DNA of 64,000 bases from an uncultured Ignavibacteria bacterium (GTDB taxonomy: Bacteria; Bacteroidota; Ignavibacteria; Kapaibacteriales; UBA2268). Each line of letters starts with the position of its first letter. Position 1 is the stretch's first letter. A program made the position numbers and the translations under genes. Of this stretch, positions 1 to 64,000 are shown one piece after another. The notes beneath the pieces are model-generated. The model was not told the origin of the DNA, ran no database searches, and worked only from the letters and a program-made list of their open reading frames with translations. The stretch is taken from NCBI GenBank assembly GCA_903862655.1, contig CAIOZA010000050.1, forward strand, positions 1 to 64,000, in the 5' to 3' direction.

Positions 1-141
1 AAGTATCTGCAAGGCTATTTGGCGTGGCTGCTGAATGAGAAGCGTTACTCCAAGCTAACTGTCAAGAGTTATGCGCACGACCTAAAAAATCTGTTTGAAT
101 TAAGTGCCGACACGCCGCTTAACGAACTTTATAGAATTTAA
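1..141 (+). pseudogene. Fragment of tyrosine recombinase (Xer/phage integrase N-terminal SAM-like domain)
   Basis: Frame 1 is open from the window edge and reads YLAWLLNEKRYSKLTVKSYA and onward, the pattern of the N-terminal core-binding domain of XerC/XerD-type recombinases. It stops at 139-141, only about 46 codons in, before any catalytic domain. The true start lies outside the window. The fragment is visibly more GC-rich than the AT-rich DNA that begins near 125, and the last three codons look like read-through into that DNA. I infer a recombinase gene cut by insertion or deletion. No 3' half was found elsewhere in the window. It could be the host xer gene or the remnant of an element integrase. 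Confidence 0.6.
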
Positions 142-342
142 AATTTGAAGCTCTTTCTGATAAACTTCAAATCCTTTTAGAATTAAATACTCGGTTGCAC
201 CTGTGAGATTACGTTTTGATTCATTTGAAACTTGTAGAACTATTGATAGTGCCTCGGTTGTAATTCTGATGTTCTTGCTTTTAGTTTTGTCTTTCATATC
301 ATTTGCTTTTATTTTAACTTTATCTTTAAAGTATATATTCAT
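100..342 (-). CDS. Small hypothetical protein, possibly ribbon-helix-helix-like
   Basis: This 80-residue basic protein is not recognised with certainty. The middle part (IRITTEALSIVLQVSNESKR) has one short strand followed by two predicted helices, as in ribbon-helix-helix DNA-binding proteins of mobile elements. The last dozen residues run into the GC-richer recombinase fragment on the other strand, so the original C-terminus was probably lost at the junction. It sits alone, about 435 bases downstream of the Mrr/HNH-repeat gene. It could be a chance ORF, but codon use and AT richness match neighbouring accessory genes. Confidence 0.4.
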   Translation of the reverse strand: MNIYFKDKVKIKANDMKDKTKSKNIRITTEALSIVLQVSNESKRNLTGATEYLILKGFEVYQKELQILNSIKFVKRRVGT

Positions 343-707
343 TTCATTTTTAAAAATCTTGTGATTTTTGTAGATTTTTTTAACTTTTATTCAAATAAAA
401 GAAAATTGTTGAAATCAGTTATTGAAGTAGTAAATGATATGGCACAGTTTTGAAGGGAATTACATAGTTTCAGAAACAAAACTTTTCACTGGAAGTAATT
501 GTAAATCAACATGATAGAAATATTTACATACTTTCACACTTTTTTTAGAAAAATTTAACGAGTAAATTCTTGAAGTAAATATTGACAAGGGGAAAAGTCA
601 AGATAAAGTGTGAAACTGTGTAAATTTCTGTATCATGTATATTTTAAATAAGATACGAAACAAAGTTTTATATCAACAAGTGTGTAAAATGTTAAAGTGA
701 AAGAAAA
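343..707. other. AT-rich intergenic stretch with GTGTGAAA-type repeats
   Basis: No credible gene is seen. Short related words recur: ACTTTCACACTTTTTT near 530-546, AAAGTGTGAAACTGTG near 605-621, then AAGTGTGTAAAATG near 679. The first two are roughly inverted copies. They could be regulatory or iteron-like sites of an accessory element, but there is no replication protein nearby. Confidence 0.3.
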
Positions 708-735
708 CAGGTTTTTCCACTTTTGGAAAAACCTG
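708..735 (-). terminator. Rho-independent terminator of the Mrr/HNH-repeat gene
   Basis: CAGGTTTTTCC at 708-718 and GGAAAAACCTG at 725-735 form an 11-bp perfect stem with a 6-base loop. Read on the minus strand it is followed by TTTTCTTTC, a T-rich tail, and lies about 40 bases beyond the stop of the leftward gene. Confidence 0.75.
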
Positions 736-777
736 ACCGAATTTCAATTTCTATGATTACTATTTTTGAAAGAATCT

Positions 778-2523
778 TCAACTAATTTCTGATTCTTTAA
801 GCTTTTCAATTTTTTTAGCTTTTAAATAATCTAAATCTTCTCCAAGCATTGAAAGGAACTTACCCCAAGAACCGAAACGCCAAATATATGTTCCAACATG
901 AATATTGCTATGCTTACTCATAAATTCTTTAGAAATATATTCCTTTTTAAATTCATTTTTTATTCTTTGATATTCCTTAATTAGCTCTTCATCCGAGATA
1001 TGATTTTTAAATACTTCTATACCATTTTCCTTAATTAAAGTATTCCAGCTTCCAAAATGCCTTCTTATCAATTTTTGTGAGTATTGACCATAAACTTTGT
1101 AATCTTTTAAAGTTAATTTTTTCTTATCTAATCTTTGTCGGACTTTATTATAATCATTTATCAAATCTTGTTTTTTAATTTCATTGTAAAATGTCTTAAC
1201 ATCTCCAATTTTTTCATAAAATTGCTTTAAATTGCCAAATTTCAGCTTATAAAGATATGGTGGATATTTGCCATTTAATATAATATCTTGAACAGTTAAA
1301 GAATCCTTTTGCAATTCTCTTTTAACTCTCAAGTATTCATTTATTAGTTCTTCTTCTGTATATGTCTGACTTGTTATTTCGCCTCTCACTATTTTTAGGA
1401 AAGTCCCCCAATTGCCAAATAAGTAATTATATTTATTAGGTGGGAACTTACTATGACGCAACATATCATTCCAGGTAATTCTTTCTTTTTTAAGTTGTGT
1501 TTTAACTCTATAATATTCATCTATCAAATCTTGTTCATCTCTTCTTTCCCATTTACCTTGTCCTTCAGCTATTTTATTTAAAAATGCTGTCCAAGAACCA
1601 AAACGCCATGAAGCTACACCAGAAGAGAATTTAGCATGTTTATTCATATCAGTGCTGGTAATTACTTCTTTTCCTAATTTTTCTTTCACCCGATAGTATT
1701 CTTCAATAATATCATCATCGTTAAATGATGAATTTGAGTGATGACCCTCCATTTCATTTACAAAATTAATCCAACTGCCAAATATTCTTTTAATAGGATG
1801 TTCGCTATAATGGCTATTATCTTCCATATCTTGGAGAGTAATAGAATGTTTACCTAACTTATTTTTTATTTGATTATATGTGTCTTTCAAATCTTCAGCA
1901 GTTATTTCCTTGAACCTATCAGTATCTTCTCCAATTTCTTCTAAAAAATTCTTCCATGTTCCAAATCTATTTTTATAAAGCATCCAACTGAATTTGCTGT
2001 GTAAATTAATATCATTCCCTGAAACGTAGCCTTTTTTTAATTGATTTTTCAACTTGTAATATTCTTCAATAAGTTCTTTAGTTGTATGCTTTAAGTAAAT
2101 TCTGATTTCATGGTTATGCATATAATCAAGAAATTGAGTGCAATTGCTGAATTTTTCAGAAAGAATTGATTCAATTTCAATTTGTCCAAAAAGTGTAATT
2201 CCATTCTTTTTAGCAAAGTTCAGGACATTTTCATCAAGTTCAACTAAAGATATAATTACAATTTCATCAGCCTTGTAAAGCGGTAATATCTCGATAATTG
2301 AACTCAGCATTTGTTCATCACATTTTTCTTTTTTATTGAATAATCGAATTATAAAATTCTTATCCTCTCTTTTAGCAACAAAATCAATTCCTATTTTAGT
2401 TCTTCTCAAAATGGGATTTACCTCGATAAAGCCTTTCAACTTTAATAAGTAAGCAACAAATCTAAAAAGTTGATTTTTATTTAAGCTTTTAACAATGACT
2501 GATTTTGAAGCGTTCACATTCAC
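778..2523 (-). CDS. Mrr-like nuclease domain fused to seven homing-endonuclease-associated repeats
   Basis: The first ~120 residues resemble the Mrr/PD-(D/E)xK restriction-endonuclease fold: a helical start, then GIDFVAKREDKNFIIRLF (a D...xK-like spacing) and DEIVIISLVELDENVLNFAK, as in Mrr_cat domains. From about residue 145 the protein is seven tandem ~60-residue units. Each opens with an ELIxEYxRVKxxLxK helix and ends with RFGSWxxFLxxxGE, the signature of the HNH/homing-endonuclease-associated repeat (Pfam HNH_repeat family), which is thought to bind DNA. The likely role is sequence-specific DNA cleavage or defence on accessory DNA. No partner methyltransferase is adjacent. A lone catalytic domain with an array this long is unusual. 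The Mrr assignment is by pattern only. Confidence 0.7.
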   Translation of the reverse strand: MNVNASKSVIVKSLNKNQLFRFVAYLLKLKGFIEVNPILRRTKIGIDFVAKREDKNFIIRLFNKKEKCDEQMLSSIIEILPLYKADEIVIISLVELDENVLNFAKKNGITLFGQIEIESILSEKFSNCTQFLDYMHNHEIRIYLKHTTKELIEEYYKLKNQLKKGYVSGNDINLHSKFSWMLYKNRFGTWKNFLEEIGEDTDRFKEITAEDLKDTYNQIKNKLGKHSITLQDMEDNSHYSEHPIKRIFGSWINFVNEMEGHHSNSSFNDDDIIEEYYRVKEKLGKEVITSTDMNKHAKFSSGVASWRFGSWTAFLNKIAEGQGKWERRDEQDLIDEYYRVKTQLKKERITWNDMLRHSKFPPNKYNYLFGNWGTFLKIVRGEITSQTYTEEELINEYLRVKRELQKDSLTVQDIILNGKYPPYLYKLKFGNLKQFYEKIGDVKTFYNEIKKQDLINDYNKVRQRLDKKKLTLKDYKVYGQYSQKLIRRHFGSWNTLIKENGIEVFKNHISDEELIKEYQRIKNEFKKEYISKEFMSKHSNIHVGTYIWRFGSWGKFLSMLGEDLDYLKAKKIEKLKESEIS

Positions 2524-2811
2524 TTTAATCCACCGTTACTATTCCAAGTAAATAGTTCCCCAAAAGGATATTTTTGGGGACTGAAAAACATTATCGTCCC
2601 CGTTTTTTCTAATTCCATATATTTCAATTAATTATATCATTATTCAATTTTACAACATTCAATTTTGTAATTTTGAACGTCGCTTCTATTCTATGTTTTC
2701 AGCCATTCGACACGTTTTCGGCACAGACGACATTTTTTCTCTCTCAACCAGCATTCATAACTATTATATTTATAATGTATATACAGTATATATTGTATGA
2801 AATGTATAACT
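2524..2811. other. Intergenic region with a short stem-loop
   Basis: No gene is supported. TCCCCAAAA (2557-2565) and TTTTGGGGA (2572-2580) form a 9-bp perfect hairpin upstream of the Mrr/HNH-repeat gene. The plus-strand ORF at 2673-2912 is a shadow: part of it is the complement of the guaA 3'-end copy. Confidence 0.4.
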
Positions 2812-2851
2812 ATTCCCACTCAATAGTTCCCGGGGGTTTGCTCGTTATGTC
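2812..2851 (-). repeat. Distal 40-bp copy of the guaA 3' end (candidate attachment site)
   Basis: This is identical over 40 bases to 17039-17078, the last codons of the intact guaA. Read on the minus strand it encodes KPPGTIEWE followed by TAG, in the same orientation as guaA. No other part of guaA is present here. A perfect copy of a conserved gene's 3' end 14 kb away is the classic trace of site-specific integration, and the guaA 3' end is a known integration target in other bacteria. Confidence 0.85.
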
Positions 2852-3018
2852 GCAGGATAACCCTTTGGTAAAAATTTACTCAACAATGGATCTTCGCTGG
2901 CTCTCCGGATAATAAGCTTATTTTTATCAGATTCGGACATTCCGGCGAACTCCTTATTGAGCTTCTCCTGAATCTCTTGCTTCATCTTGACAGCGTCGAA
3001 TTTCTTTTCCTTTTTCAT
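2845..3018 (-). CDS. Small antitoxin-like protein paired with PIN toxin
   Basis: Missing from the ORF track because it is only 57 codons. It starts MKKEKKFDAVKMKQEIQEKL two bases after the PIN gene stop. The FDAVKMKREI-type opening is typical of small antitoxin-like proteins encoded next to this class of PIN protein, where the second gene supplies the presumed antitoxin. Its stop codon (TAA, 2845-2847) lies inside the guaA 3'-end repeat, so the C-terminus (LPKGYPAT) was defined by the integration junction and may be truncated. The assignment rests on context and N-terminal pattern. Confidence 0.7.
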   Translation of the reverse strand: MKKEKKFDAVKMKQEIQEKLNKEFAGMSESDKNKLIIRRASEDPLLSKFLPKGYPAT

Positions 3019-3020
3019 AA

Positions 3021-3473
3021 TTATACCATCTCCTTTGGGGAATAAATACTTATCAATTTATAAGAGTTCATTAAGTTTACTGAGTTGAATCCTGAAATTT
3101 TTTCGAAATGAACAATATGTTTAAAATTCCAACTTACTACAAAATCTGCATTATATATCGTTGCATATGCTATATGTTCAGCATCTGTTTTAGATTTATT
3201 TGTCAGCACTTTTGCATTAAGATATTTATCTCTAAGTTCTGACACCTCAGGAGTATAATAAACAAAATCAAATAAATCCTGAGTCATATCGGTAAGGATT
3301 TGTTTTACCACCTTTGGAGCTTCAGCTAATTCTGCTAATAAAATTGGAGAAATTATCAACTTGAAAGAACCATCCTTAACTAATTTGAAGAACATCTTGC
3401 TGGTTTCAGCAAATTCTTCATCGAAACAGCCACCGAAAACTGAAGTATCAGCATAAACTCTATATTGTTTCAC
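3021..3473 (-). CDS. PIN-domain ribonuclease toxin (VapC-like)
   Basis: This 150-residue protein opens with YRVYADTSVFGGCFDEEF, giving the first PIN acidic residue (D in ADTS). Further acidic residues lie in SKTDAEHIAYATIYNADFVVSWN, the middle and C-terminal part of the PIN active site (D...E/H...D). PIN toxins cleave RNA using a metal ion. It is the first gene of a two-gene operon with the 57-codon antitoxin-like gene right after it. The pair occupies exactly the space between two guaA 3'-end copies, so it looks like a self-contained cassette. Substrate RNA is unknown. Confidence 0.8.
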   Translation of the reverse strand: MKQYRVYADTSVFGGCFDEEFAETSKMFFKLVKDGSFKLIISPILLAELAEAPKVVKQILTDMTQDLFDFVYYTPEVSELRDKYLNAKVLTNKSKTDAEHIAYATIYNADFVVSWNFKHIVHFEKISGFNSVNLMNSYKLISIYSPKEMV

Positions 3474-3939
3474 AATACTTTTTCACTCCTGCTTGATTAA
3501 TTCATAAGCTTAATAAATCTATATACGATATTTAAAGAAAAATATTCTTTAATATTCTATCACAGTCTTTTTACTCCCACTCAATAGTAGACATTACCAT
3601 CTTTTACCTACTTTTTTCTATTTATCTACATCCAAATACATTCATAAATAAGAACTTACAGTGTGCCGTTTTTGTTTTCATATTTTTAGATGTATTTGCT
3701 TATACTTAAAATTGTTACTATTTTGTTACTACGACTTAAAAAATTATAAATAATTCTACATTACAAAAATAAGGAAAAAACTCAAAGTTTTAATGATTGT
3801 TAACCAATAACTTTTCCTGACAACATAAACATATTAGTAAAGGTAAGTATTGATTATAAAATAAACTTTTTTCGATTTTTTCTGTCTAATACATTTATAG
3901 ATGAAACAAAAATAGGAATTTTTGATGGAAAATTTTTAA
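3474..3939. other. AT-rich intergenic region holding the short guaA 3'-end copy
   Basis: Apart from the repeat at 3571-3588 I see no gene. A weak TGTCTAA word at 3883-3889 lies before the ECF sigma gene, but no matching upstream box (TGCCAG) sits 16 bases before it. Confidence 0.4.
3571..3588 (-). repeat. Third, short copy of the guaA 3' end
   Basis: On the minus strand this reads ACT ATT GAG TGG GAG TAA, that is TIEWE and a stop, the exact C-terminus of guaA, in the same orientation as the intact gene and the copy at 2812. At DNA level 15 consecutive bases are shared with the other copies apart from one position (CTCCC versus TTCCC). The different stop codons in the three copies (TGA, TAA, TAG) suggest separate integration events. 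The short length makes this less certain than the 40-bp pair. Confidence 0.6.
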
Positions 3940-4509
3940 ATGGAAGATAAAGACTTAATCCTGATGCTGAAGGCAGGCGACACATCTGCTTTTAAGTTAT
4001 TAATTGAGCTTTACGGAAACAAAGTAATCAATACTTGTTACAGATTTTTATTGGTTAAAGAAGATGCTGAAGATATAGCACAAGAAGTTTTTATTGAAGT
4101 TTTTCAGTCTATCAAATCATTTCGTGAGGAATCAAAGCTTTCAACCTGGATTTACAGAATTGCTATTACCAGAAGTTTAGATGAAATAAAAAAACGAAAT
4201 CGGAAAAAAAGAATATCCTCAATAGGCAAAATTCTACATTTAGATGAAGTAGCTCATTGGATTGCGGGTGGTACAATGCCTGACAAGTATTTGCAAGAAG
4301 TAGAAAAGATGAATGAAATTATGCAAGCATTAAATACTTTACCGGAAAGCCAAAGAGTAGCTTTTACTTTGAGCAAAATTGATGGTTTTACTAATTCTGA
4401 AATTGCCGAAACAATGAACACTACCACCATAGCTATCGAATCACTTATTTACCGTGCCAAAAAGAAATTAAGTAATGAACTGAAAAATATTTTAAAAAAT
4501 AATTTGTAA
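3940..4509 (+). CDS. ECF-type RNA polymerase sigma factor
   Basis: 189 residues with region 2 (YGNKVINTCYRFLLVKEDAE, then DIAQEVFIEVFQSIKSFR and LSTWIYRIAITRSLDEIKKR) and region 4 (LNTLPESQRVAFTLSKIDGF, then SEIAETMNTTTIAIESLIYRAKKKL). This is the standard two-domain ECF layout. It directs RNA polymerase to a small regulon, usually under control of a membrane anti-sigma factor. The next two genes encode a one-span membrane protein and a CpxP-like periplasmic protein, so an envelope-stress role is likely. A repeated TGCCAG-N16-CGTCTAA pattern downstream is a good candidate for its own promoters. Confidence 0.92.
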   Translation: MEDKDLILMLKAGDTSAFKLLIELYGNKVINTCYRFLLVKEDAEDIAQEVFIEVFQSIKSFREESKLSTWIYRIAITRSLDEIKKRNRKKRISSIGKILHLDEVAHWIAGGTMPDKYLQEVEKMNEIMQALNTLPESQRVAFTLSKIDGFTNSEIAETMNTTTIAIESLIYRAKKKLSNELKNILKNNL

Positions 4510-4512
4510 AAG

Positions 4513-4541
4513 TGCCAGAACACAAAAAAATAATCGTCTAA
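4513..4541 (+). promoter_or_regulatory. Candidate ECF-dependent promoter 1 (TGCCAG-N16-CGTCTAA)
   Basis: TGCCAG at 4513-4518 and CGTCTAA at 4535-4541 are separated by exactly 16 bases, just before the anti-sigma-like gene (ATG at 4557). CGTC-type -10 boxes and a 16-17-base spacer are typical of ECF sigma promoters. The same two boxes with the same spacing recur at 5465-5493. Confidence 0.6.
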
Positions 4542-4556
4542 AATAATGGAGAGAAA

Positions 4557-4862
4557 ATGATAGAATCAGAATTAAATAAAAAAGTAATGCAAAAACTTAA
4601 CGAGTTTGAAGCAATTGAAGAAATCCAGCCAACATCTGACTGGAGTCTTTCGCTTATGAATAGACTTGATAATACTAAGCCTAATTCATCTTCAAGATAT
4701 ACTCCAATGAGATTTGCTGCTATAATCGTATTTTTTGTCCTAATAAATATAGTTTTTATTTTAAACATCAATCACAGCTCTCAGCAGAATTTAGGTAGGA
4801 ATTTGGAATTACAGATTATTTCAAAAGAGTTATTAGTTAATTCAAATATGATAAACAATTGA
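4557..4862 (+). CDS. Putative anti-sigma factor, single-span membrane protein
   Basis: 101 residues: a soluble N-terminal half containing a short DWSLSLMNRL segment, one transmembrane helix at about 58-75 (FAAIIVFFVLINIVFILNIN) and a short outer tail. It follows the ECF sigma gene and overlaps the non-ATG extension of the next ORF. Size, topology and position fit a minimal anti-sigma factor or a co-regulated membrane protein. No zinc-binding HxxxCxxC motif is visible, so it is not a ZAS-type anti-sigma. Function is inferred from context. Confidence 0.6.
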   Translation: MIESELNKKVMQKLNEFEAIEEIQPTSDWSLSLMNRLDNTKPNSSSRYTPMRFAAIIVFFVLINIVFILNINHSSQQNLGRNLELQIISKELLVNSNMINN

Positions 4863-4873
4863 GAAATAATACA

Positions 4874-5422
4874 ATGGATATTTTTACACAAAAAAAATTC
4901 TTGGTAATCACAATTATTGTGCTTGCTGTTCTGAATATTACTTTAATGGGATTCTTTTTGATAAGAGGCAATAGTAATAGACCTGAACAATCTAACAATT
5001 CTTTTTCAAAAGATAAAATAACTGATTTATCAGATGTTCTAAAAAAGGAACTTGCTTTATCAGCAGAACAAGTTGAACGAATAAAAAAAATTCGCTCTGA
5101 TTTTTTTGAAAAGGAGAAAGAATTATCAAAAGAAATCCGTGGAGTTAGAGATTCAATGAATTTTATCATGTTCAACAAAGATACTGATGAAGAAATTGTA
5201 AAAGATTTAGCAAAAAGAGTTTCTGAATATGAATATAAGATGGAACTATTAAGATATGAGCAGGCTCAACAATTTAAATCAATTTGCACTCCGGAACAAA
5301 GGGAAAAATTTGAAGCACTTGTTAAGGAAATAAGAGATTATTTCAAGCCAAATAATCAACCACCAAGAAAAGGTGATAGACCACCAAGAAGAGATGAAAA
5401 ACCTATCAAAAGGAATGATTAA
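4874..5422 (+). CDS. CpxP/Spy-like periplasmic stress-sensor protein
   Basis: From the ATG at 4874 (MDIFTQKK) the protein has an N-terminal membrane segment (LVITIIVLAVLNITLMGFFL) and a helical domain. LALSAEQVERIKKIRSDFF and STPEQREKF-like (CTPEQREKF) are the LTxxQ-type motifs of the CpxP/Spy/Zra family, here spaced about 90 residues apart with a coiled coil between. The tail is proline/arginine-rich (PPRKGDRPPRR). Such proteins bind misfolded envelope proteins or metals and feed back on the stress regulator. The longer ORF start at 4859 is a TTG that overlaps the upstream stop; I prefer 4874. Confidence 0.75.
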   Translation: MDIFTQKKFLVITIIVLAVLNITLMGFFLIRGNSNRPEQSNNSFSKDKITDLSDVLKKELALSAEQVERIKKIRSDFFEKEKELSKEIRGVRDSMNFIMFNKDTDEEIVKDLAKRVSEYEYKMELLRYEQAQQFKSICTPEQREKFEALVKEIRDYFKPNNQPPRKGDRPPRRDEKPIKRND

Positions 5423-5464
5423 CGCAAGGGATATTTAAAAAAAAATAATTTATTTCTAAAATTC

Positions 5465-5493
5465 TGCCAGTTAGTAAAAATTTTGTCGTCTAA
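5465..5493 (+). promoter_or_regulatory. Candidate ECF-dependent promoter 2 (TGCCAG-N16-CGTCTAA)
   Basis: TGCCAG (5465-5470) and CGTCTAA (5487-5493) have the same sequence and the same 16-base gap as the copy at 4513-4541. It lies about 80 bases before the phosphoesterase start. This implies the sigma factor also drives the secreted phosphoesterase genes. Confidence 0.6.
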
Positions 5494-5506
5494 TATTTTG
5501 TTAAAT

Positions 5507-5539
5507 AACCTTCTGAAGTTTTGATGACTTCAGAAGGTT
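5507..5539 (+). other. 12-bp stem-loop in the leader of the phosphoesterase operon
   Basis: AACCTTCTGAAG (5507-5518) pairs perfectly with CTTCAGAAGGTT (5528-5539) around a 9-base loop. It lies between candidate promoter 2 and the gene start. The sequence after it is AAAGAAG, not T-rich, so it is not an obvious terminator on the plus strand; it may stabilise the mRNA leader. Confidence 0.5.
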
Positions 5540-5571
5540 AAAGAAGATTTGAAAATTATTTTAAGGAATTT

Positions 5572-7257
5572 ATGACATATATAAAACTAAATATACTACT
5601 TATCAGCTTAATCGTGCTAAGCAATCTGGCTTCAGCGCAGACTTTCTATGAAATATTAGGTAGACCAACGGAATCTGCTATAACCATAAATATCGTGTTT
5701 AACCAATCACAACAGGAAGAAGTCTATTGGGAATATGGAACAAGTCCTGGTTCTTATTCCTTGAAATCAAAAACACATACTACAGATGGTAATAGTGCAC
5801 CACTTGTGGCTGAATTAACAGATTTATTGCCTAATACAGAATATTATTATCGGACAAGGTATCGTCAAAGTGGCTCTTCATTCGAATTTCTGACTGGTGA
5901 GGAACATTCATTTTATACCCAAAGAGCTAAGGGAAGTACATTTACTTTTACCATACAAGCCGACCCTCATTTGTATGATAAAAAAGGGTGCGATAATATG
6001 ATAAAAGAAACTATGGAAAACATGCAAAAAGATAAACCTGATTTTTTATTAGATTTGGGCGATACATTTGGTGATGACCACAATCCTTTTACAATAACTG
6101 ACAATGAAATAAAGAAATTACATTCTGATTACTTACCATTTTTTAATATGGTTTGCAATTCGGCGGCACTATTTTTATGTTTAGGTAATCATGAAGGAGA
6201 AAGCGGTTATTATCTTCTCCAAACTCCTCCAAATAATCTCGCTACTATGGCTACAAAATGGAGAAAATATTATTATTCTAATCCCGAACCGAATGGATTT
6301 TACTCAGGCAATACCGAAGAAGAAGGCAATGGAATTGGAAAACCCCAAAACTATTACGCATTTGAATGGGGTGATGCTCTAATTGTAGTTATGGATGTTT
6401 ATCGCTATTATACTGCAAATGAGAAACCAAAAGGTTGGGACTGGACAATTGGAGATAAACAGTATTTTTGGTTAAAAAATACTCTTGAGAACAGCAAAGC
6501 CAAATATAAATTCGTTTTTGCTCATCATACTCTCGGGCAAGGTCGTGGGGCTATTTCAACAGCGATGCTTAATGAGTGGGGTGGTTGGAAAGATACAAAA
6601 AAAACAAGTTATGATTTTGATAAAAATCGCCCTGGATGGGGTAAACCAATACACCAATTAATGGTTGATAATGCTGTTAATATTTTCTTCCAAGGGCATG
6701 ACCATCTTTTTGCTCAAGAAGAATTAGATGGTTTAATATATCAAGAGTGTCCTATGCCGAGCGATTCCACTTATGAAATTGGTATGCTTGCCAATGCTGA
6801 TGCTTATGTATCAAATCAGTTAAACGGAACAGGTCATATTCGGGTAACTGTTAATCCTGACAATTCAAAAATTGATTTTGTTAGAGCATATCTTCCGAGT
6901 GATACCAACGATATACGTAAAAATGCAGAAATTGCATTTTCTTATACGGTGAACCCAAAAGTAACATCAGTTGAAAATTCAATCCCAGCAACTTTACAAT
7001 TAGAGCAGAATTATCCAAATCCGTTCAGTTCTGAAACTTTTATCAGATATTCTGTTGCTGAAGCAGGTAGTGTCCAGCTAAAAGTTTATGATATTTTTGG
7101 GAGGGAACTATCAACTCTTGTCAATGAATACCTACAGCCTGGGACTTATACAATTCCTTTTAAAGTTGATAATTTATCTGCACAGAATGGAATGTATTTT
7201 TATAAACTTACATCATCAAATTCTTCAGAAACAAGGTCAATGATATGCTGGGAGTAA
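5572..7257 (+). CDS. Secreted metallophosphoesterase with type IX sorting domain
   Basis: 561 residues with a signal peptide (ILLISLIVLSNLASAQ), an N-terminal fibronectin-like domain as in purple acid phosphatases (ITINIVF to TRYRQSG), and a calcineurin-like phosphoesterase core. The metal motifs are visible: QADPHLYD (D-x-H), DLGDTFGDD (GD), LGNHEGE (GNHE), FAHHTLG (H) and FQGHDHLF (GHDH). The C-terminal ~85 residues begin LEQNYPNPFSSETFIRYS and contain VYDIFGREL and GMYFYKL, a type A T9SS sorting domain. It probably hydrolyses phosphate esters outside the cell or at its surface. A close paralog follows. Confidence 0.9.
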   Translation: MTYIKLNILLISLIVLSNLASAQTFYEILGRPTESAITINIVFNQSQQEEVYWEYGTSPGSYSLKSKTHTTDGNSAPLVAELTDLLPNTEYYYRTRYRQSGSSFEFLTGEEHSFYTQRAKGSTFTFTIQADPHLYDKKGCDNMIKETMENMQKDKPDFLLDLGDTFGDDHNPFTITDNEIKKLHSDYLPFFNMVCNSAALFLCLGNHEGESGYYLLQTPPNNLATMATKWRKYYYSNPEPNGFYSGNTEEEGNGIGKPQNYYAFEWGDALIVVMDVYRYYTANEKPKGWDWTIGDKQYFWLKNTLENSKAKYKFVFAHHTLGQGRGAISTAMLNEWGGWKDTKKTSYDFDKNRPGWGKPIHQLMVDNAVNIFFQGHDHLFAQEELDGLIYQECPMPSDSTYEIGMLANADAYVSNQLNGTGHIRVTVNPDNSKIDFVRAYLPSDTNDIRKNAEIAFSYTVNPKVTSVENSIPATLQLEQNYPNPFSSETFIRYSVAEAGSVQLKVYDIFGRELSTLVNEYLQPGTYTIPFKVDNLSAQNGMYFYKLTSSNSSETRSMICWE

Positions 7258-7274
7258 AATTTAAAAAGGAAACA

Positions 7275-8972
7275 ATGAGAACTCTTTATTTATTTGCAAT
7301 TGCGTTATTATCATTTATCCCTTTGTTTTCATACAGTTCTGTAGCAAAAGTTGAATCAGATTCATTGGTTTTCATTTGCAATGAATTATTAGGCAGACCA
7401 ACATCAAATTCAATAACCATTCATGCAAGTGCGAATAAATCATTAGATGTTTATTATGAATACGGAATTGATTCTTCGGCATATTCAAATCAGACAAGTA
7501 TGAAATCCAGCCAGGATTCAGTCCCTTTTATTTTTATTATTGATAATCTAAAGCCCAATACTCAATATTTTTACCGAATGAGATTCCGAGAAACAGGTAC
7601 AACCGAATATATTTGCAGAAGTAGTTATAAATTTGTAACACAACGTAAATCAGGTGAAACATTTAAGTTTGCAATCGAAGCAGACCCTCATCTTGATACT
7701 AATTCAAATCCTGCATCTTATGCTTTGACACTTCAAAACATACTTGCAGCTAATCCCGATTTTCTGCTGGATTTGGGTGATACTTTTATGTCTGAAAAGT
7801 TACCTCAAAAAAAACAAACTGAAATTACAAAACGTCATCTTCTTTTGCGTTCTTATTTCGATATTATTTGCCATTCAGTACCTCTATTCCTCATTATTGG
7901 TAATCATGAGGGTGAAGTAGGCTGGGAACTTGATGGCACAGCAAATAATCTTGCTGTCATGGCATCAAATACTCGAAAATATTATTACCCAAACCCTGAA
8001 CCAAATTCTTTCTATTCAGGAAATTCCAAAAGTGAAAATTTTGTTGGACTTAGACAAAACTATTATTCCTATGAATGGGGTAATGCTCTGATTGTTGTAC
8101 TTGACCCTTATTGGTACACTACAAGTAAAACCGGATGGGGCTGGACTCTCGGCATCGAACAATACAATTGGTTCAAATCAACTCTTGAGTCGAGCAAATC
8201 TAAGTTTAAATTTGTATTTTGTCATAATCTGGTAGGAGGCACTGAAAAGGATGCACGTGGAGGAATTGAAGAAGCTGATTATTATGAATGGGGTGGCAAA
8301 GATTCTAATAATACATATAGCTTTGACAAAAAACGTCCTGGTTGGAGCATGCCAATTCATCAGTTGATGGTTGAGAACAAAGTAAATATATTTTTTCATG
8401 GACACGACCATTTTTATGGTAAACAAGAAAAAGATGGTATAATTTACCAGGAATGTCCACAACCTTCTAATAGAAATATCCAAAATACTCAGGCAACCAA
8501 TTATGGTTATTTAAATGGGACTATTCTTCCTGGACGTGGTTATTTGCTTCTTACAATTACTGATTCGACTGCTAAGGTTGATTATATCAAAACATTTGTG
8601 CCTTCTGAAGAAAAGGGCGGTGTCCATAATGGAGATATTGGACATACCTATACATTGAAAATTTCAGGTACAACAGAGGTAATCGAAAATCAAAATATAC
8701 CTGAAGAATTTAGATTAGTACAGAATTATCCAAATCCATTTGCTAAGCAAACACAAATCAATTATACTCTACTGAATCCAAATAACGTAGAATTGAAAGT
8801 ATTTGATGAAAATGGTCAAGATGTAATAACTCTGGTAAATAAATTCCAGCAAGCAGGTCCATATTCAGTATCATTTGATGCTGAAAAGTTCTCTTTGCCC
8901 AGCGGAACTTATTATTATAGCATTACAATAGGTAATAATACATTAACTAAAAAAATGGTATTGATAAATTAA
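7275..8972 (+). CDS. Secreted metallophosphoesterase with type IX sorting domain (paralog)
   Basis: The ATG at 7275 has an AAAAGGA ribosome-binding site and gives a clean signal peptide (MRTLYLFAIALLSFIPLFS); the ORF-track start at 7245 is less likely. The layout matches the upstream gene: fibronectin-like N-domain, then EADPHLDT, DLGDTFMS, IGNHEGE, FCHNLVG and FHGHDHFYG as metal-site motifs, and a C-terminal NYPNPF sorting domain ending LTKKMVLIN. The two genes are tandem duplicates, clearly diverged, in one operon under candidate promoter 2. Confidence 0.9.
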   Translation: MRTLYLFAIALLSFIPLFSYSSVAKVESDSLVFICNELLGRPTSNSITIHASANKSLDVYYEYGIDSSAYSNQTSMKSSQDSVPFIFIIDNLKPNTQYFYRMRFRETGTTEYICRSSYKFVTQRKSGETFKFAIEADPHLDTNSNPASYALTLQNILAANPDFLLDLGDTFMSEKLPQKKQTEITKRHLLLRSYFDIICHSVPLFLIIGNHEGEVGWELDGTANNLAVMASNTRKYYYPNPEPNSFYSGNSKSENFVGLRQNYYSYEWGNALIVVLDPYWYTTSKTGWGWTLGIEQYNWFKSTLESSKSKFKFVFCHNLVGGTEKDARGGIEEADYYEWGGKDSNNTYSFDKKRPGWSMPIHQLMVENKVNIFFHGHDHFYGKQEKDGIIYQECPQPSNRNIQNTQATNYGYLNGTILPGRGYLLLTITDSTAKVDYIKTFVPSEEKGGVHNGDIGHTYTLKISGTTEVIENQNIPEEFRLVQNYPNPFAKQTQINYTLLNPNNVELKVFDENGQDVITLVNKFQQAGPYSVSFDAEKFSLPSGTYYYSITIGNNTLTKKMVLIN

Positions 8973-8990
8973 GTAAATTTTAGGATTGAT

Positions 8991-10619
8991 ATGATAAGAA
9001 ATAGATTCTCGAAAGTTATAACTATTATACTAATGACATTGTTGGGTTATAATTTACAAGCTCAAAAGCTAATTCCTTATAAGCTACCAGATACGGGTCA
9101 AAATACTAAATATTCAGCTAATTCTGGAGAAGATGCTGATGTACTTTTGAACCCAATGGCATTTACTGATAATGGGAATGGTACTATTACTGATAATATC
9201 ACAGGTTTGATTTGGCAAAAAACAGATGGCGGAGAAATGACTTATGACCAAGCTATTTCTTGGGTAAATACTTTAAATTTAGATAATGTATCGGGCTGGA
9301 GATTACCAACAGCAATAGAATTGTTCTCAATAAATAATTTTGATAAACTCAATCCTGCTTTAAATACAACTTATTTTACAAAAACTGCCGCAGAATATTG
9401 GTGGACAAGTGATGTCCAAGTTGGTGATGCCACAAAAGTATGGGCTGTAAATGCCGGTGGTGGGATTGGTAATCATCCAAAATCTGAAACAATAAGTGCA
9501 GGCGGAACGAAAAAATTTCATGTCCGTGCTGTCAGAAACACTTTTTCAACAACCTTCAGTGTTAGCCATTTTACAGATAACGTAAATGGTACGATAACAG
9601 ATAATTTTACTGGATTAGTTTGGCAAAAAATTCAATCTACTAATACTTTGACTTGGGAAGAGGCTTTATCTTATGCCAATACTTTTACTTTGGCTGGTAA
9701 ATCTGATTGGAGATTGCCAAATATTAAAGAACTTCAATCACTCAATGATGTAAAATTATCTAAACCTTCATTTGATAAAAAGTATTTTTCTGATATTATT
9801 TCAGGTAATTATTGGTCTTCGACAACAATGTTTAATACAGCTACAAAAGCATGGGACATTAATCTTGATTTTGGCGTAGTATCTTATTCTGACAAAACCA
9901 CAAAAGAATATGTGTTACTTGTCCGTGGAGGTATGGATAATAAAGACTTAAACATATCTGAATCTAATATCCAAGGCGGAGAATATGATATGGGAGACCA
10001 TTTTGGATTTGTTGACCCAGGTCACCCCAGTGATGAAACACCTATACATAAAGTAAAAGTCAATAGTTTTAATATGGCAAAAACAGAAGCAACTAACCAA
10101 CAATTTTTATCATTTTTAAATTCATATTTTCAACAAGGATTAATTGAAGTAAAAAATAATATTGTATATTCCAAAGGAACTAATGATATTTATTTCTACA
10201 CACATGAATATGCATCATACTATAGTATTGGTTATGATGGTAAAGTATTTTCAATAGCTGATTTCAGGTCGAACCATCCGGTTGTTGGAGTAATGTGGGC
10301 TGGTTGTACTGCTTTTTGTAACTGGCTAAGCTTGCAGAATGGTTTAGATGAATGTTATAATCTAAAAACATATAATTATGATTTCACAAAAAACGGCTAT
10401 AGACTGCCAACAGAAGCTGAATGGGAATATGCTGGTCGTGGTGGTCATATTAACCCTTATTTTAATTATCCATTAGGGAATTCTATTGACATTACTGGAG
10501 TAAACCTTCCTGATTCCAAAGACCCTTACGAGAGTAAAACTGGAGCAGGGAACAATCCCCTGGCAAAAGACTTGGAAAACTTCATTGCCAAAGAATTTTG
10601 TTTCAGACGTTGCCTATAA
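8991..10619 (+). CDS. Secreted DUF1566/FGE-sulfatase-type protein, 3' end replaced by ArdC DNA
   Basis: A signal peptide (IITIILMTLLGYNLQAQ) is followed by two DUF1566/Lcl-type repeats: GNGTITDNITGLIWQK then GWRLPTAIEL, and VNGTITDNFTGLVWQK then DWRLPNIKEL. A formylglycine-generating-enzyme-like domain starts near residue 325 (GGEYDMGDHFG, NGYRLPTEAEWEYAGRGG). Homology stops at about residue 514 (DSKDPYES); the remaining ~28 residues are out-of-frame ArdC sequence. The FGE fold and any type IX sorting domain are therefore cut off. The protein may still be made but is probably non-functional as an FGE-type protein. Confidence 0.8.
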   Translation: MIRNRFSKVITIILMTLLGYNLQAQKLIPYKLPDTGQNTKYSANSGEDADVLLNPMAFTDNGNGTITDNITGLIWQKTDGGEMTYDQAISWVNTLNLDNVSGWRLPTAIELFSINNFDKLNPALNTTYFTKTAAEYWWTSDVQVGDATKVWAVNAGGGIGNHPKSETISAGGTKKFHVRAVRNTFSTTFSVSHFTDNVNGTITDNFTGLVWQKIQSTNTLTWEEALSYANTFTLAGKSDWRLPNIKELQSLNDVKLSKPSFDKKYFSDIISGNYWSSTTMFNTATKAWDINLDFGVVSYSDKTTKEYVLLVRGGMDNKDLNISESNIQGGEYDMGDHFGFVDPGHPSDETPIHKVKVNSFNMAKTEATNQQFLSFLNSYFQQGLIEVKNNIVYSKGTNDIYFYTHEYASYYSIGYDGKVFSIADFRSNHPVVGVMWAGCTAFCNWLSLQNGLDECYNLKTYNYDFTKNGYRLPTEAEWEYAGRGGHINPYFNYPLGNSIDITGVNLPDSKDPYESKTGAGNNPLAKDLENFIAKEFCFRRCL

Positions 10620-11364
10620 AGGTATTAACCAGATATTGCTTGGTATGCAAGATTTTGAAAGTAATTATTGGCTCTCATACAAGCAAGTAAAAGACCTTTC
10701 AGGTTGGGTAAAAAAAGGCGAACATAGTTCAATGGTTGTTTTTTGGAAACCAATAGTAAACAACAGGCACCAAGAACTTGATGAAAGTTCTGCTGATGTT
10801 CACTTTTTGCTAAGATATTATAATGTTTTCAATATTGAACAAGTTGAATTACCTGATGAAATCAAATCTGAGAGAATAACAGATAGTTCAAACACAAAAC
10901 TTCTTTCAGCTGAAAACATTATTGATAATTACCCGAAACCGCCTGCAATAGTCATTAACAATACAATTCCAAATCCCAGATATTTGCCGAGAATTGACCG
11001 TGTTGAGATTCAATCAATTTCTAACTTTAACAGCTCTGATAGCTATTATTCAAGCCTATTCCATGAACTTGTTCATAGTACTGGACACAATGAAAGATTA
11101 GCTCGAAAAGGTATAACAGATAAAATTGAATTCGGCTCCGAAAGATATTCAAAAGAAGAACTAATTGCTGAAATTGGTGCAAGTTTTTTATCTTCTCTTT
11201 CTGGCATTGAAAATACTATCAACAACCAAACCAGTTATATCGGAAATTGGCTACAGGTATTACATAATGACAAACGAATGGTATTGATAGCAGCAAGTCA
11301 GGCACAGAAAGCTGTGGACTGGATTATTGGTAATTCTGATAACAATAACAATTCGGAATTATAA
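10537..11364 (+). pseudogene. ArdC-like antirestriction protein missing its 5' end
   Basis: The frame reads KLEQGTIPWQKTWKTSLPKN and onward YKGINQILLGMQ, NYWLSYKQVKDLSGWVKKGE, VVFWKP and later YYSSLFHELVHSTGHNERLARKG. That is ArdC: the N-terminal ssDNA-binding domain followed by a zincin-type HExxH-like site (HELVHSTGH). The usual first ~20 residues are missing, because the homology begins abruptly at about 10534, exactly where the FGE gene breaks. ORF callers start it at a TTG (10585). ArdC proteins protect incoming DNA from restriction during conjugation. This copy marks a deletion or insertion joint, and expression would depend on a rescue start. Confidence 0.8.
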
Positions 11365-11421
11365 GTGAAAACGTTCAATTTCACTTATAAACAAACCAAG
11401 TGAAATTGTCAAAAATGACAA
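11359..11421. other. Paired inverted repeats upstream of the serine recombinase
   Basis: TTATAAGTGAAA (11359-11370) and TTTCACTTATAA (11379-11390) are a perfect 12-bp inverted repeat with an 8-base loop, overlapping the ArdC stop. TTGTCA and TGACAA around AAAA follow at 11408-11423 or so, and AAGTGAAATT occurs once more between them. They could be a terminator, a recombinase binding (res) site or an operator; I cannot separate these. Confidence 0.45.
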
Positions 11422-11464
11422 ATGTAAAATTATAATAATAATTCAAATAGTGAGGTTTTTACTT

Positions 11465-12091
11465 ATGAATGAAAAAATTAGAGTAGTTGCCTATATTCGT
11501 GTTAGTACTGAGCAACAATCAACAGATAAGAACATCAACGATATTTTGAGATTTGTACATGACAAGGATCTCAATCAATTAGGGAAATTAGAAATTGTAG
11601 AAGAAAAGATTTCTGGTTCTGTCCATTGGAAAGAAAGAAAAATATTTGATGTTGTCAATGAACTCAAAGCAGGAGATTATCTTATCATTCCTGAAATTTC
11701 GAGGTTATCCAGAAAATCATACGAAATATTTGAAATACTCAGTATTCTTCTTCAGAAGAAAATAAATGTTTTTGCTTTGAAAGAAAATTGGCAACTTGAT
11801 GATTCATTGCAAAGCCAGATTTTAGCTTTTGCATTTAGTCTCTCAGCAACAATTGAAAAGAAATTGTTGCAGGACAGAACCCGTGAGGCTCTTAAAGCCA
11901 GAAAGCTAGCCGGTGTAAAATTGGGTCGCCCTATTGGTTCTGGGAAGAGTAAACTTGATGAATTCAAGATTGAGATTGAATCAATGATAAAAAATGGAGT
12001 AACTCAATCATTCATAGCCAAGAAATATGGCTTGTCTGCTCAAGCAGTTTACAACTGGACAAGAAAAAATATAATTCAGATAAAGAATTAA
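11465..12091 (+). CDS. Serine recombinase (resolvase/invertase family)
   Basis: From the ATG at 11465 (MNEKIRVVAYIRVSTEQQS) the protein has the catalytic serine in RVSTEQQ, the conserved arginines in EISRLSRKSYE and IEKKLLQDRTREALKARKLAG, and a C-terminal helix-turn-helix (VTQSFIAKKYGLSAQAVYNW). At ~208 residues it has the size of small resolvases/invertases, not of large serine integrases. It cuts and rejoins DNA at short sites. The next gene encodes an excisionase-like protein. It likely serves element resolution or inversion. Confidence 0.92.
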   Translation: MNEKIRVVAYIRVSTEQQSTDKNINDILRFVHDKDLNQLGKLEIVEEKISGSVHWKERKIFDVVNELKAGDYLIIPEISRLSRKSYEIFEILSILLQKKINVFALKENWQLDDSLQSQILAFAFSLSATIEKKLLQDRTREALKARKLAGVKLGRPIGSGKSKLDEFKIEIESMIKNGVTQSFIAKKYGLSAQAVYNWTRKNIIQIKN

Positions 12092-12112
12092 TCACAATTT
12101 TAGGGCAAAAAC

Positions 12113-12436
12113 ATGGAGACAATGGAATTTTATACCATTGATGAAATAAAAAAACTTGTCAGAGAGTTAGTCAAGGACGAAATGGAAAAGATCGGGTGCA
12201 GACAATTTATGGATTTGGATGAAGCCAGTAAATATCTGGGTATTAGCAAACCTACGGTATATACCTATATAAGCCGTAAAAAAATTTCATATTATAAACA
12301 AGGCGGTAAAGTTTATTTTAAAAGAGTTGACCTTGACGATTTTATATTGAATACAAAAAACAGATGCAAGTCTCACCAAGAAATTGAATCTGAAGTAATT
12401 ACAAGTTTGATTTTGAAAAAAGGTAAATGGGACTGA
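12113..12436 (+). CDS. Excisionase-like helix-turn-helix DNA-binding protein
   Basis: 107 residues. The central part, DLDEASKYLGISKPTVYTYI followed by SRKKISYYKQGGKVYFKRVDLDDFI, is the MerR-like HTH_17/excisionase fold found beside integrases in Bacteroidota mobile elements. It lies 21 bases after the serine recombinase and is probably co-transcribed. The expected role is a recombination directionality factor or a regulator of the element. Confidence 0.85.
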   Translation: METMEFYTIDEIKKLVRELVKDEMEKIGCRQFMDLDEASKYLGISKPTVYTYISRKKISYYKQGGKVYFKRVDLDDFILNTKNRCKSHQEIESEVITSLILKKGKWD

Positions 12437-12449
12437 GTAAGCCCCTTGA

Positions 12450-12632
12450 TTAAAATACCTTTAAAATGGAATCTACGATAGCTTTACCACCAGTTATAAG
12501 TTTGAGCTGTTCTTCAGCAAGTTTTTTGAGTTTATCTCGATTGCTATCATTTGAGTAAACCGTTAGAACTTTTTTCTCCTGCTTCATATATTTATCAGGG
12601 CGGAATGCTACTTCAATTTTAATTTCTGCCAT
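12450..12632 (-). CDS. Small hypothetical protein
   Basis: 60 residues (MAEIKIEVAFRPDKYMKQEK), a lysine-rich protein with no motif I recognise. It is the last gene of a leftward group (13749 to 12450), 14 bases beyond the TerB-like repeat gene, so it is probably co-transcribed with it. It may be a small partner of that protein. Confidence 0.55.
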   Translation of the reverse strand: MAEIKIEVAFRPDKYMKQEKKVLTVYSNDSNRDKLKKLAEEQLKLITGGKAIVDSILKVF

Positions 12633-12646
12633 AATTAACTCCAGTG

Positions 12647-13447
12647 TTAAGATGCTTCTTCAGCAATTATTTCAAGTTCTAAGGCTCTCTTTTCTGAAAT
12701 ATTCAAACTTTTTCTGAGCTTTTCCAAAAGCCTTCTAGCATTATCTGTGATTTCTCCCTCTTCTTCAAAGCAATTAGCGATTTCATCAAAGTACTCTTTT
12801 TCTTCAGCCTTATATGGTTTGCCTAAAGCTATAAGTTCTAATTCAACAGCCTTCTCTTGAGAAATGCTCAATTTATCCCTTAATTTATTTAATAATCTTC
12901 TTTCAGCATCAGTTATATCGTTATCTTCATCTAAACAACTTTTATATTCCTCGATATATTCCTTTTCTCCGTCAGTTAAAATAATTTCTTCTTGCTCATT
13001 TTCAATGTTAAAAAATTTACTAATTGGTTCTCCCTCAGCAATTGATTCAATTATTTTTATCCTTTCTTTGGGTATATCAAGTTTTGATAGAAATTTATCC
13101 AACAATCTTCTTTCAGCGTCTGTTATACACTCATCTTCTGCAAAACAAGATAAGTATTCATTGTAATATTCTATCTCATTCTCCGAAAAACCAAGAACTT
13201 TTAATTCTGTGGGAACATCTTTCTTTGGGGATGAAATTTGAATTTCATTATTTGATTCATTTACTGATTCATTCTTTGAACCTTGAAACACATTAGAAGC
13301 CATTTCCTTCCCTTTTTGACCGAGTTTCTTCCAGTCATCAGAGTTCATGTTTTTCAATTTATTCTTAGCTTCTTCTTTTAACTCTTGACCCAAGTCTTTA
13401 GCTACATCTTTAGCCAAGTCTTTAAATACGGAAAATAATCCACCCAT
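12647..13447 (-). CDS. Protein with three TerB-like acidic helical repeats
   Basis: 266 residues. After an amphipathic N-terminal region (KDLAKDVAKDLGQELKEEAK) three ~50-residue units follow from about residue 95. Each reads EYxxxYxSCxxEDxxITDAERRLLxKLRxKLxISxEKxxELExIAxG. The D-x-(D/E)-ITDAERRLL motif is reminiscent of TerB/tellurite-resistance-type helical domains and of EF-hand-like metal loops. No signal peptide is seen. It is grouped with a two-span membrane protein and a 60-residue protein. Function is unknown; a membrane-associated stress or metal-related role is only a guess. Confidence 0.6.
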   Translation of the reverse strand: MGGLFSVFKDLAKDVAKDLGQELKEEAKNKLKNMNSDDWKKLGQKGKEMASNVFQGSKNESVNESNNEIQISSPKKDVPTELKVLGFSENEIEYYNEYLSCFAEDECITDAERRLLDKFLSKLDIPKERIKIIESIAEGEPISKFFNIENEQEEIILTDGEKEYIEEYKSCLDEDNDITDAERRLLNKLRDKLSISQEKAVELELIALGKPYKAEEKEYFDEIANCFEEEGEITDNARRLLEKLRKSLNISEKRALELEIIAEEAS

Positions 13448-13464
13448 AAATCCTCCTAATTATC

Positions 13465-13749
13465 TTATATTGATTCTTTTACTTCTTTTTCAATTTGAAT
13501 TTTAATATTAACTATTTCTTCCTTCTTATAATGCCTATACCAGAAGAAGTAAACAATAATTGAGAGTATGCAGAATAGAAAACAGAAATCAAAAAACTTA
13601 GGTGCTCTACCATAATAAAAACTACCACCAACTAAAAATATTAGCCCAGTTGAAATGAGAAATAAAAGTAGATACAATGCAGGGGGCTTTAATATTCTTT
13701 GAATAGCCTTCTTTTTCGCTTTATGTTTAATTTCGAGTTCAGTTATCAT
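13465..13749 (-). CDS. Two-span inner-membrane protein (2TM-domain-like)
   Basis: From the internal ATG at 13749 (MITELEIKHKAKKKAIQRIL) there is a basic cytoplasmic start, then two hydrophobic helices (LYLLLFLISTGLIFLVGG and FCFLFCILSIIVYFFWY) separated by a short loop, and a charged tail. This resembles the small 2TM-domain proteins common in Bacteroidota. It lies just upstream of the TerB-like repeat gene. Confidence 0.6.
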   Translation of the reverse strand: MITELEIKHKAKKKAIQRILKPPALYLLLFLISTGLIFLVGGSFYYGRAPKFFDFCFLFCILSIIVYFFWYRHYKKEEIVNIKIQIEKEVKESI

Positions 13750-13891
13750 TTTCTCTCCAACTGTTTTACATTTATTCAAAATACAAAATTACAAAAGCTG
13801 TAAGTCATTAAATTTTGAACTTAGTAAAGTAAGTATATGACTTTCTAATTGAAGTAAAATACAATGTAATCAATGCTATTTTTGGAAGGGT

Positions 13892-14653
13892 TTATACCGA
13901 TTTTACATACTTTTTCAATTTGTCAGCAAAATCACTTTTCTGGTGTTGAGAAATTTGGAGGTCTGTGCCGTCCGTAAGAATAAGATGTGGTATTCTACCA
14001 GCCACATATTTTTTAACATATTTCAAATTTACAAGATGTTTGCTATGAATTCTGGCAAAATCGAGTTCGACAAGAATTTTATGTAAATGTTGAAGTGGTT
14101 TGGCTATGAGTAGCTTATTTCCGTTGTTAAAAAATACAGTTGAATAACTGCTGTCTGCTTCACAACGGATAATTTCTGATATATTAAATATGTTCTGTCC
14201 ATCTGATGTTGGTAGTAAAATTTTCTGTGGTCTATCTTGTAAACTTTCCTTAAGTATTCTTAATTTTTCATCGAATTTATCGTTGTCTGTTTTTAAGTTG
14301 AATCTATTTATTGCTTCTTTCAACTTAACTTGGTCAATTGGTTTCAACAAGTAGTGGATTGCCGAAACTTCAAAAGCTCGTACAGCATACTCACTGAATG
14401 AGGTAGTAAAAATAACTTCATACCTTGTAAATTTTGTAGATTCAATTATCTCAAAGCCATTTCCTTCTGGAAAATTAATATCAAGAAAAACAAGGTCGGG
14501 CATGGTTCTATTTATAAGTTGAATTCCTTCTTTAATCGTTTTAGCTGTTCCTACCACTATTAGATTAGGAAATTGCTTTCTAATCTGAATTTCTAATGCA
14601 GAGCTAAAATTCTCTTCATCATCAATTATAACTGCTTTTATTTGTTCGCTCAT
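13892..14653 (-). CDS. LytTR-family response regulator
   Basis: With the start at 14653 (MSEQIKAVIIDDEENFSSAL) the receiver domain shows the acidic pair (IDDEE), the phospho-acceptor Asp in PDLVFLDINFPEGNG, and the Lys in HYLLKPID. The C-terminal half is a LytTR DNA-binding domain (IIRCEADSSYSTVFFNNGNK and FARIHSKHLVNLKYVKKY). It is transcribed after the histidine kinase gene, 13 bases downstream. LytTR regulators usually pair with His_kinase/LytS-type kinases, whereas here the partner has a HisKA domain. The longer ORF start overlaps the kinase gene. Confidence 0.9.
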   Translation of the reverse strand: MSEQIKAVIIDDEENFSSALEIQIRKQFPNLIVVGTAKTIKEGIQLINRTMPDLVFLDINFPEGNGFEIIESTKFTRYEVIFTTSFSEYAVRAFEVSAIHYLLKPIDQVKLKEAINRFNLKTDNDKFDEKLRILKESLQDRPQKILLPTSDGQNIFNISEIIRCEADSSYSTVFFNNGNKLLIAKPLQHLHKILVELDFARIHSKHLVNLKYVKKYVAGRIPHLILTDGTDLQISQHQKSDFADKLKKYVKSV

Positions 14654-14666
14654 ATGATTTCCTGAA

Positions 14667-16505
14667 TTAATTACTTTCAATTGGTAGTGTAAAGAAAAAA
14701 TTGGTGCCAACATTTGCTTCGCTTTCAAACCAAATTTTGCCATTATTTTTTTCGATAAACTCTTTACACAGACACAAACCTAAACCTGTTCCTTTTTCAT
14801 TCTTTGTTCCAAGAGTTGAATATTTTGATTCTAACTTGAAGATGTTTTGTTTGACTTCATCACTTATACCAACACCAGTGTCCGAGAAGGAAACTTCGAC
14901 ATATCCATTTTCACTCTGTCCATCTATATTTACTTTACTTCCAGTTTTTGAGAACTTTATTGAATTTGAAATCAAATTTCTTATTACTACACTAACCATA
15001 TCCTTATCAGCAGAGGCTAACTGATTCGAATTAACTCTATTGACAATCTGAATTTCTTTGAAATTAGCAAATTCACTTAAGTTATTAATTTCTTTATCAA
15101 TTATTTCTGAAAGAACAATATTTTCTTGAATTGGTTCCATTCCTTTAGACTGTAGACTAGCCCAGAGCAAAAGATTTTCCAAAAGCAATGATAAGTTATC
15201 AGAAGACTTTTTCAAGGTGCCAATATATTTCTTTATTTCATCAACTGTGAAATCGTCATAATAATTATTCAGAGATGAAATAAGATCATTGAAAGAGTTC
15301 AATGGTGTCCTTAAATCATGAGAAATGATTGAAAAGAACTTATCTTTTGTGGAGTTGAGTTGAGCTAATTCGCTATTTATTGCTTGAATCTTTTTATTAT
15401 TTCTAATCTTAATAAAAAGCCAAAGTGCTATACTAAAAATTATAAGAAGTGCTATCAGAATCAGAAAAAAGTAAAATTGACTTTTAGAAGCTTGTTCTTT
15501 AATCAGGTTATTCTTTTCATTCTGAAACTTTTCTTCTTGAATTTTAAGCTCAAACTTCTTTTCAGTTTTCCTTGTGTTATACTTTGCTAATGTATCCTTC
15601 CATGCTGAAAGCTTTTCGGAATACATTAGTGCAGTATTCAAATCTTTTTTACTTTTAAAATACGAAATCAATTCAGTCAAAAATTCTGGTTTCCCATCAA
15701 GTGAATTAAATCTACTTACAATATCAAGTCCAGTATTTATAAAGTCTTCAGCCAGTTTGACTTTATTTAGTTTTTGATATGTCAGACCAATACTGATATA
15801 GGTCAAACAAACATGATGACTATCCCCAGTCATACTGTATAAATCAAAACTTTTCTTGAAATATTCAAGAGCGTTAATAAAATCATTTCTTGTATAGTAG
15901 GCTTGAGCAATAAAAGAATAATTATCAGCCATACCCATCTTGTCTCTTGTTTGGGTATAAATGCTAATTGCTTTTTGTGCATTGAATAAAGTTTTGTCAA
16001 AATTACCTGCCAAACTGTTATATTCGGCTCGATTACCATAAATTATAGCTTCAGATTTGATATTCTTTGTTCGTTTAAATATACTGACTGCTTTATCGAA
16101 ATATTCTTCTGCTTTGATAGTATCATTACATTCAAAGTAAATGTTGCCAAGTATGATGCAAGTATTTCCTATGCTATTCTCATCATTTAATTGGGAATAG
16201 CTTTCAATAGCAAGTCGTGAATATTCAAGCGCCTCGCTATAATAACCATTTAGCCAAGAAAATTTTGTAAATTCATAATAAGCCTTAGCTACTTTTTCTG
16301 GAAGTTTGTTTTCTTTTGCAATCTTCAAATATTCATTTAAGTATTTATAAAGTTCTGTATTTGTTCTTGAAGAATGAGCTTTGAGTAGTATTGAATCTAA
16401 TTCCTTGTTGATGTCTGCTCTGAGTTGATTGATTGAAAAGATAAATGAAATAACGAAAACAAAGATAAAACAATAGATGAGCTTAATTTTACTTTGAATA
16501 GTCAT
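14667..16505 (-). CDS. TPR-containing sensor histidine kinase
   Basis: 612 residues: signal or first membrane segment (IYCFIFVFVISFIFSINQL), a periplasmic array of about six TPRs (~40-310), a transmembrane helix at ~343-366, a HisKA domain with the phospho-acceptor His in FFSIISHDLRTPLNS, and an HATPase_c domain (NLISNSIKFSKTGSKV, DTGVGISDEVK, GTGLGLCLCKEF). It probably senses an envelope or protein-protein signal and phosphorylates the LytTR regulator encoded next. The gene before it is a 121-residue unknown, 6 bases away. Confidence 0.9.
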   Translation of the reverse strand: MTIQSKIKLIYCFIFVFVISFIFSINQLRADINKELDSILLKAHSSRTNTELYKYLNEYLKIAKENKLPEKVAKAYYEFTKFSWLNGYYSEALEYSRLAIESYSQLNDENSIGNTCIILGNIYFECNDTIKAEEYFDKAVSIFKRTKNIKSEAIIYGNRAEYNSLAGNFDKTLFNAQKAISIYTQTRDKMGMADNYSFIAQAYYTRNDFINALEYFKKSFDLYSMTGDSHHVCLTYISIGLTYQKLNKVKLAEDFINTGLDIVSRFNSLDGKPEFLTELISYFKSKKDLNTALMYSEKLSAWKDTLAKYNTRKTEKKFELKIQEEKFQNEKNNLIKEQASKSQFYFFLILIALLIIFSIALWLFIKIRNNKKIQAINSELAQLNSTKDKFFSIISHDLRTPLNSFNDLISSLNNYYDDFTVDEIKKYIGTLKKSSDNLSLLLENLLLWASLQSKGMEPIQENIVLSEIIDKEINNLSEFANFKEIQIVNRVNSNQLASADKDMVSVVIRNLISNSIKFSKTGSKVNIDGQSENGYVEVSFSDTGVGISDEVKQNIFKLESKYSTLGTKNEKGTGLGLCLCKEFIEKNNGKIWFESEANVGTNFFFTLPIESN

Positions 16506-16511
16506 AATTAC

Positions 16512-16877
16512 CTAATTCAATATTTGAATAACCTGCTCATACAAAATTTCTTCTCTTTTAACCTCAATTTTCTGACCTTTTTTTAAAGGAAACCCTTCAG
16601 GCAATAAAGTCAAAACTTCAGCTAGAAAACCTTTCGTTACTTTTTTGAGAATTTTCACATCTATTAAACCGCTATCAATTGTTTTCGCAAATCCATTTTC
16701 AATTTTTACAAATAATCTTAGAGTATATCTTTTACCAATTTTAATTTCTTTAGGCGTATTTTCAACAATAAATGAATTGGGATAATCTTCGACTGGTAGG
16801 GCATAGCTATAAATATGATACCCTTTAGTCATTATCTCATTTTCTATTTCTTGACTAAAATTTACTTTGCTAGTCAA
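16512..16877 (-). CDS. Hypothetical protein, first gene of the kinase operon
   Basis: 121 residues, not recognised. It looks like a soluble beta-rich protein (KEIKIGKRYTLRLFVKIENG, GLIDVKILKKVTKGFLAEVL, FPLKKGQKIEVKREEI), with no signal peptide. It ends 6 bases before the histidine kinase start, so it is likely co-transcribed with the two-component system. It is the last island gene before the guaA junction. Confidence 0.6.
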   Translation of the reverse strand: MTSKVNFSQEIENEIMTKGYHIYSYALPVEDYPNSFIVENTPKEIKIGKRYTLRLFVKIENGFAKTIDSGLIDVKILKKVTKGFLAEVLTLLPEGFPLKKGQKIEVKREEILYEQVIQILN

Positions 16878-17036
16878 TTTTTTGCCTTTTGAAAATTATT
16901 TAATTAAGTTCCATTTATTTCTATTTCTATACAAACTTTCTTCTCCTGCACAGTTTTCATCTATTTGTCAATATATTTAAAGTTATATAAAAACGTTATA
17001 AAATTACATAACTCTTTATATATCAATGACTTACGC

Positions 17037-18575
17037 TCATTCCCACTCAATAGTTCCCGGGGGTTTGCTCGTTATGTCATAGACTACTCGGTTGATGCCG
17101 CGAACCTCGTTGATGATGCGGTTGCTCATCGAAGCGAGTACCTCGTAGGGCATCTGGTACCAATCGGCGGTCATTCCGTCGGTGGAGGTGACGGCACGCA
17201 GGGCGCATACGTTCTCATAGGTGCGTTCGTCGCCCATGACGCCGACGCTGTTGATCGGCAGCAGGACTGCGAATGCCTGCCAGATCTCGTCGTAGAGTCC
17301 GGCGTTGCGGATTTCCTCGAGGTAGATGTCGTCAGCCTTGCGGAGTAAGCCCAGTCTGTCCTTCGATACGGCACCGAGGATGCGGATAGCAAGTCCCGGT
17401 CCGGGGAATGGATGCCTTGCGACGAACCATTCGGGCACTCCGAGCTCGCGTCCCACTGCGCGGACTTCGTCTTTGAAGAGTTCGCGGAACGGTTCGAGGA
17501 TTTTGAGGTTCATCTTGTCGGGCAGTCCGCCTACGTTGTGGTGCGATTTGATGACAACGGACGGTCCTTTTACGGATACAGACTCGATTACATCGGGATA
17601 GAGTGTCCCTTGTGCGAGCCATTTAACACCGTTCAGATTTTTGGCATATTCTTCGAAAAGGTCAATGAATGCGGTGCCGATGATCTTGCGCTTCTTTTCG
17701 GGATCTTCCACTCCGGCTAATCTGCCCAGGAATAGTTCGGTACCGTCGATGACTTCTATCGGGATTTTGAATGATTCTTTGAATAATTTGTAGATTGTGT
17801 CGCTTTCGGTTGTGCGCATCAGTCCGTTGTCGATGTGGACGCAGTGCAGACGGTCGCCGAGAGCCTGATGGAGCAGAACTGCCGCCACGGTCGAATCGAC
17901 ACCGCCGCTGAGAGCCAGTAGAACCGAGTCATCGCCAACTTTTTCCTGTATGGTTTTGATCATTGTTTCGATGAATGAGTGTGCGTTCCATTGCTCGGTG
18001 CAGCCGCAGACCTTGCGGACGAAGTTATTAAGTATGATCTTGCCCTCGATTGTGTGGTGAACCTCGGGATGGAACTGAATCCCGATGATTTTGCGGTCGG
18101 CGGAGCTGACAGCGCAGAAATCGGTGTTGCCCGAGTGGCCTATCGTTTCGAATCCGGCAGGAGGTGACGTAAGATGGTCGCCGTGGCTCATCCAGACCGA
18201 TGTGGGACTGGAGACACCCTCGAAGATATCATCGCCGGAGTCGATTACGAGTTCGGCGCGTCCGAATTCGCGATGGGCAGCTTTATCGACCGATCCGCCC
18301 TTTGTGTATGCCAGGAGCTGAAGTCCATAGCAGATGCCGAGAACGGGGAATCCCAGCGAGAAAACGTCAAACGAGGGTATTGGTGCACCCTCTGCGTAAA
18401 CGCTGGATGGACCGCCCGAAAGGATGATACCCTTGGGGTTCAGCTCGATGAGTTTTTCCTGCGAGATTGTGAACGGATAAATCTCTGCATAGACGCCGCA
18501 TTCGCGGACTTTGCGGGCGATCAGCTGTGTATATTGAGAGCCGAAATCGAGAATAATTATTTTTTCTGTTTTCAT
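17037..18575 (-). CDS. guaA: GMP synthase (glutamine-hydrolysing)
   Basis: 512 residues. GuaA converts XMP to GMP using ATP and glutamine. The class I glutamine amidotransferase domain (1-~190) has the nucleophile Cys in GICYGLQLLAY and the His/Glu pair in IQFHPEVHH. The ATP pyrophosphatase domain starts near 215 with LLALSGGVDSTVA. The C-terminal dimerisation domain ends KPPGTIEWE. Full length for the family and complete. The gene is much more GC-rich than the island beyond its 3' end. The integration restored the last codons exactly, so the enzyme should be intact. Confidence 0.98.
   Translation of the reverse strand: MKTEKIIILDFGSQYTQLIARKVRECGVYAEIYPFTISQEKLIELNPKGIILSGGPSSVYAEGAPIPSFDVFSLGFPVLGICYGLQLLAYTKGGSVDKAAHREFGRAELVIDSGDDIFEGVSSPTSVWMSHGDHLTSPPAGFETIGHSGNTDFCAVSSADRKIIGIQFHPEVHHTIEGKIILNNFVRKVCGCTEQWNAHSFIETMIKTIQEKVGDDSVLLALSGGVDSTVAAVLLHQALGDRLHCVHIDNGLMRTTESDTIYKLFKESFKIPIEVIDGTELFLGRLAGVEDPEKKRKIIGTAFIDLFEEYAKNLNGVKWLAQGTLYPDVIESVSVKGPSVVIKSHHNVGGLPDKMNLKILEPFRELFKDEVRAVGRELGVPEWFVARHPFPGPGLAIRILGAVSKDRLGLLRKADDIYLEEIRNAGLYDEIWQAFAVLLPINSVGVMGDERTYENVCALRAVTSTDGMTADWYQMPYEVLASMSNRIINEVRGINRVVYDITSKPPGTIEWE
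17039..17078 (-). repeat. Proximal 40-bp guaA 3'-end repeat (candidate attachment site)
   Basis: These are the last 40 bases of guaA less most of the stop codon, identical to 2812-2851. The sequences diverge on both sides of the repeat. Here the stop is TGA; in the distal copy it is TAG. Confidence 0.85.
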
Positions 18576-19096
18576 GGGAATCGTTATTATAATAATAAGT
18601 TTAAAAATTTTTGTAAATTAATAAATAGACGAATGAATATCAAAAGGGATGGCTGAATTTATTAAACTTTACTATTTCTATTAAGATATCACCCCTACCG
18701 GGGTTCTAAATTTAATAAATTCATTTACTGGGAGTAAAGATTACTTTCTTCAAAAAATTGGAAGCTTTCCCCGTAGGGGTTTAATCCTAATAGAAAACGT
18801 TATCCCACAAAATAAAAAGCTCCGTAGGAGCGATATAGAGATTGAAACAACTTAGATGTCGCCCCTACGGTGCTTTGAGTCCCTTTTGTAGGATATTTTC
18901 TATTAATATATCACCCCTTCCGGGGTTTTGTAATTTCTACTAATATCCCGCATCTACGAGGCTTTTAGCATAATTATAAAAAATATAATTTGTATCATTC
19001 TTCTAATATATATAGATTTGCTTTTTCCCGTAGGGAAAAGATATTAATAGAAAAACGTATCTCACTACTTTAAAAACTCCGTAGGAGTGACATATT
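18576..19096. repeat. REP-like palindrome cluster upstream of the RAYT gene
   Basis: At least eight short stem-loops built on CCCCTACSGGGG/CTCCGTAGGAG cores lie here: ACCCCtaccGGGGT (18691-18704), CCCCGTAGGGG (18769-18779), GCTCCGTAGGAGC (18819-18831), CGCCCCTACGG (18860-18870), CTTTTTCCCGTAGGGAAAAG (19021-19040) and ACTCCGTAGGAGT (19076-19088), plus weaker ones. They are spaced by AT-rich DNA containing TTTCTATTAAT/ATTAATAGAAAA words. They are arranged on both sides of a RAYT transposase, the usual REP/RAYT relationship. Confidence 0.75.
18618..18684 (+). repeat. ~65-bp direct repeat, copy 1
   Basis: The stretch beginning ATTAATAAATAGACGAATGA is repeated at 21641-21708 with only a few changes. 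In both places it is followed, directly or after the RAYT unit, by a REP palindrome and then the start region of the methyltransferase gene. This marks a segmental duplication. Confidence 0.8.
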
Positions 19097-19582
19097 ATGG
19101 CTCACACTTACTCTCAAATGTATATTCACTGTGTATTTTCTGTAAAGGGAAGAGAAAATATTATCAGTAAAAAGTGGAATGAGGAACTGTATAAATACAT
19201 TTGCGGAATTGTGAATAACAATCAACAAAAAATCTATTCAATCAATGGAATGCCTGACCATTTGCATATTCTAATTAGCATTAGACCGGATGTTTCATTT
19301 TCTCATTTAATTAGAGAGATAAAAGCTAGTTCTTCAAAATGGATCAATACGAATAAATTAGTCAAAGGAAAATTCACTTGGCAGGAAGGATTCAGTGCAT
19401 TCTCAGTATCTCATTCTCAGTTGGATAAGGTTATAGCATATATCAATAATCAGGAAATCCATCACCAAACAAAAACATTTCAGCAGGAATATATTGAATT
19501 TTTAAAATCGCATAAAATTGAATATGATGAGAGATATGTTTTTGATTTACAAGAGGGAGATGTCGCCCCTACGGGGCTTTGA
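19097..19582 (+). CDS. REP-associated tyrosine transposase (RAYT, IS200/IS605 Y1 family)
   Basis: 161 residues. It opens HTYSQMYIHCVFSVKGRENI, has the metal-binding HUH motif in MPDHLHILISI, and the catalytic Tyr in DKVIAYINNQEIHH. This is a single-strand transposase of the Y1 family. No second IS605 gene is present and the gene is bracketed by REP palindromes, which identifies it as a RAYT and not a free IS200. The last residues (GDVAPTGL) are encoded by a downstream REP, so the stop codon comes from the repeat. The copy appears intact. Confidence 0.9.
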   Translation: MAHTYSQMYIHCVFSVKGRENIISKKWNEELYKYICGIVNNNQQKIYSINGMPDHLHILISIRPDVSFSHLIREIKASSSKWINTNKLVKGKFTWQEGFSAFSVSHSQLDKVIAYINNQEIHHQTKTFQQEYIEFLKSHKIEYDERYVFDLQEGDVAPTGL

Positions 19583-19636
19583 TGTTCTTTTTTTGGGATT
19601 TTACTATTAAGATATCACCCCTGCCGGGGTTTGTAA

Positions 19637-19752
19637 TTTATTAAGGAGCACATGCAATGAAACAATGGTACGAGACACTTTTTGAGGATTATGCCGAAAG
19701 TTATGATAACGAGGTTTTTACTCAGGGGACTATCGGCGAATGTGACTTTATC
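19637..19752 (+). pseudogene. Truncated 5' copy of the SAM methyltransferase gene
   Basis: The leader (TTTATTAAGGAGCACATGCA) and the first 32 codons (MKQWYETLFEDYAESYDNEV onward) match the intact gene at 21815 with only silent or minor base changes. Homology stops after codon 32 at 19752, where the uracil-DNA-glycosylase-like gene begins. The leader sequence upstream (TTTGGGATTTTACTATTAA and the REP) is also duplicated. It is a clear gene fragment left by duplication and insertion. Confidence 0.9.
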
Positions 19753-19757
19753 TATTT

Positions 19758-20456
19758 ATGACTGAAATTGAGAAATTATACCAAGAAGCTGAGATGCTTG
19801 AATATCCTGATTCAATGATAAAAGTGAGAGGAGAAATTCCTAGAAGAGCATTTTTTCCTGGAGGAAAGGGAACATTTGATAATTCAGATCAAATATCGGA
19901 CAAATCAATAATGATTCTTGGTCAAGACTTCGATAGTGAAAGAGGTTTCAAAAAATCATTGCATCAGGGTGAAGAGGATATACAAAAGAACAGTACTTGG
20001 CGTAATCTATTGATTTATTTAAATGAAGCAGGCATTAACCCTTGTATTTGTTTCTTTACTAATGCAATTATGGGAATTAGAAAAGGTGAAAGTTCAATAG
20101 GAAAATCACCAGCTTTCAAAGACAAATCGTTTATAAATTCTTGTCAAGATTTATTTTTATTTCAATTAGCACTACAACAGCCCAAAGTTATTTTAGTTCT
20201 TGGATTAAGAGTAGCTGAATTCTTATCTGCTTCATCTACAGAACTTAATGTGTGGTCCAAGATCAAGAATTTTACATCAATTGACAATCTAAACCATCAA
20301 AAAATTGGTAATGTTACTTTTAAGAATAATGTATCATCTAGTCTAGTTCTTCTAAATCATCCTTCTTGTAGACCTTGGGATTTAGATAGAAGAACTTATT
20401 CAGGATACAAAGGCAAAGATGCAATAATTCATTTATTAAGGAGCACCTGCAATTAA
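19758..20456 (+). CDS. Uracil-DNA glycosylase superfamily protein
   Basis: 232 residues with the family's first motif altered to IMILGQDFDSERG (from GQDPY) and the closing motif LVLLNHPSCRPW (HPS type). These are the catalytic and leucine-loop positions of UDG-fold enzymes. The middle has CFFTNAIMGIRKG. It starts six bases after the truncated methyltransferase copy. Its last residues (LLRSTCN) are encoded by another copy of the methyltransferase leader (20432-20453), so both ends of the gene touch repeats. It may be base-excision repair or a defence-type UDG; substrate unknown. Much more AT-rich than the methyltransferase. Confidence 0.7.
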   Translation: MTEIEKLYQEAEMLEYPDSMIKVRGEIPRRAFFPGGKGTFDNSDQISDKSIMILGQDFDSERGFKKSLHQGEEDIQKNSTWRNLLIYLNEAGINPCICFFTNAIMGIRKGESSIGKSPAFKDKSFINSCQDLFLFQLALQQPKVILVLGLRVAEFLSASSTELNVWSKIKNFTSIDNLNHQKIGNVTFKNNVSSSLVLLNHPSCRPWDLDRRTYSGYKGKDAIIHLLRSTCN

Positions 20457-20463
20457 ACATTGC
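20432..20463 (+). repeat. Third copy of the methyltransferase leader
   Basis: TTTATTAAGGAGCACCTGCAAT at 20432-20453 is identical over 22 bases to 21795-21816, the ribosome-binding site and start of the intact methyltransferase. Similarity continues for a few bases (AAACA.TG) with the ATG start mutated to ATT. It forms the 3' end of the UDG-like gene. Confidence 0.8.
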
Positions 20464-20659
20464 TTTCTTCTCTAAAATATAAATTTCAAAATTGCGTTTT
20501 GATGCATATAAACTTATTATTAAACAGCTGGTAGAATGTGACTTATACTGAAATTGCAGAAGAGATACAGATGAACTACTAAAAATGCTGGGGTAATAAT
20601 GATCGAGATAGCTTTCTATCGTGCTTTTATCAAAGCATAAGCCTGTAATTCCCGGTATA
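20464..20659. other. Short intergenic stretch with a decayed repeat of the UDG-gene start
   Basis: No gene is visible. GAATGTGACTTATACTGAAATTGCAGAA near 20533 resembles GAATGTGACTTTATC...TGACTGAAATTGAGAA at 19738-19775 with a ~9-base gap, so a degraded copy of the left UDG junction may lie here. Confidence 0.35.
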
Positions 20660-21610
20660 TCAATAAACTCCTAAATCAGAGCCGCATTCAACATTTCCAT
20701 TATAAGAATTCTTAATTTCTTGCAGTAAATTTTCGGGAGTTGAACCCCAGGATAATACATGATATAATACTAATTTCTTGGGTTTTACTTTATTTGCGAG
20801 AACTGCCAGTTCATAAGTTGATGTATGCGAAAGTTTGTGATATTTTTGCCATTCCGGTTTTTTTGTCAAAAATCCCTTATATGAGTAAACTTCATGAATC
20901 AACAAGTCACATCCCTTACTAGCAGCTAAAATTCCTTCACATGGTTTGCAGTCCCCCGAAATGGTAATTACTCTGTCATGTGTTACAAATTTAAGTGCAT
21001 AAGCAGATTTCCAGGTACCATGCTCTACACGGTAAGCATAAACAATAACGTTAGAATCCCTGTAAACTAAGCCTTCATCAAATTCCAAGGCTTCGATCTT
21101 ATAACCTTCTTTATCTATAGGTTCGAGACCATCAAGCCTGTTGTCAATGTCGTCTTTATATGCTTCGAGAATTTTAGAAGTCAGGTTTTTCGTTCCTTTC
21201 GGCCCATAAACAAAGAAAGGCTTATCTCTGCCCAATACCCAGCTGTTTAATAACAAGTCGGGCAAACCTGTTGTATGATCAGAATGTAAGTGAGTTAGAA
21301 ATAAAGTTCTGACTTTATCAATCTTGAGTGCTTTGATACCATTATTATATGAAGCACTAATCCTTCGGACAATTCCAGGACCTGCATCGACTAAATAAGC
21401 TTGCCCATTTACTATAACGGCAACAGCAGGACCTGACCTCTCAGGAGTCGGATTTGGCGTACCTGTCCCTAACAATACAACTCTTGTTTTAGTTGAATCA
21501 ATTATTTCTTTATTATTGATATTATCATTTTTGATTTTATCATGTTCTTTTGTACATGAAACAAATACCAGTAAAATAGAAAGAAGAAATATAATTTTTT
21601 TTATAATCAT
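20660..21610 (-). CDS. MBL-fold metallo-hydrolase, lipoprotein
   Basis: 316 residues with a lipoprotein signal (IIFLLSILLVFVSC). The core is of the arylsulfatase/RNase Z-like branch: VLLGTGTPNPTPERSGPAVA, then LVDAGPGIVRR, the metal motif FLTHLHSDHTTGLPDLLLNS (HxHxDH), ISGDCKPCEGI, and a C-terminal HLSHTSTYELAVLA-like segment with KLVLYHVLSWG. Membrane-anchored in the periplasm or at the outer membrane. The exported location argues for a small-molecule hydrolase and against tRNA processing. It sits between two copies of the methyltransferase leader. Confidence 0.85.
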   Translation of the reverse strand: MIIKKIIFLLSILLVFVSCTKEHDKIKNDNINNKEIIDSTKTRVVLLGTGTPNPTPERSGPAVAVIVNGQAYLVDAGPGIVRRISASYNNGIKALKIDKVRTLFLTHLHSDHTTGLPDLLLNSWVLGRDKPFFVYGPKGTKNLTSKILEAYKDDIDNRLDGLEPIDKEGYKIEALEFDEGLVYRDSNVIVYAYRVEHGTWKSAYALKFVTHDRVITISGDCKPCEGILAASKGCDLLIHEVYSYKGFLTKKPEWQKYHKLSHTSTYELAVLANKVKPKKLVLYHVLSWGSTPENLLQEIKNSYNGNVECGSDLGVY

Positions 21611-21640
21611 TTTTTGATTTATATTTAAAATTCTATTAAT

Positions 21641-21814
21641 TTAATAAATAGACGAATGAATATCAAAAGGGTTGGCTGATTTTATTGAATTTTACTATTT
21701 CTATTAATATAATTAATATCTCGCCCCTACGGGGCTTTGATGTTCTTTATTTGGGATTTTACTATTAATATATCACCCCTGCCGGGGTTTGTAATTTATT
21801 AAGGAGCACCTGCA
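21641..21814 (+). repeat. Direct repeat copy 2 plus REP palindromes before the methyltransferase
   Basis: 21641-21708 is the second copy of the 65-bp repeat at 18618. It is followed by TCGCCCCTACGGGGCTTTGA, the TTTGGGATTTTACTATTAA spacer, TATCACCCCTGCCGGGGTTT, and the TTTATTAAGGAGCACCTGCA leader. The same order occurs at 19565-19656 after the RAYT gene. Here there is no RAYT, so this looks like the version without the transposon. Confidence 0.8.
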
Positions 21815-22576
21815 ATGAAACAATGGTACGAGACACTTTTTGAGGATTATGCCGAAAGCTACGATAATGAGGTTTTTACTCAGGGGACTATCGGCGAATG
21901 TGATTTTATCGAAGCGGAAATCGGGCGGAACAAGGCTTTGAGGATACTCGATGTGGGATGCGGCACGGGCAGACATTCTATCGAATTGACAAAGCGGGGT
22001 TACAGCATGACGGGCATTGATCTCTCGGACTCACAGCTTGCTAATGCTCAGCAAAAGGCAGAGGCTCAGGGACTAAATATTGCCTTTCAGAAACATGATG
22101 CACGGAACCTGCCGTTCCGCGAGGAATTCGATCTGGCAATCATGCTATGCGAGGGTGGATTCCCGCTGATGGAAACCGACGAGATGAATTTCGAAATTCT
22201 GAACAGTGTTAGCCGTTCGCTCAAAAGTAAGGGAAAGATGATCTTTACTACTCTCAACGGATTGTTCCCGCTGTATCATTCGGTGGAGCAATTCCTCGAC
22301 ACAGCAAAGGGAGAGGGTAACGCCACATACAGAAGTAACACGTTCGATCTGATGACATTCCGCGACCACAACATCACGTCGATTGAAGATGACCACGGCA
22401 ACACAAGGGAACTGGTCTGCAACGAGAGATATTATGTACCGTCCGAGATAACGTGGCTGCTGAAATCACTGGGATTCAGGCAGGTGGATATATTCGGAGC
22501 CAAGCTGGGAGCTTTCTCGCGGAATGACAAGCTCACAACCGAAGATTTTGAAATGCTGGTGATAGCTGATAAATGA
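21815..22576 (+). CDS. Class I SAM-dependent methyltransferase
   Basis: 253 residues. Motif I is LRILDVGCGTGRHSIELTKR, with the acidic end of strand 2 in MTGIDLS and motif IV-like FDLAIMLCEGGFPL. It is a small-molecule methyltransferase of the UbiE/Methyltransf_25 type; the substrate cannot be told. A strong ribosome-binding site (AAGGAG) precedes the ATG. It is GC-rich like guaA, so probably a core gene. Its leader and first codons occur as partial copies at 19637 and 20432. Confidence 0.85.
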   Translation: MKQWYETLFEDYAESYDNEVFTQGTIGECDFIEAEIGRNKALRILDVGCGTGRHSIELTKRGYSMTGIDLSDSQLANAQQKAEAQGLNIAFQKHDARNLPFREEFDLAIMLCEGGFPLMETDEMNFEILNSVSRSLKSKGKMIFTTLNGLFPLYHSVEQFLDTAKGEGNATYRSNTFDLMTFRDHNITSIEDDHGNTRELVCNERYYVPSEITWLLKSLGFRQVDIFGAKLGAFSRNDKLTTEDFEMLVIADK

Positions 22577-22833
22577 AGAAAATTATTATTTGTATAAGAT
22601 TTTCATTTAATAGAGCTCTCTAGATTCTAAGAAAATTCTGAACTTCCAATACCAAGTTTCTATCTTCTATAAAAGATTTGATATTTTTCTTATTCCGGGA
22701 TTGTCCAAGTAAAACATCTAATTCTACAAGATTCCTGCATTTTCAGGAATGGCAGCATAATTTTTTATTATATGTTTGAATGAAACTTGGAATAAACAAT
22801 TAGAAATCAAATCTCCAATTTCAAAAACTACCT
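22577..22833. repeat. Intergenic region with an interspersed ATTCCTGCA/TCAGGAAT palindrome
   Basis: AAGATTCCTGCATTTTCAGG and AATGGCAGC at about 22728-22756 match the inner half of the inverted-repeat element at 36784-36856 (AAGATTCCTGCATTCGCAGG, AATGACAG). A dispersed repeat family is likely. Nothing else is seen. Confidence 0.55.
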
Positions 22834-23319
22834 TTATTCCTTAACAAACTCCAACGAGATTGAATTGACACAGTGCCGAGTGTCCTTTTTGGTGAAGCCT
22901 TCGCCCTTGAAAACATGACCTAGGTGAGCTCCGCAGTTGGCGCACTGGATCTCTGTTCTCATTCCGTCGGCATCGGGAATTTTCTTGACGGCTCCGGAGA
23001 TCTCGTCATCGAAGCTGGGCCAGCCACAGCCTGAGTCGAACTTGTCCGATGATCTGTAGAGCGGAGCATTGCATCTGCGGCAGATGTAAGTGCCCTTTTC
23101 CTTGTTCTGGTAGTACTTACCCGTGAATGGCTGTTCTGTGCCTTTATTGACAATGACGCGGGTTTCCTCTGGAGAGAGTTTGTTGAATTGAGCAGGATCT
23201 TTTACGAATTCCTTTTTGGTTGTGTCTTCTTGTGAGCAAGCATTTATAATATTCATTGAAATTATCACCATTAAAAATAACAGAAAATTTTGCATATTTG
23301 GATTCCTAATTGTTTGCAA
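22834..23319 (-). CDS. msrB: Peptide-methionine (R)-S-oxide reductase, lipoprotein form
   Basis: 161 residues. A lipoprotein-type signal ([17 protein letters not shown]) is followed by a full MsrB domain: [31 protein letters not shown] and [14 protein letters not shown] (two CxxC zinc pairs), [11 protein letters not shown], and the catalytic Cys in [13 protein letters not shown]. It reduces methionine-R-sulfoxide in exported proteins. The GC-rich composition suggests a core gene. It is transcribed alone. Confidence 0.95.
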
Positions 23320-24160
23320 AACGATTTTATTCTTGAAATATATTGACTATTCCCTCAAGAAAGTATTTGAACTGTCGATATTAAAGAGTTAATGCGATAA
23401 TAGAGAAGATTTCTTAATTTTTCAAAAAGTTTTTAACATTGTATTAAGATTGTGTTAAAATACGTGTTAGTAAATTATGGATAACATTGATTGTCAAAAA
23501 CAGATGAGATGAAGAAAAATATAACAAAATCACCATGTTGATAACCCAGTAGATTTCCAACTTTTGTCAACATCAGAAATCTCAAAAATCCCGTTCATAA
23601 CTAATTGAAAAGTAAGGTAATAGCACGATCCGACAATGCCGTTTTCCACATATCCACACCGCCATACTATTATTAATATATTTAATAATAAAAAATAAAA
23701 GATAATAATATGTAAGAAGAAGAACTTTTTTTCGATTGGTATTATCCACATTAATATTAACATACAATTCATTATTGTGAATAAACTTTTAGATTAGGTT
23801 TAGTATTTTATTGAATTTAATTTTATTTATAATTGAAATTTTAGTAAACGACATAAAAGTTGTATAAATTCATTCAGGTATGGTCTTAAATTTTTATAAT
23901 GATTTTATACCGATTTATAGAGGAACGAATAATGTTGATATCGTTTTGTGACAATGAAAGGTAGATTGTTTAAATATCATCAGGTATATTTGTAATGGAC
24001 AAAAGAATGAAAAGATTCAGCTCAAATTCCAATTCTTTTAAATATGAAAATGAAAAACTACAAATGCATTAAAAGCGTAGAAAAAGTAAAAAAATGGGGA
24101 TAATAAAAAAAATATTAGGAAAAAATAGAATATTCTCTTAAATTTGTAATCCTATTTGAC
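23320..24160. other. 840-bp gene-free AT-rich region with DnaA boxes: possible oriC
   Basis: No gene is supported; the two minus-strand ORFs at 23530-23772 look random. The stretch 23475-23784 carries TTATCCACA (23742-23750), TTATTCACA on the minus strand (23776-23784) and TTTTCCACA (23642-23650). It also has one-mismatch boxes ATATCCACA (23650-23658), TTATCAACA (minus, 23536-23544) and TTATCCATA (minus, 23476-23484). A very AT-rich tract at 23665-23712 lies inside the cluster. Box density, AT-rich tract and length fit an oriC. Against it, gene orientation does not flip here, and dnaA itself is not in the window. Confidence 0.5.
24139..24146 (+). promoter_or_regulatory. Candidate -7 box for tRNA-Thr
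   Basis: TAAATTTG fits the Bacteroidota TAnnTTTG element and lies 15 bases before the tRNA. No clear TTTG -33 box is seen at the right distance, so this is a weak call. Confidence 0.3.
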
Positions 24161-24233
24161 GCCACTTTAGCTCAGCTGGTAGAGCAGCTGATTTGTAATC
24201 AGCAGGTCGACGGTTCGAGTCCGCCAAGTGGCT
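24161..24233 (+). tRNA. tRNA-Thr (anticodon TGT)
   Basis: A full cloverleaf can be drawn. The acceptor stem is GCCACTT/AAGTGGC with T as discriminator, the D arm GCTC...GAGC, the anticodon arm GCTGA-TTTGTAA-TCAGC with anticodon TGT, and the T arm GACGG-TTCGAGT-CCGCC. The T stem has one A-C mismatch at its second pair. CCA is not encoded. Confidence 0.95.
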
Positions 24234-24241
24234 CTATAGAA

Positions 24242-24273
24242 AAGCCCTTATAATGAGAATTATAGGGGCTTTT
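24242..24273 (+). terminator. Rho-independent terminator after tRNA-Thr
   Basis: AAGCCCTTATAAT and ATTATAGGGGCTT form a 12-13-bp stem with one G-T pair, ending in TTTT, eight bases after the tRNA. Confidence 0.8.
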
Positions 24274-24441
24274 GCTATTTTAGTACATTTCGTATCCTCC
24301 TGAGCTCACCTGATATTCGATATACAGAGACTATTCCTAAGAAAAATACCGATACTTTCCAAAAGATGATATATACTATGTATGCAGAAAATTACAAGTT
24401 TTATGAGGATATATTCGAAGTGTAATAATAAATTTATTTGA

Positions 24442-25575
24442 TTATTCGAATAAATCAAGATATTCCTTAAAGATAAATATTCTGTTTCTCTTGTAACCTG
24501 TAACTTCCTTTAAAATATTAAGATTTACAAATTGATCGACTAATCTGTTAACAGTTGAGTTATTCAATTTTAAGATAACCGGTAAATCAGTTGTCTCAAT
24601 TAATGGTTCGCTAAAAAGGTAATTTAATAATTCAAGTGCAGATTTCGATCTTTTGCCTAAAGTTACAATTCTAGTTGATTCTATATCTGACTTTAAAGCA
24701 ATTATCTTTCTAAATGTATCAATTGCATTTTGCGATGTTTGGAAAACACCTTCCAGGAAGAACATCAACCATTGTCTTAAATCATTGTTAATTCTAGCTC
24801 TGGATAAGTTGTCGTAATATAGAAGCCTGTTCTTAGCAAAGAAATCAGATAGGTATAAGCAGGGCTTTGATAGTAAATTATTATTGATTAAATAAAGTGT
24901 GATTAATAATCTGCCAATTCTGCCATTACCATCAAGAAAAGGATGAATAGTCTCAAACTGATAATGAGAAATTCCTGCTTTAAGAAGAACTGGCAATTTA
25001 TTATTTTCATTATTGAAGAATTTTTCTAAATCACTCATCAAATCATTAACTTCGTCATTATGAGGTGGGATAAATGAGGCATCGTTTATCGAAGCACCAC
25101 CAATCCAATTTTGACTTTTTCGATATTCACCGGGTTGTTTGTTTTTACCTCTACAACCGGATAAAAGTATCTTATGCGTATTTTTAATCAATCTGGTGGA
25201 TATAGGCAGGCTGTTAAGTTCTGATATTGCAAAATTCATGGCAGAAATATAATTTTGTACCTCACTCCAGTCATCTCTCTTTTCGGGACTTATATTATCG
25301 GCTTTTTGCAGAATGTCTTCTATATTTGTCTGTGTTCCTTCTATCTTACTGCTCTGGCTGGCTTCCTTGCGAATGTGCATTTTAATAAAAAAGTCAACAT
25401 CCGGTATTAACTGAGAGTATGCATTAAGCTCGCCGAGTTTGATATCGGCTTTACTCAATAAACTTATCAAATTTAGATCACTGACCTCCCATTCAATATC
25501 AATCTTTTGGGGTAGAAAGGATTTGTACTTATATCTTTGCTGATATGAACCGGATTGAAAATTAGTTATATCCAT
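24442..25575 (-). CDS. Fic-family protein (AMPylase-type) with N-terminal inhibitory motif
   Basis: About 377 residues from the ATG at 25575 (MDITNFQSGSYQQRYKYKSF). The Fic core has HPFLDGNGRIGRL, the HPFx(D/E)GNGRxxR catalytic motif for AMP or similar transfer. Near residue 75 SSKIEGTQ matches the (S/T)xxxE(G/N) helix that blocks the active site in class II Fic proteins. A C-terminal winged-helix region (TTDLPVILKLNNSTVNRLVDQ) suggests DNA binding. The ORF-track start at 25590 is a TTG inside the operator repeats. Targets unknown. Such proteins often control their own promoter, which fits the repeats just upstream. Confidence 0.92.
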   Translation of the reverse strand: MDITNFQSGSYQQRYKYKSFLPQKIDIEWEVSDLNLISLLSKADIKLGELNAYSQLIPDVDFFIKMHIRKEASQSSKIEGTQTNIEDILQKADNISPEKRDDWSEVQNYISAMNFAISELNSLPISTRLIKNTHKILLSGCRGKNKQPGEYRKSQNWIGGASINDASFIPPHNDEVNDLMSDLEKFFNNENNKLPVLLKAGISHYQFETIHPFLDGNGRIGRLLITLYLINNNLLSKPCLYLSDFFAKNRLLYYDNLSRARINNDLRQWLMFFLEGVFQTSQNAIDTFRKIIALKSDIESTRIVTLGKRSKSALELLNYLFSEPLIETTDLPVILKLNNSTVNRLVDQFVNLNILKEVTGYKRNRIFIFKEYLDLFE

Positions 25576-25585
25576 TTCTGTTTCC

Positions 25586-25689
25586 TGCAATTATGAAAAT
25601 TTATATTTGCACTTAATGCCTTAACTGCAAATATAAGAAATTATAATTGCAGAAAAGCACCTAAATGCAATTATAAATCAAAAAAGAGA
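25586..25689 (-). promoter_or_regulatory. 40-bp-periodic operator repeats upstream of fic
   Basis: Half-sites TGCAAWTATR start at 25586, 25626 and 25666, exactly 40 bases apart. Their inverted partners TATAWTTGCA start at 25602 and 25642, also 40 apart. The two full inverted repeats, TATATTTGCA-N14-TGCAAATATA and TATAATTGCA-N14-TGCAATTATA, have identical 14-base spacers. The array sits immediately before the fic ATG, where a repressor would act. Confidence 0.75.
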
Positions 25690-25786
25690 AAAATATAACA
25701 ATCTCCTATATCTGTAATCCTGTTTGACACTTATTTCGCTAACTAATAGACTAGCTAATTATACCTCAGATTATAAGTACATTCGA
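25690..25786 (+). pseudogene. Decayed partial copy of the tRNA-Thr locus
   Basis: ATCTGTAATCCTGTTTGACA at about 25709-25728 resembles TTTGTAATCCTATTTGACG just before the tRNA. The next ~25 bases (GCTAACTAATAGACTAGCTAATT) follow the tRNA D arm and anticodon stem (GCTCAGCTGGTAGAGCAGCTGATT) with scattered changes. No T arm or acceptor 3' half can be drawn, so it is not functional. Together with the true tRNA it brackets the fic gene. Confidence 0.45.
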
Positions 25787-25837
25787 CGAAAATGTAATCT
25801 GGTTTACAATTCATTTTTTCCAGAGTATTATTATTTT

Positions 25838-26494
25838 TTGAATATATTACTGAAATATATATTTGTTTTGATTTTTCTCACAATGATGTATTCATGTAAC
25901 AACATGAACGTATCAGTGTGTATTCCCAATATCAATCCCGATTCTATCAGAACGCAGATGCTTCCTCTGTCTGTTGGCAATTACTGGGTTTATGAGGATA
26001 GCAATATCTCCGGAGGCAAGGATACCGTTAAGTTCGAAATTACCGGCTTGCAGAATATCTACTATTACAAATTGGGTAATAAGAGAAAAATGATGGGTTA
26101 CAGAATTAAGCAATCATCATCCAAACCCAATCTCAGCAGAATTGATTTTTACTATGTCAAATGCGAATCTCAGACACAGCTGGTCTATTCGGAGGAGGAC
26201 GATCCTAATAATATAACCGGCTTCTCCGACGTTTTATCCGAGAATCCCGAAACAGCTCAGATAGATACATCGAACCAGTACATCCGGTTTGAAGGAACAG
26301 AAAATATTGACACCAGGTTTGGCAATCTGCAATGCTACGTGATGGAGAAAATCCCTCATTCCAAGAAGGAGCTTATCACATCCCACAATAGATCATACTA
26401 TCACAAAGGAATAGGTCTTGTAAAAGTTCATTTCTTATCTCAGGACAAAATCTTCAGCGAACGCAATCTGATAAAATACGTGGTGAAGAAATAG
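25838..26494 (+). CDS. Putative lipoprotein, paralog 1
   Basis: The ORF is open from 25724, but its first part is the decayed tRNA region. A TTG at 25838 gives a good lipoprotein signal (MNILLKYIFVLIFLTMMYSC). The mature part begins with a segment shared with the next gene: IPNINPDSIRTQMLPLSVGN followed by YWVYEDSN. The rest is beta-rich with no known catalytic motif. It is a tandem paralog of 26621-27292; the family is common in this bacterial group as lipoproteins of unknown role. Confidence 0.7.
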   Translation: MNILLKYIFVLIFLTMMYSCNNMNVSVCIPNINPDSIRTQMLPLSVGNYWVYEDSNISGGKDTVKFEITGLQNIYYYKLGNKRKMMGYRIKQSSSKPNLSRIDFYYVKCESQTQLVYSEEDDPNNITGFSDVLSENPETAQIDTSNQYIRFEGTENIDTRFGNLQCYVMEKIPHSKKELITSHNRSYYHKGIGLVKVHFLSQDKIFSERNLIKYVVKK

Positions 26495-26620
26495 GGATAT
26501 CTGACTCCAAGTTTCTATCATCACTAAATAATCTTCTAAATTTATTTTCTTTATATTTCTAATATTTCCTTATATTGTCGGATTACAATATTATATATTT
26601 AATATTTATTCGGGGCATCT

Positions 26621-27292
26621 ATGAAGTATTTTCTAATATCTCTATCTTTGCTTCTTTGTTACTCATGCTCTAATCCTATAAACTGGTACACTGCAAAGAT
26701 ACCAACAATACATCCTGATTCAATCCGAACACAAATGCTCCCTGTTTCGGTGGGGAATTACTGGACTTACGAAATCAATTATATTCAAGAAGGGATTAAA
26801 GACACTTTCGAAGTTAAGGTTCTGTCATTAGATACCGTTCACGTATATGTAAACAATAGAGACACAACTACATTAGCTTATAAGCTTAATTGGAATAAGA
26901 ATCTTAGCTCGGAAAAAAATACTAAGTACTTTTATTATTTTAAATCCGAAACACAGACACAAGTTACACAGTCAAGAGAACCTGAACCCAAGACAATTAA
27001 ATGGTATTATGAGATAATTTATGAAGAACCAGGTATAAATATGATTGATCCGGATAATCCAGACAGAAAATGGGTTGGAAAGAGATTTATTAATACAAAA
27101 TATGGGAAAAAATATTGCTATTATATGGAGAGCACTATTAATGATTATATTTCTAAAAGGCGGGAAGATGACTTGGTTTATCAGATTTGTACTTACTATT
27201 TAAAAGGTGTTGGCGAAATAAGAGAGGAATGTTATAATTCAAAAGGAAAAGTAATTATTGAAAAAGATTTGATTGATTATAAAGTAAAGTAG
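26621..27292 (+). CDS. Putative lipoprotein, paralog 2
   Basis: 223 residues with a lipoprotein signal (MKYFLISLSLLLCYSCSN). The opening IPTIHPDSIRTQMLPVSVGN and YWTYEIN matches paralog 1, and both share the FYYFK.ESQTQ stretch and a C-terminal YYLKGVGEIR-type line. The two are diverged duplicates, with paralog 1 more GC-rich. Function unknown. Confidence 0.75.
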   Translation: MKYFLISLSLLLCYSCSNPINWYTAKIPTIHPDSIRTQMLPVSVGNYWTYEINYIQEGIKDTFEVKVLSLDTVHVYVNNRDTTTLAYKLNWNKNLSSEKNTKYFYYFKSETQTQVTQSREPEPKTIKWYYEIIYEEPGINMIDPDNPDRKWVGKRFINTKYGKKYCYYMESTINDYISKRREDDLVYQICTYYLKGVGEIREECYNSKGKVIIEKDLIDYKVK

Positions 27293-27321
27293 GGAATAAT
27301 CATCTTCATTTGTAAAATTAT

Positions 27322-28140
27322 TTGAAAGCAATTCTAATGGCTCTTTTTCTTTTATTAATGCTTACATATTATACTGAGACCACATTTGGGGATTATGATT
27401 CACTTTATGGAATGATGACTGTATATGGAGACTATCGTCAATGTCAGGTATTTCAGACAAACTTTAAATCAGACACTTTGGACATTAAATCCAGAAAATT
27501 AAAAGCCTCAATTAAATATGATTCTAGTGGAAAAAAAGTTGAGCTTATTATTTTTGATATTGATGGGTCTAATCATGAATCAAGAGACATATATATCTAT
27601 AATAAAAATAAATTAACGAAAATTATAAATTATTATGTTGACCAAAGCAAACCAGGTACAGTCAGGAAATTTGAGTATGATAGTCTTGGTCAACAAACCA
27701 GAGAAATAATTCTTTGGCGTGATAGTACGATACTCGATGATAAAATAATAACTTATGTTCGAACAGAAAATCAACTTGAAAAAACAACGACTGGGTCCAG
27801 CTATGATGATGGTACCGAAATAATAAAGTATGATAAATTTGGGAAAAAAATAGAATCTTCATTTAACACTTCACTTTCACACGGGAAATTTGTGTGTGAA
27901 TATAACGATAAAAACAAGCTAATAAAAGAAGTTCTTTATTCATGGGGAACAGACATTACCGGTACACACAGTCTACAATATGATAATAATGGTAACTGCA
28001 TATTTGAGAGTTATATCACACCCAATGAATACTACATTCATAAATTATGGTATGATGAAGCAGGAAACGTAACGAAAATTTTAAATTTAAACAAAGATTC
28101 AAAGCCTAGGTTTATTCTGGAATTTGTCTATAGCAAGTAA
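27322..28140 (+). CDS. Secreted YD-repeat-like protein
   Basis: 272 residues starting from a TTG at 27322 or the ATG at 27337. A hydrophobic N-terminus is followed by several ~25-residue lines such as KFEYDSLGQQTREIILW, IIKYDKFGKKIESSF, SLQYDNNGNCIFESYI and LWYDEAGNVTKILNL. These are the YD/RHS-type strand repeats. It is too short for a full RHS shell. It probably belongs with the two lipoproteins upstream. The stop codon directly abuts the DUF1697 3'-end copy at 28142. Confidence 0.65.
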   Translation: MKAILMALFLLLMLTYYTETTFGDYDSLYGMMTVYGDYRQCQVFQTNFKSDTLDIKSRKLKASIKYDSSGKKVELIIFDIDGSNHESRDIYIYNKNKLTKIINYYVDQSKPGTVRKFEYDSLGQQTREIILWRDSTILDDKIITYVRTENQLEKTTTGSSYDDGTEIIKYDKFGKKIESSFNTSLSHGKFVCEYNDKNKLIKEVLYSWGTDITGTHSLQYDNNGNCIFESYITPNEYYIHKLWYDEAGNVTKILNLNKDSKPRFILEFVYSK

Positions 28141-28141
28141 A

Positions 28142-28210
28142 TTATTTTCCTTCTCCCATCCTCACCAGCTCCAGCACAGTTTTCCAGTTTCGTGTGGTGG
28201 CGTGGGTTTT
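28142..28210 (-). repeat. Distal copy of the DUF1697 gene 3' end
   Basis: On the minus strand this reads ATTRNWKTVLELVRMGEGK and stop, the conserved C-terminus of DUF1697 proteins; the intact gene nearby ends ATTRNWKTVLELVRMGSIG. It matches 30339-30407 very closely and 31029-31097 closely. It starts exactly at the stop codon of the restriction enzyme gene. It has the same orientation as the intact gene. Confidence 0.85.
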
Positions 28211-29192
28211 AATATGTACCAAGGAACTTATGTCCATTGAAATGGATTAAATGGTCAGGATTATCAGCTATCCAGACTTCAGTTTCCCATGCAATTTCCA
28301 TTATCCATTTTTTAAAAATTACTTTGGTGAGAAAAGCTGTCACAAAAATTAATTCTGCTTTACAATCCTTTAAAAGTTTTTTTAATTCTAAAACTCTAAT
28401 TTCACTCATTGGTCCAGAGCTATGAACAGCTTCGATCAAAAATAACCAATTATTATTTTTGCTAAATGCTATAATATCTGGCAACTCATCATGTGAAAGC
28501 TCAAAAAAGCCAATATTCTGTAATTCATTTAACTCAATATGTAGCATTTTATTTGAAGTATCACCTATGTACAAAACTTCACAATCACTACCAAACCGAG
28601 GTAAAAAATGTTCGATTATTTGTTTTTGTAGGAGATTGTGTTCCCCATAAGAAAATATAAGTGGTTTACCATTAGGTAGTTTTACAGGTATTTTATCAAT
28701 ATCTCGTTTCCTAGCTAATTGTTCAGAAAGCGAAGGTCTATTTTCATTGAATTTGTTCAATTCTATCTGCCAATTTTTGGTATTATAATGAATGATTAAA
28801 TTTTTAAAATCAGGATGGATTGAATATCCACGTGTTGGATTATTTGTAGCAGATTTTTTATTGTCGCCACTATTGATTACAATATCTGATAACACAAGTG
28901 TTTTTAAATCTTTACGTCTGATATCATCATAAGATCCAGATGAAATATTTTCTTTGAAATTTAAATTTAGAAAATTTATTATATCCCTTGTTTTTAAATT
29001 CTTATCAGAAATAGCATTTTTCCAACTACCAGTTACTCCAGCAACAGCTAAAAAGCACATTGCTGTGCGTTCTAATCTTCTTTCTGTTGTTTGATCTAAA
29101 GGAATTCCCACACTGAACAAAATGTCAAGTGCCTCATCAATTAATATTTTTATATTATTTGGCTTCTTACTATTTGAAATGTAGTTTTTCAT
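28209..29192 (-). CDS. Type II restriction endonuclease, BsuBI/PstI family
   Basis: 327 residues. The C-terminal half carries the family pattern: IFSYGEHNLLQKQIIEHFLP, a nuclease-like core at ELPDIIAFSKNNNWLFLIEAVHSSGP (D...E-x-V), and FKKWIMEIAWETEVWIADNP with DHLIHFNG. The N-terminal half (FSVGIPLDQTTERRLERTAM onward) fits the BsuBI/PstI N-terminal helical domain. It follows the cytosine methyltransferase by two bases. Prototype BsuBI and PstI cut CTGCAG and pair with adenine methyltransferases, so the site here may differ. The stop codon coincides with the DUF1697 repeat. Confidence 0.85.
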   Translation of the reverse strand: MKNYISNSKKPNNIKILIDEALDILFSVGIPLDQTTERRLERTAMCFLAVAGVTGSWKNAISDKNLKTRDIINFLNLNFKENISSGSYDDIRRKDLKTLVLSDIVINSGDNKKSATNNPTRGYSIHPDFKNLIIHYNTKNWQIELNKFNENRPSLSEQLARKRDIDKIPVKLPNGKPLIFSYGEHNLLQKQIIEHFLPRFGSDCEVLYIGDTSNKMLHIELNELQNIGFFELSHDELPDIIAFSKNNNWLFLIEAVHSSGPMSEIRVLELKKLLKDCKAELIFVTAFLTKVIFKKWIMEIAWETEVWIADNPDHLIHFNGHKFLGTY

Positions 29193-29194
29193 AA

Positions 29195-30232
29195 TTAAAA
29201 CAAAGTAAATTCTTTATTAGCAATCATTTTGTTATCAAGAACTGTTTCAATTGAAAAGATTTCATCCATTTTGTAACAATCTTTTAATGCTAATGCCAGA
29301 TTATAAGCTAAAAGAGGAGGCACTGCATTTCCAATTTGATAAAACTGTTGTGTTTCAGTACCAGAAAATTCGAACCAATCAGGGAAACTTTGCAATCTTG
29401 CTGCCTCTCTTACTAAGATACGTCTTCTTCTTCCATCATGTAATCTTATTCTCTGCATATCACCGGTTGCACCTGCAAGATTTCTACAAGTCAATGTCCG
29501 AGCTGGTCTATTAGGGTATAAGTCTCTAGGATTAATGCAAGATGAAGCGATTTCATAATTTGAAATATATTTATCCATAGATTCAGTGAGGAACTTGCTT
29601 TCAGGTGGAGTTGTATACATTAGATCTCCTATTGCTTCTAAAACTGAAACCTTATTTACCTTTTGTTTGGGGAAAGTAAATTTAGTTCGATGCCCAATTA
29701 CAAATAAACGTTCTCTATTTTGAGGTACACCAAAATTTACGGCATTTATTAGTTTAAAATCAATTACATATCCGAGCTTATGTAGTTCATTAATTATTAA
29801 CTCAAAATACCATTTATTGGAATATAAAAGACCTCTTACATTTTCAAACAAGAAAACTTTTGGTTGAAGTTTTTTAACAGCATCAATAAAGACAGGAAAA
29901 CCATCCCTAGAATCTTTGATTCCTTTTTGATAACCTCCAACACTGAAGGGTTGGCATGGAGGACCTCCGATAATGATTTCAGCTTGAGGATAATCAAAAT
30001 CAAGATCAAGTTTTACAGCATGACAATTACTTCCCAAATTATTGGTATATGTATTCGCTGCAACTTTGTCCATCTCAAAACCAATGGTTTTGTATCCAGC
30101 TGCTTCAAATCCTAAAGATAATCCACCACAACCAGCAAATAAATCAAGTACTAGTTCCTTTTCAGTTGTATTTGGTCTTAAAAAACTATTTATCTGTGTT
30201 ATATAGTCCATAGATTGATTTTTATTATTCAT
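29195..30232 (-). CDS. DNA (cytosine-5-)-methyltransferase
   Basis: 345 residues with the C5-methyltransferase motifs in order: I (LDLFAGCGGLSLGFEAAGY), IV (GGPPCQPFSVGG, catalytic Cys), VI (FLFENVRGLL), VIII (QNRERLFVIG), a target-recognition stretch with RPARTLTCRNLAGATGD, and X (FYQIGNAVPPLLAYNLA). It protects host DNA against the adjacent BsuBI/PstI-family nuclease. Order is methyltransferase first, nuclease second, in one operon. It is AT-rich like other accessory genes here. Confidence 0.95.
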   Translation of the reverse strand: MNNKNQSMDYITQINSFLRPNTTEKELVLDLFAGCGGLSLGFEAAGYKTIGFEMDKVAANTYTNNLGSNCHAVKLDLDFDYPQAEIIIGGPPCQPFSVGGYQKGIKDSRDGFPVFIDAVKKLQPKVFLFENVRGLLYSNKWYFELIINELHKLGYVIDFKLINAVNFGVPQNRERLFVIGHRTKFTFPKQKVNKVSVLEAIGDLMYTTPPESKFLTESMDKYISNYEIASSCINPRDLYPNRPARTLTCRNLAGATGDMQRIRLHDGRRRRILVREAARLQSFPDWFEFSGTETQQFYQIGNAVPPLLAYNLALALKDCYKMDEIFSIETVLDNKMIANKEFTLF

Positions 30233-30338
30233 TTTATTATTTATACTAAATACAATATATCAAAACAAACACAAACTTCTTATCTTTACATCGTGTACAT
30301 CTTAATAATATTGGGATTAGGTTATGCATATTTCTCAT
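30233..30338. other. Short AT-rich upstream region of the R-M operon
   Basis: About 100 bases between the methyltransferase start and the DUF1697 copy; it should hold the R-M promoter. No box is convincing. Confidence 0.3.
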
Positions 30339-30445
30339 TTATTTTCCTTCTCCCATCCTCACCAGCTCCAGTACTGTTTTCCAGTTGCGGGTGGTGGCGC
30401 GGGTTTTGAGATTCCTGCAAAATTTTCCACCAAGGCTTTTAATAT
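30339..30445 (-). repeat. Middle copy of the DUF1697 gene 3' end
   Basis: On the minus strand: GGKFCRNLKTRATTRNWKTV followed by LELVRMGEGK and stop. This is a longer remnant than the distal copy, and its upstream part still aligns with NNNFFESKLNTPATTRNWKT of the intact protein. The nucleotide sequence differs from the intact gene at about one base in eight over the shared part. Confidence 0.8.
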
Positions 30446-30526
30446 ATAACTTGTACAATTATATGGACACAGTTTTTATTCACTATTCAAAATTAGATGA
30501 ATACTCACTTAAAATTTCAATTCCCC

Positions 30527-30973
30527 CTAATAATTGTTATTGATTTCATTTATAATAAAAACTTCAAATTCTTTTACAAAATCAGTAATTTTATTTAATA
30601 TATTATTATAAATGGCTTCATCAATCTCATTAATGATATAATGCATTTCTTCCATATCAAACCATAATCCTGGCCTACCATAATCAGCTCTAATTATCAT
30701 TTTTGTTGTATCCCATTCCATATCTCGTATTTCTGGATAATTAAAATCAATGGACAATACTGGTCCTTCATCATCATTATTTTGATAAGGTTCTAGTAAA
30801 AATACTTCCAACACAAAACCAAGAAATTTGAAATTATATTTATTATTCACTGTATTGATAAAAGAAATATTCTTTTTTATCATATCTTCTGTGTTGGCTT
30901 TAACATCATTAAGCGAAGTTAAAATATCGAATTCTATTCTTTCTTTTAACATAATTATTTTATTATTATTCAT
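30527..30973 (-). CDS. Hypothetical protein in DUF1697-associated cassette
   Basis: 148 residues, acidic, mostly helical at both ends (LKERIEFDILTSLNDVKANT and NEIDEAIYNNILNKITDFVK), with a beta-rich middle (PVLSIDFNYPEIRDMEWDTT). No motif I recognise and no signal peptide. It is the only gene between the intact DUF1697 3' end and the middle copy. By position it may be an immunity or defence-related protein, but nothing in the sequence proves that. Confidence 0.6.
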   Translation of the reverse strand: MNNNKIIMLKERIEFDILTSLNDVKANTEDMIKKNISFINTVNNKYNFKFLGFVLEVFLLEPYQNNDDEGPVLSIDFNYPEIRDMEWDTTKMIIRADYGRPGLWFDMEEMHYIINEIDEAIYNNILNKITDFVKEFEVFIINEINNNY

Positions 30974-31028
30974 TAATTCTCCCTATTAATAATCAGTATC
31001 ATATTAACTCAAACCACATTCATATTAG

Positions 31029-31583
31029 CTATCCAATGCTTCCCATTCTCACCAGCTCCAGCACTGTTTTCCAGTTGCGGGTAGTGGCGGGGGTATTAAG
31101 TTTCGATTCGAAGAAGTTGTTGTTGAGTTTACTATTACCGTAGTTTTTGGGACAGAACAGATATATTGCTTTTTCTATCACCTCGAATTCATCATCGGTT
31201 TTTACTTCATTGCGTATCTTGTCAATCAGTGCTTGTTCCGGCACATCAGCCAGGAATGTTACATAGAGGAAGTTGATGTCTTCATGTCTGTCGTTTACGA
31301 AAGGATTATTCCCGGAGACAGTCTTCATTTCCTCCAGACTCAGCACCAGTACAGGTACATCGAAGCCAAACACATCTGAGATTTTTGAAGTGATAGTTTT
31401 TTCAAGTTCAGAATTTGGAGTTTCCTTGGTTTGGAATATCACATTGCCGCTCTGTATATAGCTTTGCACTGATTGGAAACCGAGATCCTCGTACATTTCC
31501 CGCAGGGCATCCATCTTTATCAGCTTCTGACCACTGACGTTGATTCCACGCAGGATTGAGATATATGTTTGTAGTTTAGGCAA
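31029..31583 (-). CDS. DUF1697 family protein
   Basis: 184 residues. It opens TYISILRGINVSGQKLIKMD, then LGFQSVQSYIQSGNVIFQTK, and ends KLNNNFFESKLNTPATTRNW followed by KTVLELVRMGSIG. These are the N-terminal, middle and C-terminal conserved blocks of DUF1697, a cytosolic family of unknown function. Full length. It lies 12 bases downstream of rfaE2 and could be co-transcribed. Its 3' end is the repeated sequence flanking the R-M and unknown-gene cassettes. Confidence 0.92.
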   Translation of the reverse strand: MPKLQTYISILRGINVSGQKLIKMDALREMYEDLGFQSVQSYIQSGNVIFQTKETPNSELEKTITSKISDVFGFDVPVLVLSLEEMKTVSGNNPFVNDRHEDINFLYVTFLADVPEQALIDKIRNEVKTDDEFEVIEKAIYLFCPKNYGNSKLNNNFFESKLNTPATTRNWKTVLELVRMGSIG

Positions 31584-31595
31584 GATCTTACCTCG

Positions 31596-32063
31596 TCAGC
31601 AATTTGTCTGCATCTTGTTGATAGTGGCGGTTGTGGACTTGCCGTCAACAAGAGGGATAACAACGACATTACCGCCTCGTGCTTCTACGATGTCAGCTCC
31701 TACAATCGTATCGCGGCTGTAGTCGCCGCCTTTGGCTAATATATCGGGTTGAATAAGCTTTATCAGATTGAAAGGTGTGTCTTCGGGGAAAATTACAACA
31801 TGGTCTATCGAACGCAGAGCAAGGAGTACAGCGGCTCTGTCGACTTCATTGTTTATCGGACGTGATTCACCTTTCAGTCTGCGGACGGACGCATCGCTGT
31901 TCAGACCGAGAATCAGAACATCGCCCAGATCCTTAGCTTTCTGCAGATATGTCGTATGTCCCACATGGAGAATATCGAAGCATCCGTTAGTGAAGACAAT
32001 GCTTTTGCCCTCATTGCGAAGTTGATTGCTGAACTGCTCTATTTCTTCGATTGGTATCAGCAT
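31596..32063 (-). CDS. rfaE2: D-glycero-beta-D-manno-heptose 1-phosphate adenylyltransferase
   Basis: I take the ATG at 32063 ([20 protein letters not shown]), one base after the kinase stop; the ORF-track start at 32090 would overlap the kinase gene. The nucleotidyltransferase motif [17 protein letters not shown] (HxGH), then [13 protein letters not shown] and [16 protein letters not shown] identify the HldE C-terminal-type enzyme, which makes ADP-heptose for LPS inner core. It is the separate-gene version of E. coli HldE. Confidence 0.93.
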
Positions 32064-32064
32064 C

Positions 32065-33063
32065 TTAGTATTCCGTTGAATTGCGCACAACTGAATCGAA
32101 TATCTCGTTCGGAGTAATCGATACTATGCCGGGCTTTTCACAGACCGCACCAGCCGCGAGATTTGCCATTGTTGCAGATTCCTTGATAGTTGATCCTGCG
32201 GCGATTGAGGCAGCCATTGTTGCAATAGCAGTATCTCCTGCACCTGAAACATCAGCAACCATGCGTGCTCTTGTTTCGACAGATGAAACATCGCCATTAC
32301 TCTCGAAGAGCATCATTCCATCAGCTCCGAGAGTAAGCATAACGTTTTTAGCATCAAGCTTTTCCAAAAGCAATTTCCCACCGATGATAACTTCTTCTCT
32401 AGTCGAAAGAGGTAGTCCAAGAGCCATAGAAGCCTCTTTGCGGTTAGGCTTGAAGACAGTTGCCTGCTTGAAATTATAGAAATTCTCAAACTTTGGATCC
32501 ACGAAGACTGGTATGTTATTCATTTTAGCAAAAGCCATAACTTCGAGTATCAGAAACTCGGTAACAGTGCCCTTGTTGTAATCTTCGAATATAATTCCAG
32601 ATAAATTGTTTGCACCTTGGAGGGCTTTCAAAATATGTTGCTCTATATCAATCGGAATGGCATCGCGAACTTCACGGTCCAGCCGTGCGATCTGCTGATT
32701 ATTACCGATGATGCGGGTTTTGACTGTAGTAGGTCTTCCGGGATGAAGATACAAGCCAGAAGCGTCGATACCGGATTCATGAGCAATATTGGCAAACATT
32801 TTACCAGAATTGTCATCACCGAGAATCCCGCAGAGCAGGGGACTAATGCCGAGCGACTTCAGATTGTTTGCTACGTTAGCAGCACCGCCAAGATGGAAAG
32901 TTTCTTTTTCTATATCTATAACGGGAACTGGTGCTTCAGGTGAAATACGTGAAACACTGCCCCAGAAGTAACGATCGAGCATGACGTCGCCAATAACGGC
33001 GATGGTCTTGCCTTTTGTTGCAGATAGGATTTCCTTAACTCTTGATACTGTGAGATTGAGCAT
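32065..33063 (-). CDS. rfaE1: D-glycero-beta-D-manno-heptose-7-phosphate kinase
   Basis: A PfkB/ribokinase-type kinase: [20 protein letters not shown], then [29 protein letters not shown] and the C-terminal anion hole [20 protein letters not shown]. It phosphorylates heptose-7-P at C1, the step before the adenylyltransferase encoded just downstream. The start at 33063 ([14 protein letters not shown]) matches family length better than the ORF-track start at 33096. Confidence 0.93.
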
Positions 33064-33110
33064 ACTATTTATCATAAAGTGTAATAAAGAATACAAAAAT
33101 ACTAAATGTT

Positions 33111-33818
33111 CTATTCATTACCATACATTGCGTCACGAAGGAAGTCATTGTATGGGGCAAGTGTCTCTGCTTTTTGTAAAAGAGTATCGATAATTTTCCT
33201 GGATTGAATGTCTTTATCTTTAATAGCTTGATAGACAGTGAATTCCTTCTGCCTGAGCCAATCAATTGAAGGATGGTCAGCGGGGAAACCGGCTGGAGCT
33301 TTCTTTAGCTTTTCCCCTTCCCACTTACCGGGGAATTCTTTCAGGAATTGTTTATCGGTAACGATTTCTTCAAATTCATCCCAATCCTTATGTATTTTTG
33401 TACGAATACTCTTCAACTGCTGTGGCTCTGGCATGTGGATTCCACCGGCAATGAAGAACTCCGTTGGTTCAATGTGCAGATAAATTCCACAAGACTCAAC
33501 AGGTTTTTTAGGACCTGCTTCTACTTTGAACGGGAAATATATGCCGAGATTCGTTTTGTATGGATCTTTGTTCTTACTGAACCGAATGTCACGGTTGATG
33601 CGGAAGAGTGATCTCTTTATATCTGCCATATAAGGAAGTCCAGTCTGAGCAAATGCAGAAGCCATCTCGAGAACAAAACTCTGGGTTGGAAATTTTACTG
33701 TATTTTCATAAACAGAACGGTTGGCATCGAACCATTCTTTGCTGTTATTGTTTTTCAATTGAGTGAAGAATTCAAGTACATCCGGTTTGAATCCATCGAA
33801 AGCAGGAAGAGACTTCAT
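33111..33818 (-). CDS. DUF2461 (TIGR02453) family protein
   Basis: 235 residues. LEFFTQLKNNNSKEWFDANR near the start, IKRSLFRINRDIRFSKNKDP YKTN-type core, then GGIHMPEPQQLKSIRTKI. These are the conserved blocks of the TIGR02453 family, widespread cytosolic proteins without an assigned reaction. Complete. It is in a leftward run with the SDR upstream and rfaE1 downstream. Confidence 0.88.
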   Translation of the reverse strand: MKSLPAFDGFKPDVLEFFTQLKNNNSKEWFDANRSVYENTVKFPTQSFVLEMASAFAQTGLPYMADIKRSLFRINRDIRFSKNKDPYKTNLGIYFPFKVEAGPKKPVESCGIYLHIEPTEFFIAGGIHMPEPQQLKSIRTKIHKDWDEFEEIVTDKQFLKEFPGKWEGEKLKKAPAGFPADHPSIDWLRQKEFTVYQAIKDKDIQSRKIIDTLLQKAETLAPYNDFLRDAMYGNE

Positions 33819-33829
33819 ATTTAATCCGA

Positions 33830-34759
33830 TTATATTAATAATTTTATAGGCTTATTTCCCATTGATAGGGTTTTATATGTTACAATACTGCTTTCATAAG
33901 AGGGCATTTTCACTCCGAGATCTGTTTCGGTCTTTAGAGTGATCAAGCCATAGTTAGTGCCCTTTGTCTTTTTCTCATCCGAGCAGCTAATTATATTTTC
34001 ATCAAGGTTATAGACTTTAGCAATAGTCTTTGCAGCAGTGTAATCCGTAACAAGATCTGACGATCCGGCATTATAAATACCCAATTTACCTTTGCCGGCA
34101 ATTTTATTTATAACAAGAGCGAGATCCAGAGCGTTGGTAGGAGTATATTTAGTATTATTGTCAAGAACTATAGGCTTTTCAATTAGAATCGATTCAAGTA
34201 TCTCATTCACAAAATCAGGTTTATTAATCGAAGATAAGCCATAGATTTCAGATACGCGGATAATTGAAATTTTATCAGCTCCGGAAATAGCGAAATTCTC
34301 AGCAGCAAGTTTGTTCTTACCAAAGTTTGATACTGGAAGTGGTTTGTCTGTTTCGGAATAAGGTCCTTTTACGCCATCAAAAACCCTATCAGTAGAAATC
34401 ATTATGAAATGAGCATCGATGATTCGAGCCACCTTGACTAGATTCTCAACAACACCTACATTATGATTCCACGCGCTTTTTTTATCAGAAGCATTTGTCT
34501 GCTTAAGATTTAATCCAGCTGTATTAATGATGACGTCAGGCTTTAGATATATCAGGGCTTCTCTTGTTTCTTTTGGCTGAAGGCTGCCGTAATTGAAAAA
34601 CTCAGTTATTGGAAACCGATCATTGATTGTTACGTCCGATGAAAAGCTGTAGATTTTATATCTTTGTTCAAGTGTGATGAATCGCAGCAAAGCCTCAGCA
34701 GTTCTCGATGAACTACCGATGATAGCGATTGTTTTATTGTATTGTGGTGTAGTTGCCAT
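33830..34759 (-). CDS. RmlD-like NAD(P)-dependent SDR protein
   Basis: 309 residues of the RmlD/SDR extended type: PDVIINTAGLNLKQTN, FIMISTDRVFDGVKGPYSET, FGKNKLAAENF, IRVSEIYG. The nucleotide-binding loop is IAIIGSSSRTAEALL in place of the usual GxxGxxG, and the active-site Tyr of YxxxK is Phe (NFGKNK). Both changes suggest altered or lost reductase activity. It ends next to rfaE genes, so a role in nucleotide-sugar chemistry is possible but unproven. Confidence 0.75.
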   Translation of the reverse strand: MATTPQYNKTIAIIGSSSRTAEALLRFITLEQRYKIYSFSSDVTINDRFPITEFFNYGSLQPKETREALIYLKPDVIINTAGLNLKQTNASDKKSAWNHNVGVVENLVKVARIIDAHFIMISTDRVFDGVKGPYSETDKPLPVSNFGKNKLAAENFAISGADKISIIRVSEIYGLSSINKPDFVNEILESILIEKPIVLDNNTKYTPTNALDLALVINKIAGKGKLGIYNAGSSDLVTDYTAAKTIAKVYNLDENIISCSDEKKTKGTNYGLITLKTETDLGVKMPSYESSIVTYKTLSMGNKPIKLLI

Positions 34760-34773
34760 AATAAATATAGAGA

Positions 34774-34789
34774 TGTTCCACGTGGAACA
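34774..34789. promoter_or_regulatory. parS: parS-like ParB-binding site 1
   Basis: TGTTCCACGTGGAACA, a perfect 16-bp palindrome (18 bp with the flanking A/T) that fits the bacterial parS form TGTTNCACGTGNAACA. It lies between mnmG and the SDR gene. An identical core is at 37008. Confidence 0.85.
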
Positions 34790-36655
34790 TTATTTTAAAT
34801 AAATAGCCAGTATAGATACATCGGAAGCGGAAACACCGGAAATTCTAGAAGCTTGACCTAAAGATGTAGGTTTAATCTTGGAAAGCTTTTCTCGTGCTTC
34901 TTTTGATAACGATGTAATCTCGTTATAATTAATACTGGACGGTATCTTCTTGTCCTCATTATCGAGGAAATAATTCAATTCTTTTAGTTGTCTCTGAATG
35001 TATCCTTCATACTTAACTTCTGTCTGAAGCTGAGTTAGTAGTTTTGTATCCTGAATGAATCCCAGAATTTCCTCAGGATGTTCATCTGTCAATCTCAAAA
35101 GCTTATCAAGTTGAACGGTTGAGCGTTTGGTAAGCGAATAATAATCAGTGGAATCCTTAACCGAAGATTCACCGATTGATTCAAGATACTCATTTGCAAA
35201 ATCTGATTTAATCTTGGTGCTCCTTATATAGATGTTTGCTCTCTCTCTTAGTTCAAGCTTCTTAGTTAACTTTTCAAAAACGTTATCGGGTATCAGTCCA
35301 TACTTGTTTCCATACTTCATTAGTCTTTCGTCGGCATTATCCTGACGAAGAAGGAGCCTGTATTCAGCCAGAGATGTGAAGATACGGTAAGGTTCTTCGG
35401 TACTTTTGTTTACCAAATCATCAATAAGAACTCCAATATAAGCCTCAGAGCGTTTTAGTATAAATTCATTCTGCTCTTTCAACTTCAATGCCGCATTAAT
35501 ACCCGCAATCAGACCCTGGCCTGCGGCTTCTTCATAGCCCGAAGTTCCATTAATCTGTCCTGCAAAGTAAAGCCCTTTGATTGCTTTCGTCTCAAGCGTG
35601 TAATTAAGTTGATATGGAAAAAAGAAATCGTATTCCACAGCATAACCAGGACGCAACATCTCGGCTTTTTCTAGGCCTGGAATAGCGCGAAGGCCTGCAA
35701 TCTGAATATCTACAGGTAAACTAGTAGAGAAACCGTTTACATAAACCGAGTTTGTGTTCATTCCCTCAGGTTCGAGCAGGATTTTGTGAGAATCTCTGTC
35801 TGCGAATCTGTTAACTTTGTCTTCAATCGAGGGACAGTAGCGGGGACCAGCTCCTTTTATACTGCCTGTAAACATAGGAGAACGGCTGAAACCAGTTCGA
35901 AGAATCTCATGAGTCTCCAGATTAGTATCTGTTGAATAGCACATCAGTGAATTCTTAACAGATACCGTTCTGTATGAGAATGGCTCCGGTACATCATCGC
36001 CACCACTAAGACCGACTTTAGAATAATCAATTGAAGAATTAAGTATTCTAGGTGGTGTGCCCGTCTTAAGTCTGCCCATATCGAATCCATATTTAACAAG
36101 TACATCCGATATAAACTTTGAGCTGGGTTCATCAACTCTACCGCCTTCTGTTACTACTTCACCTGTGAAGAGCAGTCCATTGAGAAAGGTACCAGCACAA
36201 AAGATAACGGCTTTTGATTTCAGTTTAGTGCCTGATCCTGTGCGGATACCCACAACTTCATTGTGTTCAATAAGTATCTCGGAAACAGTATCTTCAATAA
36301 TTGTTAGATTCTCTGTATTCTTTAAAAGATTCTGCGCTAAAATTGGATAATTATCTTTATCAATCTGAGCACGTGGAGACCATATAGCCGGACCTTTGGA
36401 ACGATTAAGCATTTTGAATTGAAGTCCGCCAATATCAGCCAGATAGCCCATCACTCCTCCCAGAGCATCAATCTCTTTTACAAGATGACCTTTGGCAGAT
36501 CCGCCTATAGAAGGATTGCACGACGGCCTTCCGATTGAATTGATAGACATTGTAACCAAAGCAACGGTACATCCCATGCGTGCAGCTATGTGGGAAGCTT
36601 CGATGCCGGCATGACCTCCGCCGATTACAATTATATTATATTGGTCTGAATACAT
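34790..36655 (-). CDS. mnmG: tRNA uridine-5-carboxymethylaminomethyl modification enzyme MnmG
   Basis: 621 residues. FAD-binding start [20 protein letters not shown], then [20 protein letters not shown] and the GidA signatures [20 protein letters not shown] and [15 protein letters not shown]-terminal helical domain ends [20 protein letters not shown]. With MnmE it installs cmnm5 at U34 of certain tRNAs. Full length. It lies between the two parS-like sites, and mnmE is the next gene upstream. Confidence 0.97.
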
Positions 36656-37007
36656 TTCAAATACGCTTAATTACTAGAGTTACAATTATTTAGAAGGGAA
36701 ACGACGATTTGAGTATATCTAAATTTGATTTCGGGTAATAGAATATACATTTTTTAATCTTTATCAATATATGGTTTTTATCATGTCATTCCTATGCATA
36801 CAGGAATCTATGATTTTCATAGTGAAAAAAAGATTCCTGCATTCGCAGGAATGACAGACTAGGGGGTAATTTTACAAACTTTTGGCTAATGATATTTAAT
36901 TATTCAGGTTTAATATTTGAGGACAAGAAGAGCTGCTTGTCATACGTGTTTTTTGGTAGGTCAAACATCCTTGTTTGACTAAAAAAGATTAATAGTGTTA
37001 ATAAAAG
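36656..37007. repeat. Intergenic region with 73-bp inverted-repeat element
   Basis: TGTCATTCCT at 36784-36793 and AGGAATGACA at 36847-36856 bound a ~73-bp element containing further inverted words (AGGAATCT / AGATTCCT). The right half recurs at 22728-22756. It looks like a small non-coding dispersed element (MITE/REP class). No gene is seen. Confidence 0.6.
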
Positions 37008-37028
37008 TGTTCCACGTGGAACACTTTT
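37003..37028. promoter_or_regulatory. parS: parS-like ParB-binding site 2
   Basis: The core TGTTCCACGTGGAACA (37008-37023) is extended to a perfect 26-bp palindrome by AAAAG on the left and CTTTT on the right. It lies just beyond the mnmE stop. Two identical cores within 2.3 kb around mnmG are most simply parS sites near the replication origin; the extension might also act as a terminator. Confidence 0.85.
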
Positions 37029-37041
37029 ACAGATTCTGAGT

Positions 37042-38391
37042 TTATTTGCCGATGCAGAAACGGGAGAAAATGTTATTCAGGACGTCCTCACTCCAGATTT
37101 CTCCGGTAATTTCTCCTAACGCTTTTGTTGCTCTTCGGATATCTATGGAAACAGCAGTGTTGTCAAGCCCGGAATTTATAGCAAAAACAGCACTGTTGAG
37201 TTCCTCCACAACCTGATTGAGAAGAGTAACATGTCGCTGATTTATCAAAATATCCTTTACTCTTTCTGTACTGAGTTTAGCTTTTTCTGTAATAAAAAGT
37301 TTTAATTCATCTATACCCATTGCTTTTTTGGCTGAGATAAAGAAAATATTATCAGTATTTTGGGATTCGCAATTTGCTGAATCAATCTTATTATGCACAA
37401 TTACAACTTCACTTTCTGGATATTTCAGACTAATCTGGTTCTTTAGATTGTCAGAATTATCCTGAGAAATTGAAATATCATTCAGAATAATAATCATATT
37501 AGATTGACCAAGTACGGATTCTACAAGCCGAATTCCTTCTATTTCTATAACGTCGTCAGTTTCTCTGATTCCTGCAGTATCGATTATCTTCACAGACATT
37601 CCATCGAGGTAGAGAGTTTCTTCGATATAGTCACGGGTTGTGCCTGGGATATGACTGACGATTGCTCTTGTTTTTTGAAGCAGTGCATTGAATAAAGTAG
37701 ATTTTCCTGAGTTTGGATAGCCGGCAATTCCTATGAAATAGCCTGAACGCAATATCTCCGATGATTTGTAGGAGGCTGAAAGATCTTTACAATAGGCGAT
37801 GGATTCTTCTACCTGTTTAATTATTCTATCTCTTTCAATCAGATCGATATCTTCATCAGCGAAATCAAGCTCAAGTTCCAGAAGGCTGGCTATATCCAGA
37901 AGTTTCTGCCTAAGCTCGCTAAGTCTTTGGATGAAGTTTCCCGCTAACTGTCTAGCCGCTGTCAGTGCACCTTTAATAGAATTTGAGTGAATAATATCAG
38001 CGACAGATTCAACCTGCATCAGATTCAATTTGCCATTGAGAAAAGCTCTTTTAGTGAATTCGCCGGGTTGCGCAGAACGTGCACCATGGCGTATCAACAA
38101 GGATATAATTTCCTGGATTACTATCGGAGATCCATGACAGGAAATTTCTACTGAGTTCTCACCTGTATAGGAATGAGGTTCTCTGAATACAGAAGCCGTT
38201 ACTGTATCAATAATTTCCTCATGATTTATCAAATTGCCATAATGTATTGTATGGGAGGCAACATCGGTTAATTTCTTTTTCCCAAGAAATGAAGAGTCAA
38301 CGATTGAAATTGATTCTGAACCGGATAATCTGATAACAGACAATCCTGAAATTCCGGGTGGAGTAGCAAGTGCAATAATCGTATCAGTCAA
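37042..38391 (-). CDS. mnmE: tRNA modification GTPase MnmE
   Basis: 449 residues: N-terminal folate-binding domain (TDTIIALATPPGISGLSVIR, HGSPIVIQEI, GEFTKRAFLNGKLNL), the G domain from ~220 (GYPNSGKSTLFNALLQK, IPGTTRDYIEE, DTAGIRET, NKID), and the C-terminal FCIGK motif carrying the essential Cys. It acts with MnmG on tRNA U34. Complete, in the usual mnmE-mnmG order. Confidence 0.97.
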   Translation of the reverse strand: MTDTIIALATPPGISGLSVIRLSGSESISIVDSSFLGKKKLTDVASHTIHYGNLINHEEIIDTVTASVFREPHSYTGENSVEISCHGSPIVIQEIISLLIRHGARSAQPGEFTKRAFLNGKLNLMQVESVADIIHSNSIKGALTAARQLAGNFIQRLSELRQKLLDIASLLELELDFADEDIDLIERDRIIKQVEESIAYCKDLSASYKSSEILRSGYFIGIAGYPNSGKSTLFNALLQKTRAIVSHIPGTTRDYIEETLYLDGMSVKIIDTAGIRETDDVIEIEGIRLVESVLGQSNMIIILNDISISQDNSDNLKNQISLKYPESEVVIVHNKIDSANCESQNTDNIFFISAKKAMGIDELKLFITEKAKLSTERVKDILINQRHVTLLNQVVEELNSAVFAINSGLDNTAVSIDIRRATKALGEITGEIWSEDVLNNIFSRFCIGK

Positions 38392-38697
38392 TTTTTTTTC
38401 TCTCTGTAATATTTATTTCTTAATTTACGAATTAATGTTTTATTATATGATGAAAATTTGTTCTTTATAATTTAAAATTTGCGACATAAACATTACCGTC
38501 TGTCGGGTTGTTTATATGTTTAACAGCGTCAATTTTTTAGAGATTTTTCTCTAAAAACCGACCTTCATAAATTGGCGTTACGGGGAGTTTGGGGTAACTT
38601 TAATAGTACGAGGTGGCTTTTGGGTTGCATTGGGCAGCGTCGGTTTAAATAGGCTAAATTAAGATGCTATATTGTAATTATTTTTTAACAGTGTTAA
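38392..38697. other. Divergent intergenic region with stem-loop
   Basis: Genes point away on both sides. TTTTTAGAG (38534-38542) and CTCTAAAAA (38549-38557) form a perfect 9-bp hairpin, with an outer CGTCAATTT/AAATTGGCG pair around it. From 38579 a GC-richer, G-biased segment (GGGGAGTTTGGGGTAACTTT and GGTGGCTTTTGGGTTGC) differs from the surroundings; its role is unknown. No DnaA box is visible. Confidence 0.4.
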
Positions 38698-39816
38698 ATG
38701 GACTATGATTTTGTAATAATCGGAGCCGGTGTTATTGGCTTAGCTTGCGCAGAAAAAATTTCTAAACTTGGACATTCTTGTTTGGTAATAGAAAGAAATC
38801 CGGGTTTTGGATGGGAAACAAGTTCAAGAAATTCAGAAGTTATTCATGCAGGAATATATTATCCTCAGAATTCCTTAAAAGCTAAATTATGTGTTTCGGG
38901 AAATAGGAGTATATATGAATGGTGCGTTAAGTATGATATTCCTCATAGAAGAATTGGAAAGTTTATTATTGCTGTTGACGAAAATGAAGAATTTGAAGTT
39001 GAGCAAATTTTTGAAAATGCAAAGCGAAATGGAGTTGACGGAATTCGGAAGGTCAGTCTATTTGATTTTGAAAAGGCAGAACCAAATATAAAAGCAAAAT
39101 CAGCAATATTTTCGAAGGACACAGGCATAATCGATTCGCATAAATTTATGGCATCATTAGAAGAATTAGCCAAAAAAAGCGGAACAGACTTCGCATATAA
39201 GCATAAAGTAGTAAATATTGAAAAAAGTAATCAAGGATACGAATTAGAGATAATTGACCCATTTGGAGAAAACTGTCGAATATCAGCCAATTATATAATT
39301 AACGCAGCAGGTTTGGATTGCGACACAATTTCAGAGCTGGCAGGTATTAATGTAGATAAAGCTTGCTACAGGCTTCAGTACTGTCGCGGGCATTATTTCA
39401 AGTTAAACTCAGCAAAACGAAATATGGTCAATCATCTGATTTATCCGGTTCCAAATAAGAGTTTATCCGGTTTAGGAATACATGTTACTATCGACATGGC
39501 TGGAGACCTTAAGCTTGGTCCCGACACAGAATTCCTAACCGAAAGAACACAGGACTACACAGTAAATGAGCATTTGAAGCAAAAATTTTACGATGCTGCT
39601 CAAAGATATATCCCAACCTTGGATCTAGAGGACATTCAACCTGATCAGGCAGGGATCAGACCCAAGTTGAAAGCTGAAAAGGGAGAATTCAGGGACTTTA
39701 TCATCAAAGAAGAAAGCGACAAAGGATTACCACGATTAATTAACCTCATTGGCATCGAATCGCCTGGACTGACCGCAAGTTTGGCAATAGCAGAAGAAGT
39801 CAGAACACTTATATAA
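38698..39816 (+). CDS. FAD-dependent oxidoreductase, L-2-hydroxyglutarate dehydrogenase-like
   Basis: 372 residues of the DAO family. FAD motif FVIIGAGVIGLACAEKISKL, then SSRNSEVIHAGIYYPQNSLK (the conserved block with the HAGIYY pattern of LhgO-type enzymes), CRGHYFKL, PVPNKSLSGLGIHVTIDMAG and GPDTEFL, and the C-terminal LINLIGIESPGLTASLAIAE. It probably oxidises a 2-hydroxy acid and passes electrons to quinone. The closest known function is L-2-hydroxyglutarate oxidation, but related proteins act on other substrates. Confidence 0.85.
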   Translation: MDYDFVIIGAGVIGLACAEKISKLGHSCLVIERNPGFGWETSSRNSEVIHAGIYYPQNSLKAKLCVSGNRSIYEWCVKYDIPHRRIGKFIIAVDENEEFEVEQIFENAKRNGVDGIRKVSLFDFEKAEPNIKAKSAIFSKDTGIIDSHKFMASLEELAKKSGTDFAYKHKVVNIEKSNQGYELEIIDPFGENCRISANYIINAAGLDCDTISELAGINVDKACYRLQYCRGHYFKLNSAKRNMVNHLIYPVPNKSLSGLGIHVTIDMAGDLKLGPDTEFLTERTQDYTVNEHLKQKFYDAAQRYIPTLDLEDIQPDQAGIRPKLKAEKGEFRDFIIKEESDKGLPRLINLIGIESPGLTASLAIAEEVRTLI

Positions 39817-39890
39817 TAATTTAAATGGCATAAAAATTGTTATAATCTGATAAATTGATATAATTATGTTTTATATTATTTTGAGTTGCT

Positions 39891-40844
39891 ATGAATATTC
39901 TTGTAGTTGGCGGTTCCGGATATATAGGTGGTGCTATCACCGATTTATTACTAGAAACAAATCATAAGGTTCTGGTTTACGATTCACTGTTGTACGAAGA
40001 TAGCTATAGAAAAGTAGTTGACTTCATATATGGTGATATGAGAGATACAGCAAAGTTAAAAAAATATCTTGATTGGTCTGATGTTGTAATCTGGCTGGGT
40101 GCCTTAGTAGGTGATGGTGCTTGTGCACTAAATCCCGATGTAAGTGTTCAGATAAATCAAAATACAGTGAAATGGTTATCAGAAAATTATGATAAACGAA
40201 TTATATTTATGTCAACATGTTCTGTTTATGGTGCTCAGGACGGAGAGCTTAATGAAGACTCACCTCTAAATCCGCTATCTGTTTATGCTGTTACTAAAGC
40301 TAATGCTGAACGGCACTTGAAAGATAATAATGCGATAATTTTCCGACTAGGAACTATTTTCGGTGTTTCCGATTTATTCTCAAGAATTAGAATGGATCTT
40401 GTTGTCAACTTATTAACTCTAAAAGCTTTCATGGATAATAAACTTTCAGTATTTGGCGGAGATCAGTTCAGGCCATTACTGCATGTTAAAGATGTTGCCA
40501 GAGCCGTTGTTGCGAATGTTGATACTGATTTTACAGGAGTTTACAATTTACACAGACAGAATGTTAGAATCATTGATTTAGCATATCAAATAAGAAATCA
40601 TTTTCCTGATGTTGAAATGCAGGTTTCAGAGATGCAGTTCCAGGATACGAGAAATTACAGAGTAAGCAGTGATAAGGCTAAAAATATTCTTAAATGGAAA
40701 TCGATTTACTCTATTGATGATGGAATTGATGAAGTTAAGGAATTGCTTGAAAATCGCAGAATAAAAGATGTAATGAACCCCAGATATACTAATCAAACAT
40801 TTTTGAAGCAATTTGTTCCGGAATTAGAAAAAATAGTTTATTGA
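39891..40844 (+). CDS. NAD-dependent nucleotide-sugar epimerase/dehydratase
   Basis: 317 residues of the extended SDR family: ILVVGGSGYIGGAITDLLLE (GxxGxxG), ALVGDGACALNP, IFMSTCSVYGAQDGE, and the YxxxK site in LSVYAVTKANAERHL. GGDQFRPLLHVKDVARAVV is the usual sugar-binding block. It is the first gene of a cluster with a cupin epimerase, an RmlD-like reductase and a UDP-GlcNAc 2-epimerase-like enzyme, eight bases before the cupin gene. It probably makes a keto-sugar for the surface glycan. The exact sugar cannot be read. Confidence 0.88.
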   Translation: MNILVVGGSGYIGGAITDLLLETNHKVLVYDSLLYEDSYRKVVDFIYGDMRDTAKLKKYLDWSDVVIWLGALVGDGACALNPDVSVQINQNTVKWLSENYDKRIIFMSTCSVYGAQDGELNEDSPLNPLSVYAVTKANAERHLKDNNAIIFRLGTIFGVSDLFSRIRMDLVVNLLTLKAFMDNKLSVFGGDQFRPLLHVKDVARAVVANVDTDFTGVYNLHRQNVRIIDLAYQIRNHFPDVEMQVSEMQFQDTRNYRVSSDKAKNILKWKSIYSIDDGIDEVKELLENRRIKDVMNPRYTNQTFLKQFVPELEKIVY

Positions 40845-40851
40845 GGTTATA

Positions 40852-41295
40852 ATGGAAGATAATATAATTTTACTAAATGGTGGATTAGCAGTTGACGACA
40901 GAGGTCAGGTCTCTTTTGTAAATGATTTTCATTTCGAAAATGTCAAAAGATTCTATATGGTCTCTAATCATAAGCAAGGATTTATCCGAGCCTGGCATGG
41001 TCACAAGAACGAATCTAAGTATGTAAGTGTTGTTAGTGGAAGTGCTTTAGTTGGTGCAGTTCAAATTGATAGTTGGGATAATCCATCAAAAGATATTAAG
41101 CCGGAAAAATACATACTATCTGAAAATAAACCACAGATTTTGTATATTCCAAAAGGCTATGCTAATGGATTTATGTCCCTGACTAAAGATACTAAGATAA
41201 TGTTTTATTCTACCTCAGCTTTAGAAGATAGTCTTAACGACGATTTTAGATTTGATTCGAGGCATTGGGATATCTGGAATATAATTGAAAGGTAA
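40852..41295 (+). CDS. dTDP-4-dehydrorhamnose 3,5-epimerase-like cupin protein
   Basis: 147 residues. A cupin/RmlC fold is suggested by VNDFHFENVKRFYMVSNHKQ, GFIRAWHGHKNESKYVSVVS, and YIPKGYANGFMSL. The H in RAWHGH is at the position of the RmlC catalytic His. It probably epimerises a 4-keto sugar made by the neighbouring SDR. Two bases separate it from the next gene. Confidence 0.85.
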   Translation: MEDNIILLNGGLAVDDRGQVSFVNDFHFENVKRFYMVSNHKQGFIRAWHGHKNESKYVSVVSGSALVGAVQIDSWDNPSKDIKPEKYILSENKPQILYIPKGYANGFMSLTKDTKIMFYSTSALEDSLNDDFRFDSRHWDIWNIIER

Positions 41296-41297
41296 TA

Positions 41298-42218
41298 ATG
41301 AGCGAGAAAATATTAATAATGGGTGGTTCAGGTATGTTAGGTAGTATGGTTGCTTCACATCTTGTGAATTTGTTCGATTATATGACCTGTACAGTCCGTT
41401 CTGAGGATCTTATTGATAAATGCAGCAAAAAACTAGATAATTCAAATTGGATAAAGTTTGATGTTAACGATTACTTATCTTCAGTTGAAGACTATTCCTT
41501 TCTTAGTGATTATGACTGGATTGTGAATTGTATAGGTATTACAAAACCTTTCTGCAAGGATGACAATCCTGCACAAATACAAAATGCTATCAACGTTAAT
41601 TCATTATTCCCTAATTTACTTTCTAAGAATCTTTTGGATAGTAAAACAAAGATTATTCAAATCGCTACTGACTGCGTATATTCTGGTTTTAAGGGAGATT
41701 ATGCCGAAACTGACAAACACGATGCTTTGGATGTTTACGGTAAGACAAAAAGCTTAGGAGAAACAAAGTATCAGAATACTTATAATCTGCGCTGCTCAAT
41801 CATTGGACCTGAATTCGACAGAAATACATTTCTAATAGAGTGGTTCATGAATCAGCCAAAAGGTACTTCGGTAAATGGATTTGATAATCATGACTGGAAC
41901 GGAGTAACAACTCTGCAATTTGCAAAAATTGCAGGTGGAATTATTCAGAATCAATTATCACCCAGTAATCTCCAACATATTATTCCTTCAGGTAAAGTTA
42001 CCAAATATGATATGTTGAACGTGTTTGCTAAATATTATAATAGAGAAGACATCAAAATAAGTAAACAAAATGCTGCTGATAGAATCGACAGAACCTTAAC
42101 TACCAATGATCATGAAATGAATAAAAAATTATGGACTGCTGCCGGATATAGCGATACACCTACTTTTGAGAAAATGATAAAAGAACTTTCTGAATTTGAT
42201 TATAAATTTAAAAATTGA
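41298..42218 (+). CDS. RmlD-like nucleotide-sugar reductase
   Basis: 306 residues: ILIMGGSGMLGSMVASHLVN, DWIVNCIGITKPFCKDD, IIQIATDCVYSGFKGDYAET, and the YxxxK site in DVYGKTKSLGE. This is an SDR that reduces a 4-keto sugar. Its stop codon overlaps the TTG of the next ORF's non-ATG extension. Together with the 2-epimerase it recalls the last steps of UDP-FucNAc-type pathways (FnlB/FnlC, WbjC/WbjD), but the first enzyme is not a typical FnlA. Confidence 0.85.
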   Translation: MSEKILIMGGSGMLGSMVASHLVNLFDYMTCTVRSEDLIDKCSKKLDNSNWIKFDVNDYLSSVEDYSFLSDYDWIVNCIGITKPFCKDDNPAQIQNAINVNSLFPNLLSKNLLDSKTKIIQIATDCVYSGFKGDYAETDKHDALDVYGKTKSLGETKYQNTYNLRCSIIGPEFDRNTFLIEWFMNQPKGTSVNGFDNHDWNGVTTLQFAKIAGGIIQNQLSPSNLQHIIPSGKVTKYDMLNVFAKYYNREDIKISKQNAADRIDRTLTTNDHEMNKKLWTAAGYSDTPTFEKMIKELSEFDYKFKN

Positions 42219-42220
42219 TT

Positions 42221-43306
42221 ATGAAAATACTAACAATTTTAGGAACAAGACCTGAAATAATTCGACTAAGCAAAATTATTCCCAAAATAGATAATTTGGC
42301 TGAACAGATAATTGTTCATACCGGTCAGAACTATGATTACAATCTAAATGAGCTGTTCTTCAAACAATTGGGACTTAGAAAACCAGATTTCTTCCTAAAT
42401 GCCACTGGGACTTTTACTGAACAAATTGGTACAATATTAATCAAACTAGAACAAATAATAAAAAAAACTAAACCAGACAAATTTCTGGTTCTTGGCGATA
42501 CTAACAGCAGTATGGGAGCTATTGTTGCAAAGAGACTTTCTATACCTGTTTATCACATGGAGGCTGGGAATAGATGTTATGATGATCGAGTTCCGGAAGA
42601 AGTCAACAGAAGAATCATTGATCATTCAAGCGATATCTTAATGCCATATACGGAAAGAAGCAGAAAGAATTTGCTTAACGAAGGTTTAAAAGGGCAAAAG
42701 ATTTTTGTTACCGGTAATCCAATCTATGAAGTAATCGAGTCATATAGGGATGACATTGAAAAGAATAAAATTCTTTCAGAATTAAAACTAAAGGCTCAGG
42801 GCTATTTTTTGGTTACTCTGCATAGAGAGGAAAATGTAGACAATTTACAACGTTTAACAAGTATTATTAAAGGATTAGATCTAATCCAAAAAGAATACAA
42901 AAAACCTGTAATTATCAGTACTCATCCTCGCACTAAAAAAAGACTTAAAGAATTTAAAATGAAAATTATCAATAAAAATCTTAAATTTATGGAACCTTTT
43001 GGTTTCTTTGAATTTTTAAAGCTTGAGCTTAATGCTTTTTGTGTGTTGAGCGATAGCGGCACTGTTCAAGAAGAATGTTCGATTTATGGAATCCCCAATG
43101 TAACTATGAGAGACGTAACCGAAAGACCGGAAACAATTGAATGCGGATCGAACATATTGAGCGGAGCAGATTCTGAAACGATATTTAACTGTACAAAAAC
43201 CGTACTATCGTCACAATATAATTGGGTTCCGCCTCCGGAATATCTTGTCAATAATGTGAGTGATACTGTAATCAAGATTTTAATGGGATACCATCATAAA
43301 TATTAA
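42221..43306 (+). CDS. Non-hydrolysing UDP-N-acetylglucosamine 2-epimerase family
   Basis: The ATG at 42221 gives MKILTILGTRPEIIRLSKII. Other family blocks: VHTGQNYDYNLNELFF, VLGDTNSSMGAIVAKRLSIP, YHMEAGNRCYDDRVPEEVNR, VTLHREENVD, LSDSGTVQEECSIYGIP, and ERPETIE. WecB/FnlC-type enzymes invert C2 of UDP-HexNAc. The ORF-track start at 42215 is a TTG. The position after the RmlD-like gene suggests it finishes the synthesis of the same sugar. Confidence 0.92.
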   Translation: MKILTILGTRPEIIRLSKIIPKIDNLAEQIIVHTGQNYDYNLNELFFKQLGLRKPDFFLNATGTFTEQIGTILIKLEQIIKKTKPDKFLVLGDTNSSMGAIVAKRLSIPVYHMEAGNRCYDDRVPEEVNRRIIDHSSDILMPYTERSRKNLLNEGLKGQKIFVTGNPIYEVIESYRDDIEKNKILSELKLKAQGYFLVTLHREENVDNLQRLTSIIKGLDLIQKEYKKPVIISTHPRTKKRLKEFKMKIINKNLKFMEPFGFFEFLKLELNAFCVLSDSGTVQEECSIYGIPNVTMRDVTERPETIECGSNILSGADSETIFNCTKTVLSSQYNWVPPPEYLVNNVSDTVIKILMGYHHKY

Positions 43307-43339
43307 TATTTTTTTTCTATAATCGAATTAATATAAATA

Positions 43340-44902
43340 ATGAGCCAAAACGAAAATATAATAAATGATATTTTAATTGCATTCGAGCAAAAAAAATATA
43401 ATTATGCTATATTGCTTATAGAGAAGTACGAAAATGAATTCAGTACTTATGAAGGATACCCAAATCTTTTAAATTTAAAAGGATATGCTTTCTTGTTCCT
43501 AAATGACCATGAAAGTGCCTTTTATGCTTTCGAAAATTCTATCAAGATTTTTCCAGATTTTTCGCCAGCTTATATAGGCATTTCACAAATACATTTAATT
43601 AGAGGGGAAGAAGAACAAGCATTAATTTATTTTCAAAAAGCTCAATTTCTAAACACAAATATTTCTGAAACTGGCATTAAATTGAAACAGTTTGAGATAG
43701 GATTAATACAAAATTTAACAGAAAGTTTATATATTTCGAAACAAATAGCTTTAGTTGAAAGTTATTTAAACTTAAACCAAATAATAGAAGCCCAAAAAGT
43801 AGTTGAAGAAACACTATTTCATAATAAAATTAATATTCTTCTGCTTAATAATTTTTCCATAATCTTTGCAAAACATTATAAATTAACAGAAGCAACTAAT
43901 TATATCCAAAAAGTTTTACTAATTGAACCTACAAATGAGATAGCTATATCAAATTTGAAGATTATTAATAATCAAAATCTTACTCCACCTGTTGAGAAAA
44001 GAGAAAAAATTGATATTTACTTAGAGCTTAATACTTATTGTAATTATCTATGTATCTTTTGTGAGAATGATAAAATCATCGAAAAAAAGATGATTTCTTT
44101 ATCTGAGATAAAAGGATTAGATGAAATGGTAAAAATTGCTAAGATGGTTGATATTACTGGAGTAGGTGAAATTACATTGCATAAAGAATTTAAGGATATT
44201 CTGGAATATTTTACTGATAGATCAATCCCAGTTCGTTTTGTTACAAATGGTTATAATTTAACAGAGAGTATTGTAGATTTAATAGTAGAATCATCAGTGA
44301 ATGAGTTAGTTATATCCGTCAATTCTTTAGATAAAGAAAATTACAAATATCTTATGGGAAAAGATGGCTTAGAAAAAGTCTTAAAGAATATCGACTATTT
44401 AACAAAGCACTATAAAGGAGTTTTAGAATTCTCTTTTGTTATCAATAAAATTAATTTAGATGAAATTGGAAGTTTTATCGATTTTGGTGCTAAATACAAA
44501 AAGCATGTGGCTTTACTTGGACTTACTCCAACTTCAAATTATCCAGCAGAATTAGAATTAGATTATAATGAAGAAACATCGCAAAAATTAAAACATTTTA
44601 AAGAATATGCCAAAGAAAAAGGAATCAGCTTTTGGATGTTCAATTTTGAAAATCAAATAGATAGCACAGATAGAGGAAAGAATCTGACTGATGTAATAAA
44701 GAGTTGTGACTGGGTGTACAAAAAATTCTTTGTTAATGCGAACGGTGATGTATCTCCATGTTGTTGGAGTAAGAGAATTATGGGTAATATTTATAAAGAA
44801 TCTTTTAATGAAGTCTGGCTGGGAGAAAAGTACAATGAATTAAGATCTCTTGTGGCACGCGGTGACCCTAAATATTGTTTAAAATGCAGAAGAGCCGGAT
44901 AA
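43340..44902 (+). CDS. TPR-radical SAM/SPASM protein
   Basis: 520 residues. The N-terminal ~210 are TPR-like helices (NLLNLKGYAFLFLNDHESAF, YIGISQIHLIRGEEEQALIY). The radical SAM core starts near 228 with LELNTYCNYLCIFCEND (CxxxCxxC), with FVTNGYNLTE further on. The C-terminal SPASM-type region has CDWVYKKFFVNANGDVSPCC followed by WSKRIMGNIYK and CLKC. It probably modifies a peptide, protein or sugar in the glycan cluster. A TPR fusion to SPASM suggests binding of a large partner. Confidence 0.9.
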   Translation: MSQNENIINDILIAFEQKKYNYAILLIEKYENEFSTYEGYPNLLNLKGYAFLFLNDHESAFYAFENSIKIFPDFSPAYIGISQIHLIRGEEEQALIYFQKAQFLNTNISETGIKLKQFEIGLIQNLTESLYISKQIALVESYLNLNQIIEAQKVVEETLFHNKINILLLNNFSIIFAKHYKLTEATNYIQKVLLIEPTNEIAISNLKIINNQNLTPPVEKREKIDIYLELNTYCNYLCIFCENDKIIEKKMISLSEIKGLDEMVKIAKMVDITGVGEITLHKEFKDILEYFTDRSIPVRFVTNGYNLTESIVDLIVESSVNELVISVNSLDKENYKYLMGKDGLEKVLKNIDYLTKHYKGVLEFSFVINKINLDEIGSFIDFGAKYKKHVALLGLTPTSNYPAELELDYNEETSQKLKHFKEYAKEKGISFWMFNFENQIDSTDRGKNLTDVIKSCDWVYKKFFVNANGDVSPCCWSKRIMGNIYKESFNEVWLGEKYNELRSLVARGDPKYCLKCRRAG

Positions 44903-44989
44903 ATAAAAATTATAAATTTTAATTTACTAGTAGAATTATTGTGATACTTATCAGTAAAATGTTCATTTAAATTGATCTAAGGAATAAAC

Positions 44990-46240
44990 ATGAAAATGAT
45001 CTCAAAATCAAACCAAATAGGAAATTTTCGGATTCCTAAAGAAAATAATGAAGATAGAACAAGATCTGAATACATATCTTTTGGACGTCCAAACTTTAGT
45101 GAAGAAGAAATCGAAGCTGTAGTGAATACAATGAGTTCAGGTTGGGTAGGAATGGGTAGTGAAACGCTAAAATTTGAAGAGGAATTAGCCCAATTCATGA
45201 AAGCACCATTTGTATCAACTGTTAACTCTTGTACCTCTGCCCTATTTTTAGCACTAAAAGTTCTTGGAATAAGGAAAAATGATGAAGTCATTTGTCCTAG
45301 TTTAACATGGTGTAGTGATGTAAATTCGATTTTATATAATGATGCCAATCCGATTTTTTGTGATATAGATCCACAAACATTAAATGTTTCTACTAAAACA
45401 ATTCTAGAAAAAGTAACTAACAGAACTAAAGCTGTTATTGTTGTTCATTATGCTGGTTTAGCTGTAGATGTCAAAGAGTTGAGAAGTAATTTACCAGGAA
45501 GAATTAAAATTGTTGAAGATGCTGCTCATGCGCTTGGATCATTTTACGAAGACAATACACCTGTTGGCTCATCGAGCAATATGACATGTTTTTCATTTTA
45601 TGCGAATAAAAATCTTTCAACAGGCGAAGGTGGCGCAATAGCAACAAATGAAGAAACAAAAAATGAAATAATAAAGTCACTACGACAAAATTCAATGAAT
45701 GTTAATGCATGGAATAGATTTGTAAACCCTAAATCAATTTTATATTCTGAGATAATTACTTTAGGCTATAAAATGAACTATACAGATCTCCAAGCTTCTA
45801 TTGGCAGAGTACAGTTAAAAAGACAGATCGAATTTAGTGAAACGAGAACAATTATAGGAGATTATTATTATAATGAATTACAGAAATTACAACCACAAGT
45901 GAAGTTTCAAAAAAATGTTACTGACCATAAACATTCAAAACATCTTTTTGTAATAATACTTCCAAATGATAAACTTAATATCAGTAGAGATGAGTTTGTG
46001 TTGAAATTAAGAGAACAGAATATAGGAGCCAGTATACATTACTATCCGCTTCATTACATGCCACTGTATAGTCAATATGGAACAAATCTAATTCAAACAG
46101 AAAAAATTGCTTCGTCAATAATAACCTTGCCAATTAGTGCAAGCATGACAATTGAAGATGCAGAATATGTTGTAGAAAAATTTAAAAATATCTATTTGAA
46201 TCATTTAATAAACAAAATTACTAAAGGCAATCGAAAATGA
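44990..46240 (+). CDS. DegT/DnrJ/EryC1/StrS family aminotransferase
   Basis: 416 residues. PLP-dependent sugar aminotransferase: YISFGRPNFSEEEIEAVVNT, VSTVNSCTSALFLALKVLGI, DEVICPSLTWCSDVN, VEDAAHALGSFYE, and the catalytic Lys near 203 in FYANKNLSTGEGGAIA. It transfers an amino group to a 3- or 4-keto nucleotide sugar. Overlaps the next gene by four bases (ATGA). Confidence 0.93.
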   Translation: MKMISKSNQIGNFRIPKENNEDRTRSEYISFGRPNFSEEEIEAVVNTMSSGWVGMGSETLKFEEELAQFMKAPFVSTVNSCTSALFLALKVLGIRKNDEVICPSLTWCSDVNSILYNDANPIFCDIDPQTLNVSTKTILEKVTNRTKAVIVVHYAGLAVDVKELRSNLPGRIKIVEDAAHALGSFYEDNTPVGSSSNMTCFSFYANKNLSTGEGGAIATNEETKNEIIKSLRQNSMNVNAWNRFVNPKSILYSEIITLGYKMNYTDLQASIGRVQLKRQIEFSETRTIIGDYYYNELQKLQPQVKFQKNVTDHKHSKHLFVIILPNDKLNISRDEFVLKLREQNIGASIHYYPLHYMPLYSQYGTNLIQTEKIASSIITLPISASMTIEDAEYVVEKFKNIYLNHLINKITKGNRK

Positions 46241-47226
46241 AATCAGTATCTGATTCTGAAAAGAAATATGGCTTTTACGATCGCTTAACTGAAAGCTTTC
46301 CATCACAACTCTTGGTGGATGTAGCAGAATTTTGCAATTTAGCTTGCATCCATTGTCCTCATAGCGAATTTAAGAAATCCGAACATTATAGTGGTGCCAA
46401 GCTTGATCCGGATTTAAATAAAAAATTAGTAAATGAAGTGAAATTGCATGGTAAGGGAACAAGTCAATATATCCGTTATACAAGCAATGGAGAGCCACTA
46501 ATCCATCCTGAGATTTATAATATGCTCAAATATGCTGTCGATAATTCGGGGACCAAGGTTACATTGACTACAAACGGAACATTTTTGAATGCAGAAAAGG
46601 CCGATAAGCTTCTTGATACCGGAATATCTGTCGTTGATATTAGTATAGACGCATTTACAAAAGACACTTATTCCAGAATAAGGATCAATGGTAATCTTGA
46701 CGTTACAGCATCAAATGTAATTCATCTAATAAATATGGTTAAAGTAAACAAGCTTAGAACCAAAATTGTTGTAAGTTTTGTAGAAATGCCAGAAAACATG
46801 CACGAAACTAATAAGTTTGAAGAATATTGGAAAGAACAAGGTGCTGATTATGTAGTAATTCGTCGGCAGCATTCATGTTCAGGTGCAAAAGAAGAGCTTG
46901 CTGACGATAGAAGAAATAATAATAAGAAAATTGATAGAAAACCATGTCTCTATCCATGGGAAAGAATTGTATTAGGACCAAAAGGATGGTTAAGTTTTTG
47001 TCCTTCTGATTGGGTTGAAGGATCACATATAATTGATTATAATAAAACCACAATAAAAGAAGTGTGGACGGGTGGGTTTTATAAATTATTAAGACAAGCA
47101 CACTTGAGTAATGATTTCACTAATCATAAATTTTGTGGGCAATGTCCTGATTGGGTTGCAACTCGATGGCCAAACGAAGGCAGAAGTTATGCTAATATGG
47201 TTGAAGAATTTGAGGAAAAAATATGA
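46237..47226 (+). CDS. Radical SAM/SPASM protein
   Basis: 329 residues. CxxxCxxC at 32-39 (VAEFCNLACIHCPHSEFKKS), then YIRYTSNGEPLIHPEIYNML and VTLTTNGTFLN. A C-terminal SPASM region follows: PCLYPWERIVLGPKGWLSFC, and CGQCPDW. It resembles the radical SAM proteins found in sugar and peptide modification clusters. It is linked by a 4-base overlap to both neighbours, so is translationally coupled to the aminotransferase and the methyltransferase. Confidence 0.9.
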   Translation: MKSVSDSEKKYGFYDRLTESFPSQLLVDVAEFCNLACIHCPHSEFKKSEHYSGAKLDPDLNKKLVNEVKLHGKGTSQYIRYTSNGEPLIHPEIYNMLKYAVDNSGTKVTLTTNGTFLNAEKADKLLDTGISVVDISIDAFTKDTYSRIRINGNLDVTASNVIHLINMVKVNKLRTKIVVSFVEMPENMHETNKFEEYWKEQGADYVVIRRQHSCSGAKEELADDRRNNNKKIDRKPCLYPWERIVLGPKGWLSFCPSDWVEGSHIIDYNKTTIKEVWTGGFYKLLRQAHLSNDFTNHKFCGQCPDWVATRWPNEGRSYANMVEEFEEKI

Positions 47227-47951
47227 ATATTAAGAAATACAAAGAAGAGAATGTATGGAATTCCATCACTGAAGATGTTAAAGATATTTATGGCTGGTCA
47301 CCTATTGAGCAGCTATATTCTTTAAATATGCTTGGTCTGTTAACGCAAGATCTTGAAGGTGATATTTTGGAAATCGGTTCCTGGGGAGGACGATCTGCGG
47401 TTGCTTTAGGATTATCGGCTAAAGAATCAGGTAAATCTCAAGTTCATTGTATTGATTATTTTCCTGATGCATCTGATTGGAGTGTTAATGAAGATGGCAC
47501 TTACTCATTTACAGTTGATCTTGAGAACCACATTTTACCTGGTCATAAACAACAAACAGTTTGGAAAGAACCCTTTGAGGAGTCTATAAAACCATTTTAT
47601 GATGAACATCCAAATCTACTCGAATATTTTAATGAAAATATAAATAAATGCGGACTTAGTGAGTTTATTAAACCTTTTCGAGGAAATATTCAAATGTTTT
47701 TAAATACAGTTTCTGAAGATTTTAAATGCAGATTAGCATTTATTGATGGAGAGCATAGTTATAATGCAGTGAAATCTGATATTGCTAACATTCAGAATCA
47801 TTTAGTACATAATGGTATAATTAGTTTTGATGATGCCTTTACTAGTTACGATGGAGTAGATACTGCGATAAATGAGATGATAATAGAATCAGGAAATTTT
47901 TATAATTTTAGAAAACTAACAAGAAAACTTTTTATTGCGTTTAAAAAATAG
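47223..47951 (+). CDS. Class I SAM methyltransferase (TylF/Methyltransf_24-like)
   Basis: 242 residues. Motif I is GDILEIGSWGGRSAVALGLS, with VHCIDYFPDASDWS, then RLAFIDGEHSYNAVKSDIAN and NGIISFDDAFTSYDGV. The acidic FIDGEHSY and DDAF residues are those of metal-dependent macrocin/CmcI-type O-methyltransferases. It probably methylates a sugar or side chain made in this cluster. Confidence 0.85.
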   Translation: MNIKKYKEENVWNSITEDVKDIYGWSPIEQLYSLNMLGLLTQDLEGDILEIGSWGGRSAVALGLSAKESGKSQVHCIDYFPDASDWSVNEDGTYSFTVDLENHILPGHKQQTVWKEPFEESIKPFYDEHPNLLEYFNENINKCGLSEFIKPFRGNIQMFLNTVSEDFKCRLAFIDGEHSYNAVKSDIANIQNHLVHNGIISFDDAFTSYDGVDTAINEMIIESGNFYNFRKLTRKLFIAFKK

Positions 47952-47962
47952 GATATTTATAA

Positions 47963-48721
47963 ATGACTGTCGGAATAATTCAATCAAGCTATATCCCCTG
48001 GAAAGGTTATTTCGATTTTATTGATGACGTCGATGTATTTGTAATGTATGATGATGTGCAGTACTCAAAAAACACATGGAGGAACAGGAATAAAATTAAA
48101 ACAGCTTTAGGTACAACATGGCTAACAGTTCCAGTTAAGTATAATTCATTATCAAAAATAATTTCAGAGACTGAGATTGATTATAATCAAGACTGGCAGT
48201 CTAAGCATCTTAGATTAATTAAAGAAAATTATTACAAATCGGATTTCTTCGAACAAATATATGATGAATTTTCAGAACTTATTTTAAATAAATATAATAA
48301 TATTTCCCAACTTAATGTTGCGTTAATAAAATGGATTATGAATAAACTGGGAATAAACACTCCGTTAGTTATGTCCGCTGAGTTAAATCCAATGGGTTCA
48401 AAGACTGAAAGAGTCATAGACATTCTAAAAAAACTCAAAGCCACAGAGTATCTTTCCGGACCATCTGCGGAAAATTATCTTGATTATAAAATGTTTGAAG
48501 AAGTAGGAATTGGACTAAATTACAAATCTTATATTTACAAAGAATACCCCCAGCAAAATTCTCCTTTCGAAGGTGAAGTAACCATATTGGATTTACTCCT
48601 TAATATTGGTTTAAACTCTAGAGAATTTTTTAAAAGTAAAATATCTAACAAAATTATAATTCCTCATTCCTATCAGGTCAAAATAATATCTGCTATGAGT
48701 GGATTAACAACTGGAGCATAA
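47963..48721 (+). CDS. WbqC family protein
   Basis: 252 residues. VGIIQSSYIPWKGYFDFIDD, YDDVQYSKNTWRNRNKIKTA and WLTVPVK are the WbqC N-terminal block; SAELNPMGSKTERVIDILKK and YLSGPSAENYLD lie in the middle. WbqC proteins occur in O-antigen and sugar-modification clusters; the reaction is not firmly known. The stop codon directly precedes the start of the giant gene. Confidence 0.9.
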   Translation: MTVGIIQSSYIPWKGYFDFIDDVDVFVMYDDVQYSKNTWRNRNKIKTALGTTWLTVPVKYNSLSKIISETEIDYNQDWQSKHLRLIKENYYKSDFFEQIYDEFSELILNKYNNISQLNVALIKWIMNKLGINTPLVMSAELNPMGSKTERVIDILKKLKATEYLSGPSAENYLDYKMFEEVGIGLNYKSYIYKEYPQQNSPFEGEVTILDLLLNIGLNSREFFKSKISNKIIIPHSYQVKIISAMSGLTTGA

Positions 48722-51700
48722 ATGACTGATTTGGATAAAATCATATCTGATATATCAAATAATGAAGAATTTGAATATAGTGAATTATTTAAATTTTTAA
48801 CTTCAGAGAATAACGAAGAAAGAGCCAGTATTTTGGCTAGATTTTCCAAAGCTTTCTATAATCGGAAGGGAAGGCATTTAGACCAAGCAGAGATCTTTGC
48901 AAAACGAGCTTATTCTATTTCAAATGATAAGATTTATTATTCAAATCAATTGGTAGATATTTTGATCGAACAACAAAAAGTAGAAGATGTCAAACAAATA
49001 TATAAAAGAGTTGGTCTGGAGTATCTAAAAATACACCAAATTAAAGAAGCTCTTTTTTATTTTGACAAATGGCTCTATGCTTATCCGGATATTTTAAAAA
49101 TTGATAAGTATGAATATGATTTGGATATTCTGGACGCTATTAATGCTTATGTTGCAAATAAAGGATTTGAATCAAATTCTATGAGCCATTGCTTAGACAG
49201 CAAATTAAAGATCGGATTTCTTGTTAAAGGTATTACAGAATCAAATTCTGTTTTAATTAAAATTAATTATCTTATTGCAAAATATCTTGATAAAATGATA
49301 TTTAAGTTGAGCTTCTTTTTTCCTGAGACTGAAAGTGAAATCTTAAATTCAAAACAAGGAAAGTCACTTTTAGAATCTTTCCACAAACTTGATGTCAAAT
49401 GTTTTTATGCTGAAGACATTTCGGATTATGAAAAACAATTATTTAGTGTTGTAGAAAAAATTAAATCTGAAAGAATAATTTTATTGGTAATGAGTGATTC
49501 TCTTGGTACATTTAGTCATTACTTTATTAGCTCATTTAAGCCTGCACCCATAATGCTTGGGCTCTTACAGGGGCCACCACCGCAATTTATTTCATCTTTG
49601 CTTGACTGGGCTATCTCTTGGAGTTATCACCCTTTAATTGATTCGCCAGTTCCAACTAAATATGTAAAATTACAGATGGAACTACCAAACAAAAATGATA
49701 TAGTACTAAGAACAAAGCAATTTTTTGGGTTGCCAGAGAAATCTCAAATTATTTTGTCAGGTGGCAGGTATGTAAAATTCCAGGATATTCAATATGTCGA
49801 GTCTTTATTGAATATACTAATAAAAGATTCTAATAGATACCTTGTAATTATAGGTCCAAGTATAGAACAAATCCCTTTTATTGTAAACCTAGCAGAAGAA
49901 GAAATTCTAAATAGAGTAAGAATATTTCCATGGATGGAAAATTATCTTGAATTAGCCCGGCATGCAGATGTGATGATTGATACATATCCATCAGGAGGTG
50001 GTGTTCTGCCTTTCGACATTGCATCATTGGGGATTCCCATTATTTCCTTTCAAAATGATTACCTTAATGAATTTGACCAAACACAATGGTCACCTTTGCA
50101 GGAGTTTATTAGTAATGATGAATTGACGCTAAAAAGAGGTGACTATAAATCTATAACAGAATTGGCTGATAGATTGCTTGGAGATGATGAAATGAAAACA
50201 AGGTTAGGAAACAAATGTAAAGAAGAAATCTATGAGAAAGTTAGTCACCCAGAAGTAACAGTTAGGAAATGTGAAGAAGTATTTTTTAAGCTTATTCAGG
50301 ATCGGTTAGGTTCGGAATACATTCCATATAGTGAAAAGGAAAACAATATGATTAGCGAAGATTCAAGATCAAAAAATATAGAACCTTCTGTAAAACCTAT
50401 CTTTTCTGCCGGTGTTTCTGCGAATAATCAGGACAACTATCTAGCTAAAACAGGAGTATCTGAGCCTGCACCATCAGAAGATAATGGAAATCTGGAATAC
50501 TGGAAAGAAATGCAAAATGATGAGTATTTCGAAAAACATGATTGGTATGGAAAAAAATATGGAGGATTAAAGCTTTTTGGCGATGATATGGGTATTATTA
50601 ATAACTATACCAATCTTTCCAAATCAATGAATACAGTTGTAATCGGTTGTGGGTACGGTAGGGAATCTGTTAATATTGGGCCACATGTAAATCATATTTA
50701 TGGTATTGATGTTAGTGAGACTATTCTCAATAAAGCCGTCGAATTCACGAAACAAAATGGAGTTTATAACTTCACACCGGTTTTGGCAGACAACTGGGAG
50801 GAATCAATACCTGAAAACATAGACTTTGTTTATACATTTGTCGTATTCCAGCATCTTTCAAAAAGTTTGGTCAGAAATTATATTTCAGGTTTAAGAAAAA
50901 AATTGAATGCAGGTGGCCGGTTCTTATGCCAATTCTGTGAATCCGACTATGGTTCTGAGGATGCTGAATTGAAAGTTTACGAGCCTAATGTAAAATGGAC
51001 CAGACAGGAAATTATCGATCTTATTAGAGAAAATAATCTAAATGAAATTACGATTCAGACTACCCAGGTAACAGAAAGTGCACGGTTTCATTGGGCATTG
51101 TTTGAGAAGGCTGAGAATGGCGAAAATACAGAATCTGATTTATCGAAAAAATTTGATAGACATTCATTAAAACCCTTATTCTCAATAATAGTACCATCCT
51201 ACAACCAGGCTGATTACTTGCCCGCTGCTTTAGATTCCATACTTGCCCAGACATTTACAGACTGGGAAACTATTATTGTTAATGATGGATCAACAGATAA
51301 TACCAAATCTGTAATGGAGGAATATACAAGGAAAGATTCAAGATTTAAATTATATCATAAAGATAATGGTGGCGTTGCAACAGCCCTGAATATAGGCATC
51401 AAACAATCAAAAGGCGAATGGATCTGCTGGCTATCCAGTGATGACCTGTTTGAACCCGATAAACTTGAAATTCATTATAAAGCAATCCGAGAGCATCAGA
51501 ATATAAAATTCTTCTGTACTCATTGGTATATCTTAATGCATGAGACACAGCAAAAGATAGCTCCTGGCCTTTGGCTTCCTGTTCCTCCAAAGGAATTTCA
51601 GGTAACTCGATTCTTCTGGGCTAACTATATACACGGCAATTCAATAGCAATTCACAAAACCGTTTTTGATAAAGTAGGTTTATTCGATGAAACTTTGCGA

Positions 51701-54700
51701 CAGGGACAGGACTTCGATATGTGGTTGCGAATATCAGCCTGTTATGAATCGCATTTTATAGATAAAAGAACTTGTGTTACCAGAATCCATCCTGATCAGA
51801 CTACAAATTCGTTTCTTGAAGGAGGGGTGCTTGACTCCACAAGAGCGTTATTTAAATATTTAGATAATAATTCATTCGAAGCACTTTTCCCGTTCTTCGA
51901 TTTTAATAATACAAATGATATAATGCTTGCTTTAGGTGAAGTTTTTTTTGTTTCTACCAAGATAGATGCTTTTTTATATAGATGTGGATATACAAAAGCA
52001 CTAGTTGAAAGGACTTTGGAATGGGTTTCAAACAAACTAGAATTAAATATAAGAAATCAAGTATATGAAATAATTGAAAGAGTAGTAAATGAGCACCTTA
52101 AGGATAAAAAACCTGAAGGTCTTGTTCAGGTATTAAAATCGTTTTTAAATAAGGATAATGTTCATTATAAAGAATTGGATTTTATAAATGTGGTTGTTGA
52201 TTATATAAAATTAAATATTGATGAAGGCTTACAACAAAAAACAATTGCTCTTGAGAAATATTTAGAAAAATTGCTATCTCAGAATGCGGTTGAATATCAT
52301 AATATTAAGTATAATCCTGTACTTTTGGGTTTTCCAAAGGTCAATGAATATTCACCAATAAAATCCACTAATATTATTAATTGGGGTGTTGAACCTGTTG
52401 GAATGCATAGTAATTGCATAAGACAGAAAATAATATTAAAGTGCGATTCCTGTGGATCTGATATCTCAATCCAATTTGAATACGAGATGAACGAAGAGCA
52501 TTCTGAGTATAAATTTATTTGTACCCATTGCAAAAAAGGATTTTTATTCGATGATAAAGATTTTGATATAAATTTTATGGAGTTCCATAATAATTCTGTC
52601 ATCCATGAACCAAAACATATAACAACCAGGAATATTGCCTATTTGATTCCTGATATGTCGTCAATTGGTGGTGGGACTAAAATAGCTTTAAAACATATAC
52701 AATGGCTTTTCAATTTAGGTTATGATGTTACATCCTATTCCTATTCAGTTAAACCTGATTGGCTAGATACTAATATACATTTTATACAGATCAAGGACGC
52801 TACTGAATTAGATGAGCGAACATCAGATTTATTTATAATTTCTAGCATTTTTGATATACCCAAAATACTAAATAAGATTCCCATCCATAAAGTAGTACTA
52901 CTTTGTCAGGGTTATGAAGGCTATCATTTTGGTAGCGATTTCATAAAATTGAGATCTGATAAACATATTTTAACAAAACTTCATTCTATCCCTGTTAAGG
53001 TTATAACGGTATCTAAACATCTTGTTGAACTTTTTAAAACCAAATTTAATCGTGAAGTAGAATACATTCCGAATTGCATAGATCATAATGTTTTTACATA
53101 TTCGGGTTATACTCCCGACAGGGAGAAATCAATATTATTTATTGGCAATCCATTTCATACTTTAAAAGGATTTCCTTTCATTGCAGGTGCTTTGAAAATA
53201 ATTCAGGATTCACAAGTAAAAATTTCTTCTTTGAAACTATATATTGTCATGGGTTTTGAATTTGATAACCATGAAACAATTCGGATGAATCTTGAAAGGG
53301 ATATAGGATGCAGAGTTGAATTTCTTTTCAAATTGAGCTCATTCGAAATTGGTGCACTTATGAAAAGAGTAAGTATTGTTGTTTGTACATCATGGTATGA
53401 AGGATTCTCTCTGCCTCTCATTGAGGCTATGGCATGCGGAACTCCTGTAATAACAACTAATAATATGGGTGCTGAGAGTTTCTGTAAGAATAAGACTAAT
53501 TCATTTGTAGTGAGATTTGGTGATAATATAGGTTTGGCTCAAGGTATAATAGATATTTTATATAACCGCTTTGATATGAGTTTGATTTTACAGAATGCAT
53601 ATCAAACTTCCCTAGAATATTCGGAACTTAACTCAGAAAAAGCACATAAAATAGCTTTTAAGCATTTAATTGCATCATCAATTAAGCAATTTGATATTGA
53701 TTCTAATAGTGACGCATATAGTTCAAAGAATATTTATTCTACCAGAAATACCTTTACAAGAACTATTGATAATGACAAAGAAGATAATTCAATACAATTA
53801 AAAGTAAAATCTGATGTTTTTGAAATTAAAAAATATTCTGAAAGAATTCTTTTTGTAGTTCATAACTTCCCAATGAATTGGGCTGGAGGAACCGAACTAT
53901 ATACTTATAATTTAGCGTTAGATCTAATTAATTCAGGCAAGGATGTCCATGTCTTATTCCCAAGTCCTGATAGTTATACAAATAGAACCATAATAACAGA
54001 AAGTAATTATAATGGTATTAAAATCTTCGAGGTAAAATATAAGCATAATTGCTATTCAAAGGAAGAATTTTCGAGTCTATTCGAGGAGCTAATAGTTAAA
54101 GAACAATACGATGTTGTACATTTTCATCATACTAAAGGCTTACATCAAGAGATATTCGATATTCCAATAAAATTAAAGATTAAATCGGTTCTAACTATTC
54201 ACGATTTTCACTTAGTTTGCACCAGGCTTCATCTTTACATTCCTGATACAAATCTTGTTTGCACCGGACCTGAGACTCCTCAAAAATGTGTTGAATGTTT
54301 GATTTCAGATGCTCCTGATACAGAAAAATATAAACTAATCACAAAGGAACTAAGCAATCAGTTATCACATTTAAAAAGCATATTTCCTTATTTCGACTTA
54401 GTTACAGCGCCATCAAGATATGTCAAAAATGTATTTGAGTCAAATAATCTTTTGAATAAAAATTTTATAATCAAGGAATTAGGCATAAAAAAAATAGTCA
54501 GTCAAAGAGTAAAAAGAGAAGGAAAAGATCTAGTCTTTGGATTTGTTGGTGCTTTACACAAATTAAAGAATATTGAACTATTACTAAATGTGTTTGAATC
54601 GATTACTTCAGATAATGTAAAATTAGAAATATGGGGAAATGGTCATCCAATAACAATTGAAGGGCTAAAACAAAGAACTGCGGATAGTAAAAATATTCAA

Positions 54701-57700
54701 TATTTTAGAGACTATTCCTATGAAGAAATAGGAGATATCCTCTCAAGATTTGATGTACTTATTGTGCCGTCGTTCAATGAAAGCTATTGTTTAACTGTAA
54801 GAGAAGCATTGTCGGTTAACTTACCCGTTATAGCTTCAAGTAGAGGCGGTATACCCGAGGTTGTCATTGACAATGTTAATGGGATACTGTTTGATCCGTC
54901 AAATAAAATAGAATTAGTTAATATCATCAATAAAATCATTGATGAGCCTGATATTTTGGGTAGATTAAGAAAGTCAGAAATTGAAATAAGAGATCTCAAA
55001 AAAGATATTGATGATTGGGCAGATATTTATTCTAATCTCATAAAATCAAATTTGGAATATAAACCCAGATTACTTGAAGAAATTGATTTCTCAATAATTA
55101 TTCCTGTTCATAATAAATGGCAATTCACAAAAGCTTGTATAGAATCAATTGAAAGCACAAATGGTAATAATAAATTAGAAATAATAATTATTGATAATGC
55201 ATCCAATGACAACACTGGAGAATATTTGAAATCCTTAGGCAGAGATATAAAGGTAATTTCACACACTACTAATGAAACTTATGCTAAGTCAAATAATGAA
55301 GGTGCCAAAATATCTAAGGGAAAATATCTTGTTTTCTTAAACAATGATACTCAAGTTCTGTCAGGGTGGTTAGAAGCTATTAAAATTGAATTTGATAATA
55401 ACCCTTCTACCGGGATTCAGGGAGCTAAGTTACTATATCAAAACGGGAAAATTCAGCATGCTGGTATGGTGTTTGGTTCAAGACCTGGTAGAGATGCTGA
55501 GCCATATCACGCCTATTTAATGGCTGATCCTAATGCTTCGTTCGTCAATAAACGCAGAGAAGTTCATTTCGTAACTGGTGCATTATTATCAATCAGAAAG
55601 GATGATTTTAATAAAGCAGGTGGTTTTGATGAGCAATATAACTTTGGTTGGGAAGATACTGATCTTTGCATGAAGGTTTCTACATTAGGAAAAAGAATAA
55701 TATATAATCCATTGATTTCAGCTTTCCATTTTGAATCAGCAACAAAACTTCTGAGACAAAGCATTGGCGACGATATGGTTAGCGATAATACTCCTAAAGA
55801 AAAAAGGAACAGAGAGATATTCTTTAATAAATGGTCAAGTATGCTAACAGATAACTCATACGAGTTCTATGCTGAGGATGGATTGAAAATTCAGGAGAAC
55901 TCCATTATTCCTATGAATGACAATGAATTGGCTCTATATGCAAGTAAAAGAGAGGAAATGAAATCTATTCACTCAAATTATATCTCATCCTTCGCCAAAT
56001 ATTTCTGGCAGACCAATTATGACTCAATATCATCTCTCCTAATCATTCCTACTTCAGCAGTTGGGGATAATCTGATGCTTACGGCTTTGGTGGCGGCTTT
56101 GAAGGCTCAGTTCCCTCATCTTTCTATCTATATTAAACGGAACAGGATGGCTGATCTGATTTTTAAGGGTCATGGAGGAATTGCAGGATATGTTACGAGT
56201 GAAGATGAGAGTAAGTTTGACAAGACAATTGATTTTAATAATATTATTGCGAAATTGCCTGAGTATTACAATGGAATTGCCTTTATGGATATTCTTGGCA
56301 ATCTAGCCGGATTTAAGTTCGTTAAGCGTGACATAGTTTATCAGATAAGCGACATTGAAAGAGGGAGAGCAAAGAAGGCGTTAAAGAATTTTGATGGGCA
56401 TGAAATCGTTGGTGTTCATTTTTCGACTTCAAAGGATGTTAAGAGATCCTATCCTCATGGAAGGGAATTGCTAAAAATTCTTGAGCATAAGAATCCAAAT
56501 CTGAGGTTTGTTCATTTCGGTAATGAAAGTATCGGGAAACTTAATGATAGTTATGTGTTTGATTGTGCCGAAAATTCTGTAGATTTACGATCACAGATTG
56601 CAATTGCTGAACAGTGTTCAAAGTTCATCACGATTGACAGTGCATTCTTCCACATCGGGCATAATTTATTTAGAAAGCCAACTCTTGCAATTCTTGGATT
56701 GACAAATCCGGCGCTAATTGGGTATCACGAAGCCTCTTTTGCTTATATAAATCATGAACTTATGAATTGCCTGAATTGTTATTGGCAGAGACAATGCAAG
56801 ATAGAATGTATGAATGACCTACTTCCAACAGTCATTGCTGAGGCATTTATGGACATTAAGAACCGGATAAAATATTCACCTGAACAACAAGTCTTCGAAG
56901 TCAATGTTGCTGCTGATTTTTATGCAGATAAATTTATATTTGAACATTACGCATCCAGACGTGATGGCACAAAGTTAGTACTGAATGATTATGATGACCT
57001 ACTTCCGGATTACTCAAAATATTGGAATGGAATAGCTATTAAAAAATCTAAGGTTAATAAAACAGAAATGAACAATTACAATTCCCCCGCAGATTATCAG
57101 GAAGAAAGCTATTTCGAGGCTCTTTCCGATAGAAAAATTAAGGTTGGATCGGACAGAACTCAAGCTGAGTCGTTAAAGCTAAATTTGGGTTGCGGCGATA
57201 CGATCGAAGCCGGTTTTATTAATATTGATCTTTATAGTGAAGGTCCTGATATTGTTAATATGGATGCAAGAAGTCTGGAATATGATGATTCAAGTGTCGA
57301 TACTATTCTTGCTGCCGATTTGCTTCAGTGTTTCTCGCATAATGAGATTGGTGATGTTCTTACTGAATGGGTAAGAGTTTTGAAGCCCGAAGGAAAACTC
57401 ATTATTTCCTGCACATCCATGAAACAGATTTCAAGATTACTTCTTAATGGTTTAATAAATTCCGAGATAGCTTCAAAGCTTCTTTTTGGTAACCAAGAAG
57501 ATAATGCTCATATTTATTTCTCGGCATTTGATGAGGATTTTTTAACTAAGGAACTTGTTTCGGCTGGTTTTACTATTGAGTCATACGACGAATCTAACGA
57601 GGCAGAATCATTAGAGGACATTAATATTAGTATTGTTGTTGGTGCAGTAAAATCTAAAAACCATAGTATGCCCGAACTTACAAATGAGAATTCTACTGCC

Positions 57701-59716
57701 AATCAGGTATCGAACTTGAGTTTTAATTTTGGTGACTCGAATGAAGATATAAAGAATGTGAAAGCCGAAGAAACATTTGATAATAGCTTACTGTCAGGTT
57801 TGAGCTTTAATTTTGATAATAAGGGAGAAGAAGCCGAATACGAGGTAATGGAACCGGAACAGGAATTTGATAATCAGGATTATTTTGAAGCCCTATCGGA
57901 TAGGAAGCCGGTAGTTATGCAGTCTCCAACAATCAGCAAAGATGGGCCTCAAATCAATATAGTCTGGGAGGGATCTCAGTTTGTATGGCATTCTCTGGCT
58001 CTGATTAATCGGGAAATATGTTATAATATTATCAAAAGCGGAGTAGCCGAAGTAACAATTGTTCCTTACGAGCCTGATACTTTTCTGCCGGAAGGTAATC
58101 CAAAATATGAAATACTAAAACAGCATGATATAAGATATAAACTTGAGGCTGACAGCAGGACAAAACAACTTCCTTACTCCTGGATAAGGCATCAGTGGCC
58201 GCCCAAAGCAGAAGAACCAAAAGGTTCAAAATGGTTTATTATTCAGCCATGGGAATTCTCAACATTGAGAACAGATTTTGTAAGCATCTTCCAGAATGCC
58301 GACGAAGTCTGGACGCCATCGAATTATTCACGTAATTCATTCATTAATTCAGGAATTGAATTTGATCATGCTCAGGTTATTCCTAATGGATGCGATCCTG
58401 AACTATGGTCGCCAATGGGTAAGCGATTTAAATTTAATACAGATAAGAAGCTGAAGTTTCTGTTTGTTGGTGGAACAATCTACCGAAAAGGGATAGACAC
58501 TCTGCTTCAGGCTTACGTGCGGTCTTTTACCGGATCGGACAATGTAAGCCTTATCATCAAGGATATGGGAGGCGATTCGTTTTACGCGGGACAGACAGCT
58601 AAAGATCAGATAGATATTATTCAAAAATCTGAAAATGCACCCGAAATAATCTATATTGACGATTACTTCACAGAAGAGCAGATGGTTGAGCTGTACAAGG
58701 CTTGCGATGTGTTTGTTTGCCCTTATCGTGGCGAAGGCTTTTCTTTGCCAACACTAGAGGCTATGGCAAGCGGATTGCCCGTTATTGTTACTAAAGGTGG
58801 CTCAACCGATGATTTCGTGGATGAATCAATAGGATGGCTGATTTCATCGGAAAAGAAATCAATTGGGCGCGAGATTGGCGGATTACCACTCACAGGCGAA
58901 GCCTATCTGCTGGAGCCTAATCAGGATGAATTAGTTGAAACTTTGAAGAATATTTATGGTGATCCTTCTCAGATCTTCTCGAAAGGTCTGCTTGCTTCAT
59001 TAAGGGCAAGAACAGAATGGACATGGAAGAAAGCAACAGTTAAGCTGCTTTCGAGATTGGATTTGCACAATGGCACAACTATGGCAAAGACAGCAGAGGT
59101 GAATTTGGTTGATTATACCGATGATGCTATTGTTCTCGGGGAAATTGAAAAGAAGATAATTGCCAAAGATTCAGAAACTGCTTATGATGAATTGAAGAGA
59201 TTACTAAGGAATACAAAGCTGACCGGCAGAATGCTTCATCACGCGTATTGCAGAATGGCAGAGCTCTGCGTTAATCTTATGAAGCTGGACGAAGTGGATC
59301 AGTATTTGCAAAAAGCCGGGGAAATCTATCATTCGGTAGATGAGCTTTATCTGGAAGCTAACAAGCATTTTGCAGAAGAAAAATACTCGGATGCTCTGGA
59401 TAGCGCAACAATAGCTATGCAAAGCTGGAAGGACGATAAATACGATTCTACAATTGGGATCAACATACAAGAACTTCTATCGTTTACAGCGGATTCACTG
59501 CTCAATGATGAAGATCCGAACGGGGCATTGCAAATTTATCTTGAAGTGTTGAAGTTAAATAACAATAATGCAAACGCGTACTTCGGAGCCGGAGTCTGCC
59601 ATCTTGAAATTGGTTCCAGGGATGATGCCCGGAGGATGTTCGAATGGGCTTTGAGAATAAATCCTGACTATGAAATGGCAAAAAAATTGATAGAAGGGCT
59701 AAAAATAACACAATAA
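48722..59716 (+). CDS. Giant multidomain glycosyltransferase (3664 residues)
   Basis: One uninterrupted ORF. Domains by approximate residue: TPR-like helices and a GT41/SPINDLY-like GT-B (1-530; MLGLLQGPPPQFISSLLDWA, DVMIDTYPSGGGVLPFDIAS); SAM methyltransferase (585-800; VVIGCGYGRESV); GT2 (815-1040; FSIIVPSYNQADYLPAALDS, NDGSTDN, SSDD); spacer with a CxxC...CxxC zinc ribbon (~1239-1275); GT4 (1303-1650; YEGFSLPLIEAMACGTPV); second GT4 (1705-2110; NESYCLTVREALS); second GT2 (2120-2345; FSIIIPVHNKWQFTKACIES, NNDTQ); GT9/heptosyltransferase-like (2435-2715; LLIIPTSAVGDNLMLTALVA); second SAM methyltransferase (2815-2975; LNLGCGDTIEAGF); third GT4 (3075-3450; EGFSLPTLEAMASGLPVIV); C-terminal TPRs (3460-3660). 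It likely assembles and methylates a surface glycan on one polypeptide. YFEALSDRK occurs twice as a linker. Confidence 0.93.
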   Translation: MTDLDKIISDISNNEEFEYSELFKFLTSENNEERASILARFSKAFYNRKGRHLDQAEIFAKRAYSISNDKIYYSNQLVDILIEQQKVEDVKQIYKRVGLEYLKIHQIKEALFYFDKWLYAYPDILKIDKYEYDLDILDAINAYVANKGFESNSMSHCLDSKLKIGFLVKGITESNSVLIKINYLIAKYLDKMIFKLSFFFPETESEILNSKQGKSLLESFHKLDVKCFYAEDISDYEKQLFSVVEKIKSERIILLVMSDSLGTFSHYFISSFKPAPIMLGLLQGPPPQFISSLLDWAISWSYHPLIDSPVPTKYVKLQMELPNKNDIVLRTKQFFGLPEKSQIILSGGRYVKFQDIQYVESLLNILIKDSNRYLVIIGPSIEQIPFIVNLAEEEILNRVRIFPWMENYLELARHADVMIDTYPSGGGVLPFDIASLGIPIISFQNDYLNEFDQTQWSPLQEFISNDELTLKRGDYKSITELADRLLGDDEMKTRLGNKCKEEIYEKVSHPEVTVRKCEEVFFKLIQDRLGSEYIPYSEKENNMISEDSRSKNIEPSVKPIFSAGVSANNQDNYLAKTGVSEPAPSEDNGNLEYWKEMQNDEYFEKHDWYGKKYGGLKLFGDDMGIINNYTNLSKSMNTVVIGCGYGRESVNIGPHVNHIYGIDVSETILNKAVEFTKQNGVYNFTPVLADNWEESIPENIDFVYTFVVFQHLSKSLVRNYISGLRKKLNAGGRFLCQFCESDYGSEDAELKVYEPNVKWTRQEIIDLIRENNLNEITIQTTQVTESARFHWALFEKAENGENTESDLSKKFDRHSLKPLFSIIVPSYNQADYLPAALDSILAQTFTDWETIIVNDGSTDNTKSVMEEYTRKDSRFKLYHKDNGGVATALNIGIKQSKGEWICWLSSDDLFEPDKLEIHYKAIREHQNIKFFCTHWYILMHETQQKIAPGLWLPVPPKEFQVTRFFWANYIHGNSIAIHKTVFDKVGLFDETLRQGQDFDMWLRISACYESHFIDKRTCVTRIHPDQTTNSFLEGGVLDSTRALFKYLDNNSFEALFPFFDFNNTNDIMLALGEVFFVSTKIDAFLYRCGYTKALVERTLEWVSNKLELNIRNQVYEIIERVVNEHLKDKKPEGLVQVLKSFLNKDNVHYKELDFINVVVDYIKLNIDEGLQQKTIALEKYLEKLLSQNAVEYHNIKYNPVLLGFPKVNEYSPIKSTNIINWGVEPVGMHSNCIRQKIILKCDSCGSDISIQFEYEMNEEHSEYKFICTHCKKGFLFDDKDFDINFMEFHNNSVIHEPKHITTRNIAYLIPDMSSIGGGTKIALKHIQWLFNLGYDVTSYSYSVKPDWLDTNIHFIQIKDATELDERTSDLFIISSIFDIPKILNKIPIHKVVLLCQGYEGYHFGSDFIKLRSDKHILTKLHSIPVKVITVSKHLVELFKTKFNREVEYIPNCIDHNVFTYSGYTPDREKSILFIGNPFHTLKGFPFIAGALKIIQDSQVKISSLKLYIVMGFEFDNHETIRMNLERDIGCRVEFLFKLSSFEIGALMKRVSIVVCTSWYEGFSLPLIEAMACGTPVITTNNMGAESFCKNKTNSFVVRFGDNIGLAQGIIDILYNRFDMSLILQNAYQTSLEYSELNSEKAHKIAFKHLIASSIKQFDIDSNSDAYSSKNIYSTRNTFTRTIDNDKEDNSIQLKVKSDVFEIKKYSERILFVVHNFPMNWAGGTELYTYNLALDLINSGKDVHVLFPSPDSYTNRTIITESNYNGIKIFEVKYKHNCYSKEEFSSLFEELIVKEQYDVVHFHHTKGLHQEIFDIPIKLKIKSVLTIHDFHLVCTRLHLYIPDTNLVCTGPETPQKCVECLISDAPDTEKYKLITKELSNQLSHLKSIFPYFDLVTAPSRYVKNVFESNNLLNKNFIIKELGIKKIVSQRVKREGKDLVFGFVGALHKLKNIELLLNVFESITSDNVKLEIWGNGHPITIEGLKQRTADSKNIQYFRDYSYEEIGDILSRFDVLIVPSFNESYCLTVREALSVNLPVIASSRGGIPEVVIDNVNGILFDPSNKIELVNIINKIIDEPDILGRLRKSEIEIRDLKKDIDDWADIYSNLIKSNLEYKPRLLEEIDFSIIIPVHNKWQFTKACIESIESTNGNNKLEIIIIDNASNDNTGEYLKSLGRDIKVISHTTNETYAKSNNEGAKISKGKYLVFLNNDTQVLSGWLEAIKIEFDNNPSTGIQGAKLLYQNGKIQHAGMVFGSRPGRDAEPYHAYLMADPNASFVNKRREVHFVTGALLSIRKDDFNKAGGFDEQYNFGWEDTDLCMKVSTLGKRIIYNPLISAFHFESATKLLRQSIGDDMVSDNTPKEKRNREIFFNKWSSMLTDNSYEFYAEDGLKIQENSIIPMNDNELALYASKREEMKSIHSNYISSFAKYFWQTNYDSISSLLIIPTSAVGDNLMLTALVAALKAQFPHLSIYIKRNRMADLIFKGHGGIAGYVTSEDESKFDKTIDFNNIIAKLPEYYNGIAFMDILGNLAGFKFVKRDIVYQISDIERGRAKKALKNFDGHEIVGVHFSTSKDVKRSYPHGRELLKILEHKNPNLRFVHFGNESIGKLNDSYVFDCAENSVDLRSQIAIAEQCSKFITIDSAFFHIGHNLFRKPTLAILGLTNPALIGYHEASFAYINHELMNCLNCYWQRQCKIECMNDLLPTVIAEAFMDIKNRIKYSPEQQVFEVNVAADFYADKFIFEHYASRRDGTKLVLNDYDDLLPDYSKYWNGIAIKKSKVNKTEMNNYNSPADYQEESYFEALSDRKIKVGSDRTQAESLKLNLGCGDTIEAGFINIDLYSEGPDIVNMDARSLEYDDSSVDTILAADLLQCFSHNEIGDVLTEWVRVLKPEGKLIISCTSMKQISRLLLNGLINSEIASKLLFGNQEDNAHIYFSAFDEDFLTKELVSAGFTIESYDESNEAESLEDINISIVVGAVKSKNHSMPELTNENSTANQVSNLSFNFGDSNEDIKNVKAEETFDNSLLSGLSFNFDNKGEEAEYEVMEPEQEFDNQDYFEALSDRKPVVMQSPTISKDGPQINIVWEGSQFVWHSLALINREICYNIIKSGVAEVTIVPYEPDTFLPEGNPKYEILKQHDIRYKLEADSRTKQLPYSWIRHQWPPKAEEPKGSKWFIIQPWEFSTLRTDFVSIFQNADEVWTPSNYSRNSFINSGIEFDHAQVIPNGCDPELWSPMGKRFKFNTDKKLKFLFVGGTIYRKGIDTLLQAYVRSFTGSDNVSLIIKDMGGDSFYAGQTAKDQIDIIQKSENAPEIIYIDDYFTEEQMVELYKACDVFVCPYRGEGFSLPTLEAMASGLPVIVTKGGSTDDFVDESIGWLISSEKKSIGREIGGLPLTGEAYLLEPNQDELVETLKNIYGDPSQIFSKGLLASLRARTEWTWKKATVKLLSRLDLHNGTTMAKTAEVNLVDYTDDAIVLGEIEKKIIAKDSETAYDELKRLLRNTKLTGRMLHHAYCRMAELCVNLMKLDEVDQYLQKAGEIYHSVDELYLEANKHFAEEKYSDALDSATIAMQSWKDDKYDSTIGINIQELLSFTADSLLNDEDPNGALQIYLEVLKLNNNNANAYFGAGVCHLEIGSRDDARRMFEWALRINPDYEMAKKLIEGLKITQ

Positions 59717-59768
59717 TTTAAAATAGAAACAGACTAATTTCGATTAATGAAAAAAATAGAAAATATAT

Positions 59769-59800
59769 TTTGATTAATAATGAAATTTTGATTATCTTTG
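59769..59800 (+). promoter_or_regulatory. Bacteroidota-type promoter of the DUF2795 gene
   Basis: TTTG at 59769-59772 and TATCTTTG at 59793-59800 with a 20-base gap fit the Bacteroidota housekeeping consensus (TTTG, 19-21 bases, TAnnTTTG). Confidence 0.7.
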
Positions 59801-59863
59801 CAAACTTTAATTTAGCGAATTTTGATAAAAGCAATAATGTAGTATATCTCAAGGAGAGTAGAA

Positions 59864-60103
59864 ATGTTTTGGACGCCTGAATTAGCCAAATTTATGGAAG
59901 ACGTGCCGTTCCCAGCAACAAAGGAAGAACTGCTCGATTATGTTAATCGCTCCGGTTGCCCAATGCAGGTAATAGAGAACCTTTATGAGCTAGACGATTC
60001 TGACGAGCTGATTGAAGGAATCGAAGATCTTTGGCCCGAATATGAAGATTCAGCCAATGAAGAGTACTTTTACAACGACAACGAAGAAGAGCAGTATATC
60101 TAG
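59864..60103 (+). CDS. DUF2795 family small acidic protein
   Basis: 79 residues. FPATKEELLDYVNRSGCPMQ followed by VIENLYELDDSDEL is the DUF2795 core; the C-terminal third is strongly acidic (YEDSANEEYFYNDNEEEQ). A good AAGGAGAG ribosome-binding site lies just before the ATG, with a Bacteroidota-type promoter and a terminator on either side, so it is a monocistronic, probably well-expressed gene. Function unknown. Confidence 0.88.
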   Translation: MFWTPELAKFMEDVPFPATKEELLDYVNRSGCPMQVIENLYELDDSDELIEGIEDLWPEYEDSANEEYFYNDNEEEQYI

Positions 60104-60124
60104 AATAGCTTTCTGTTTTTTGAC

Positions 60125-60162
60125 AAAGAGGCTGTCCCACTTGTGAGATCAGCCTCTTTTTT
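60125..60162. terminator. Rho-independent terminator between convergent genes
   Basis: AAAGAGGCTG (60125-60134) pairs with CAGCCTCTTT (60150-60159), followed by TTTT on the plus strand and TTTG/TGTCA on the minus side. It terminates the DUF2795 gene and may serve the leftward zinc-ribbon gene too. Confidence 0.85.
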
Positions 60163-60181
60163 AATTTCAGCTAGATAATTC

Positions 60182-60493
60182 TTAAAAATCAAATAAATCA
60201 GCAAGGAAACCCTTCTTCCTGCCGCGATTTTGATTATTATATTCATAGCCACGGTTACCGTTCTCGTATCTGTCATTATCATCATCATGACCATGATGGC
60301 TGTCGAATGACCTTTTGTATGGGTCGCCTCCATCTAGGTCGTCATTTCTGTTCATAGTCTGAGTAGTTTTTTCAATAAGAACATCTAGTTCACCTCTGTC
60401 GAGCCAAATTCCGCGGCACTGTGGACAGTGGTCAATTTCAACTCCCTGCCTGTCGGCAATTATAAGCGAAACATTACATCTTGGACAAGTCAT
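60182..60493 (-). CDS. TFIIB-type zinc-ribbon protein
   Basis: 103 residues. MTCPRCNVSLIIADRQGVEI, then DHCPQCRGIWLDRGELDVLI is the zf-TFIIB pattern with two CxxC pairs. The remainder is a low-complexity Asp/His/Asn/Tyr-rich tail (HHGHDDDNDRYENGNRGYEY) ending KKGFLADLFDF. Small cytosolic protein of unknown role, common in this form in Bacteroidota-related genomes. Confidence 0.85.
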   Translation of the reverse strand: MTCPRCNVSLIIADRQGVEIDHCPQCRGIWLDRGELDVLIEKTTQTMNRNDDLDGGDPYKRSFDSHHGHDDDNDRYENGNRGYEYNNQNRGRKKGFLADLFDF

Positions 60494-60804
60494 AAATTTT
60501 TCCTTCTAAGTTATTAATATATTTTTTTCAATTCAAACCTGCATTTTACAGATTTGATTAATAATTTTTACTAATTAATATGAGCATAAAATTATTACAT
60601 TCCTAACCCTATCAACGATTGAGAATAATAAGAATTTTATGAAATTTTTGCTTAATTATTTTTGTTTATTGCCGATTATGACAATGTGGACTTACATATT
60701 CTTAATACTTGATTATTTATTTGTTAAATATTCAATAGAGAATGATATGTGTATAGTTAACATAGATTATTTAAATAAATATTATCAATATATTTTAAAT
60801 TCCG
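60494..60804. other. AT-rich intergenic region before the PAS kinase gene
   Basis: No supported gene. The plus-strand ORF at 60639-60905 is AT-driven and runs into the kinase gene in another frame. No convincing promoter is seen. Confidence 0.4.
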
Positions 60805-63378
60805 ATGAAAAGAAAATATTTTTATACAATTATTATTGTTTGGATTACTCTGGTTTTAACTTCTATATATTGGAACATATTCACCGCAAAGACAAATTTA
60901 ATTGAAGAAGCAAAGTACACTTTGCATACCTATAATTTTTTGCTTGATATTACCCGCCATTGGAATTTAAAACATAATGGACTTTATGCTGAAATTAATG
61001 ATAATTCAAAAGCAAATACATTCTTAAATTCAGAATATTCAACTATAGAAACCAAGGATGGAAAAAAACTGTCTTATATAAATATGCATGTGATGACAAA
61101 AGAGCTTTCTACACTACTTACAAAGAATAGTGAAATTCGTTTTGATATTACCAGTTTGAACCCAATTGACTCTGCAAATACTCCGGATCAATGGGAATCG
61201 AAAGTGCTTAAAGAGCTCGACAAGTCTTCGAGTGAATATTTTGAATTCATAGAAAGTGACAGCGCACCTAAGTTCAGATATATGGCAACACTATTAGCAG
61301 AAGAATCTTGCTTTACCTGCCATGATAAGGGTGGATTAAAAAGTGGAGATATATTGGGGGGAATTAGTTATAGTTTATCTGCAAAATCATACTATGTTGC
61401 CTATAAAAATCATATAATTAATGAGTCAAAGATTCATCTGATAATTTTCATTGTTGTTTTAATCGGAATATTTCATTTCAATAGACTTGTGAACAGATAT
61501 AGTGATAGATTGAAGAATTCTCTTCAAGAAGAAAGAGAACTCTATGATAATGCACCGTTTGGTTATCATACTTTGGATGCTAACGGGTATATTATCCGGA
61601 TGAATAGAAAAGAATTGAATTGGTTGGGATACTCCGAAGAGGAAATAATAGGAAAGAAGAAGTACACTGATATGATTTCTCCGGATACGTGCGATGAATA
61701 TAATCAAAAGTGCCTTTGCAATGCTACTAACAAACAAAAGCTCACACTAGACGACACAGAGTTCTATATTATGAGAAAAAATGGCACATCATTTCCGATT
61801 TTACTTAGTTCGGTAGCAGTTAGAGATAAATCAGGAGAAGTTAAATCATATCTTAACAGTGTATTGGATATTACAGAAAGAAAGAGTGCAGACTTAATCA
61901 TCCAGGAAAGTGAAAGAAAATTCAAAAATATATTTAACAATGCTCAGGATGTTTTCTATCAAACAGATATGTCTGGGGTGCTAATTGAAATTAGTCCCTC
62001 AATTGAAAAATATTCAGGTTACAACCGAGATGATTTGATAGGAAAGCCAGTCGAAACATTTTATAATGATCCTGAGGATAGAGCGAAATTATTTACCATT
62101 CTTTCCCAGAAAGGTGAAGTTAATGATTTTGAACTAATCCTGAAACGTAAGGATGGGAATAAAGTGTTGGTTTCAGCTAATATTCATATCATATTCAATA
62201 AAAAAGGTATGCCTATCGGTATTGAGGGATCTTTGAGGGATATAAGTGAACGTAAAATACATGAGGAAGCTCTCAAAACCAGTGAAGAACTTCTTAGAAC
62301 TACATTTGAATCTACATCTTCTGGAATTCTGGTTGTTGATAAAAACAGACGGTTTACTCATTACAATTCAAGATTGCTTGAAATGTGGGGCGTACCAAGG
62401 GACAAGTTTGTTTCGCATGGTCCTAACTTGTCGGAATTAATTCTTGATCAGCTAGCTGATCCAGAAGGATACATAGCAAATATTGAAAGAATATATAAGA
62501 GTTCTGCTCCATCTAAGGATATTATAGAATTAAAAGATGGCAGATTTTTTGAATTAGTTGGTATTCCAATTATTACAAATGAAGAGGCAATAGGGCGTGT
62601 TTGGAACTTTTATGACATAAGTGAACAGAAGAAGGCAGAATTAGTACTAATAGAAGCAAATGATTCAAAGGATAAGTTCTTTTCGATTCTTGCTCATGAT
62701 CTAAGAAGTCCGATTTCCGGCTTCCTTGGTGTATCTGAGATTTTGAGTAAAGAACTTGATGAATTGTCTGTACGGGAAGTCAAGGAAATGTCATCGGCAA
62801 TTTACAACTCTGCGAACTCCATCTTCAATCTATTGAACTATCTGTTGAAGTGGGCTCAAAGCCAGTCGGATGAATTGAGAATGAAAATAGAAGAACAAGA
62901 TTTAACAGCGTTAATAAAAGAAACTACAATTCTACTAAAGACAAGTGCTGAATCTAAAAACATTAGTATTAGATCTGCTTTTGATAGTGAACTGATTATA
63001 AATTGCGATAAAAACATGATCACAACAGTTGTGAGAAATCTAATAACAAATGCAATCAAGTTCACACCTAATAATGGAACTATTGAAGTGTCGGCTTTGA
63101 AAGAAAGCAACCAACAGGGTAGCTTTATCAAAGTAATGGTGAAAGATTCTGGAATTGGTATCGAATCTAATCTTATCAAGAAGTTGTTTAAAGTTGGCGA
63201 AATGAGATCTTCGCCTGGTACCGCCGGTGAAAAAGGTACGGGGTTGGGACTAATACTTTGCAAGGAATTTGTGGAAAAGCATGGTGGAAGAATTTCTGTT
63301 GAAAGTAATATAAATGAAGGATCTACATTCTCGTTTACTTTACCCATTGCTTCTACAGATGAAGAAGTATTGTTTTAA
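60805..63378 (+). CDS. PAS sensor histidine kinase with DUF3365 haem-motif input domain
   Basis: 857 residues: transmembrane helix (TIIIVWITLVLTSIYWNIF), a DUF3365/Tll0287-type extracytoplasmic domain (~35-195) with ATLLAEESCFTCHDKGGLKS (CxxCH, a c-type haem-binding motif, Cys at ~168), a second helix at ~209-226, three PAS domains (~245-360, ~370-490, ~495-610; GYSEEEIIGKK, GYNRDDLIG, ITERK/ISERK ends), HisKA (DKFFSILAHDLRSPISG, phospho-His at ~630) and HATPase_c (NLITNAIKFTPNNGTI, DSGIGIE, GTGLGLILCKEF). It probably senses redox or a gas ligand outside the membrane. No response regulator is adjacent. Confidence 0.93.
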   Translation: MKRKYFYTIIIVWITLVLTSIYWNIFTAKTNLIEEAKYTLHTYNFLLDITRHWNLKHNGLYAEINDNSKANTFLNSEYSTIETKDGKKLSYINMHVMTKELSTLLTKNSEIRFDITSLNPIDSANTPDQWESKVLKELDKSSSEYFEFIESDSAPKFRYMATLLAEESCFTCHDKGGLKSGDILGGISYSLSAKSYYVAYKNHIINESKIHLIIFIVVLIGIFHFNRLVNRYSDRLKNSLQEERELYDNAPFGYHTLDANGYIIRMNRKELNWLGYSEEEIIGKKKYTDMISPDTCDEYNQKCLCNATNKQKLTLDDTEFYIMRKNGTSFPILLSSVAVRDKSGEVKSYLNSVLDITERKSADLIIQESERKFKNIFNNAQDVFYQTDMSGVLIEISPSIEKYSGYNRDDLIGKPVETFYNDPEDRAKLFTILSQKGEVNDFELILKRKDGNKVLVSANIHIIFNKKGMPIGIEGSLRDISERKIHEEALKTSEELLRTTFESTSSGILVVDKNRRFTHYNSRLLEMWGVPRDKFVSHGPNLSELILDQLADPEGYIANIERIYKSSAPSKDIIELKDGRFFELVGIPIITNEEAIGRVWNFYDISEQKKAELVLIEANDSKDKFFSILAHDLRSPISGFLGVSEILSKELDELSVREVKEMSSAIYNSANSIFNLLNYLLKWAQSQSDELRMKIEEQDLTALIKETTILLKTSAESKNISIRSAFDSELIINCDKNMITTVVRNLITNAIKFTPNNGTIEVSALKESNQQGSFIKVMVKDSGIGIESNLIKKLFKVGEMRSSPGTAGEKGTGLGLILCKEFVEKHGGRISVESNINEGSTFSFTLPIASTDEEVLF

Positions 63379-63764
63379 TTAAGGTGGGTTCTAAAAATTC
63401 AATTTTTGCTGTTATACTTGCGAATGAGACTGTGTAAAAAGTCATTTCTAGATGTCATTCCGAACGAAGTGAGGAATCCATGTATTTATATATTCCTGTA
63501 ATAAAAACAGCCTGGATTCTTCAGTCGCTACGCTCCTTCTGAATGACATGATCGCAGTTTTCGCACAGCCACGTATGCAGGTATCTGTAAACTAACATCA
63601 ATACTGGATGCGCTTCGCAGTCCTTCGGAACTAACGGTCGCTTCGCTCCCTCAGAATGACAAGATCCTTAGTTTCACACTGTATAATTCACGGGCATGAC
63701 AAAAAGTAAAGTATTTTCCATAAATTGAAAAAGTTCTTTTGCACAATTTGGGATAATTATATTT
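63379..63764. repeat. Intergenic region with inverted-repeat elements
   Basis: 63453-63548 begins TGTCATTCCGAACGAAGTGA and ends CTACGCTCCTTCTGAATGACA, a ~96-bp imperfect inverted repeat. A second related right end (GCTTCGCTCCCTCAGAATGACA) ends at about 63661. These are dispersed MITE/REP-like elements, distinct from the ATTCCTGCA family at 22.7 and 36.8 kb but sharing the TGTCATTC end. Confidence 0.65.
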
Positions 63765-64000
63765 ATGAAAACTTATATACTTCGAATTATATTGATTTCG
63801 GCATTAGCTATAATCTCAACAATTGCTCTAATGGCTTCTGATCGTATCAGCTGTTCTTCCGGGGCATTTATCAAGAATGAAAAAGTAGAATTAGTAGAAT
63901 CAACGTCTAATAGTTTTTCGGATTACAGCTATCTGTCCTTTGATTTGGAGGAAGATGTTCTGGCAAGCCTAATGTCAACTGCTAAGGCGCTTACTATCAG
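63765..64000 (+). CDS. Secreted protein of unknown function (cut by window end)
   Basis: The ATG at 63765 opens a signal peptide (ILRIILISALAIISTIALMA) followed by SDRISCSSGAFIKNEKVELV and further open frame to the window edge (about 78 codons seen). No family recognised. Confidence 0.7.
   Translation, partial: MKTYILRIILISALAIISTIALMASDRISCSSGAFIKNEKVELVESTSNSFSDYSYLSFDLEEDVLASLMSTAKALTI

Follow-up and report, generated by a model that had tools for sequence, protein, structure and literature searches.

Twin conserved boxes at an ECF sigma factor locus of an uncultured Ignavibacteria bacterium as putative promoters of an anti-sigma/sensor pair and a type IX-sorted phosphoesterase operon

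Two identical boxes, each consisting of TGCCAG and CGTCTAA separated by 16 bases, bracket a pair of small genes that follow an ECF sigma factor gene in an uncultured Ignavibacteria bacterium (assembly GCA_903862655.1, contig CAIOZA010000050.1). The window, i.e. the whole stretch of DNA analysed, comprises positions 1 to 64,000 of the forward strand of this contig. The locus raises the question of what the boxes do: they may be promoters of the adjoining sigma factor, binding sites of another regulator, or a resemblance without function. We consider it very probable that both boxes are promoters of this sigma factor, the first serving the anti-sigma and sensor genes and the second the phosphoesterase operon, and that they would together constitute a local regulon.

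Genes at the locus

The sigma factor contains sigma regions 2 and 4 only, at about 190 aa, the architecture of ECF (group IV) sigma factors (Table 1). It scores above the TIGR02937 cut-off, and its PDB matches include SigH, SigW, RpoE and CnrH. The next gene, which starts 15 nt downstream of box 1, probably encodes the anti-sigma factor; its product has zero Pfam matches and no PDB relative detectable by sequence, and the sigma-anti-sensor gene order is conserved across the sigma family. The third product, the sensor, is the sole PF13801 protein in the genome, with Metal_resist (5.8e-9) and LTXXQ (4.7e-8) matches that are both above cut-off. The AlphaFold model of this protein is similar to ZraP, CnrX and CpxP, with a Foldseek probability of about 1, but with weak E-values above 0.05 (0.07-0.3). 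Read from its probable start, the sensor lacks histidine altogether and contains a single cysteine, which lies at the LTxxQ motif position within the pattern [ILVF]C[TSN]xxQ and is kept in nearly all relatives.

Table 1. Features of the locus, in window coordinates
Feature	Position	Strand	Remarks
ECF sigma factor, 189 aa, regions 2 and 4	3940-4509	+	Pfam Sigma70_r2 1.2e-16, Sigma70_r4_2 5.4e-16
Putative promoter box 1, TGCCAG-N16-CGTCTAA	4513-4541 (4513-4518/4535-4541)	+	Between sigma stop and anti-sigma start
Probable anti-sigma factor, 101 aa	4557-4862	+	Cytoplasmic N-terminus of ~55 aa, one transmembrane helix
Putative membrane-anchored periplasmic sensor, CnrX/CpxP/Spy/ZraP type	4859-5422, probable start ATG 4874	+	Metal_resist/LTXXQ
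Putative promoter box 2, TGCCAG-N16-CGTCTAA	5465-5493 (5465-5470/5487-5493)	+	Upstream of phosphoesterase operon
Perfect 15-bp hairpin, predicted PE1 5' leader	5506-5540	+	-22.9 kcal/mol, z -5.9
PE1, secreted metallophosphoesterase with T9SS sorting domain	5572-7257	+	Metallophos 3e-11, Por_Secre_tail 1.7e-8
PE2, second T9SS-sorted metallophosphoesterase	7245-8972	+	Metallophos 2e-9, Por_Secre_tail 2.5e-7
Lcl_C + formylglycine-enzyme-like (FGE) protein, truncated	8991-10619	+	True homology ends near 10541-10559

PE1 and PE2 are both metallophosphoesterases of the calcineurin-like type, and both carry type IX sorting domains. PE1 scores above the TIGR04183 cut-off, and its metal-ligand motifs (DxH, GD, GNH, H and GHDH) are invariant in A3. 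The PE2 start overlaps the PE1 stop, with the true start probably at ATG 7275. A sequence search found no solved structure related to the phosphoesterases. The Lcl_C/FGE product aligns to residues 1-517/525 of relatives of 751/763 aa; the final ~230 residues, T9SS tail included, are missing. The last part of this gene (10541-10619) runs into a 5'-truncated ArdC gene (10585-11364), which is followed by a serine recombinase gene (11450-12091); at this junction, recombination or an insertion has cut through the effector operon. The first-pass annotation had placed the locus on an island, a view based on its patchy distribution, the adjoining ArdC and serine recombinase genes and the truncated last gene rather than on delimited ends. 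Elsewhere in the window, the open frame at 48722-59716 is very long, at 3664 aa.

The boxes in the window and in the genome

The boxes are identical, have the same 16-base gap and lie exactly where the first-pass annotation had described them. In the 4.07 Mb genome, the exact pattern occurs at these two places only, its reversed-pattern control has 0 exact matches, and no one-mismatch copies exist elsewhere; at two mismatches, there are 33 sites for the box pattern against 54 for the reversed control across the whole genome. The number of exact matches expected by chance is ~0.03 per genome, a post hoc figure based on the window's dinucleotide composition. Because further sites are absent even with one mismatch, the regulon is local, not genome-wide. 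The claim of an ECF regulon therefore stands for two promoters at the locus and falls for any wider set in the genome, and an envelope-stress regulon of genome-wide extent is ruled out. The sigma gene itself has only a weak TGTCTAA (3883-3889) with no matching -35, the hexamer 16 bases 5' of it being ATAAAC; both points had been noted before, and an autoregulatory box is absent there. Scans for sigma-70-type promoters gave 49 matches, the same as in shuffled sequences, and were uninformative.

Two boxes noticed post hoc are weak evidence on their own, and for this reason the conclusions depend on the comparative tests. At its simplest, the resemblance could be one of chance or shared descent between two similar AT-rich intergenic stretches that have no promoter function. 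Besides the post hoc character of both the boxes and their expectation, this explanation draws on the fact that only draft genomes are available; but the motif is replicated in independent loci, its N16 spacing has stayed fixed while the spacers themselves diverged, and it was recovered by a blind genome search (see below). We therefore find a functionless resemblance scarcely credible.

Conservation of the motif across the sigma family

Relatives of the sigma factor were gathered from the order and class, most of them from draft or environmental records, and the surroundings of their sigma genes were read. When all CGTCYAA near sigma gene ends were aligned with no -35 demanded, another block of conservation became apparent 16 bases 5', with the consensus [TC]G[CA][AC][AG]G. 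Across 35 loci (286 kb), the combination of YGMMRG and CGTCYAA has 25 sites at N16 versus 0-1 at each other spacer from 8 to 25. Replication relied on 77 independently fetched loci, none used in motif derivation, and on a pattern slightly relaxed at the -35 and -10 (YGNMRG and CGTC[CTA]AA). These loci contain 25 sense-strand sites at N16 and 0-2 at other spacings, most of them where the sigma gene begins or ends. All four of the closest new loci (L166-L169) have a box, placed either between the sigma and anti-sigma genes or at the 3' end of the sigma gene, that of L166 being a CGTCTTA variant. A boundary box is present in 18 of 43 sigma-family loci, including 7 of the 8 in the closest group, and in none of 24 loci of unrelated ECF genes; among more distant sigma relatives (35-48% identity), it is recognisable in 7/19 and 4/16. 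The position of box 1 is matched in G113, G233, G015, G046, G283 and L166-L169, and in the closest loci the box lies 14-23 bases upstream of the anti-sigma start. In G046 (L034), the sigma gene (oriented 2759-3265) has an apparent frameshift near its end, with the box intact.

In 381 genomes of the class searched blind, TGMCAGN16CGTCTAA has 11 sites, eight of them at loci of the sigma family. In 14 genomes, half of the 40 matches to a broad pattern fall inside sigma loci, and the other 20 are not in excess of the control count (35).

These sites could be genuine and yet be bound by some other transcription factor, since regulators, too, can recognise bipartite motifs. However, the loci share no other regulator gene, the motif tracks the sigma family and is missing at unrelated ECF genes, and it is direct rather than palindromic, with ECF -35/-10 geometry; its short distance from the anti-sigma start in the closest loci also speaks against this explanation, which we judge very unlikely. 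What recurs at cognate regulon genes is the pairing typical of ECF promoters, i.e. two boxes at a fixed spacing of 16-17 bases with a CGT-type -10. Conservation, fixed spacing, position at the sigma, anti-sigma and effector boundaries, absence at unrelated ECF genes and virtual absence from the rest of the genomes, all directly observed, strongly favour the reading as ECF promoters that the first-pass annotation had proposed.

Box placement and effector genes in relatives

Paired layouts are found in several relatives. L116 (G233) has three TGCCAG boxes, upstream of the anti-sigma gene, of the PE1 homologue (box at 3111-3139) and of a further T9SS operon. One box precedes a YHYH or LTXXQ operon in L081 (G113), L123 (G299), L124 (G157), L083 (G109) and L166, while an opposite-strand box lies upstream of a divergent Lcl/FGE or PE1 gene in L119 (G283) and L169. 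As a box precedes the PE1 homologue in G233 and, divergently, in L169, the earlier proposal that T9SS-sorted phosphoesterases are tied to the sigma factor gains support. The -35 hexamers are alike within a locus (mean 0.5 differences versus 1.99 when shuffled, p ~5e-5); likeness within loci together with difference between them is expected if each box set is read by its own sigma factor, though promoter duplication, rather than independent selection, could explain part of this.

An alternative concerns the role of box 2: box 1 would be a sigma-dependent promoter, but the phosphoesterases would be transcribed mainly by read-through or from another promoter, with box 2 weak or blocked by the hairpin between it and PE1. 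This hairpin could impede transcription, and no second box is seen in G015 and G046, whose phosphoesterases would consequently need box 1 or another promoter. Against this, box 2 reproduces box 1 exactly, boxes upstream of PE1 recur in two relatives, and the hairpin has no T-run 3' of its stem and is not among the terminator-like elements listed. This alternative is, in our estimation, unlikely. The hairpin occurs once in the genome, which rules out a common terminator repeat, and it is missing in the short PE1 leader of L116.

Placement relative to the sigma gene also varies. Most members of the window's sigma clade have the box between sigma and anti-sigma genes. It is upstream of the sigma gene in G313 and at both positions in G286 and G009, and the G301 contig starts inside the site. 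The neighbours of the sigma/anti/sensor module differ as well: MbnP-like, MauG/MbnH-like and YHYH proteins in L081, L083, L166 and L167, and VTC, DUF4956-like and CotH-type genes in L227 and L168. In the Chitinophagaceae loci L212, L221 and L226, a box sits directly where a gene of secreted, outer-membrane type begins, ~3 kb upstream of the sigma gene.

Proposed mechanism and significance

In the preferred reading, RNA polymerase carrying the sigma factor would bind both boxes and start transcription from each, with box 1 yielding the anti-sigma protein and periplasmic sensor, and box 2 yielding PE1, PE2 and the product of the now truncated Lcl_C/FGE gene. At rest, the putative anti-sigma factor and the CnrX/CpxP-fold sensor may keep the sigma factor at the membrane, by analogy with CnrYXH, until a periplasmic cue releases it. 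The freed sigma factor would then turn on the secreted enzymes and, simultaneously, its own inhibitor and sensor. Given that the sigma gene lacks a box, its basal supply would come from another promoter, and feedback is expected to be negative only, acting through the inhibitor. The cue is probably not a metal bound by histidines as in CnrX, because the sensor has a conserved cysteine in place of histidine; copper, redox or misfolded protein are possibilities. The sensor has a fold of the CnrX/CpxP/ZraP type, but the envelope-stress role put forward in the first-pass annotation is no more than possible.

More tentatively, and with appreciably less than even confidence, the family may represent a horizontally spread, self-contained switch of Bacteroidota/Ignavibacteria-type bacteria, in which an ECF sigma factor with an unusual YGMMRG -35 governs enzymes exported by type IX secretion once a Cys-containing, His-free CnrX-like sensor perceives its cue. 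The promoter would have moved between sigma and anti-sigma genes in the window's lineage, leaving negative-only feedback, and effectors would be interchangeable (phosphoesterases; MbnP-MauG-YHYH; CotH-VTC), sets that hint that copper or phosphate is handled on the cell surface.

The motif, its placement and its cargo appear to be new. They provide a concrete promoter code, open to experiment, for an ECF family that is found across Bacteroidota and relatives and is still uncharacterised, and would link the control of proteins exported by type IX secretion with a periplasmic sensor of CnrX/CpxP-like type. With boxes upstream of the sigma gene, the anti-sigma gene or both, positive and negative ECF autoregulation become directly comparable among relatives.

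Comparison with known systems

The locus resembles CnrYXH, the regulator of cobalt/nickel resistance in Cupriavidus metallidurans, in that an ECF sigma factor, a small putative anti-sigma factor with a single transmembrane helix and a membrane-anchored sensor of predicted CnrX fold adjoin one another. CnrX binds metal through His ligands, a type of site that is absent from the window's sensor. The anti-sigma protein fits the CnrY-like (class II) type in size and single transmembrane helix, with no sequence match, and the likeness of the sigma factor to CnrH is only at the ordinary ECF level. Cupriavidus metallidurans has CnrH-dependent promoters before cnrY (cnrYp) and before cnrC (cnrCp; PMC9045368), and the same division into one sigma-dependent promoter for regulatory genes and one for the effector operon is predicted here. 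In the window, however, the order is sigma, promoter, anti-sigma and sensor, which leaves the sigma gene outside its own promoter, and the effectors are T9SS metallophosphoesterases and an Lcl_C/FGE protein instead of a metal-efflux operon. The sensor shares its predicted fold and LTXXQ/Metal_resist family with CpxP, Spy and ZraP, but differs from them in its membrane anchor and in its link to a sigma factor instead of a two-component system.

Among promoters, an AAC core in the -35 is common in characterised ECF groups, though not universal, and is lacking both in TGCCAG of the window and in YGMMRG of the family. Region 4 of the family's sigma factors carries Glu-Ser ('VESL') where Escherichia coli RpoE has Arg-Ser, which could account for such a -35. 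SigW promoters of Bacillus subtilis (consensus TGAAACN16,17CGTA; PMC2375139) are alike in having a hexamer, a 16-base spacer and a CGT-type -10, but differ in the -35 core, and the anti-sigma factor and regulon are unrelated. Autoregulation is predicted for ~55% of ECFs (PMC8103513), and promoters of this kind are therefore ordinary in principle.

What the first reader, a model, noticed from the sequence alone, without database searches (positions are those of the whole stretch)
28142..31097. Restriction-modification and unknown-gene cassettes stacked on the 3' end of a DUF1697 gene
Seen: ATTRNWKTVLELVRMG-stop, the conserved DUF1697 C-terminus, is encoded three times in the same orientation (intact gene, 30339-30445, 28142-28210). 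The copies delimit a ~0.6-kb unit (one unknown gene) and a ~2.1-kb unit (C5 methyltransferase plus BsuBI/PstI-type nuclease). The nuclease stop codon coincides with the repeat edge. The copies differ from the intact end, so they came with the inserts. I know of no described element targeting DUF1697 3' ends.
Basis: partly seen in the sequence, partly recalled or inferred. Interest (0 to 1): 0.88.

Follow-up and report, generated by a model that had tools for sequence, protein, structure and literature searches.

The report
Restriction cassette behind duplicated gene ends
A bacterial gene of unknown function carries two acquired units behind it, a two-gene DNA-cutting defence system and an unknown gene, each closed by a ~75-base copy of that gene's own end; this is a neat, unusually clear case of a known kind of insertion, and it did not recur at about 100 other copies of the gene that were checked.

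Summary
The 3' end of the DUF1697 gene (31029-31583, minus strand) recurs in the same orientation at 30339-30414 (76 bp) and 28142-28212 (71 bp). The copies enclose an AT-rich orphan gene and a C5-methyltransferase plus BsuBI/PstI-type nuclease pair. Both copies start at nearly the same position in DUF1697 and end at its stop codon. All differences among the three copies in the 16-codon core are synonymous, so they diverged as working gene ends and the insertions are recent. The modules share nothing else: no terminal repeats, no integrase, no attC site.

Best reading: two successive insertions with duplication of the gene end, as described for restriction-modification systems ("long target duplication"), leaving DUF1697 intact. 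The recombination enzyme is unknown. A dedicated DUF1697-targeting element family is not supported: about 100 other DUF1697 loci, 395 phylum genomes and viral contigs gave no second case. The three closest relatives of this enzyme pair lie in integron-type cassette arrays. A distant relative (G581) is flanked by a 93-bp duplication of a neighbouring gene's stop codon and terminator. No same-genus genome was available, so the empty site could not be tested.

The parts
31029..31583 (-). Intact DUF1697 gene (184 aa), C-terminus ATTRNWKTVLELVRMGSIG-stop; host gene whose 3' end is duplicated
   Evidence: PF08002 E 3e-42; only DUF1697 gene in the genome; GC 0.42 like its core-gene neighbours
31029..31104 (-). 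3' end segment of the intact gene that is duplicated (about 71-76 bp, up to and including the stop codon)
30527..30973 (-). Orphan gene X (148 aa), cargo of the 614-bp unit; GC 0.235; no family, no convincing homologue
   Evidence: no Pfam/PADLOC/NCBIfam match; 0 of 196 other class genomes; only E 0.004-0.009 hits in 296 phylum genomes; unreliable fold, pLDDT 38.6
30339..30414 (-). Copy c2 of the DUF1697 3' end (76 bp; ATTRNWKTVLELVRMGEGK-stop)
29195..30232 (-). C5-cytosine DNA methyltransferase (345 aa), cargo of the 2.1-kb unit
   Evidence: PF00145 E 7e-67, TIGR00675
28209..29192 (-). BsuBI/PstI-type restriction endonuclease (327 aa); its stop codon lies in the first bases of copy c1
   Evidence: PF06616 E 1e-62, PF17728 E 1e-30; PADLOC REase_II
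28142..28212 (-). Copy c1 of the DUF1697 3' end (71 bp; ATTRNWKTVLELVRMGEGK-stop); its stop codon is 1 bp from the stop of the convergent gene, so it may be the original chromosomal gene end

Best explanation
Two accessory modules were inserted one after the other at the 3' end of a resident DUF1697 gene. Each insertion left the gene whole and put a ~71-76 bp copy of its end (from a fixed point to the stop codon) on the far side of the cargo. The order is DUF1697 - X - tail - methyltransferase - nuclease - tail. The product has the form of a circle carrying [cargo + DUF1697 tail] recombining into the tail of the resident gene, and equals 'insertion with long target duplication' as described for restriction-modification (RM) systems. 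Shown: anatomy, edges, synonymous-only divergence, foreign base composition of the cargo. Inferred: order of insertion (RM first, X second), recombination through the tail, recent acquisition from or among related strains with different DUF1697 alleles, and post-segregational killing by the RM pair as the force that keeps it. Not known: whether RecA-type homologous recombination or an integrase acting in trans made the joints. The function is ordinary restriction defence; X is unknown.
For: Same left edge (within ~5 nt) and same right edge (stop codon) for both copies. The three cores differ at 3, 5 and 4 sites pairwise, all third-position and synonymous, P about 4e-4 under neutral change, so the fragments are young and the ends diverged as genes. 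The modules share no sequence other than the tail and have no terminal inverted repeats. Cargo GC is 0.235-0.33 against 0.42-0.47 for DUF1697 and hldE. A parallel in another genome: the RM pair in G581 is flanked by a 93-bp, 96% direct repeat made of a neighbouring gene's stop codon and terminator. [quoted passage not shown] PMC3031569). The closest relatives of this RM pair are mobile cassettes in integron-type arrays.
Against: No empty site could be compared: no same-genus genome is held. Long target duplications are described as variable in length, whereas both copies here have the same edges, which hints at a defined site. A plain duplication would be identical at birth, so different alleles need an extra step (allele replacement or cargo-borne tails).
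Confidence: 0.5

Rival explanations
1. Site-specific integration: the ~70-bp DUF1697 tail is the attachment core of a tyrosine-integrase system acting in trans. X and the RM pair are integrase-less satellites (like CIMEs) that accreted in tandem, each restoring the gene end with an element-borne tail.
For: Fixed left edge and right edge at the stop codon for both copies, gene end restored, synonymous differences as known for element-borne gene ends. Tandem accretion is known for att-flanked elements (own knowledge). The genome encodes 19 Phage_integrase-domain matches.
Against: No integrase in either unit; no shared arms outside the tail; no integrase-bearing element at any of 80 other DUF1697 3' ends; no real DUF1697 tails in viral contigs.
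Confidence: 0.27
2. Break and repair: each module inserted inside the DUF1697 gene ~70 bp before the stop, cutting off a tail, and an intact DUF1697 allele was later restored upstream by homology-assisted recombination with DNA of another strain.
For: Explains three different alleles, the truncated left edges, and c1 being the native end next to the flanking gene.
Against: Needs four rare events, two hits at nearly the same base and two illegitimate right-hand joints at the stop codon.
Confidence: 0.1
3. Leftovers of ordinary tandem DUF1697 gene duplication, the bodies of two extra copies having been deleted or replaced by cargo.
For: Tails are in the same orientation as the gene; DUF1697 pseudogenes are common elsewhere.
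Against: No tandem DUF1697 pairs in about 100 loci. Both relics would have to be cut at the same base. No residual body sequence upstream of c2 beyond 16 nt (p 0.23).
Confidence: 0.06
4. Integron gene cassettes in which the DUF1697 tail plays the part of attC.
For: Each unit is ORF(s) plus a trailing repeat in one orientation, and the three closest relatives of the RM pair are integron-type cassettes.
Against: The tail does not fold like attC (z -1.35 to 0.1). No attC-type site anywhere in the window. The genome's integrases are at best 27-30% identical to the IntI of the relative.
Confidence: 0.03

Closest known systems
Restriction-modification systems inserted with long target duplication (Nobusato 2000; Furuta 2010; summarised in PMC3874152 and PMC3031569)
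   Same: RM pair without any mobile-element gene, flanked by direct repeats of order 100 bp that are host sequence; host gene kept intact
   Different: Two unrelated modules stacked at the same point with the same repeat edges; repeats diverged only at synonymous sites; one module is not RM
Integrative elements and CIMEs attached at gene 3' ends, with tandem accretion
   Same: Gene end restored and repeated at each junction; tandem stacking
   Different: No integrase in the units, no shared arms, units of only 0.6 and 2.1 kb, no recurrence at other DUF1697 genes
Integron gene cassettes (the closest relatives of this RM pair in G420, G457 and G418)
   Same: Same methyltransferase plus nuclease pair (60-62% and 54-55% identical), same orientation, repeat behind each unit
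   Different: Relatives are bounded by attC-type sites, one array with an integron integrase; here the repeat is a protein-coding gene end without attC features
BsuBI/PstI type II restriction systems
   Same: Nuclease with both BsuBI/PstI Pfam domains
   Different: Partner is a C5-cytosine methyltransferase, whereas M.BsuBI and M.PstI are N6-adenine enzymes (own knowledge), so the recognition sequence cannot be assumed

Membership tests
RM insertion with long target duplication | RM genes bounded by direct repeats of host sequence, order of 100 bp | tested here: met
   71- and 76-bp copies of the DUF1697 3' end bound the pair
RM insertion with long target duplication | Related genome has the same site without insert and with a single copy of the repeat | not testable with these tools
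   No same-genus genome among those held; nearest DUF1697 is 52% identical within the family
RM insertion with long target duplication | Duplication length varies between insertions | tested here: inconclusive
   Both copies have the same edges within about 5 nt; two events only
Integrase-borne element at a gene 3' end (ICE/IME/CIME) | Repeated core that restores the gene's 3' end at each junction | tested here: met
   Gene open to its stop; tails at both downstream junctions
Integrase-borne element at a gene 3' end (ICE/IME/CIME) | Integrase in the element or in a partner element at the same site | tested here: not met
   None in the units; none in flanks of 80 DUF1697 loci. A trans-acting integrase elsewhere in the genome is not excluded
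Integron gene cassette | attC site behind each cassette | tested here: not met
   Structure scan finds attC-type sites in the relatives but none in the window; no significant hairpin in the tails
DUF1697 family | PF08002 match over the curated cut-off | tested here: met
   144.7 bits against a cut-off of 24.4
Type II restriction-modification system | Adjacent methyltransferase and endonuclease of recognised families | tested here: met
   PF00145 and PF06616/PF17728, PADLOC MTase_II and REase_II
Type II restriction-modification system | Cleavage and protective methylation of one sequence | not testable with these tools
   Needs expression or methylome data

The most novel reading that the evidence does not exclude
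The ~75-bp coding 3' end of DUF1697 serves as the recombination site of an integrase-less cassette system: circles of [accessory gene(s) + gene tail] are exchanged between strains and stack behind the gene, a cassette array whose repeat is a functional protein-coding gene end instead of attC.
Probability: 0.07. Interest if true: 0.75.

Novelty: new variant of a known kind. Interest (0 to 1): 0.36.

Why it matters
It is a clean natural record of how small defence modules without any transposition gene get into chromosomes: they sit at a gene end and leave the gene intact, and here it happened twice at one point with the same edges. Because the duplicated ends differ only at synonymous sites, they date the insertions as recent and act as snapshots of gene alleles. 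That the closest relatives of the same enzyme pair sit in integron-type cassette arrays suggests that RM pairs pass between cassette arrays and free chromosomal insertions. It does not reveal a new element family: it occurs once in the roughly 100 DUF1697 loci examined at DNA level.

Tried and rejected
DUF1697 tails elsewhere: class scan of 391 genomes and phylum scan of 395. Hits with short open frames looked like lone tails but are mostly frameshifted full genes, one of them running off a contig end (L099-L103, L106). L104 (G150) has a real ~110-nt relic, but its stop overlaps the start of an AHSA1-type gene, so I read it as the remains of a DUF1697-AHSA1 unit at the head of a cassette array. 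I first took its nearness to a BsuBI/PstI nuclease as a parallel and dropped that.

Viral contigs: no relative; five pattern hits were chance on the wrong strand or in unrelated frames.

Integron reading of the window itself: no attC, no fold. My first attC scan was too strict and missed the known arrays; the second found those of L209, L210 and L211. At a looser threshold the scan hits most loci by chance, so single hits there mean nothing.

Gene-end repeats elsewhere in this genome: in 397 kb sampled the only comparable cases are consecutive genes sharing C-terminal repeats in L147, and the 18.6-21.9 kb repeats of the window.

Synteny around hldE: nearest relatives too distant. Apparent tail copy in L257: not DUF1697. 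Fold of X: pLDDT 38.6, not searched further.

Full report
What is there. On the minus strand, from right to left: a DUF1697 gene (31583-31029), a 614-bp unit with one orphan gene X (30973-30527), a 76-bp copy of the DUF1697 3' end (c2, 30414-30339), a 2126-bp unit with a C5 methyltransferase (30232-29195) and a BsuBI/PstI-type endonuclease (29192-28209), and a 71-bp copy of the 3' end (c1, 28212-28142). One base beyond c1 lies the stop codon of a convergent gene. The repeat is far beyond chance, and these are the only copies in the 4.07-Mb genome. It is the genome's only DUF1697 gene.

Edges. Homology to the intact gene runs 16 nt (c2) or 11 nt (c1) upstream of the ATTRNW motif and stops there; beyond it the match is no better than shuffled sequence (p 0.23). 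On the other side c1 and c2 are identical up to the stop codon and diverge right after it. Both copies thus cover the same segment of the gene within about 5 nt. The endonuclease stop codon TAA (28209-28211) lies at the very edge of c1.

Divergence. In the 16-codon core the pairwise differences are 3, 5 and 4, all at third positions and all synonymous. About 28% of random changes would be synonymous; six variable sites all synonymous has a probability of about 4e-4. The three ends therefore diverged as parts of working genes, and c1 and c2 have been non-coding only briefly. They are samples of different DUF1697 alleles. Whether they arrived with the cargo, or record successive alleles of this lineage, cannot be told apart here. 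The last codons (GEGK in c1 and c2, GSIG in the intact gene) group c1 with c2.

Cargo. X has GC 0.235, the methyltransferase 0.33, the nuclease 0.29; DUF1697 and hldE have 0.42-0.47. X has no family and no convincing relative, and its predicted fold is unreliable. The two units share no sequence at their ends other than the tail, and have no terminal inverted repeats. Neither carries a recombinase.

Does it recur? In 80 DUF1697 loci from other genomes self-comparison found no duplicated 3' end; the one paralogue tail (L098) is in opposite orientation 10 kb away. In 20 more loci, including seven from the same family, there was again none. Profile scans of 391 class and 395 phylum genomes found extra tail copies beside the gene only in this genome. 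No tyrosine integrase lies in the flanks of the 80 loci, with positive controls working. Viral contigs hold no tail. A DUF1697-specific element family is thus not supported.

Where do the relatives of the RM pair live? In 395 phylum genomes 33 have a related nuclease, but only three (G420, G457, G418) match at more than 50% identity, and these have the same C5-methyltransferase partner (60-62% for the methyltransferase, 54-55% for the nuclease). In all three the pair lies in an array of attC-type repeats. L209 also has an integron integrase (TIGR02249, 433 bits over a cut-off of 265; best PDB match 2a3v, IntI4, E 2.8e-82). The window has no attC-type site, and the tails do not fold. A more distant pair in G581 is flanked by a 93-bp, 96% direct repeat that consists of the stop codon and terminator of the neighbouring gene. 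That is the same architecture as here, at another gene.

Interpretation. The structure is what results if a molecule carrying [cargo + gene tail] recombines into the tail of the resident gene, twice. [quoted passage not shown]). The equal edges of the two copies are a hint towards a defined recombination segment, hence the integrase rival at 0.27. Against it stand the missing integrase, missing arms and missing recurrence. Tandem gene duplication and an integron with a gene end as attC are unlikely for the reasons given under the rivals.

Limits. No same-genus genome is held, so the empty site was not tested. The genome is a draft in 148 contigs; the repeat copies share at most 33 exact bases, which makes misassembly unlikely but does not exclude it. 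Only about 10% of the genome was sampled for similar gene-end repeats.

Noticed in passing
L209:7882-11947, L210:9414-13809, L211:9889-14907: The three closest relatives of the window's C5-methyltransferase plus BsuBI/PstI nuclease pair lie in arrays of attC-type repeats; L209 has an integron integrase. This RM pair is thus a cassette in three families of the phylum.
   Followed up: partly
L215:9461-12239 (G581): Another RM pair with a BsuBI/PstI nuclease is flanked by a 93-bp, 96% identical direct repeat made of the stop codon and terminator of the neighbouring gene: a second case of RM insertion at a gene end with duplication.
   Followed up: partly
L104:9462-18580 (G150): A ~110-nt DUF1697 3' relic overlaps the start of an AHSA1-type gene at the head of an attC-type array with ImmA/IrrE plus PIN-type genes between 389-bp repeats (96%), and an RM pair.
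   Followed up: partly
window 18601-21910: Direct repeats of 88-193 nt (19560-19752 and 21718-21910, 96% identical) with CCCC..GGGG hairpin motifs flank two genes; a further repeat-bounded block in the same window.
   Followed up: no
window 29195-30232 with 28209-29192: The BsuBI/PstI-type nuclease is paired with a C5-cytosine methyltransferase; the prototype systems use N6-adenine methyltransferases (own knowledge), so the pair may recognise a different sequence.
   Followed up: no
window 25724-28140: Two DUF3108-like putative lipoprotein genes and a YD-repeat-like gene on the plus strand, AT-rich, between the Fic gene (SoFic-like) and copy c1; possibly more acquired DNA.
   Followed up: no
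L162, L163 (G000 contig C29): Two XerC/D-sized integrases about 4 kb apart, one beside an IS91-like transposase; 43-44% identical to the integrase beside the cassette array of L210.
   Followed up: no
L147:10037-18379 (G000 contig C24): Five consecutive genes share 70-236 bp repeats at their 3' ends, probably a repeated C-terminal sorting domain.
   Followed up: no
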